DNA of 21,979 bases from a virus. Position numbers and translations under genes: made by a program. Under the pieces are notes generated by a model, which did no database searches, had not been told where the DNA came from, and saw nothing but the letters and a program-made list of their open reading frames with translations. The stretch is from the IMG/VR virus record IMGVR_UViG_3300035206_000286, positions 1 through 21,979 of that record, one strand, 5' to 3'. Shown here in pieces: positions 1 to 21,979 of the stretch (positions within the stretch are counted from its first letter, which is position 1; every line of letters begins with the position of its first letter).

Positions 1-1299
1 TCTGCTGGACATGCTACACTTGATATTAAGTCAAGTGATAAATCAGAGTCGCATATACAAAAACGAGATAGAGATAATACTATTGTTGTAGGTGACAGTG
101 GTGGCTTTCAAGTTGCTAAAGGTGTGCTAAAGTTTCCGTGGGATAAGTTTAAGGATCCAGGCGGCAAGTGTGATGAAGTGCGTATTAAAATATTAAAGTG
201 GCTAGAGCACACAGCAGACTGGAGTATGATATTAGACGTTCCAAGTTTTAGTATACATTTTGACACAGGACTTAAAACATTCAAAGAGTGTCTAGAATAC
301 ACTTGTCATAACAATGATTTCTTTATGGAATGGCGTACACCAGGTGCTACTAAATTTCTTAATGTATTGCAAGGCAATGATTTGCGTACAGCAGACCAAT
401 GGTATGATGCTGTTAAAGGTTATTCAGATCCAAAGATACACGGTGAGAAAGCATTTGAAGGTTGGGCAATGGGCGGAGAGAATATGAGATGGTGGTATCT
501 CATATTGTATCGTATGATTAAGTTGCGTGATGATGGATTGCTTGAAAACAAAGACTGGTTACATTTTTTGGGTACAAGTCATCTACAAGCGGCAATACAA
601 TTAACAGCAATTAAACGCAACCTTGTTAAAATTAACCCTAACCTGGAAGTAAGTTTTGATAGTGCCAGTGCGTTTATGAGTGTTGCAAAAGGATTGTGCT
701 ACGAGCACAATTCATACAAACCAAAGAGGTTTGCATTTGTAATGGAAGCGGCAAAGGATAATAAAAATTATGTAGGTATGGATGAGCCATATACTACGCC
801 GTTTGTTAATAAGGAAGGTAAAACAGTATCAATGGAGCACAGTATAATTATGCATCCAACAGAGGATACTTACCTTAAGACAAGTGATATATGTGTAAGG
901 GGAACAGATTTTGAAAGTAAGACGTCTTGGGACAGTTTATCCTATGTTCTTATTATGGCGCACAATGCTTACCAACATATTACTGCCGTGCAAACTGCAA
1001 ATGAGTTATGTGATGCGAGAGACTTTAGTAAAGTTCCTGCTAACGTTATTGAATTTGTGGATGTTACTAATGAAGTATTCCAATCGGAAAAACCAATGGA
1101 AGTAATTGACAAACATAAAGGATTACTTAATCAGTTAAGTGTTGCAAAGTTTTCAGGTGCACCTCGACGTACTTTATTAGAGGAGTTTCATGAGTCGGGA
1201 TTAGTAGATCATATGCCCGGCCCTGGTAAAAAATTAGAGAAGCCTCCGACACGAGAATTAGAAAAAAATACATTTAGTGATTTATTTGAGGAGGTATAA
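1..1299 (+). CDS. dpdA: DpdA-type 7-deazaguanine DNA transglycosylase (TGT-like), 5'-truncated
   Basis: The reading frame is open from base 1, so the N-terminus lies outside the window; 432 codons are visible. It resembles tRNA-guanine transglycosylases, which swap guanine for a 7-deazaguanine. Visible TGT-like landmarks, counted from the first codon here: GDSGGFQ at about 31-37 (general-base Asp), ILDVPS at 77-82, VLQG at 122-125 (base pocket), AMGG near 156-159, and a FDSAS stretch near 219-223 whose Asp fits the covalent nucleophile. The C-terminal CxCxxC zinc site of tRNA enzymes is not seen; a SDIC...SWDSLSY...AHNAYQH stretch occupies that area. Zinc-site loss together with phage FolE/QueD/QueE fits DpdA, which acts on DNA. 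The DNA target is inferred from context; a phage tRNA-acting TGT is the alternative. A coiled-coil gene follows closely. Confidence 0.8.
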   Translation, partial: SAGHATLDIKSSDKSESHIQKRDRDNTIVVGDSGGFQVAKGVLKFPWDKFKDPGGKCDEVRIKILKWLEHTADWSMILDVPSFSIHFDTGLKTFKECLEYTCHNNDFFMEWRTPGATKFLNVLQGNDLRTADQWYDAVKGYSDPKIHGEKAFEGWAMGGENMRWWYLILYRMIKLRDDGLLENKDWLHFLGTSHLQAAIQLTAIKRNLVKINPNLEVSFDSASAFMSVAKGLCYEHNSYKPKRFAFVMEAAKDNKNYVGMDEPYTTPFVNKEGKTVSMEHSIIMHPTEDTYLKTSDICVRGTDFESKTSWDSLSYVLIMAHNAYQHITAVQTANELCDARDFSKVPANVIEFVDVTNEVFQSEKPMEVIDKHKGLLNQLSVAKFSGAPRRTLLEEFHESGLVDHMPGPGKKLEKPPTRELEKNTFSDLFEEV

Positions 1300-1313
1300 A
1301 ATGGAGATATTGT

Positions 1314-1502
1314 ATGAACAAAACCGCAGGGTTAAAACTCAAAAATCTTATAAAAGAACACAGGATGTTGGATTGGGAAATTAAGAAGTTACAAGCATTA
1401 AGACCGTATAAGGACGATGAGATTAAAGTATTAAAAAAGAAAAAGTTGTTAATTAAAGACTCAATTGAAGTATTAAAAAATGATAATAGACAGACCGTAT
1501 AG
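1314..1502 (+). CDS. Small coiled-coil protein, YdcH/DUF465-like
   Basis: A 62-aa, Lys-rich, helical protein. It carries the spaced pattern typical of the DUF465/YdcH family: EHRMLDWEIKKL in the first half, then an acidic turn and LKKKKLLIKDSIEVL in the second. Family members are short antiparallel coiled-coil hairpins of unknown function, common in proteobacteria and present in phages. The start is supported by GGAG 8 bases upstream (1302-1305). A competing ATG at 1301 opens only a 26-codon frame. The gene lies between the DpdA-like gene and an unrecognised gene it overlaps by 23 bases. The family match is from pattern memory. Confidence 0.7.
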   Translation: MNKTAGLKLKNLIKEHRMLDWEIKKLQALRPYKDDEIKVLKKKKLLIKDSIEVLKNDNRQTV

Positions 1503-2037
1503 TGAAGAGCACACAGGAGAAGTACATTATTTTATAGGCAGTGAAGTTGAACACACTCCTGCTTATGGTATGAAAACTTTATTTGTTGTTGGCGTTAAAG
1601 AAATAGACGAAACTTTGCGGTTAGCAAAGGAACATGATATTGAGCACATATTTTTAGGTGCTAATCAAAGTTACAATCCAAGAACAGATGATGACCAACA
1701 TCTTGAGTGGGATATTTTTACAACAGAAGTTACAAGAAAATTTAAAGGATATGTTACATTAGATTTTAATATAGATAGTATACAGGGAGTATACGAATAT
1801 AGGTGCTGTGAATATCACAATTTTATTCCGCTAATAAGTATTAAAGTTCCACATGTGAATTTGCTAAATTATAATGCTTGTGTTAAAATAGATGATGTAG
1901 GATTTAATGATACTAATCCAGGTGTATGGGTGCAACAGGTAAGAGACTTGTTAGATAGTAATAAATTTACACCGTGGATGAAATATAAAAACGATAAAAT
2001 AATTCAGGGAGATAAAAATGTCAGAGAAGACGAGTGA
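1480..2037 (+). CDS. Conserved-looking phage protein of unknown function, 185 aa
   Basis: I do not recognise this gene with confidence. The 185-aa product has no signal peptide or membrane segment. Alternating hydrophobic strands and helices (KTLFVVGV, HIFLGAN, GYVTLDFN, FIPLISIKVP) suggest a compact alpha/beta fold. A conserved-looking N-terminal stretch (YFIGSEVEHTPAYGMKTLFV, about residues 17-36) and a CC pair near 109-110 are visible. It overlaps the coiled-coil gene by 23 bases and the ClpP-like gene by 20 bases, so translation is probably coupled. No strong Shine-Dalgarno is seen before the ATG at 1480. Its place directly after the DpdA-like gene makes a role in base modification possible, but that is guilt by association only. 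Confidence 0.7.
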   Translation: MIIDRPYSEEHTGEVHYFIGSEVEHTPAYGMKTLFVVGVKEIDETLRLAKEHDIEHIFLGANQSYNPRTDDDQHLEWDIFTTEVTRKFKGYVTLDFNIDSIQGVYEYRCCEYHNFIPLISIKVPHVNLLNYNACVKIDDVGFNDTNPGVWVQQVRDLLDSNKFTPWMKYKNDKIIQGDKNVREDE

Positions 2038-2599
2038 TAAAAGCAATGATGGTCAATCCCCAGGGCAATTATTATGGGAGAACAGTATATATTATTTCTC
2101 AGATGACTTTACATCAAAGTCAACTGCGCCAGTTATTAAATTTATAATGGAAAAGAATCTTATGCCTCGCAGTTCGAGACCAAGTGAACTTACTTTAATA
2201 ATTAATAGTCCTGGTGGTCACGTACATGCGGCATTTGCTCTTATAGATGTAATGAAAGGATCAAGCATTCCAGTTAAAACAGTAGGACTAGGTATGATTG
2301 CTTCATGTGGCATTTTAACATTTATGGCCGGGCAAAAAGGAAGTAGAATACTTACACCGAATACCTCAATACTGTCGCATCAATATAGTTGGGGTTCGCG
2401 TGGTAAGGAGCATGAACTGTATGCTGTAATGCGAGAGTTTGAATTAAGTACAGAAAGGATGCTTGCTCATTATAAGAAGTGTACTGGCTTAAATGAAAAG
2501 AAGATTAGAGAAATTTTACTTCCACCACAGGATGTATGGTTAAGTGCTGAAGAAGCAGTAAAATATGGTATTGCAGATTCTATTAAGAAAGTGTATTAA
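2018..2599 (+). CDS. clpP: ClpP-like serine protease
   Basis: A 193-aa protein of normal ClpP length with the full catalytic triad: Ser96 in GMIASCG (canonical GxASxG), His121 in LSHQ, and Asp172 in PPQDVWLSAEEAVKYGIAD, which closely follows the ClpP C-terminal signature. The oxyanion-region motif INSPGG is at 62-67. AGGGAG lies 6 bases before the ATG. ClpP forms a tetradecameric peptidase fed by ClpX or ClpA unfoldases; none is visible here, so it would have to use a host unfoldase or act alone on peptides. In other phages ClpP-fold proteases mature the prohead, but the small-gene neighbourhood gives no capsid context. Cytoplasmic: no signal peptide. Confidence 0.9.
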   Translation: MSEKTSDKSNDGQSPGQLLWENSIYYFSDDFTSKSTAPVIKFIMEKNLMPRSSRPSELTLIINSPGGHVHAAFALIDVMKGSSIPVKTVGLGMIASCGILTFMAGQKGSRILTPNTSILSHQYSWGSRGKEHELYAVMREFELSTERMLAHYKKCTGLNEKKIREILLPPQDVWLSAEEAVKYGIADSIKKVY

Positions 2600-2606
2600 T
2601 TAAGTA

Positions 2607-2783
2607 ATGAAAAATGAGTTGGAAGAGATTAAAGAACTTGCTCAATCTTGTTTAGATAATCTCAACGAGCGACATTATTATAGATCACCAAATGAAGCAA
2701 ATACCATTGACAATCTCAAAAATATTGTTATAATAATAAACAATAAGCAAACTAAAAAACAAAAAAAGAAAAAGCAGAAATGA
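2607..2783 (+). CDS. Small basic hypothetical protein, 58 aa
   Basis: A 58-codon frame begins with KNELEEIKELAQ and ends in a strongly basic Lys/Gln tail. It is probably helical. It starts 7 bases after the ClpP-like stop, and its stop overlaps an ATG at 2780. No clear Shine-Dalgarno is present, so translation could depend on coupling to clpP. The lysine tail could bind nucleic acid, but nothing identifies a function. It fills an otherwise empty gap, which supports it modestly. Confidence 0.5.
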   Translation: MKNELEEIKELAQSCLDNLNERHYYRSPNEANTIDNLKNIVIIINNKQTKKQKKKKQK

Positions 2784-2827
2784 ATGGCAAGGATCCATAC
2801 GATACAATATGTCAGAGGAACATACAC

Positions 2828-3199
2828 ATGAATGAACACAGAATGATTTGGGTCACTTTTCAGAAGGAAGGTGTACATAAATATCCAGCGGCTTTAGAGG
2901 ATCCTAACCTTGCTACTGGAGATGAATATGATGTATCTTTTTTAGGGTACCCTCATCGACATACATTTCACTTTAAGGTTTGGATTGAAGTATTCCATGA
3001 CGATAGAGATATTGAGTTTATACAATTCAAACGTTGGATGGAACATTTATATGAAGGGACTTTACAACTTGATTATAAGTCTTGTGAAATGATTGCTGAT
3101 GGTTTGTATGAGGAAATTAATGTAAAGTTTCCAGATAGAAAAGTACATATTGAAGTTTCAGAAGATAACGAAAATGGTTGTTTTATTCAATATCCATAA
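2828..3199 (+). CDS. QueD/PTPS-like T-fold protein without the catalytic cysteine
   Basis: The T-fold (tunnelling fold) pattern of 6-pyruvoyl/6-carboxy-tetrahydropterin synthases is readable. It has an N-terminal strand with VHKYPAA, then GYPHRHTFHF (an HxH metal-ligand motif), DIEFIQFKRWME (in place of the DF-xx-LK segment), CEMIADGLYEEI (in place of TxEnlaxxl), and a final strand IEVSEDNENG with Glu where the family has WET. The cysteine that normally sits a few residues before HxH is absent, so the usual synthase chemistry is doubtful. An upstream in-frame ATG at 2780 would give 139 aa. AGAGGA at 2814-2819, 8 bases before 2828, favours the 123-aa form. I recall similar proteins in T4-like cyanophages. 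Role unknown; a pterin-binding or deazapurine-pathway partner is inferred from fold and neighbours. Confidence 0.65.
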   Translation: MNEHRMIWVTFQKEGVHKYPAALEDPNLATGDEYDVSFLGYPHRHTFHFKVWIEVFHDDRDIEFIQFKRWMEHLYEGTLQLDYKSCEMIADGLYEEINVKFPDRKVHIEVSEDNENGCFIQYP

Positions 3200-3217
3200 A
3201 ATATAGTGCTCGCGACC

Positions 3218-3225
3218 AATAAATA
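3218..3225 (+). promoter_or_regulatory. Candidate T4-type late promoter box (AATAAATA)
   Basis: AATAAATA differs from the T4 late consensus TATAAATA at one position. It lies 58 bases before the ATG of an isolated gene in an intergenic gap. Transcription would start near 3231 and give a leader of about 53 bases. That leader contains a 5-bp inverted repeat (TCGCC 3232-3236 / GGCGA 3253-3257) and a TAGGAG ribosome binding site. No TTGACA box accompanies it. Confidence 0.5.
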
Positions 3226-3283
3226 CTAATGTCGCCAATTGTTGAACCGGTAGGCGATAATTTTAACCTAGGAGAAACAAAAT

Positions 3284-3586
3284 ATGGCAGCTCGTCGATT
3301 ATTTCGATTTGCAGGTAGTACTCGCTGGAAAGGTATTGGACCTATTCATATCGGTGACATAACTAATGTTACCGACCATGGCTCAATTACAAGTGCAGCT
3401 AGTGTATGGCCTGGTGTTATGACATCAGGCACTTCAACTCAGTCACGTGGCGGTGTTGGTAAAGGTATAACATCTTTAATCAACCAGGATCGTACTTGGG
3501 TTGACAACATGGACTATGGAAAGGGAGCGTATGGCTTTAATAGCGCCAAACCTTCTAATTCAACCGATTTTGGTAGTGTTGCCTAA
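3284..3586 (+). CDS. Small Gly/Ser/Thr-rich protein, possible virion component
   Basis: A 100-aa protein, rich in Gly, Ser, Thr and Asn, with a basic N-terminus (AARRLFRFAG) and little predicted helix. TAGGAG lies about 9 bases upstream of the ATG. It stands alone between a late-type promoter box and a strong terminator, so it is probably transcribed by itself and late. This arrangement and the composition are those of small virion decoration, tail or neck proteins, but no family is recognised and the structural role is inference. No cysteine, signal peptide or membrane segment is seen. Confidence 0.75.
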   Translation: MAARRLFRFAGSTRWKGIGPIHIGDITNVTDHGSITSAASVWPGVMTSGTSTQSRGGVGKGITSLINQDRTWVDNMDYGKGAYGFNSAKPSNSTDFGSVA

Positions 3587-3607
3587 TAATCGTTCGAAAG
3601 GTGTAGG

Positions 3608-3643
3608 GGATCCTGATAAGGCCTTATTGGGATCCTTTTTTTT
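3608..3643 (+). terminator. Strong rho-independent terminator
   Basis: A near-perfect 12-13 bp hairpin: GGATCC-TG-ATAA pairs with TTAT-TG-GGATCC (including two G-T wobbles) around a GGCC loop. Eight T residues follow (3636-3643). It ends the free-standing unit at 3284 and directly precedes the promoter that starts the next operon. Confidence 0.93.
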
Positions 3644-3644
3644 C

Positions 3645-3673
3645 TTGACATGATCAATATAGTATGTTATTAT
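3645..3673 (+). promoter_or_regulatory. Sigma70-type promoter, TTGACA-17-TATTAT
   Basis: A perfect -35 (TTGACA, 3645-3650) is followed after 17 bases by TATTAT (3668-3673). An alternative -10, TATAAT at 3671-3676, gives spacing 20. It sits directly after a terminator and just before the small ORF and glycosyltransferase operon. The start site would fall at about 3680, at or next to the ATG at 3681. The same promoter type recurs at 16399, 16909, 18092 and 20973. Confidence 0.88.
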
Positions 3674-3680
3674 AATATAA

Positions 3681-3914
3681 ATGTATGGACCATTACCAAA
3701 AAATGGTATGAAATATAGAAACGGACAACAAATAGTTCTAAAAAATCTTAATACCAATAAAGAAACTACTATTAAAATAGTTATGTATGATAGTCGGCAA
3801 GGCTGGCTAGGTGAACATATTAAAACAAAAGATTGGGAATGGTACCGTGAAAATAATGAATACAATCCTAATGAAGTTCATTGGGAGTTTGTAAAAGAAA
3901 TAAAAAGGAAATAA
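3681..3914 (+). CDS. Small hypothetical protein, 77 aa
   Basis: A Lys/Glu/Trp-containing soluble protein that I do not recognise. An N-terminal strand region (KYRNGQQIVLKNLNTNKETT) could form a small beta barrel similar to KOW/SH3-like folds, but this is weak. It is the first gene after a strong promoter and has no Shine-Dalgarno. The predicted transcript begins at or beside its ATG, so it may be read from a leaderless mRNA. A second in-frame ATG at 3708 (codon 10) is the alternative start. The glycosyltransferase gene follows after a single base. Confidence 0.65.
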   Translation: MYGPLPKNGMKYRNGQQIVLKNLNTNKETTIKIVMYDSRQGWLGEHIKTKDWEWYRENNEYNPNEVHWEFVKEIKRK

Positions 3915-3915
3915 C

Positions 3916-5088
3916 ATGCGTAAATTATTTTATATGGGATTAGAACCCTACGAAGGACGTTATACTTTACAGTTACAAAATTGGAATGAACAAGTATTTA
4001 AGCAGAGAGAAATTGATTATATTTTAGTGCCAGGTAAGACATTAGATAATAGTAAAGCAATTGTAACAGGACAAGTACTTGATGCTCATGGTCGCAGTTA
4101 CTTTGGTATGAGTCAAGTAATGAACCTTGTTAAAATGATGCGTGAAGGTGAGGTAACTGCTGGAGATGTTATCTTCTTTGAGGATATGTTCCAGCCAGGT
4201 ATCGAAAGCCTTCCATACATTATGGATCAAGTTCCTGAAACTATGCGTCCGAAAGTATATGTAAGGTGCCTAGCACAAACAATAGATCCAGATGACTTTG
4301 TTCATGTGTGGGGAATGTATCCTTGGATGAGCAAGTATGAGCAAATGGTAGATGCATTTGTTGATGGTGTTATTTGTGCAAGTGAGGAGATGGTTGCTAA
4401 CTTACATGTTGCAGGATGGAAAGCAAACAAGTATGTAACAGGATTGCCATTTGGTAAAGAGGAAGTACAAAGCAGAGTTAAAGAGATTGCTCCGTTTGAC
4501 AATCGTTCAAAGAGAGTAGTGTTTGCCGCACGTTGGGATCAAGAGAAGCAACCAAATTTTTATATGGATTTAATTGAAACATATCTTGAGGATTTTGATC
4601 CAGAGGTAGAGTTTTATCTTCTGAGTGGCGGAGAGTTGCGTAGTAACAATGATGAATATATGGAACGTACAAAACAGTTAGCCCAAGCAGGCAAACTTCG
4701 TGTACAAGAAAATTTACTTAAAGATGAATACTATGATGTACTTTCTAAAAGTAGGGTTTTATTTAATTGTGCCTTACAAGATTGGGTAAGCAATACAGTC
4801 AGTGAAGCAGATGCTTTAGGCACTAATGTTTTGTATCCTGCGTATCGTAGTTTTCCAGAGACGTTTGCAAATGATGCAGATAGACTATATATTCCGTGGA
4901 GCATTACTGATGCTTGTAATAAATTATGGATGTTACTAGATCTCCAACATGAAAATATAGGAAAAATTAGTGATTATCAAGATAATACAATTAATAGGAC
5001 TGTTGATATTTTTGAAGGCAACGGTGAGGAATATTTGAGATCTGGCACTGACTATAGAAAATATACAGCAATAAACAAATATGAATAG
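3916..5088 (+). CDS. GT-B glycosyltransferase (GT4-like)
   Basis: A 390-aa protein with the two-domain look of GT-B glycosyltransferases. The C-terminal half carries the donor-site pattern: VVFAARWDQEKQPNF (about 201-215, Arg and Lys that usually contact phosphates), a FYLLSGG strand (233-239), and WVSNTVSEADALGTNVLYPA (290-309). A D-x7-E pair (Asp289/Glu297) stands where GT4 enzymes usually show E-x7-E. AAGGAA lies 5 bases before the ATG. It overlaps the GalE-like epimerase gene by 8 bases, so a sugar nucleotide made by the epimerase is probably its donor. The acceptor is unknown: modified DNA, a virion protein or host glycans are all possible. Cytoplasmic, with no membrane segment. Confidence 0.82.
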   Translation: MRKLFYMGLEPYEGRYTLQLQNWNEQVFKQREIDYILVPGKTLDNSKAIVTGQVLDAHGRSYFGMSQVMNLVKMMREGEVTAGDVIFFEDMFQPGIESLPYIMDQVPETMRPKVYVRCLAQTIDPDDFVHVWGMYPWMSKYEQMVDAFVDGVICASEEMVANLHVAGWKANKYVTGLPFGKEEVQSRVKEIAPFDNRSKRVVFAARWDQEKQPNFYMDLIETYLEDFDPEVEFYLLSGGELRSNNDEYMERTKQLAQAGKLRVQENLLKDEYYDVLSKSRVLFNCALQDWVSNTVSEADALGTNVLYPAYRSFPETFANDADRLYIPWSITDACNKLWMLLDLQHENIGKISDYQDNTINRTVDIFEGNGEEYLRSGTDYRKYTAINKYE

Positions 5089-6139
5089 TGCAAGTGTAAT
5101 TCCGTTTCCAGCAACAGATCATGGTCCACATGTAATTGTTACTGGTGGTAGTGGTTATGTTGGTGGGCATATTTGTAAAGCATTACGTATTGCAGAATAT
5201 GTTCCTATTAATATTGATCGTAGGATTACCTCATGGTCAGATAAATGGGGGCCATTTTATAATGGAGACTTTCAGCCGGGTTCTGAAGTTATACAAGAAG
5301 TTTTAAAAGCACATAACGTAGTTGCCGTAATACATTGTGCCGCAAATAGTCTTGTTGGTCCTAGTGTTAGTGAGCCTTCTATATATTATAAAAATAATGT
5401 AATAAACACAATTTATTTTTTAAATTATCTTAAAGACAATGGTGTTAATAATTTTGTGTTTAGCAGTAGCAGTAGTGTATATGGTAATCAAGAAGTAGTA
5501 CCTATAAAAGAAGATGCTGTACTTAAACCGTTAACAAGTTATGGTCGTAGTAAACAAATGATAGAAGGTGTGTTACAAGATTATGATACAGCATATAAGC
5601 TTCGTAGTGTATCGTTAAGATATTTTAATGCTTGCGGTGCAGACTTTGATCAAGAAGTAGGTCAAGTGAAAGATGCTACACATGTTATAGCAAAGATATT
5701 AGAATTAGTATTAGATTGTGACACTACGGTTAGATCAAACTCAATTGCTAGGCCTCCCTTTTATGTATATGGAACAGATTACAATACGCCTGATAGTACT
5801 TGTGTTAGAGATTATACCCATGTTTGGGATTTGGCATTGGCACATGTAAAAGCAGTAGAATATTTAGTTAATGGTGGACAAACAGAAATAATAAATTTAG
5901 GAGCAGGACAAGGGCATGGCATTTGGGGTATACTTGATAGTGTAAACAAAGTAGTAAAATGGTTGCCTGAAATTAAAAAGGGAGACAGGCGCCCAGGTGA
6001 TCCAGAGATGGTTATTGCAGATATTTCTAAAGCAAAAGAAGTATTAGACTGGGTTCCTGAGCACTCAGACCTAAATACAATCATAGAAACTGCTTGGAAA
6101 TGGTACAATAGTGAGAATTTTATAAGGAGAACAGAATGA
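5081..6139 (+). CDS. galE: NAD-dependent nucleotide-sugar epimerase, GalE-like
   Basis: An extended SDR epimerase of 352 aa, close to the usual 330-350. The Rossmann glycine motif TGGSGYVG is at 21-28. The catalytic Ser region SSSSVYG is at 129-135, YGRSK (Tyr154-x3-Lys158) is the catalytic pair, YFNACGAD matches the GalE YFNxxGA motif, and CVRDYTHVWDLALAH matches the late GalE signature RDYxHVxDLAxAH. UDP-glucose 4-epimerase or a close hexose/pentose epimerase is the best call; the substrate cannot be fixed from sequence. It overlaps the glycosyltransferase gene by 8 bases and has no Shine-Dalgarno of its own, so translation is likely coupled. It probably supplies that enzyme's donor sugar. 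Confidence 0.88.
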   Translation: MNSASVIPFPATDHGPHVIVTGGSGYVGGHICKALRIAEYVPINIDRRITSWSDKWGPFYNGDFQPGSEVIQEVLKAHNVVAVIHCAANSLVGPSVSEPSIYYKNNVINTIYFLNYLKDNGVNNFVFSSSSSVYGNQEVVPIKEDAVLKPLTSYGRSKQMIEGVLQDYDTAYKLRSVSLRYFNACGADFDQEVGQVKDATHVIAKILELVLDCDTTVRSNSIARPPFYVYGTDYNTPDSTCVRDYTHVWDLALAHVKAVEYLVNGGQTEIINLGAGQGHGIWGILDSVNKVVKWLPEIKKGDRRPGDPEMVIADISKAKEVLDWVPEHSDLNTIIETAWKWYNSENFIRRTE

Positions 6140-6285
6140 AAACAAGAAATGAAATGATTAGAGATTTTTATTTAAAAACTAAAAAGATAGATTCTTCTAA
6201 ACCTCGGCCGCAAACAGGTCCTAACGCATCGTTTATGGGTGAGATGAATAAGCCAAATAAAAAGGAAAAGCATGAAAATAAGTGA
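6136..6285 (+). CDS. Small hypothetical protein, 49 aa
   Basis: The 49-aa frame starts within the epimerase stop (ATGA overlap) and has a very good ribosome binding site, AAGGAG at 6124-6129, 6 bases upstream. It runs 14 bases into folE. The product is basic and polar (PRPQTGPNASFMGEMNKPNKK near the C-terminus) and looks unstructured. No family is recognised. The strong initiation signal and the lack of a gap on either side support it as real. Confidence 0.65.
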   Translation: MKTRNEMIRDFYLKTKKIDSSKPRPQTGPNASFMGEMNKPNKKEKHENK

Positions 6286-6946
6286 TCAAATAAGGCAACG
6301 CATAGAGAAAGCGGATGCTGACTTTAGATGTAATAACAATATATCAGACTATATTAATGTTGGAGACTTAGATCTTTTACAGGCTGAAGTAGAATCTAAA
6401 GTACAAGATCTTTTACACACATTAATCATAGACACTGAACGAGATCATAATACACAAGAGACAGCAAAACGTGTAGCGAAAATGTATGTTAAAGAAATTT
6501 TTAGAGGAAGATATGAACCGCTTCCAAAGATAACTGCGTTTCCAAATATGGGTTACCAGAGTATGTACACAAGTGGTCCAATAAGTGTTAAGTCAACTTG
6601 TGCCCATCACTTTCAAAGTATAGTTGGTAAAGCATGGGTAGGCATTATACCTAATGATGAGGTTATAGGATTGAGTAAGTTTAACAGGCTTGTTCATCAC
6701 ATTGCGGAACGTCCACAGATACAAGAGGAGATGACTTCGCAGATAGCAGACGCATTAGTACAGTTTGCTAAGACACCTAATATTGCTGTAGTGGTTAAAG
6801 CAGAACATATGTGTATGACACACAGAGGTGTAAGAGAGCACGAGTCGGATATGACTACTGCTATAATGCGTGGAGCATTCTTTGATGACCCAGCCGCGAA
6901 ACAAGAGTTTTATAATATTTGTATGAGTATGAAAGGACATGGTTAG
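6272..6946 (+). CDS. folE: GTP cyclohydrolase I
   Basis: Converts GTP to dihydroneopterin triphosphate, the first step of both folate and 7-deazaguanine (queuosine/preQ0) synthesis. The 224-aa length is normal. Zinc and catalytic residues are all present: Cys110 and His113 in STCAHHF, and Cys181 in AEHMCMTHRGV. The IGLSKFNRLV segment and the ERPQIQEEMTSQIADAL helix are typical of the family. AAGGAA lies a few bases before the ATG. The next gene, a phosphoribosyltransferase, overlaps by 8 bases. QueD and QueE follow within 1.4 kb, so the likely job is feeding the deazaguanine pathway rather than folate. Confidence 0.96.
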   Translation: MKISDQIRQRIEKADADFRCNNNISDYINVGDLDLLQAEVESKVQDLLHTLIIDTERDHNTQETAKRVAKMYVKEIFRGRYEPLPKITAFPNMGYQSMYTSGPISVKSTCAHHFQSIVGKAWVGIIPNDEVIGLSKFNRLVHHIAERPQIQEEMTSQIADALVQFAKTPNIAVVVKAEHMCMTHRGVREHESDMTTAIMRGAFFDDPAAKQEFYNICMSMKGHG

Positions 6947-7484
6947 AAAAGAATATTATTCAGTAGGCAAAGTTAAAGGTCTTGTTTTAGATATTATCAA
7001 ACAGATGTACCAAGACACTTGGAAACCTGATTTCATTGTAGGTATTAATCGAGGTGGTTTAACTCCAGCAGTAATGATGAGTCATTTTATGAATGTACCA
7101 ATGTTTACTTTAGATATACAATTACGTGATCATACAAGAGCACCAGAATCTAATCCAATGATGCCATTAGATGCAATGGACGGTAAGCAGATTCTTATTG
7201 TAGATGATATAAATGACAGCGGCGCAACATTTAATTGGATTGTTAATGATTGGACAATGGCATTGTCACCAGAATTTGTACAAAACCATTTGCCATACTT
7301 GCCAGACGAACGAAAAGTTTTGTGGAGACGCAATGTAAGGTTTGCTGTGCTTACAGAGAATCTTGCAAGTGAGTTTAATGATGTTGATTATTGTGTAGAG
7401 GAAGTTAATAAAGCAGAAGATGATGTTTGGATTGTGTTCCCTTGGGAACAATGGTGGGGTATAAATTTCGATGAGGAGAAATAA
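6939..7484 (+). CDS. Type I phosphoribosyltransferase, purine-PRTase-like
   Basis: A 181-aa protein with the PRPP-binding loop ILIVDDINDSGATF (about 85-98), the upstream loop FIVGINRGGLTPA (32-44), and a late WIVFPWE segment as in xanthine/guanine PRTases. Such enzymes join a purine base to PRPP to give a nucleotide, or in related proteins bind PRPP for regulation. It overlaps folE by 8 bases and precedes the small membrane ORF and queD. Salvage of guanine to raise GTP for FolE, or handling of a deazapurine base, is plausible; the substrate is not readable. Exact specificity is uncertain. Confidence 0.82.
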   Translation: MVRKEYYSVGKVKGLVLDIIKQMYQDTWKPDFIVGINRGGLTPAVMMSHFMNVPMFTLDIQLRDHTRAPESNPMMPLDAMDGKQILIVDDINDSGATFNWIVNDWTMALSPEFVQNHLPYLPDERKVLWRRNVRFAVLTENLASEFNDVDYCVEEVNKAEDDVWIVFPWEQWWGINFDEEK

Positions 7485-7485
7485 A

Positions 7486-7632
7486 ATGTTAGGATTAAAA
7501 AGTGGTGAAAAAGCAATTTGGTTAATCAGTTGTTCTATAGCAGTAGTAGCAGTTACTACGTTATCATTGACGCTGTTGAGTTGGGCAAATGGTAATGCAG
7601 GAACATTAGCAAAATTTGTGTGGGGTTATTAA
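7486..7632 (+). CDS. Small single-pass membrane protein, 48 aa
   Basis: A 48-aa frame with a good Shine-Dalgarno (GAGGAG, 7473-7478, 7 bases before the ATG). It fits exactly between the phosphoribosyltransferase and queD, whose ATG follows the stop directly. A short basic N-terminus (LKSGEKA) is followed by a hydrophobic segment at about residues 11-33 (IWLISCSIAVVAVTTLSLTL), then a short polar tail. The topology suggests one transmembrane helix in the inner membrane. A membrane protein inside a nucleotide-modification operon is unexpected. It may act in lysis, lysis inhibition or host exclusion; no homology is recognised. Confidence 0.7.
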   Translation: MLGLKSGEKAIWLISCSIAVVAVTTLSLTLLSWANGNAGTLAKFVWGY

Positions 7633-8112
7633 ATGAGCGATTATGTACCAGAGTTTACCTCTACTAAAACATTCCACAACTTCCCATGTGCTCATAGACA
7701 ACATAAGCACGATGGGAATTGTCATTTGATACACGGCTATAGTCGTAGTTTTCATATTGTATTTGGCGCACAAACAATGACAAAGGAAGGATTCCTTGTT
7801 GACTATGGCGACTTGGATGAAGTAAAGCATTGGTTAGATGAAAATTATGATCATACACTTGTAATTGATCATGATGATCCGTGGATGGCAACATTTCAGG
7901 AACTACACAATGCAGGTGTGTGTAAGTTAATAGTACAAGAGGAAGGCCCAGGCATGGAAGGTACAGCATTCCGTATTTGTACGTGGGTAGATGCTTGGTT
8001 GCGTGAGCGAACCAATGGACGAGCATGGGTTATTAGTGTTGAAGCCAGAGAAAATGACAAGAACAGTTCAATTTATACTAATCCAGATGCTGGATTTAAA
8101 GGATGGGAATAA
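7633..8112 (+). CDS. queD: 6-carboxytetrahydropterin synthase-like protein (QueD)
   Basis: QueD turns dihydroneopterin triphosphate into 6-carboxy-tetrahydropterin, the second step to 7-deazaguanines. The family pattern is clear: FPCAHRQ (zinc His21), catalytic Cys30, the LIHGYSRSF region, LVDYGDLDEVK (equivalent to the family's MVxDFxxLK), YDHTLVI with the Asp-His pair (73-74), and a C-terminal VEARE strand. Length 159 aa is slightly longer than bacterial QueD (about 120-140). The zinc motif is HGY (34-36) instead of HGH, so one expected metal ligand is a tyrosine. GGGG lies 7 bases upstream of an ATG that directly abuts the previous stop. Context (folE, queE) supports QueD over mammalian-type PTPS. 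Confidence 0.88.
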   Translation: MSDYVPEFTSTKTFHNFPCAHRQHKHDGNCHLIHGYSRSFHIVFGAQTMTKEGFLVDYGDLDEVKHWLDENYDHTLVIDHDDPWMATFQELHNAGVCKLIVQEEGPGMEGTAFRICTWVDAWLRERTNGRAWVISVEARENDKNSSIYTNPDAGFKGWE

Positions 8113-8300
8113 TGAAAGATACAAAAGTAGAACAGAATATTAATGATGTGGTAATGCTTACAGCAAAAATTAATGGTATTTGTAAAGAGTTAAAAAAAGA
8201 AAATGTACTTCTTAGATTTGAAATGAATCATAATATTAGTGAGGAAGATACTATTGCAGTTTCGGAAGCAATACAACGAGTTAATTATTTAGAAGACTGA
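8112..8300 (+). CDS. Small hypothetical protein, 62 aa
   Basis: A helical 62-aa protein (TAKINGICKELKKENVLLRFEM, then an acidic SEEDTIAVSEAIQRV helix) of unknown function. The start at 8112 overlaps the queD stop (TAATG), with AAAGGA at 8098-8103 placed 8 bases upstream; an in-frame ATG at 8103 would sit right on that site and is less likely. Its stop overlaps the queE ATG by one base, so it lies between queD and queE in a translationally coupled chain. Confidence 0.65.
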   Translation: MKDTKVEQNINDVVMLTAKINGICKELKKENVLLRFEMNHNISEEDTIAVSEAIQRVNYLED

Positions 8301-9151
8301 TGAAAAAATTTAGAGTTACAGAAGTTTTTTATAGTGTCCAAGGAGAAGGGCAGTTTGTTGGTGTGCCTTCTGTATTTTTACGAGTGTTTGGATGTAATTT
8401 TAAGTGCGAAGGATTTGGAATGCCAGCAGGTGAATCAAGTAAAGAACGCTTAAATATAAATCTAAATGATTATAATAGTTTTGAGGACTTACCACTTGTA
8501 ACAACTGGTTGTGATAGTTATGCTAGTTGGGATCCACGATTTAAACGTTTTACAACTGACATTGAAACAGATGCGTTAGTAGAATTATTATTAGAACACA
8601 CACCAACAGGAGATTGGATAACAGAAACAGGCCAAAGTGTACATTTAGTTATTACCGGTGGAGAACCGTTGTTAGGATGGCAACAAAAATGGCCTGAATT
8701 ATTTAGACATCCAAAAATGAGGAATTTAAGACATGTCACATTTGAAACAAATTGTACACAGGTACTTAGAAAGCACTTCAGAGATTTTCTTATCCATGAA
8801 GCAGAATTTCATACTACTTTTTCATGCAGTCCGAAACTTTCCGTATCAGGCGAGTCTTGGAGTGATGCAATTAAGCCTGAAGTTGCTTTGGATTACTATA
8901 ATGTTTTTGACAGCAGTATGTATTTCAAGTTTGTTGTCGCTAATGAAGTGGATATGGAAGAAGTTGACAAAGCTGTCAATGAATACCGGAACGCCGATGT
9001 TGTCGTCTCTGTCTATTGCATGCCAGTCGGCGGGTGCAAAATGGAGTATATGGAGAACAGAGCAAAGGTTGCGGAAATTGCGATGAAAAAAGGTTATAGG
9101 TATTCACCAAGATTGCATATAGATTTATTTGGAAATCAATGGGGAACATAA
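8300..9151 (+). CDS. queE: 7-carboxy-7-deazaguanine synthase, radical SAM (QueE), phage form
   Basis: QueE contracts 6-carboxy-tetrahydropterin to 7-carboxy-7-deazaguanine using S-adenosylmethionine and a 4Fe-4S cluster. Family signs: VFYSVQGEGQFVGVPSVFLR at the N-terminus, TGGEPLL at 119-125 (SAM contact), HVTFETNC (145-152) and SCSPKLS. The cluster cysteines are unusually spaced: Cys32-x3-Cys36, then the next candidate Cys71 after 34 residues, in TTGCDSYASWDPRF, instead of the usual compact motif. I recall the same spacing in T4-like cyanophage QueE-like proteins. It overlaps the preceding small gene by one base and the lyase gene by one base. Codon choice in the last 90 codons looks richer in G/C-ending codons than in the first half. 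Confidence 0.88.
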   Translation: MKKFRVTEVFYSVQGEGQFVGVPSVFLRVFGCNFKCEGFGMPAGESSKERLNINLNDYNSFEDLPLVTTGCDSYASWDPRFKRFTTDIETDALVELLLEHTPTGDWITETGQSVHLVITGGEPLLGWQQKWPELFRHPKMRNLRHVTFETNCTQVLRKHFRDFLIHEAEFHTTFSCSPKLSVSGESWSDAIKPEVALDYYNVFDSSMYFKFVVANEVDMEEVDKAVNEYRNADVVVSVYCMPVGGCKMEYMENRAKVAEIAMKKGYRYSPRLHIDLFGNQWGT

Positions 9152-9975
9152 TGAATAGATTTTTTATATTTTTTGTATTGTTATTTCTACATAGTGGTAT
9201 AGGATATGCCGATACAAGTATATTGCGTGTGGATAATAATAGAGGTCCTTGGATGGACACCGTTGACGAAGGAGCAAGGGATTATGCTTATACAAGAGTA
9301 ACAGATTTCTCACGCAAAGGCCCTACGTCGTTAAGGTTTGAAGTACGCAGTGGTGATTGTTTTACAGCATATCCTAATAATCCAAGTAGAGGCTGGGATG
9401 ATTGTACAAGGCACAGAGAACGAGCAGAGGTTAGAGAAAAATGGACAGCAACATGGGATAAGCCTATCTGGTATGGGATAAGTATTTATATACCAAATAA
9501 CTATAATTTTTTATATCCTAAACAAATTATTTTTCAATGGCACAGAGGAGAACAGCCTGTAGCATATATGAAACTTGAAAGAAAGAATTTAAAATTTGAC
9601 ATCCTAACTGAATTAGGGCGATCGACATCTATATATGATTTAGGTAATGTATTTGAAATGGGATGGGCAGGTAAATGGATAGATGTACTATGGAATGTTA
9701 ATTGGAGTGTGGATGACACAGGATATTTATATATGTGGATTAATGACAGGCAAGTAATTCAACATCGTGGTGCTACAACTGACAAAGAAAAAGGTAAATG
9801 TGTTGCATCTAATGGAAATTGCGGACCATTTGCAAAGTATGGTATATATAGATCGCATTTGTTTCGCTATGAAGGCGGAGAGGATAATCTTCCTACACAA
9901 GTATTATTCTTTGATGAGTATAGGCGAGGGCATACTCGTGAAGAAGTAGATGTAGAAGTAAACGAGGGTAGTTAA
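9151..9975 (+). CDS. Exported polysaccharide lyase-like protein
   Basis: A 274-aa product with a clear signal peptide: basic start, hydrophobic FFIFFVLLFLHSGIG, and a likely cut after GYA (residue 20). The body resembles the beta-jelly-roll polysaccharide lyase family PF14099: GPTSLRFEVRSGD, HRERAEVREKW, IWYGISIYIPNNY and QIIFQWHRGE follow the family's order of strands. These enzymes cleave uronic-acid polymers by beta-elimination. An upstream in-frame ATG at 9139 would bury the signal peptide; 9151 (TAATG overlap with queE, GGGGA just before) is preferred. Export would place it in the periplasm or outside the host. Host capsule breakdown or lysis help is inferred. No tail-fibre domain is fused. 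Confidence 0.72.
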   Translation: MNRFFIFFVLLFLHSGIGYADTSILRVDNNRGPWMDTVDEGARDYAYTRVTDFSRKGPTSLRFEVRSGDCFTAYPNNPSRGWDDCTRHRERAEVREKWTATWDKPIWYGISIYIPNNYNFLYPKQIIFQWHRGEQPVAYMKLERKNLKFDILTELGRSTSIYDLGNVFEMGWAGKWIDVLWNVNWSVDDTGYLYMWINDRQVIQHRGATTDKEKGKCVASNGNCGPFAKYGIYRSHLFRYEGGEDNLPTQVLFFDEYRRGHTREEVDVEVNEGS

Positions 9976-10380
9976 ATGTTATATAGTATCAGAGATAACT
10001 TTATAAAATTATTTGTTAAAAATAAAGTAAAGCAAGAAGAATTAAGAGCAGAATTAGCATTTAAACATGATAAGATAGATGCCAGTGAACGCGATAAAAG
10101 AGTTGCAACTGCCAATGATGAGCCATATATTAAAGTGCTCCAAGTTGATTTTGAGAATGGACAACCAAATATTGGCAGTTTTGAATTAGACTGGAATGAA
10201 GCATTTATTAATGTATTAGGTGATGCTGGTTATACAGGTACAACAGATGAATCTGTAATTGATTCATGGTTTAATGATGTGTGCCGAAATATTTTATTAG
10301 AAAATTTTAATGATCAAAATTTTGTTGCTGATGCACCAGTGGAAATAAAACGGGAAGATGGCAAAACAGAAAAGTACTAA
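9976..10380 (+). CDS. Conserved T4-like marine phage hypothetical protein, 134 aa
   Basis: A soluble, acidic protein with a Lys/Glu-rich helical start (LFVKNKVKQEELRAELAFKHDKIDA) and a compact second half containing EPYIKVLQVDFENGQPNIGSFELDWNEAFI and WFNDVCRNILLENF. I recall proteins of this layout in T4-like cyanophages, always without known function. It begins right after the lyase stop and overlaps the next gene by 23 bases. No catalytic motif, signal peptide or membrane helix is visible. Confidence 0.75.
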   Translation: MLYSIRDNFIKLFVKNKVKQEELRAELAFKHDKIDASERDKRVATANDEPYIKVLQVDFENGQPNIGSFELDWNEAFINVLGDAGYTGTTDESVIDSWFNDVCRNILLENFNDQNFVADAPVEIKREDGKTEKY

Positions 10381-10666
10381 TCCTGGCGTCCAGCAGATAA
10401 TTGATATACTTAGGCCATACCAGACAGAAGCAATCATTAATTATGCATCTTTAAAACAAGTAATGAGATTTATAACAAGAATAGAAAAATGTAGTCGCTC
10501 AAAGAAAATAAAGCACGATGTTGAATTAGTAAGAACTTTAATAAAACCAATGATGATAACAGCAGAAGAAAAAGAGAAACGAGATATTGAATTAAAAAGG
10601 TTTTGGTATGGCCCTCATTACATGATGTCAAGGGAAGAGTACGAAAGTAAAAATAAAAATGAATAA
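10358..10666 (+). CDS. Hypothetical protein, 102 aa
   Basis: A basic, mostly helical protein (SLKQVMRFITRIEKCSRSKKIKHDVELVRTLIKPMM in the middle, then a charged KEKRDIELKRFWYGPHYMMSREEYE end). It overlaps the preceding gene by 23 bases and the radical SAM gene by 8, so it belongs to the same transcript. A CGGGA element lies a few bases before the ATG. No family is recognised; the basic helix could contact nucleic acid. Confidence 0.65.
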   Translation: MAKQKSTNPGVQQIIDILRPYQTEAIINYASLKQVMRFITRIEKCSRSKKIKHDVELVRTLIKPMMITAEEKEKRDIELKRFWYGPHYMMSREEYESKNKNE

Positions 10667-11807
10667 GTATCTTGCTATAGATAATATTAAATCTATACAA
10701 ATAGATCATACAAGTAGATGTAATTGCTTGTGCCCGCAATGTGCAAGAGTAAATAATGGTGTTATCAATCCTCGTATGCCAATTGATGAATTAACTGTAG
10801 AGGATTATAAAGTTATTTTTCCAAGTACAATAATAAAACAAGTTGAACTAATAACACAATGCGGTAATTATGGAGATATTGTAGCAAGTAATACTATTTT
10901 AGATTGTTTGGAATGGCTACGTGAAAATGGTTCTACAGCACATATAAACATTATGACTAATGGTAGTGCAAGAAATGCGGATTGGTGGAAACGGTTAGCA
11001 TCTATAATTGGTTTAAATGGTAGAGTAACATTTAGCATAGATGGGTTGGAAGACACAAACCATTTATATCGTGTTGGTGCTAACTGGAATAAAATTATTA
11101 AGAATGTTAGTACATACATAGAAAACGGTGGTAGGGCACGTTGGGATTATTTAATATTTGATCACAATCAACATCAAGTAGAGGAAGCAGAGAAATTAGC
11201 ACGTGAAATAGGGTTTGAAAGTTTTTATGTTAAAAATACAAGCAGATTTATTAATGACAAAAACTATTTAACTGGTAAGGTATCTGAGGAAGAAACATTA
11301 AAGCAACCAACTGATGAAAAATATCGATCGACAAGCAGTGAAAAATTTGTTAATATAATAGATAAACATGAGACATGGGAAAATTATATAAATGAAACAA
11401 CAATTGATTGTAAGTTTCAGAAACAGAATGCATTGTTTGTTGATTTTCAAGCAAGGCTCTGGCCATGTACATGGGTAGCGGCACCGATACATTTTGCTAA
11501 AATTGATAATATACAGACAAAACAAATACACAGTTTAATGAAACATTACGGAGCAACATTTAATAGTTTACGACATTATACTTTAGAAGATGTATTAACA
11601 CATGAATGGTTTGCAAGTAATTTAGTTAGTAGTTGGGAAACAGATGAGAAACTTATGACGTGTGGCAGAACATGTGGTACTGACTATGAGTTTAGTAGTC
11701 GTGCTCCAGCAAACAGTAAGTTAACAAAGTTTAAGATATTAACAAAAAAGTATGGATGGATCAAAGAAGGTGATGAACACTTTAGCGAGTATGAGGCAAT
11801 GCAATGA
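10659..11807 (+). CDS. Radical SAM protein with SPASM-like C-terminus
   Basis: A 382-aa enzyme with the radical SAM motif SRCNCLCPQC: Cys21-x3-Cys25-x2-Cys28 bind the 4Fe-4S cluster that cleaves S-adenosylmethionine. TQCGNYGD (67-73) stands where many members have a GGEP-like motif; NIMTNGS and VTFSIDGL are typical barrel strands. Four later cysteines (Cys251, Cys270, Cys335, Cys339) could hold an auxiliary cluster, as in SPASM/twitch proteins that modify peptides or carry out complex chemistry. It is distinct from QueE. The substrate is unknown; modification of a base, nucleotide sugar or peptide is possible. It overlaps its neighbours on both sides (8 and 4 bases). Confidence 0.82.
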   Translation: MNKYLAIDNIKSIQIDHTSRCNCLCPQCARVNNGVINPRMPIDELTVEDYKVIFPSTIIKQVELITQCGNYGDIVASNTILDCLEWLRENGSTAHINIMTNGSARNADWWKRLASIIGLNGRVTFSIDGLEDTNHLYRVGANWNKIIKNVSTYIENGGRARWDYLIFDHNQHQVEEAEKLAREIGFESFYVKNTSRFINDKNYLTGKVSEEETLKQPTDEKYRSTSSEKFVNIIDKHETWENYINETTIDCKFQKQNALFVDFQARLWPCTWVAAPIHFAKIDNIQTKQIHSLMKHYGATFNSLRHYTLEDVLTHEWFASNLVSSWETDEKLMTCGRTCGTDYEFSSRAPANSKLTKFKILTKKYGWIKEGDEHFSEYEAMQ

Positions 11808-12784
11808 GTTATATTTTAATTGATACTGCTAATATGTTTTTTAGGGCACGGCATGTTGCACGTGGTAGTGTAGATATGAAAATAGGTTTGTGTTATCATA
11901 TAATGTTTAACAGTATTAAAAAAGCATTTAATGACTTTGGTAATGGACATGTAGTATTTTGCCTCGAAGGCAGGAGTTGGCGGCGTAGTATATACGAGCC
12001 TTATAAAAAGAATAGGGATGCTAATAGAGAAGCACTTACACCCAAAGAGCAAGAAGAAGATGAAATGTTCTGGGAGGCATACCAAGAACTCTTGGATTAC
12101 TTAAACACTAAAACTAATTGTTCTGTATTGCAAGAAGATAATAGCGAAGCAGATGATTTAATTGCACGTTGGATACAAAATCACGAAGATGACAAACATG
12201 TTATTGTTAGTAGCGACAGTGATTTCTATCAATTAATTAATGATAATGTGAGTATGTATAATGGAATTACTAATCAACATATTACTATTAATGGTATCTA
12301 TGATGATAAAGGTACAATTGTAATGGATAAGAAAACTAATGCACCTAAAACTATACCTAATCCTGCTTATGCTTTATTTGAGAAATGTGTAAGGGGCGAT
12401 GCAAGTGATAATATTTTTAGTGCGTACCCAGGTGCTCGCAAGAAAGGTAGCAAGAATAAGACAGGCATACAGGAAGCGTTTGATGATAAAGAAAACCAAG
12501 GGTTTGCTTGGAATAATTTTATGCTACAGAAATGGACAGACCATAATGATATAGAGCATACTGTACGCAACGACTATGAACGTAATAGAATGCTTATAGA
12601 TTTAACGTTGCAACCAGATGAAATAAAGAAAGCATGTGATAGTAAAATTGTTGAAGCAGTACAAAAAGAAATAACGCCGCAGGTAGGAATACATTTTATG
12701 AAGTTCTGTGGCAAACATGATTTACAAAGAATGAGTGAGCAAGCACAAGACTATGCCGCATTTTTGAATAAGGAGTATTCATAA
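11804..12784 (+). CDS. rnh: 5'-3' exonuclease/flap nuclease of the T4 RNase H (FEN) family
   Basis: A 326-aa protein, close to T4 RNase H (305 aa), which removes RNA primers from Okazaki fragments. Metal-binding acidic residues are in the expected order: Asp7 in LIDTANMFFRA, Glu55 in VFCLEGR (usually Asp), the Glu115/Asp117/Asp118 cluster EADDLIAR, Asp138 and Asp140 in VSSDSDFYQL, and the helix-two-turn-helix GDASDNI (198-204). WRRSIYEPYKKNRD is the conserved basic DNA-contact stretch. GAGG lies upstream, and the ATG overlaps the radical SAM stop by 4 bases. This is a strong T4-like replication marker. The region after GDASDN contains a Lys-rich insert (ARKKGSKNKTG). Confidence 0.9.
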   Translation: MSYILIDTANMFFRARHVARGSVDMKIGLCYHIMFNSIKKAFNDFGNGHVVFCLEGRSWRRSIYEPYKKNRDANREALTPKEQEEDEMFWEAYQELLDYLNTKTNCSVLQEDNSEADDLIARWIQNHEDDKHVIVSSDSDFYQLINDNVSMYNGITNQHITINGIYDDKGTIVMDKKTNAPKTIPNPAYALFEKCVRGDASDNIFSAYPGARKKGSKNKTGIQEAFDDKENQGFAWNNFMLQKWTDHNDIEHTVRNDYERNRMLIDLTLQPDEIKKACDSKIVEAVQKEITPQVGIHFMKFCGKHDLQRMSEQAQDYAAFLNKEYS

Positions 12785-13422
12785 TGTTTGGAAAAAAGAA
12801 AGAGCCAACGGTATTAGTTATCGGTGGTACAAGAGGAATAGGTAAGGAAATTGTAGACCATTTTGGTGGTGATAGTATTAGCCGACATGGTACTGATCCA
12901 GGATTTGATATACGTTCTGAGGAGGATCGTAAAACGATTGCACAAATTAGTGGTTCATATGATATATGTTTAAATCATGCATACTCTGGTACACACGGTA
13001 TACCAGGTGCAGAAGAATTAGCAGGTCCAGCAGATGCTTGCCAAACCTTTATGTTAAAAGAAATATATGATTATTGGAAAGAAACAAATTGGAATGGTTA
13101 TTTGTTTAATAGCAGTAGTGATTCAACTACAGTATATAGAATGAAGAAAGGTAAGGACATGATTTATAGTGCAATGAAAGCAAGTACAAATGTTATAAGT
13201 CATTATATTAGTAGAGATGTACAAGAAGGTAATGTACGTATGCGTTATACAAATTTTATATGGGGCATGCTTGACACAGAAAAATCTCGATCGAAGTCAC
13301 ATTACAACAATGGTGTAAGAGGTGAGGATATTTGTAAAGTCATAGAGACATTGTATTATTTGCCAGAGGATTGTTTAATTCCTGAGTTTGTTATGGAAGC
13401 ACGATGGATTGATAAAAAATAG
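12784..13422 (+). CDS. Short-chain dehydrogenase/reductase
   Basis: An SDR-fold oxidoreductase of 212 aa, shorter than the usual 250. It shows the NAD(P) glycine motif VIGGTRGIGKEI (12-23), NHA (64-66, in place of NNAG), a Ser cluster FNSSSDS (109-114) for the catalytic serine, and Tyr128-x3-Lys132 in YSAMK. The segment between the nucleotide motif and NHA is very short, so the N-terminal half is compact. AAGGAG lies 9 bases upstream of an ATG that overlaps the exonuclease stop by one base. The substrate is unknown. It could work with the GalE-like epimerase or the radical SAM protein on a sugar or modified base, but nothing direct shows this. Confidence 0.85.
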   Translation: MFGKKKEPTVLVIGGTRGIGKEIVDHFGGDSISRHGTDPGFDIRSEEDRKTIAQISGSYDICLNHAYSGTHGIPGAEELAGPADACQTFMLKEIYDYWKETNWNGYLFNSSSDSTTVYRMKKGKDMIYSAMKASTNVISHYISRDVQEGNVRMRYTNFIWGMLDTEKSRSKSHYNNGVRGEDICKVIETLYYLPEDCLIPEFVMEARWIDKK

Positions 13423-13431
13423 GAGGAACCC

Positions 13432-13923
13432 ATGCCATATATAAAACCTTTAATAACTAATCGTTGGATTGTATATAACGATATAGGTGATTATGCTGGT
13501 TTACTTATTAAAAATAACGAAGCATATGTATATTATAACAAAGATTCTACAGAATCTTCAATAGAAAAGTTTAGTTCGCATCAAATGTTGTGTGATTATT
13601 TTGGTGAAGATATTACTGATAACGAAATTCGTAAACGAAGCAATGATAGCGGCCTTGTTAATAAAATTAGGGGATATCCATTAAATTTTGAAACACCAAT
13701 TATGGTAGAAGATCCTTCTTTACCTCTCTTTAAGAAAAGCCGTTCAAGTAATGTTATTTATTGCGCTGGTTTTTATTGTATTAAAGGGCCAGAAGGTTGG
13801 CGTAAAAGTTTCTGTCCAAAAAGAAGTACTCTTATTAGTTTAGAAGAATGGGAAGGTCCATTTGCTACTGAAATAGAAATGGTTAGCGTGTTAAATATAA
13901 AGAAGAAAGAATATGCTGGATAA
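13432..13923 (+). CDS. Conserved T4-like marine phage hypothetical protein, 163 aa
   Basis: A soluble protein with an excellent ribosome binding site (AGGAGG, 5 bases upstream). The N-terminal half is beta-rich (RWIVYNDIGDYAGLLIK, EAYVYYN). The C-terminal half has FYCIKGPEGWRKSFCPKRST and LEEWEGPFATEIEM, segments I recall from hypothetical proteins of T4-like cyanophages. Two cysteines flank the KGPEGWRKSF loop and could pair or bind metal. No catalytic signature is recognised. The next gene overlaps by 11 bases. Confidence 0.75.
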   Translation: MPYIKPLITNRWIVYNDIGDYAGLLIKNNEAYVYYNKDSTESSIEKFSSHQMLCDYFGEDITDNEIRKRSNDSGLVNKIRGYPLNFETPIMVEDPSLPLFKKSRSSNVIYCAGFYCIKGPEGWRKSFCPKRSTLISLEEWEGPFATEIEMVSVLNIKKKEYAG

Positions 13924-14140
13924 ATTTCATCACATTAGAAAATTAAATGGGTTGTACGATGTTGCAGTTGAGCATCAAAATAACGAGATTCGACTTCATA
14001 CAGCAGATGTAGGACTTGTTTTATCTGATATTAATAAATTATTGTCATTAGTTGTTAATGGGCAACTAGAACAACAGTTAACTCAGGAATTTCATCGGTA
14101 TGATGATAAGACACCCGATGTAGATGGGGGTTATTTTTAA
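13913..14140 (+). CDS. Small hypothetical protein, 75 aa
   Basis: A soluble 75-aa protein beginning LDKFHHIRKLNGLYDVAVEHQ and continuing with a likely helix (VLSDINKLLSLVVNGQLEQQL). It overlaps the preceding gene by 11 bases and lies just before the HtrA-like gene, whose preferred ATG is 10 bases after its stop. A weak AAGAAAG ribosome site precedes the ATG. No family is recognised. Confidence 0.65.
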   Translation: MLDKFHHIRKLNGLYDVAVEHQNNEIRLHTADVGLVLSDINKLLSLVVNGQLEQQLTQEFHRYDDKTPDVDGGYF

Positions 14141-14150
14141 GAGAAAAATT

Positions 14151-15281
14151 ATGTTAAAACTAAAGAAAAATTTTATTATTAGTTATATGCTTTTAATTGG
14201 TATGATAATTTTACCAATAAATGCAAATGCTACAAATCAAAATGCATACATTGATATATATAAAAATGCTGTTAATGCAGTTGTGACTATTATTGTTGTA
14301 GCAGAAAATAGTTCTATTACAGATGTATTAAATACGATACCAAAAGATTCTCCTTTTAATAAGTTATTTGAAGAGGAAGGCGAACAAATTACACCAAAGA
14401 TGTATGGGTCAGGTTCTGGTTTTATTGTATCTACTGATGGTATGGTGTATACTAATCATCATGTTATATCAGAAAAAGAAGCATCAATGGTAGTAACAGA
14501 AATACATATTTTATGGGAAAACGGCGAATCACGCAAGGCAGAAGTAGTAGCAAGCGACGAAATTGCAGATTTTGCTATTTTACAGATTATAAAAGATGAA
14601 CCAAATGAAACATTTGATTACGTTACATTAGCAGATAGTGATAAAGTGTTGCCAGGACAAATGGTAGCGGCAATTGGTAGTCCATTAAATCATAGTTTTA
14701 GTATTACATCTGGTATTGTTAGTGCAATAAACAGAGAATCAAGGAAAGGGCGGTGGGTTACATATATACAAACTGATACAGTAATTAATAAAGGTAATAG
14801 TGGTGGACCATTATTTGATCTTAATGGTAATGTTATTGGTATGAATACTATGTTAGTTAGTCCGTCTGGTTATTATATAGGTATTGGTTATGCTGTACCT
14901 TCTAATTTAATGAAAGAACTTGCTGATGTATTATTAGTTGAAGGTGAATTTATACGTCCATGGATAGGAGCATCTTTGTCTATACCATCTGAAGAATTTA
15001 AACAACAAATGGATATACTAATTGATAAGCCAGTTGTTGTACTCATACGGATAGCACCAGCTGGGCCTAGTTATGATGCCGGATTAGAAAAATATGATGT
15101 TATAATGTCAGTTAATAACGAAGAAATGAATCCAGATGCATTTATTGAATTTATACAAGGTAGTAACGTAGGTGATGTTGTAAAGTTACAGATACGCAGA
15201 GTATTAGATTACGATAAAGGAACATATAACGATTTAGAAATAGAGATTATTATTGGTAATATGCCGCCTACGGAACAATAA
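14151..15281 (+). CDS. Exported HtrA/DegP-like serine protease with PDZ domain
   Basis: A trypsin-fold periplasmic protease of 376 aa. A signal peptide (Lys-rich start, hydrophobic FIISYMLLIGMIILP, likely cut after NANA, residue 27) leads to the catalytic triad: His104 in TNHHVIS, Asp140 in DEIADFAIL, and Ser217 in NKGNSGGPL. YGSGSGFIVS (85-94) precedes the first motif as in DegP. One PDZ domain occupies roughly residues 268-368, with RIAPAGPSYDAGLEKYDVIMSVN. HtrA proteases degrade or refold damaged envelope proteins. An upstream in-frame ATG at 14124 would add nine residues; AAGAGA 8 bases before 14151 supports the shorter form. An exported HtrA is unusual in a phage; bacterial origin is inferred. 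DegP has two PDZ domains, while DegS-like proteins have one. Confidence 0.92.
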   Translation: MLKLKKNFIISYMLLIGMIILPINANATNQNAYIDIYKNAVNAVVTIIVVAENSSITDVLNTIPKDSPFNKLFEEEGEQITPKMYGSGSGFIVSTDGMVYTNHHVISEKEASMVVTEIHILWENGESRKAEVVASDEIADFAILQIIKDEPNETFDYVTLADSDKVLPGQMVAAIGSPLNHSFSITSGIVSAINRESRKGRWVTYIQTDTVINKGNSGGPLFDLNGNVIGMNTMLVSPSGYYIGIGYAVPSNLMKELADVLLVEGEFIRPWIGASLSIPSEEFKQQMDILIDKPVVVLIRIAPAGPSYDAGLEKYDVIMSVNNEEMNPDAFIEFIQGSNVGDVVKLQIRRVLDYDKGTYNDLEIEIIIGNMPPTEQ

Positions 15282-15282
15282 T

Positions 15283-15290
15283 TATAAATA
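15283..15290 (+). promoter_or_regulatory. Possible T4-type late promoter box (TATAAATA)
   Basis: A perfect TATAAATA lies in the 14-base gap between the HtrA-like and glutaredoxin genes. Initiation would fall at about 15296, exactly on the glutaredoxin ATG, which would give a leaderless mRNA. The surrounding bases are almost all A/T, so a chance match is quite possible. Confidence 0.35.
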
Positions 15291-15295
15291 TAAAA

Positions 15296-15529
15296 ATGAA
15301 GGTAGAAATTTACAGTAAAGATTTTTGTGGATACTGCAATGCCGCAAAATCACTTTTTGAATCACATGGTATAAATTACTTAGAACACCGCATGGGCTAC
15401 AATGGCATTACTAAAGAGACATTATTAGAAAAAGTGCCAGACGCTCGTACAGTGCCACAAATTATTATTGATGATAAAGTGATTGGTGGCTATACAGAAC
15501 TTTCAACTTGGTTTAAAACACGCGAATAA
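15296..15529 (+). CDS. grx: Glutaredoxin
   Basis: A 77-aa thioredoxin-fold redox protein with the active site Cys11-Gly-Tyr-Cys14, the cis-proline motif TVPQI, and the glutathione-side GGYTEL motif. Phage glutaredoxins typically reduce ribonucleotide reductase to supply dNTPs; T4 NrdC is the model. No reductase gene is in this window. There is no Shine-Dalgarno. The gene starts 14 bases after the HtrA-like gene, so it is read either by coupling or from the late-type box just upstream. Cytoplasmic. Confidence 0.93.
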   Translation: MKVEIYSKDFCGYCNAAKSLFESHGINYLEHRMGYNGITKETLLEKVPDARTVPQIIIDDKVIGGYTELSTWFKTRE

Positions 15530-15542
15530 TATCATATCAAAC

Positions 15543-15583
15543 TCTTCTTAAGCTAATATTTAGATAAATATAGTATAAGAAGA
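15543..15583 (+). promoter_or_regulatory. Inverted repeat flanking a late promoter and masking a ribosome binding site
   Basis: TCTTCTTA (15543-15550) is the exact reverse complement of TAAGAAGA (15576-15583). The right arm overlaps the AGAGGA ribosome binding site (15581-15586) of the gene at 15592. The 25-base loop holds GATAAATA (15563-15570). RNA reading through from upstream would pair the arms and hide the site. RNA started from the loop promoter, near 15576, would lack the left arm and stay open. T4 gene e uses this logic. Confidence 0.6.
15563..15570 (+). promoter_or_regulatory. Candidate T4-type late promoter box (GATAAATA)
   Basis: GATAAATA differs from the T4 late consensus by its first base. 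It lies in the 62-base gap before the gene at 15592. By T4 spacing, transcription would begin near 15576, leaving a leader of about 16 bases that contains the AGAGGA ribosome site. Confidence 0.55.
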
Positions 15584-15591
15584 GGAATTTG

Positions 15592-15879
15592 ATGAGTCGA
15601 CCTAAACCAGAAATTCTGTTATCACATACAGATCAAAATACATATAAGAAGGAAGAAGTCCTAAAGGCTGAAGCCATTTGGGCAGTTTTCTACGAAGGGC
15701 AACCCATCAACTTACGAAACTCAAATTCGTTGGTTGACTATCCTGGACCAAAATACCGCAAAGTTTCTTTTAGTAATCCTGGCCATGCACACAATTTGGC
15801 AGAGAAACTTAATGAGAAATTCCATACAAATAAATTTGAAGTTTATCAATTAACTACCGGCGATGTCATTACAGAATAA
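15592..15879 (+). CDS. Conserved T4-like marine phage hypothetical protein, 95 aa
   Basis: The start is set at the ATG (15592) rather than the TTG three bases earlier, because AGAGGA (15581-15586) lies 5 bases upstream. The product begins SRPKPEILLSHTDQ and contains AEAIWAVFYEGQPINLR, YPGPKYRKVSFSNPGHAHNLAEKLN. I recall this layout from hypothetical proteins shared by T4-like cyanophages. It looks like a small alpha/beta domain with no catalytic motif. A late-type promoter and a hairpin lie just upstream, which suggests late expression. The next gene overlaps by 17 bases. Confidence 0.8.
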   Translation: MSRPKPEILLSHTDQNTYKKEEVLKAEAIWAVFYEGQPINLRNSNSLVDYPGPKYRKVSFSNPGHAHNLAEKLNEKFHTNKFEVYQLTTGDVITE

Positions 15880-16330
15880 TGTTCATGAGTTCTTAGCAAA
15901 CAAATTTATTGAAGAACAACATCTCGAATTAGAAATAGAAAAAAACGAACTAACGCATGGTGTTATATATGCATTGCTTTTTGATAATATACGAATAAAG
16001 AAAGGTGCACCATTTGGTTTGCGATTAACTAGAGATGGGTACAAATGGTTAAAAAAGCACTATGAAGTATATGAAATAAAGTTAAATAAGAAAAGGCTTG
16101 TTAGCAAACATATTCTATATTTAGACAAATACTTAGAATTTCCATATTATATAGTAGAAGCACCTAAAACCCCTAAAACTTGGCCTGCTAGAGCATTACC
16201 TAAGCAAAATGTGAAATTATTGTTATTTGCAGGGCAAGATACCGTAGAATTGAAGTTATTAGAGGGTAACATAGACAAGTGGGTAGAAAACCGTAAAACA
16301 GGCGAATTATTGAATATTAGCAAATCCTAA
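15863..16330 (+). CDS. Hypothetical protein, 155 aa
   Basis: A Lys/Leu-rich soluble protein that I do not recognise. It has an acidic helical start (FLANKFIEEQHLELEIEKNEL), then a beta-rich core with LTRDGYKWLKKHYEVYEIKL and VKLLLFAGQDTVELKLLEGN. It overlaps the preceding gene by 17 bases and is followed by a terminator hairpin, so it closes this transcript. The ribosome site is weak; coupling to the upstream gene is likely. Confidence 0.7.
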   Translation: MSLQNNVHEFLANKFIEEQHLELEIEKNELTHGVIYALLFDNIRIKKGAPFGLRLTRDGYKWLKKHYEVYEIKLNKKRLVSKHILYLDKYLEFPYYIVEAPKTPKTWPARALPKQNVKLLLFAGQDTVELKLLEGNIDKWVENRKTGELLNISKS

Positions 16331-16333
16331 TGA

Positions 16334-16371
16334 AAAAACCGCCCCAAAACCACCCAAAAGACGCGGTTTTT
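16334..16371 (+). terminator. Probable terminator hairpin
   Basis: AAAAACCGC (16334-16342) pairs with GCGGTTTTT (16363-16371), a 9-bp stem with a 20-base loop whose 3' arm ends in five T residues. It lies right after a stop codon and before a new promoter. The large loop makes it weaker than the terminators at 3608 and 20344. The same arms could work on the other strand, but no reverse gene needs it. Confidence 0.55.
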
Positions 16372-16398
16372 GTTGCAAAAAAACCACACTTTTTAAGA

Positions 16399-16426
16399 TT
16401 GACAATATACAGTACTCGTGTATAAT
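16399..16426 (+). promoter_or_regulatory. Sigma70-type promoter, TTGACA-16-TATAAT
   Basis: Perfect -35 (16399-16404) and -10 (16421-16426) boxes, 16 bases apart, lie in a 129-base intergenic gap after a terminator. The start would be near 16433, about 27 bases before the TTG of the SprT-like gene. Confidence 0.87.
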
Positions 16427-16459
16427 ATATGTATAAATTGAGAAAAACTGGGCATACTT

Positions 16460-16906
16460 TTGCAGTCAAAATTAGCACAAATACTCGAAGCACCGTATCC
16501 GTCCAATTCCCATTATCGCAGTATGCCATACAGGCCAGATGAAGAAGCGAGCAGTTCAGCATTTAATGCAATCAATGATAACATTTTTGGTGGTATTTTA
16601 AAACAGCCGCCAATACGGTTAAAACGTCTGAAGAAAACATGGGGATGGTGTCAAGGTGAATTTGAGATCCGCGGTAATGGGCATTGGCCTTATACTAAAG
16701 AGATTGTAATGTATTCGATGTATCCTAGTGTTCATCTGTTTGTAGCAACACTGGGGCACGAAATGGTACATCATTGGCAGTGGACAATAAATTCGGTAGA
16801 AAGGATGGCTCAAGGTAAAAAACCTCTTATGAGTCACGGACCTACATTTTATCAATGGCGAAAAGCATTCGCACAACAAGGTCTTCCATTAGGGAAGAAT
16901 TATTAA
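16460..16906 (+). CDS. SprT-like zinc metalloprotease
   Basis: A 148-aa protein with the zinc-protease motif HEMVHHWQW (His100, Glu101, His104) and a later SHGPTFYQWRKAF (His126), the usual third ligand region of SprT/Spartan-type proteins. WGWCQGEFE fits the strand that precedes the core domain. Relatives cut proteins cross-linked to DNA; small phage forms are often of unknown target. The start is uncertain: a stop lies at 16439-16441, TTG at 16460 is the first usual start codon, there is no clear Shine-Dalgarno, and ATG at 16523 (codon 22) is the alternative, which still keeps the whole core. It has its own promoter. The promoter of the MoxR-like gene begins 2 bases after its stop. Confidence 0.82.
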   Translation: MQSKLAQILEAPYPSNSHYRSMPYRPDEEASSSAFNAINDNIFGGILKQPPIRLKRLKKTWGWCQGEFEIRGNGHWPYTKEIVMYSMYPSVHLFVATLGHEMVHHWQWTINSVERMAQGKKPLMSHGPTFYQWRKAFAQQGLPLGKNY

Positions 16907-16908
16907 GG

Positions 16909-16936
16909 TTGACAAATATCCAACCTGTTATATAAT
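16909..16936 (+). promoter_or_regulatory. Sigma70-type promoter, TTGACA-16-TATAAT
   Basis: Perfect boxes at 16909-16914 and 16931-16936, with 16-base spacing, start just after the SprT-like stop. The start near 16943 gives a leader of about 31 bases for the AAA ATPase gene. TATAAT runs on into TATATATAT, much as at 16399. Confidence 0.88.
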
Positions 16937-16973
16937 ATATATATAATTAACTTCTAACCAACGAGACAGTTAA

Positions 16974-18089
16974 ATGGCGAGAGAATCTGCACCAGAAGTT
17001 CGTACAGTACGAATCCGAGACGCCCGAGCGGAAATACTTCGAGCAATGCGCCGGAAACGCCCAGTATTTGTTTGGGGCGGCCCTGGCATAGGTAAATCAG
17101 AACTTGTTGAGCAAATCACAGATAATCTAGAGGGTTATATGATTGATTTGAGACTTGCTCTTATGGAGCCAACTGATTTGCGTGGTATGCCTTATTACAA
17201 TAAAGATGCCAATAACATGAGTTGGGCGGCACCAATAGATCTTCCAACGGAAGAGTTTGCCGCACAGTATCCTGTTATTGTTCTCTTTTTGGATGAACTT
17301 AATAGTGCTCCGCCAAGTGTACAAGCCGCGGCGTATCAGTTGATACTGAATCGCAGGATCGGTACTTACACATTGCCGGAGAATGTTGTGATAGTTTCCG
17401 CGGGCAACCGTGAGACAGACAAGGGTGTTACTTATAAAATGCCAAAGCCACTTGCCAACCGTTTTCTTCATATTAATTTGGATGTGAATTTTGACGATTG
17501 GATGATGTGGGCAACGGAAAACCGAGTGCATTCCGATGTGGTTGGTTACTTGGCTTTCGCAAAATCAGATCTTTACAGTTTTGATCCGCGTAGTCCAGAC
17601 CAGGCGTTTGCCACTCCTCGGACTTGGACCTTTGTAAGTGAACTTCTCGAAGATACTGAAGAAGATGAACCTCTCTCAGAGAGTCAGTTAACGGATTTGG
17701 TTGCTGGTACTGTTGGTGAAGGTATGGCTGTTAAGTTTATGAACCATCGGGGATTTGCTTCACAGTTACCTAATCCGTCAGATGTGTTGTCTGGTAAGGT
17801 AAAAGATCTAAAAGTTAAAGAAGTGTCAGCACAGTACACGCTGACGGTGAACTTGTGCTACGAACTGGCAGAGGCTCATAAGGATATGAAGAAGTCAAAG
17901 AAGTTGGACAAATGGCACAAGATGGCCGATCGCTTCTTTGGTTTTATGATGGAGAACTTTCAGACTGAGATGGTTGTGCTAGGTGCGAAAATTGCCCTCG
18001 GCAATTACAACCTGCCGTTTGATACTAAGAAGTTGAAAACTTTCAAGGAATTCTATAATCGCTACGGACAACTGATTATAGATGCTTAA
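16974..18089 (+). CDS. MoxR-type AAA+ ATPase
   Basis: A 371-aa AAA+ ATPase of the MoxR/AAA_5 group. Walker A is GPGIGKS (36-42), Walker B is VLFLDEL (103-109), sensor 1 is SAGN (142-145), and ANRF (161-164) carries the expected arginine. The DLRLALMEPTDLRGMPY segment (58-74) is typical of the group. MoxR ATPases form rings that act as chaperones to insert metals or remodel complexes, nearly always with a VWA-domain partner, which is the next gene. Bases here look clearly richer in G+C than the operon at 10-15 kb. The ribosome site is poor (CGAGA). It is a single-gene transcript with its own promoter. In a phage the client is unknown. Confidence 0.92.
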   Translation: MARESAPEVRTVRIRDARAEILRAMRRKRPVFVWGGPGIGKSELVEQITDNLEGYMIDLRLALMEPTDLRGMPYYNKDANNMSWAAPIDLPTEEFAAQYPVIVLFLDELNSAPPSVQAAAYQLILNRRIGTYTLPENVVIVSAGNRETDKGVTYKMPKPLANRFLHINLDVNFDDWMMWATENRVHSDVVGYLAFAKSDLYSFDPRSPDQAFATPRTWTFVSELLEDTEEDEPLSESQLTDLVAGTVGEGMAVKFMNHRGFASQLPNPSDVLSGKVKDLKVKEVSAQYTLTVNLCYELAEAHKDMKKSKKLDKWHKMADRFFGFMMENFQTEMVVLGAKIALGNYNLPFDTKKLKTFKEFYNRYGQLIIDA

Positions 18090-18091
18090 GA

Positions 18092-18120
18092 TTGACAACA
18101 TCCTTAAATCAGCGTATAAT
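18092..18120 (+). promoter_or_regulatory. Sigma70-type promoter, TTGACA-17-TATAAT
   Basis: Perfect consensus boxes at 18092-18097 and 18115-18120 with ideal 17-base spacing, beginning 2 bases after the MoxR-like stop. The predicted start near 18127 leaves only about 5 bases before the ATG at 18132. Confidence 0.9.
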
Positions 18121-18131
18121 AAGTATATAAA

Positions 18132-19412
18132 ATGAACAATTACGATATAGAAAATTGTCCCCAACGTAAAAGGTTGGTATCTAGTCGGATTAGACTACTT
18201 ATTAACAAACCTTGGTTTGGGAATATGATTACTCGTTTGCCGTTAATCGATGCAACCGATTTTGGTTGGTGCAAGACAGCGGCAACAGATGCTCGTCATA
18301 TCTTTTATAATCGAGATTTTATTGCAAAATTAAGAGATGGTGAGGTTGACTTTTTGTTCGGACACGAATTATTGCATTGTGTTCTTGATCATTTGGATCG
18401 GCGGAAAGATCGTATTCCTTTGTTATGGAATGTTGCTAACGATTATGTCGTTAATGATATTCTTGTTGAAGAGCAGGTAGGCAAACTTATTACTACTGTC
18501 AAGGCTTGTTATGATCGTAAGTATCATGATATGGCATCAGAAGAAATATATGATGATCTATATGAGAATGCTGAAAAGGTTAGCATGGATGATTTGTTAG
18601 ATCAGCATTTAGATATGAACGGTGGTGAAAGTACTGACGAAGAGACTAGTGGCCAAAGCAAGGCTAAGAAAACCCAAGAGGGTGATGATGATACACCTGG
18701 CGCAAATGGCCCTCCGAAGTACAGTGAAGAAGAAAAGAAAAAGATCAAGGACGAATTTAAAAACGCAATGATTCAGTCTGCTCAAGCCGCAGGTGCTGGT
18801 AATGTACCCGAAGGCGTGAAAAGACTAATTAATGAATTAACGAATCCAACTATTGACTGGCGCGAACTTATTGACATTCAAATACAGAGCACGGTCAAAG
18901 ACGACTATACATTTATGAAGCAGTCACGTCGTAGTTGGCATTCGGATGCTATACTTCCAGGTATGAATTACGCAGACTCAATTGACATAGCAGTAGGACT
19001 TGATGCCAGTGGTAGCATTAGCGACGACATGCTCAGAGACATGCTCAGTGAAGTTAAAGGATGCATGACGCAATACGACGATTTTACGATTACAGTATTT
19101 GCATTCGATACTGAAGTATACGGACACAAAGTATTTAATCCGTGGAACATTGATGAAATTGATACATATGAAATCAAAGGCGGTGGCGGTACTGAGTTTG
19201 AAGTTTGCTGGGATTTCATGAAAGAGAATGATATTAACCCTAAGAAGTTTATTATGTTCACAGATGGTTATCCGTGGAGTTCTTGGGGAGATGAAGATTA
19301 CTGTGATACAATATTTGTTATCCACAGTTATCATGATAAGAATTTTGAGGCGCCCTTTGGACTCACTGCTCATTACGAGCCGTTCAAAGAGCAGTTGAGG
19401 AAGGCGGCTTAA
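18132..19412 (+). CDS. VWA-domain protein with N-terminal HExxH metallopeptidase-like domain (DUF2201-like)
   Basis: A 426-aa, two-domain partner of the MoxR-type ATPase. The N-terminal domain has GHELLHCVLDH (His78, Glu79, His82, and His87 as a possible third ligand), as in DUF2201 putative metallopeptidases. A charged, low-complexity linker (about 160-215) follows. The C-terminal VWA domain has a complete MIDAS metal site: DASGS (Asp291, Ser293, Ser295), GGGGTEF (Thr354) and FTDGY (Asp378). MoxR/VWA pairs mature or remodel protein complexes. The gene has a consensus promoter, but no Shine-Dalgarno and a leader of only about 5 bases, so it may be translated as a leaderless mRNA. Cytoplasmic. 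Confidence 0.9.
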   Translation: MNNYDIENCPQRKRLVSSRIRLLINKPWFGNMITRLPLIDATDFGWCKTAATDARHIFYNRDFIAKLRDGEVDFLFGHELLHCVLDHLDRRKDRIPLLWNVANDYVVNDILVEEQVGKLITTVKACYDRKYHDMASEEIYDDLYENAEKVSMDDLLDQHLDMNGGESTDEETSGQSKAKKTQEGDDDTPGANGPPKYSEEEKKKIKDEFKNAMIQSAQAAGAGNVPEGVKRLINELTNPTIDWRELIDIQIQSTVKDDYTFMKQSRRSWHSDAILPGMNYADSIDIAVGLDASGSISDDMLRDMLSEVKGCMTQYDDFTITVFAFDTEVYGHKVFNPWNIDEIDTYEIKGGGGTEFEVCWDFMKENDINPKKFIMFTDGYPWSSWGDEDYCDTIFVIHSYHDKNFEAPFGLTAHYEPFKEQLRKAA

Positions 19413-19478
19413 TAAAGGTTTCGCACTACGCGGAAAGGGAAGCCAGACCCTATCTGGTAAACAAAAGGTAAATTGTAA

Positions 19479-19736
19479 ATGACAACTAAGACTGATAAAG
19501 TGCTAACCGCACTACAGGAAGGCCAGGAACTCACCGCCGCGCAGATCTCTGCACGATGGGGAGTCGGTAACCCAGGGTCCGTTGTACAGGCGCTTCGTTT
19601 CCGTGGTCACTCTGTTTATCTTAATACTCATACCGATACCAAGGGTCGTTTGACTCGTAAGTATCGACTGGGTTCGCCAAGTCGCGCAGTCATTGGTGCT
19701 GGTTATAAGGCCATTGCAAGCGGTATGGTTGCTTAA
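19479..19736 (+). CDS. Small winged-helix/HTH DNA-binding-like protein
   Basis: An 85-aa basic protein. KVLTALQEGQELTAAQISARWGVGNPGSVVQALRFRG (7-43) reads as a winged-helix helix-turn-helix, followed by a wing-like YLNTHTDTKGRLTRKYRLG hairpin and a short tail. I recall close relatives throughout T4-like cyanophages and pelagiphages. A transcription or DNA-architecture role is likely but unproven. A 66-base gap precedes it and a GC-rich hairpin follows, so it may be a monocistronic unit or read through from the VWA gene; no clear promoter is seen in the gap. Codon use is more G+C-rich than in the operons upstream. Confidence 0.8.
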   Translation: MTTKTDKVLTALQEGQELTAAQISARWGVGNPGSVVQALRFRGHSVYLNTHTDTKGRLTRKYRLGSPSRAVIGAGYKAIASGMVA

Positions 19737-19746
19737 GAGCAACAGT

Positions 19747-19786
19747 TAAAAACAGTCGCGGGGGCTTTATGCCCCCCGGCAGTTTT
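19747..19786 (+). terminator. GC-rich terminator hairpin
   Basis: GGGGGC (19760-19765) pairs with GCCCCC (19771-19776) around a TTTAT loop, with outer CG and AAAAC/GTTTT pairing. TTTTAATTT follows. The core is very stable; the T tract is separated from it by a few bases, so the efficiency is uncertain. It separates the winged-helix gene from the lipoprotein gene. Confidence 0.7.
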
Positions 19787-19814
19787 AATTTACAATACTT
19801 TTACAAAGGTTTAA

Positions 19815-20315
19815 ATGGCGATGGTAACATTCACAAAGAAAGAAAAACTTATGCTTGCGGTGCTATTGATAGCAGTTGCTGGTATGGTCAGTGGTTGTGC
19901 TGGCACTTATACCAAGCAGGACACAGGTACGGCGATAGGTGCAGTAACCGGTGGTGCACTTGCTTATGGCCTCGGACAGGATTCAAGCAATAAAGAAATC
20001 TGGACTGTTCTCGGCATCGGGGTTGGTGCTATGTTGGGTAGTAACATTGGTGCACAGTTAGATGAAAGAGACCGGTTGCTTGCTGGCCAGACTATGCAAC
20101 AGACACTAGAACTCGGGCCTGATCGATCACAAGGAACGTGGAATAACCCTAATACAGGAAACTCGGGTACAGTTGTTCCTACAGCAACTCACATTGCGTC
20201 AACAGGACAGCCATGCAGAGAGTTTATTACTACTGTAAAGATTGGAGGATCTGAACAGCAAGGATACGGAACTGCGTGTCGTCAAGCAGATGGTAGTTGG
20301 AAGATTGTTCAGTAA
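19815..20315 (+). CDS. Glycine-zipper lipoprotein, 17-kDa surface-antigen-like
   Basis: A 166-aa predicted outer-membrane lipoprotein. A basic start and hydrophobic stretch (LMLAVLLIAVAGM) lead to the lipobox VSGC, with Cys28 as the lipid-bearing first residue. Next comes a glycine-zipper pair of helices (GTAIGAVTGGALAYGLG, then GIGVGAMLGSNIGAQLDERDR), followed by a beta-rich tail with CREFITTVKIGGSEQQGYGTACRQADGSWKIV. This order matches the rickettsial 17-kDa antigen family of alphaproteobacteria. AAAGG precedes the ATG. A bacterial envelope protein in a phage genome suggests capture from the host; blocking superinfection or altering the outer membrane is a guess. Terminators flank it on both sides, and no promoter is evident between. 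Confidence 0.85.
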   Translation: MAMVTFTKKEKLMLAVLLIAVAGMVSGCAGTYTKQDTGTAIGAVTGGALAYGLGQDSSNKEIWTVLGIGVGAMLGSNIGAQLDERDRLLAGQTMQQTLELGPDRSQGTWNNPNTGNSGTVVPTATHIASTGQPCREFITTVKIGGSEQQGYGTACRQADGSWKIVQ

Positions 20316-20343
20316 TATCCGTTAACCAGGAGAGGAGTATTGG

Positions 20344-20370
20344 GAGCGTCTATGACGCTCTTTTTTTTTT
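20344..20370 (+). terminator. Strong rho-independent terminator
   Basis: GAGCGTC (20344-20350) pairs perfectly with GACGCTC (20354-20360) around a TAT loop, and ten T residues follow (20361-20370). It ends the lipoprotein transcript just before the end of the converging reverse-strand gene. Confidence 0.94.
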
Positions 20371-20941
20371 ATTCTTGAATTTCTATGCTAAGATACTCAT
20401 CTATATTAGGTTGGCATTCACTTGCAGTATCGAGAATTGCTAAAAGAAAAACACGCAAGCCTTCTTTACCTGTACTAGTATGGCCACCATTAATAAATTT
20501 TGTACCTATTTCCATTATATATGTAAAATGTTGCATAGCAGAAGAATTGATAGTTTCCACATCAGCTTCGAGATTTTTTAATTTTTGTATTGTACTTTCT
20601 TCTAGTTGACTGAATATAGTAAATTGTTCTTTAATTTTCTCTCGTATTGTAGTAAGTTGACTTCTAATTTTATCTTCTGACTTATCGATACCAGCAATTA
20701 CAGCATCTGCTACATTAATAAATTTAGCAATATGCACCATTGATGCTTGGCAACGATTTATTTCTTCTAAAATAAGTGTATAACGTTGTTCTTCCGATTC
20801 AATAATTGGAAGTATTCGCTCAGGTGTTCCGTCGGATACTTCTGGAATTGTTTCTTCATGGTCGTCGTGTTGTTTGGCTACACTAATATTGATTCCGGTT
20901 ATAAATAGTAGTAGGAGTAAAAACCCAATATATTTTTTCAT
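20369..20941 (-). CDS. Exported coiled-coil protein of unknown function, reverse strand
   Basis: The only convincing reverse-strand gene in the window. The 190-aa product has a clear signal peptide (MKKY start, hydrophobic IGFLLLLLFITGINISV, likely cut near SVA, residue 22), then an acidic stretch and long helical segments with coiled-coil character (SEEQRYTLILEEINRCQASM, then DKIRSQLTTIREKIKEQF). Two cysteines, near residues 64 and 177, could form a disulfide. It is likely periplasmic or surface-exposed. Its stop abuts the T tract of the opposing terminator, and its start faces away from the promoter at 20973. The ribosome site is weak (AGAG about 8 bases upstream). No family is recognised; a host-exclusion or cargo role is speculative. 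Confidence 0.78.
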   Translation of the reverse strand: MKKYIGFLLLLLFITGINISVAKQHDDHEETIPEVSDGTPERILPIIESEEQRYTLILEEINRCQASMVHIAKFINVADAVIAGIDKSEDKIRSQLTTIREKIKEQFTIFSQLEESTIQKLKNLEADVETINSSAMQHFTYIMEIGTKFINGGHTSTGKEGLRVFLLAILDTASECQPNIDEYLSIEIQE

Positions 20942-20972
20942 AATAATACTCTGTTATAACAACAAAAATAGG

Positions 20973-21002
20973 TTGACAACTATATAATATATGTCATATA
21001 AT
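20973..21002 (+). promoter_or_regulatory. Sigma70-type promoter, TTGACA-18-TATAAT, in a divergent gap
   Basis: TTGACA (20973-20978) and TATAAT (20997-21002) are 18 bases apart. The start near 21009 gives a leader of about 54 bases ending in AAGGAG. On the other strand, TTGTCA overlapping this -35 and TATAAC 15 bases further could be a weak promoter for the reverse gene. A 7-bp inverted repeat, ATACTAA / TTAGTAT (21003-21034), spans the predicted start. Confidence 0.8.
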
Positions 21003-21062
21003 ATACTAATAATGTTGTATACGATATTTAGTATTATAAAAATAATTTAAGGAGATTTTGTA

Positions 21063-21335
21063 ATGGCAAATGAAGAAACACAAGTTGAAGAAACACAAGT
21101 CGAGGCGGCAGCAGATGCCGAACAAGAGCCTGTTAATATTACAATTGCAGACTTACAAGGCTTGGTTAATTTAATTGATGTAGCAAGTTCTAGAGGTGCG
21201 TTTAGAGGTGCAGAACTTTCGGCGGTAGGTACATTATATACTAAACTTGCAACATTTTTACAACAAATACTCGGTACTCAGCAGGCAGAGGTTAACCCAG
21301 ATAGTCCTGTTGATGATGGATCCGATGCAAGTTAA
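21063..21335 (+). CDS. Small conserved T4-like marine phage protein, 90 aa
   Basis: A strongly acidic 90-aa protein with a low-complexity N-terminus (ETQVEETQVEAAADAEQE, including a direct EETQVE repeat), a conserved-looking helical core (ITIADLQGLVNLIDVASSRGAFRGAELSAVGTLYTKLATFL), and an acidic tail. I recall proteins with this core in T4-like cyanophages, of unknown function. AAGGAG lies upstream of the ATG, and the gene has a promoter at 20973. The following gene starts 15 bases after its stop, again with AAGGAG. Confidence 0.8.
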   Translation: MANEETQVEETQVEAAADAEQEPVNITIADLQGLVNLIDVASSRGAFRGAELSAVGTLYTKLATFLQQILGTQQAEVNPDSPVDDGSDAS

Positions 21336-21350
21336 GGAGATAATTAACAA

Positions 21351-21979
21351 ATGGCAATGACAAAACATGTAGGTAGATTAATTTCTACTGGTAAGAAAGT
21401 AGCAGTAATTTTTCGTTATATGTATGACGACGAAGGTAATGTAACTGATAAAACACATGCGTTAGCAGTGGATACAGATGCATTACCAAATATGTGGGTA
21501 GACTCGTTTATGGATGCTGTACTCAGTACCGAAGGGCAAGATACTGTAGATTTTTATGAAGTATGTATGAGAAAAACACTACCAGATGGTAGGTTTATTC
21601 TTCCTGCTCTTGTAGCCGAAGGTAGAATGAGAAAAATTCGTACAAACGATATCATGATGGAACCAGATAAGCAGGTTCGTATTCCTTTAAATGAATTAAA
21701 TGACAATCTTGAAATAGTTGCTAGGGGTGAAAAAGAACCTTCAGGCACGTTAAAATCAGAGGACGCAGTTGAAGTTATTAATCAGCGAGAAGCCGCTGGT
21801 GTCAATGAAACGTTAGGAAACAACAAGCAAGAAACTCGAGCCCATCAATTGCGAGCACAAGCTAATATGTTACGTGCTGATGCTGAACGAATGGAAGAAG
21901 AGGCACAAATGCTACATCCGGTAGAAGTAAAACCTCGCCGCGGTCGTCCACCTAAAAAGGTAGAAACGGCTGATGTCAC
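21351..21979 (+). CDS. Conserved T4-like marine phage protein with AT-hook-like tail, 3'-truncated
   Basis: The frame starts at 21351 with AAGGAGA about 10 bases upstream and stays open to the window end (209 codons visible). The N-terminal part (TKHVGRLISTGKKVAVIFRYMYDDEGN, then LPNMWVDSFMDAVLSTEGQDTVDFYEV and LPDGRFILPALVAEGRMRKIRTNDIMMEP) follows a layout I recall from hypothetical proteins shared by T4-like cyanophages. A Gln/Ala/Glu-rich helix (RAHQLRAQANMLRADAERMEEEAQ) then leads to RRGRPPKK, an AT-hook-type minor-groove binding motif. DNA binding is therefore plausible. It is probably co-transcribed with the 90-aa gene. The real C-terminus is unknown. Confidence 0.78.
   Translation, partial: MAMTKHVGRLISTGKKVAVIFRYMYDDEGNVTDKTHALAVDTDALPNMWVDSFMDAVLSTEGQDTVDFYEVCMRKTLPDGRFILPALVAEGRMRKIRTNDIMMEPDKQVRIPLNELNDNLEIVARGEKEPSGTLKSEDAVEVINQREAAGVNETLGNNKQETRAHQLRAQANMLRADAERMEEEAQMLHPVEVKPRRGRPPKKVETADV

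Follow-up and report, generated by a model that had tools for sequence, protein, structure and literature searches.

A widespread QueC-free phage gene set that probably places 7-deazaguanine in DNA and may decorate it with a sugar

The genes carried by the virus record IMGVR_UViG_3300035206_000286 very likely exchange guanine in phage DNA for a 7-deazaguanine, and they belong to a gene set that is widespread, lacks the usual last enzyme of the pathway and contains additional sugar-attaching genes. The record is a fragment of only 21,979 bases, which was analysed over its whole length and is referred to here as the window. The reading tentatively preferred, with a probability falling a little short of even, is that this cassette makes a hypermodified 7-deazaguanine, 7-carboxy-7-deazaguanine (CDG) or a product of CDG being inserted into DNA by the DpdA-type transglycosylase and subsequently glycosylated.

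The original prediction had listed a TGT-like ORF, folE, queD and queE on one strand of the window, and these four genes are indeed found there, the last three with Pfam or PHROG matches (Table 1), but the list overlooked a glycosyltransferase (GT), a second QueD-fold protein, a phosphoribosyltransferase (PRT), an epimerase and a family of 185-residue proteins (o185), all of which recur together with DpdA.

Table 1. Genes of the cassette in the window, with the evidence for each assignment
Feature	Position	Strand	Evidence and remarks
DpdA-type transglycosylase (TGT fold)	1..1299	+	5' end cut by the record start; family invariants, structure of relative L018
o185 (185-aa family)	1480..2037	+	recurs in the cassette, in 32 of the 40 loci reaching at least 9 kb downstream
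phrog_17812, second QueD-fold (T-fold) protein	2780..3199	+	phrog_17812 E 1.5e-32; predicted structure
GT-B-type glycosyltransferase	3916..5088	+	Glycosyl transferases group 1 models E 0.0054-0.04, below cut-off
Nucleotide-sugar epimerase	5081..6139	+	PF01370 E 1.4e-44; phrog_540
FolE, GTP cyclohydrolase I	6272..6946	+	PF01227 E 1.9e-49
Phosphoribosyltransferase (PRT)	6939..7484	+	PF00156 E 7.3e-15; closest curated model xanthine PRT
QueD-like, CxxxHGY variant	7633..8112	+	PF01242 E 7.3e-20; phrog_2389
QueE, radical SAM, CxxxCxxF...GCD variant	8300..9151	+	phrog_2076 E 9.7e-53

The first ORF is a transglycosylase gene truncated at its 5' end; the 90%-identical protein of the relative L002 starts 68 residues earlier. 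No match to this ORF was obtained in Pfam, PHROG or NCBIfam at E ≤ 0.001, and the four matches returned by phmmer among the PDB sequences were not convincing. It is recognized as a TGT because the full-length relative L018 is predicted to fold like a tRNA-guanine transglycosylase (Foldseek E 1.6e-8; 302 residues aligned by VIA at Z 18.9), and because profile comparison connects the family to DpdA2, albeit only by a remote link (hhalign probability 91.6). The window protein contains DSGGFQ at residues 32-37, Asp79 and the catalytic Asp220; both catalytic Asp and the base-pocket Asp, whose roles we take over from the TGT of Z. mobilis, are conserved in all 56 rows of the family. As predicted, the enzyme is devoid of the tRNA-type zinc site, the CxCxxC motif missing from each of these rows. 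The enzyme does not match the DpdA2 (Vibrio nt-1) type: at E ≤ 0.01, none of nt-1, ACP17, BUCT-ZZ01, X1 and Moby is matched by the window-family profile. As a candidate TGT relative, protein CGPG_00065 of phage phiST gave only E 0.0055 and 0.039.

The enzymes of the earlier pathway steps were correctly identified as FolE, QueD and QueE, subject to two refinements. The QueD-like ORF scores well above the cut-off of PF01242 (71.6 against 22.4 bits) and carries CxxxHGY at the place of the canonical CxxxHGH, the HGH form being present in CAjan QueD and in PA5oct gp230 QueD. QueE exhibits CxxxCxxF instead of CxxxCxxC, with a third Cys (window residue 71) located 35 residues past the second, yet it belongs to phrog_2076, and Cys 32, 36 and 71 are invariant across six phage QueE. 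As far as gene content can tell, the combination of a DpdA-type enzyme with FolE, QueD-like and QueE genes makes a 7-deazaguanine in the phage DNA probable.

No match to QueC occurs in the record, in agreement with the original prediction, nor in the complete relatives PA5oct, Phosso, BUCT-ZZ01 and ACP17, all of which retain FolE, a QueD-type gene and QueE. Among 50 relative contigs, four match QueC at E ≤ 0.01, each alignment being confined to some 60-90 positions within the first 91 of the profile, and a single one exceeds the cut-off by a narrow margin (22.7 against 22 bits); judged by eye, this ORF and one other presumably resemble NadE, and the remaining two other PP-loop proteins. Since QueC is missing from the complete relatives and from nearly all the contigs searched, the absence of queC is, on sequence grounds, a trait of the lineage. 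For the same reason, the carboxy compound or its product, one of the two outcomes originally envisaged for the inserted base, has become more likely, and preQ0 supplied by a host or off-window QueC less so. The phage D479, which possesses phrog_17812, shows a partial QueC match above the cut-off (32.8 bits), and this counts against the glycosylation reading. In X1, the QueC match remains below the cut-off (16.2 bits), and a separate protein of the PAPS-reductase family, which might substitute for QueC, adjoins folE. A Fisher test of phrog_17812 against QueC over 13 genomes (p 0.007) was dropped as evidence, CAjan and nt-1 having been picked as known QueC carriers.

The phrog_17812 protein possesses four residues, His33, His59, His61 and Glu128, that are invariant in 50 rows, and its model (pLDDT 91.2) has a QueD-like fold, retrieving E. 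coli QueD by Foldseek (E 3.6e-6) and QueD by VIA (Z 13.1 and 12.2). The T-fold can be assigned safely, the QueD subtype with less certainty, because dihydroneopterin aldolases follow closely in the structure search (Z 11.5 against 12.2-13.1). The fold is visible from the structure only, the hhalign comparison with QueD giving a weak probability of 83.4, which fell to 42.8 when a broader set was used; PDB profile matches at E 0.15-0.98, mostly to bacterioferritin, were judged due to chance. Two observations on the distribution of the protein count against glycosylation: a GT of the cassette family was not found in four of the nine phrog_17812 lineages searched, and neither DpdA profile matches in six of 11 lineages.

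The recurrence of the gene set was counted in those 40 of 80 relative loci that extend at least 9 kb downstream of DpdA. The GT and phrog_17812 each occur in 38 of them, FolE in 35, QueE and PRT in 29, the epimerase in 15 and QueC in none, these counts not being independent since many loci come from related phages; every cassette match in the 80 loci lies on the DpdA strand. A reverse search starting from the GT retrieved 80 contigs, all with FolE, QueE, QueD or phrog_17812, 72 with DpdA and none with QueC. Similarly, the GT matches 15 of 50,697 phage records, all of which also match either the window-type DpdA (11) or DpdA2 (4), and in BUCT-ZZ01, ACP17 and X1 the same GT and phrog_17812 adjoin DpdA2. 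DpdA, GT and a Vut_1 transporter occur together in an Azospirillum contig (L110). To be counted against these associations, 10 of 17 loci from bacterial or archaeal genomes contain DpdA without any cassette gene in the stretch covered. The gene set is present in sequenced, cultured phages, namely Synechococcus phage BUCT-ZZ01, Sinorhizobium phage Phosso, ACP17 and the PA5oct group.

With respect to the additional genes, PF00534 matches 29 of 50 members of the GT family at E ≤ 0.1 (best 2.7e-9), the window GT itself staying below the Pfam cut-offs, which counts against the glycosylation reading; an R...EK motif occurs in 59 of 69 matches, and the GT profile found no match among the PDB sequences at the limits used. 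Sugar-nucleotide genes recur downstream of DpdA, but the epimerase and the others occupy part of the loci only, another point against glycosylation. The PRT resembles the xanthine PRT of NCBIfam (E 3.3e-11), yet below the cut-off of that model. For o185, profile searches of Pfam and of PDB sequences produced nothing convincing at the limits used; its derivation from a QueE domain is not supported (probability 0.3), and Phosso gp222, labelled 'glycosylase', does not match it.

A pathway can be proposed from these genes. FolE, the QueD-type enzyme and QueE would produce CDG; without QueC the step from CDG to preQ0 would not take place, and phrog_17812 probably acts at this branch, perhaps as a decarboxylase or through some other conversion of CDG. 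DpdA would then swap guanine in DNA for the deazaguanine base, PRT may recycle the guanine released, and the GT-B-type enzyme, supplied by sugar-nucleotide enzymes such as the epimerase, would attach a sugar to the base already in DNA, presumably protecting it from restriction. That this represents a widespread QueC-free pathway, phrog_17812 replacing QueC at CDG and a dedicated GT-B, with sugar-nucleotide genes in its cassette, glycosylating the 7-deazaguanine inserted by DpdA, is possible, with a probability slightly lower again.

The missing QueC and the QueD-like phrog_17812, which is shared by Cellulophaga phiST and further phages that yielded no GT of the cassette family, would also suit a DNA containing plain dCDG or decarboxylated dDG. 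In that case phrog_17812 would either decarboxylate CDG (as DpdL) or assist QueD, and the GT and sugar genes would serve something different, for instance another base or a surface. This seems rather unlikely to us, considering that the GT is bound to the cassette in all 80 contigs found through it and accompanies either type of DpdA.

The window being a fragment, a host or off-window QueC could also convert the phage CDG to preQ0, DpdA inserting dPreQ0 and the extra genes being unrelated. The genome of S. elongatus, the host species of BUCT-ZZ01 used as a control, matches QueC, and Vibrio phage 2.275.O combines a relative of the window DpdA with QueC and QueF; however, the four complete relatives keep the earlier enzymes without QueC, which exceeds the cut-off in only one of 11 phrog_17812 lineages, and we regard this explanation as improbable. 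Finally, an enzyme with a TGT fold might act on tRNA, the genes raising host queuosine. This is very improbable, given the missing zinc motif, the location of the enzyme downstream of DNA polymerase in L002, and a cassette that is shared with DpdA2, which replaces the enzyme and has its member nt-1 in a phage with 7-deazaguanines measured in DNA.

Under the preferred glycosylation reading, a hitherto undescribed form of the base, bearing a sugar, may be present in the DNA. To our knowledge, the phage 7-deazaguanines known so far carry small groups at C7, and no sugar-bearing 7-deazaguanine is described in the titles and abstract openings consulted, a coverage that takes in few subscription journals. 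Glycosylated queuosine occurs in tRNA, and the proposed sugar-decorated purine would be its DNA counterpart. If true, sugar-bearing 7-deazaguanine would make up a new class of hypermodified DNA bases and put a bulkier barrier in the way of nucleases. In addition, the gene set suggests functions for phrog_17812 and for 'hypothetical' genes in BUCT-ZZ01, Phosso, ACP17 and the PA5oct group.

Among known systems, dCDG and dDG are reportedly phage DNA bases, as Cui is said to have found in 2023; the QueC-less phages concerned resemble the window in having CDG as the likely branch point, and we know of no GT cassette in them. The pathway of Escherichia phage CAjan, FolE-QueD-QueE-QueC-DpdA, leads to dPreQ0, and Mycobacterium phage Bipper is noted as QueC-less in the same article (Hutinet 2019, PMC6884629). 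CAjan and the window share FolE, a QueD-type enzyme and QueE, and in both the TGT-fold enzyme lacks the Cys motif of the tRNA type, whereas the window lacks QueC, possesses a DpdA of another sequence family and adds GT, phrog_17812, o185, PRT and sugar genes. The deazaguanine system of Pseudomonas phage PA5oct is in print, in a passage that does not mention the GT (PMC7824862). PA5oct groups the same DpdA family, GT, phrog_17812, PRT and QueE in one region, but its FolE and two PTPS-type genes are located elsewhere in its genome. T4-type phages glucosylate hydroxymethylcytosine in DNA, and the proposed pathway would likewise depend on a phage glycosyltransferase acting on a base that the DNA already contains, but the base is a different one, and the Pfam matches obtained for the cassette enzyme fall under Glycosyl transferases group 1.

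The window is the complete IMG/VR record (21,979 bases), and the TGT-like ORF that opens the cassette is cut by the record start, since the 90%-identical relative L002, in which a DNA polymerase lies upstream of the gene, has 68 extra N-terminal residues. Some small ORFs are interspersed among the cassette genes (window 1-9151) gathered in the table.

Genes of the cassette and features located downstream in the window
Feature	Position	Strand	Remark
TGT-like ORF (DpdA)	1-1299	+	first in cassette; 5' end open at record start
DUF465 ORF	within 1-9151	+	62 aa
o185	1480-2037	+	185 aa, no family assigned
ClpP-type protease	within 1-9151	+	
phrog_17812 protein	2780-3199	+	
Glycosyltransferase-like protein (GT)	3916-5088	+	390 aa
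Nucleotide-sugar epimerase	within 1-9151	+	
FolE	within 1-9151	+	
Phosphoribosyltransferase (PRT)	6939-7484	+	
QueD-like protein	within 1-9151	+	
QueE	8300-9151	+	
Polysaccharide lyase	9139-9975		
Second radical SAM protein	10659-11807		just beyond cassette; Pfam E 8.3e-5 and NCBIfam matches, all under cut-off
Trypsin-like protease with PDZ domain	14124-15281		
AAA ATPase, then DUF2201 metallopeptidase/VWA protein	16974-19412		

The TGT-like ORF has no family match in Pfam, PHROG and NCBIfam searches. The structure predicted for its full-length relative L018 (mean pLDDT 89.7) resembles 2ash_A (VIA Z 18.9, rmsd 4.6 across 302 residues), and all 50 Foldseek matches listed are tRNA-guanine transglycosylases. 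The family alignment keeps DSGG(x)Q, window Asp79 and window Asp220 in each of its 56 rows and shows CxCxxC in none, so that the original prediction of a TGT-like enzyme devoid of the tRNA-type zinc site is borne out. Among 15 genomes searched, the profile of this family matches PA5oct, Phosso and Vibrio phage 2.275.O only; a profile of DpdA2, the Vibrio nt-1 type, matches BUCT-ZZ01, ACP17, X1, Moby and nt-1, and hhalign relates both families with a probability of 91.6. In a sequence comparison covering the CAjan enzyme and DpdA2, the window family is separate from both.

The predicted lack of QueC also stands: the window (21,979 bases) gives no match, and among 50 relative contigs taken from the 80 DpdA loci, four match QueC at E <= 0.01, one of them over the cut-off, always as a partial match. 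In a search of eight records, QueC exceeds the cut-off in Vibrio phage 2.275.O and Moby, scores below it in X1 (16.2 bits), and has no match in the short record of L002 or in PA5oct, Phosso, BUCT-ZZ01 and ACP17, all four of which possess FolE and a QueD-type gene. Because of these four phages and the single partial match over the cut-off, QueC absence looks like a trait of the lineage. The QueD-type gene (PF01242) was found in 16 of the 50 contigs, most of which are fragments. Vibrio phage 2.275.O, devoid of GT and phrog_17812 genes, encodes a relative of the window DpdA together with a vitamin-uptake-type transporter, QueC and QueF. Stenotrophomonas phage Moby has a DpdA2 cassette in which a gene annotated as inositol-3-phosphate synthase (L010:8982-10232) lies between folE and queC.

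The cassette recurs widely. From at least 581 confirmed DpdA relatives, 80 loci were kept, in which all cassette matches lie on the DpdA strand. The 40 loci with at least 9 kb downstream contain GT (38), phrog_17812 (38), FolE (35), o185 (32), PRT (29), QueE (29), epimerase (15) and QueD (9), and none matches a QueC profile seeded on the 2.275.O protein. Conversely, a search started from the GT yielded 386 confirmed loci, of which the best 80 (62-68% identity to the window GT) all comprise FolE, QueE, QueD or phrog_17812, with DpdA in 72, phrog_17812 in 77, a second-GT profile match in 18 and QueC in none; by contig name, nine of the 80 contigs are shared with the DpdA-seeded set. Using tblastn, the window GT matched 15 of 50,697 phage records, 11 of them also matched by this DpdA and four by DpdA2. 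A profile search added Phosso, and the five GT-carrying genomes among the 13 searched lack QueC over the cut-off. In BUCT-ZZ01, ACP17 and X1, GT and phrog_17812 occur near DpdA2 instead of the window-type enzyme, so that common ancestry within a single lineage does not fully account for the link between DpdA and cassette. Counting against its universality, 10 of the 17 loci of bacterial or archaeal genomes with this DpdA are devoid of any cassette gene in the stretch examined. The other seven possess the GT, including Azospirillum contig L110, where a Vut_1 (YhhQ-type) transporter accompanies DpdA and a GT in convergent orientation (L110:6110-9380), some 5 kb from an integrase-like gene (under cut-off). 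This arrangement may represent an island through which a bacterium acquires this modification. Contigs L103-L108, binned as bacterial or archaeal MAGs, contain the phage cassette and are likely phage contigs inside these bins.

QueE, the QueD-like protein and phrog_17812 depart from the canonical motifs. In the window QueE, the third cluster Cys is displaced (CxxxCxxF, then GCD), as in 29 of 38 QueE matches, the other nine being partial or different and none showing CxxxCxxCD. The PF01242 QueD keeps CxxxHG with its last His replaced by Tyr, similarly to 13 of 16 family matches. The phrog_17812 model (mean pLDDT 91.2) has E. coli QueD as top Foldseek match (E 3.6e-6), with VIA Z values of 13.1, 12.2 and 11.5 towards P. 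horikoshii PTPS, E. coli QueD and dihydroneopterin aldolase, respectively. Its invariant residues include His33, His59, His61 and Glu128 (50 rows), and none of 72 sequences shows CxxxHxH. What is missing from the canonical motif differs between HGY QueD and phrog_17812, so the two could conceivably assemble into a mixed oligomer. PA5oct possesses an HGH QueD (L095:9207-9725), an HGY QueD (L095:11502-11972) and phrog_17812 (L004:14574-14951). We assigned the 26 phage records matched by phrog_17812 to 11 lineages and searched a single record per lineage; QueC exceeds the cut-off in D479 alone, by a partial match, which suggests that phrog_17812 acts where QueC would. Neither DpdA profile matches in six of these lineages, so phrog_17812 must there be paired with a different insertion enzyme or lack one altogether. 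In Vibrio phage Bakedbeans (L125:4058-5209) and Chryseobacterium phage MA9V-3 (L126:3165-4046), the domain forms the C-terminal end of longer ORFs without Pfam match. phrog_17812 might correspond to DpdL, a decarboxylase reportedly described by Cui 2023.

Glycosylation is proposed mainly because of the GT and the recurring sugar genes. The genes of 101 loci were grouped in single-linkage clusters, with one representative each typed by Pfam and positions taken as medians relative to DpdA. Downstream of DpdA occur an epimerase (25 loci), a cytidylyltransferase-like cluster whose representative is fused to a mannose-6-phosphate isomerase domain (21) and a UDP-glucose dehydrogenase family (12). 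A MocA-type oxidoreductase and an alcohol dehydrogenase lie downstream as well, both of them in one shared set of 13 loci. Of all these, the epimerase is the sole one present in the window.

According to the literature, FolE, QueD and QueE convert GTP to 7-carboxy-7-deazaguanine, which QueC converts to preQ0 (PMC13329287), and DpdA-dependent insertion with restriction protection is reported for CAjan (PMC6884629). Beyond these steps, we infer that the GT would decorate the inserted deazaguanine with a sugar, a carboxylate ester and a C-glycoside being both conceivable, and the PRT might, at a guess from its family, salvage guanine. For phage cytosine, the use of a carboxyl group as hypermodification handle is already described (PMC12783734), and the PA5oct deazaguanine system is mentioned in print (PMC7824862).

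Among known systems, dCDG and dDG are said to occur in phage DNA (Cui 2023). The QueC-less Mycobacterium phage Bipper could, per Hutinet 2019, carry the QueC substrate (PMC6884629). QueC-free deazaguanine is therefore not new. Among the papers listed in our literature searches, none was found to describe the GT, the QueD-fold protein and the sugar genes as a conserved combination.

Follow-up and report, generated by a model that had tools for sequence, protein, structure and literature searches.

Gene X and its leader

We analysed a stretch of viral DNA 21,979 nucleotides long (IMG/VR record IMGVR_UViG_3300035206_000286; hereafter the window). Within a tightly packed co-directional run, where most genes overlap or abut their neighbours, a glutaredoxin gene is separated by a 62-nt gap from a small open reading frame, gene X. 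The gap holds an inverted repeat, beginning 12 nt past the glutaredoxin stop codon, and a late-type promoter box:

15535–15594 (+): whole predicted stem-loop, including outer UCAAA/UUUGA pairs and the start codon (z −4.1)
15542–15550 (+): left, anti-Shine–Dalgarno (anti-SD) arm, CTCTTCTTA, predicted to be confined to read-through RNA
15563–15570 (+): T4-type late promoter box GATAAATA (−13 to −6), in the hairpin loop
15576 (+): predicted late transcription start, placed here because T4 late boxes occupy −13 to −6 (PMC1524935)
15576–15584 (+): right arm, TAAGAAGAG, covering part of the SD and starting at the predicted late start
15581–15586 (+): Shine–Dalgarno (SD) sequence AGAGGA, seen in the sequence
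15592–15879 (+): gene X, the putatively controlled gene, encoding a 95-aa orphan protein with homologues in jumbo-type phages

The original prediction gave exact 8-nt arms, TCTTCTTA (15543–15550) and TAAGAAGA (15576–15583). The repeat is indeed exact and in that place, the full version being 9 bp (15542 paired with 15584) and embedded in a longer fold. Inner pairs (GCUA/UAGU and UAUUU/AAAUA) and the outer pairs, which reach as far as the ATG at 15592, make this a single long stem-loop, start codon included. The remaining placements were borne out: the right arm lies over the AGAGGA site, the loop contains the late-type box, and a start at T4 spacing would fall on the edge of the right arm. Bare 9-bp inverted repeats (loop 3–30) are not rare in the AT-rich window, numbering five versus 0–8 in ten shuffles, and the bare repeat taken alone is unconvincing. 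What exceeds chance is the full stem, together with its placement over the ribosome site, the presence of a late box inside the loop and the recurrence of this arrangement among relatives. The minimum free energy is −19.2 kcal/mol for 15530–15610 (z −4.1) and −16.0 kcal/mol for 15540–15592 (z −4.4), each equalled by none of 200 shuffles.

The gene X product has no match in Pfam, PHROGs or NCBIfam. Its structure model is confident (pLDDT 91), and a fold search returned no significant match in the PDB; in BFVD its sole matches were two phage proteins, both uncharacterised. Homologues are well conserved; they come from viral contigs and from jumbo phages, namely Phosso, PA5oct and relatives, Atu_ph07 and SCTP-2. 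We considered a T4-type lysozyme and rejected it, finding neither a family match nor a significant fold match.

Transcription setting and the late promoter box

Three further elements bear on how RNA might reach gene X:

3605–3638 (+): strong terminator just before the 3645 promoter (terminator scan)
3645–3673 (+): sigma-70 consensus promoter (11/12), the nearest strong one upstream and predicted source of read-through RNA
16334–16371 (+): terminator-like inverted repeat AAAAACCGC..GCGGTTTTT, recognized by eye and predicted to end the unit; its loop of 20 exceeds the limit of the terminator scanner

Sigma-70 consensus promoters lie at 2707, 3645, 16399, 16909, 18092 and 20973, all on the + strand (five perfect TTGACA/TATAAT and one 11/12, against about one in shuffles). 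No equally good promoter was found on that strand between 3645 and 16399, and the terminator scan found no comparably strong + strand terminator between the 3645 promoter and 15542. Given this promoter, the terminator before it and none comparably strong after it, read-through RNA is expected to enter gene X; the assumption that it spans ~12 kb derives solely from promoter and terminator consensus.

Elsewhere in the window, genes for GTP cyclohydrolase I, a phosphoribosyltransferase, a 6-pyruvoyl tetrahydropterin synthase-like protein and a QueE-like protein (by eye) stand in a row at 6272–9148, suggesting a 7-deazaguanine pathway. Encoded at 9139–9972 is a protein resembling polysaccharide lyases, with a signal-like N terminus, and at 2018–2596 a ClpP-like protease.

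Of 24 related records, 14 encode a late sigma factor of the gp55 family, among them all four isolated phages searched (PA5oct, Atu_ph07, SCTP-2 and Phosso), in agreement with a published survey that reports sigma factors and gp33 in the same jumbo phage group (PMC7824862). No sigma gene was found in the window, a 22-kb fragment. GATAAATA, a TATAAATA-like box, stands before genes for virion structural proteins and tail fibres. Several records show enrichment of the box over a reversed control (18 to 1 in G008), and not all do (8 to 17 in Phosso).

Near-perfect anti-SD/SD arms around GATAAATA were also seen at late-box genes in L094 (8084, −), L085 (6295, −), L131 (15019, +; PA5oct), L103 (16099, −) and L090 (454, −), with positions counted on the named strand. 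The products of some of these genes are virion structural proteins.

Predicted accessibility and a proposed timing switch

For opening the ribosome site (−16 to +3), the predicted cost is 18.5 kcal/mol when the RNA is read-through and 3.1 kcal/mol when it starts at 15576 (z 4.7 against shuffles). This contrast is stable to the assumed start (15573–15579), to context length and to temperature. The identical calculation for T4 gene e yields 16.4 kcal/mol versus 4.1 and 1.6 kcal/mol for its two late boxes. At the base level, the predicted probability that SD positions 15581–15584 are unpaired does not exceed 0.003 in read-through RNA, versus 0.41–0.97 in RNA from 15576; the late RNA is only partly open. 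The leader thus has the predicted attributes of the gene e type: the SD and/or start codon lie in a helix of the read-through RNA, the box is so positioned that a transcript starting at 15576 leaves out the 5′ arm, and the ribosome site is open, in part only, in the late transcript.

We consider a T4 gene e-type timing switch the best explanation at gene X, with a probability of roughly 0.8. Read-through RNA from upstream sigma-70 promoters (the nearest, at 3645, ~12 kb away) would enter gene X and fold so as to lock the gene's SD and start codon in the stem, giving little protein. Once the phage late sigma is active, transcription from GATAAATA within the stem-loop would start at ~15576; this late RNA would lack the left arm, and the same ribosome site would be open. 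Within this model, we infer the start site, the read-through into gene X and the translational silencing. The original prediction had proposed just such a gene e-like reading, and it gains support from energetics resembling those of T4 gene e and from predicted read-through-specific sequestration that recurs at gene X in relatives.

The arrangement recurs with unrelated sequences

The homologue set comprises 164 distinct upstream regions in 69 clusters. NNTAAATA occurs 10–60 nt before the gene X start in 63 of the 69, mostly as GATAAATA; under looser clustering it is observed in 24 of 28, versus 2.9 of 28 expected in shuffles. Unrelated sequences repeatedly form a hairpin hiding the SD or start codon, as with CCTCCTGATAAATATCATGGAGG in L015 and CTGTTATTTTTAGATAAATAATAGTAGTATATAACAG in L018. 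Searching for relatives via the upstream protease gene confirmed none.

A genuine late promoter might nonetheless sit in an incidental stem-loop, formed where anti-SD-like pyrimidines pair by chance with a purine-rich SD, and both the frequency of bare 9-bp repeats in the window and the absence of the effect in some homologues fit such a coincidence. We addressed this by joining each gene's own ribosome site to the upstream region of another homologue, a swap that preserves SD, box and composition and yet removes over half of the effect. Across 63 representatives, the mean read-through effect fell from 5.27 to 2.33 kcal/mol (sd 0.24; reached in 0 of 20,000 permutations); with 21 looser clusters it was 5.30 versus 2.24 kcal/mol, and with a fixed junction z was 12.7. 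The swap was used instead of an earlier shuffle test that retained the box and nearby bases, which was too strict because the left arm adjoins the box in some leaders. In the same genomes, genes that have an SD and lack a late box gave no significant effect (z 1.6 and −0.5), on which basis we also rejected a shared promoter-plus-SD composition effect. Other GATAAATA genes show a weaker effect (3.18 versus 1.98, z 5.4), with about one-sixth strongly hairpinned. Pairing is also preserved between the window and L002, where five of 18 pairs have changed, two of them on both sides, and all 18 still pair; these are the paired changes for which a comparison of relatives had originally been proposed. 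An incidental stem-loop is therefore improbable.

Less probable still is that the hairpin is the target of an autogenous repressor, RNase III or RNase E, with RNA ends near 15576 being cleavage products. There is precedent in T4, whose gp43 and gp32 repress their own mRNAs via leader RNA structures (PMC3014915). Among gene X homologues, however, only the place of the hairpin relative to the SD and box is conserved and not its sequence, a pattern better explained by base-pairing than by a bound motif. The late box is nearly always present, and the hairpin has no Rfam match. The comparative evidence indicates that what is conserved at gene X is the arrangement and not the sequence.

Lineages without the hairpin

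The hairpin is not universal: 24 of the 63 representatives lie above the 95th percentile of swapped pairs, and the effect is absent from L177, a cluster of 29 sequences. The largest value among the four isolated phages, 8.6 kcal/mol, belongs to Atu_ph07 (L083). Close relatives that had kept gene X and lost the repeat were named at the outset as evidence against the switch, and this is partly what we see. L006 (82% aa identity) has lost the hairpin and has an intrinsic terminator in place; in L004/L005 the box hairpin is shifted ~23 nt upstream, and in L007–L009 it is weaker. The low-switch clusters L006, PA5oct, L171 and L180 carry an intrinsic terminator instead, beginning ~65–90 nt upstream of the start; the association of terminator with low switch has a rank-test p of 0.01 for a pattern noticed first and tested afterwards. 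L020 has a weak terminator together with a hairpin.

Two variants deserve description. In L004/L005, the region from about −70 to +3 of gene X contains a possible three-segment switch (AGGAGAG, CTCTCC and the SD AGGAGA), in which a late start could free AGGAGAG, allowing it to pair with CTCTCC and release the SD; the predicted energies are small. In L013 and related clusters, the left arm of the hairpin lies directly beside the box and extends across the predicted start. The late RNA would thus retain part of the stem, making the predicted switch smaller.

That the window's repeat is itself a transcription terminator or attenuator for the upstream operon, as its place 12 nt past the glutaredoxin stop might suggest, is very improbable, given its low G+C, its 25-nt loop, the lack of a U-run in the GGAATTTGATG that follows, the failure of the terminator scan to call it and the different look of real terminators at the same place (L006).

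Implications for late gene control

At gene X, a textbook switch known for a few T-even genes appears to recur at one conserved gene over widely diverged phages, and the hairpin is apparently exchangeable with a terminator. Recurrence with replaced sequence, together with this exchange, suggests selection against early expression of gene X, and marks its protein as having a late-acting, possibly harmful function. A broader rule for jumbo-type phages is a tentative proposal, which we hold at slightly under even odds: late genes would be kept unexpressed from read-through RNA, with the conserved orphan gene, like some of the virion genes, evolving its own hairpin around the late box and some lineages using a terminator instead. 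If true, function would be conserved and sequence not. The recurrence at gene X also provides a signature of anti-SD, late box and SD that could be used to find gated late genes in jumbo phages.

Comparison with known systems

The closest counterpart is T4 gene e. In both, by prediction at gene X, the SD and start region pair with an upstream arm in the long early RNA, the late box lies between the arms, the late RNA lacks the 5′ arm and the opening energies are similar. Lysozyme synthesis from the long T4 RNA is ~100-fold lower (PMC3014915). Gene e encodes lysozyme in T-even phages, whereas gene X encodes an orphan 95-aa protein in jumbo-type phages; gene e has two late boxes and the gene X leader one, GATAAATA. 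The likeness drawn here uses no leader sequence similarity.

That T4 uses this arrangement for gene e and a few others agrees with the literature. The mechanism is established for the soc and 49 leaders as for e (PMC3014915), and the SD is hidden in read-through RNA at I-TevI, I-TevII, I-TevIII, segB and Aeh1 mobE (PMC2988022). Like gene X on the present reading, these late genes lie within transcription units that are early or middle, and their SD is masked in RNA that reads through. They differ in being mostly homing endonucleases or T-even genes, from T4 and close relatives, whereas gene X is one conserved gene across a much wider phage range.

The box is likewise of the type found at gp55-dependent T4 late promoters, a TATAAATA-type box at −13 to −6 (PMC1524935), and the gp55 family is present in relatives. 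Position −13 is G in the window and mostly G in relatives, versus T in T4. Some relatives have C or G in place of the first A of the box (GCTAAATA, GGTAAATA), unlike T4 late promoters.

A limited search of the open-access literature for this mechanism in jumbo phages yielded T4 reviews and unrelated papers, and no earlier description. The mechanism itself is known; within that search, what is new is the gene, the wider range of phages and the conservation of an arrangement rather than a sequence.
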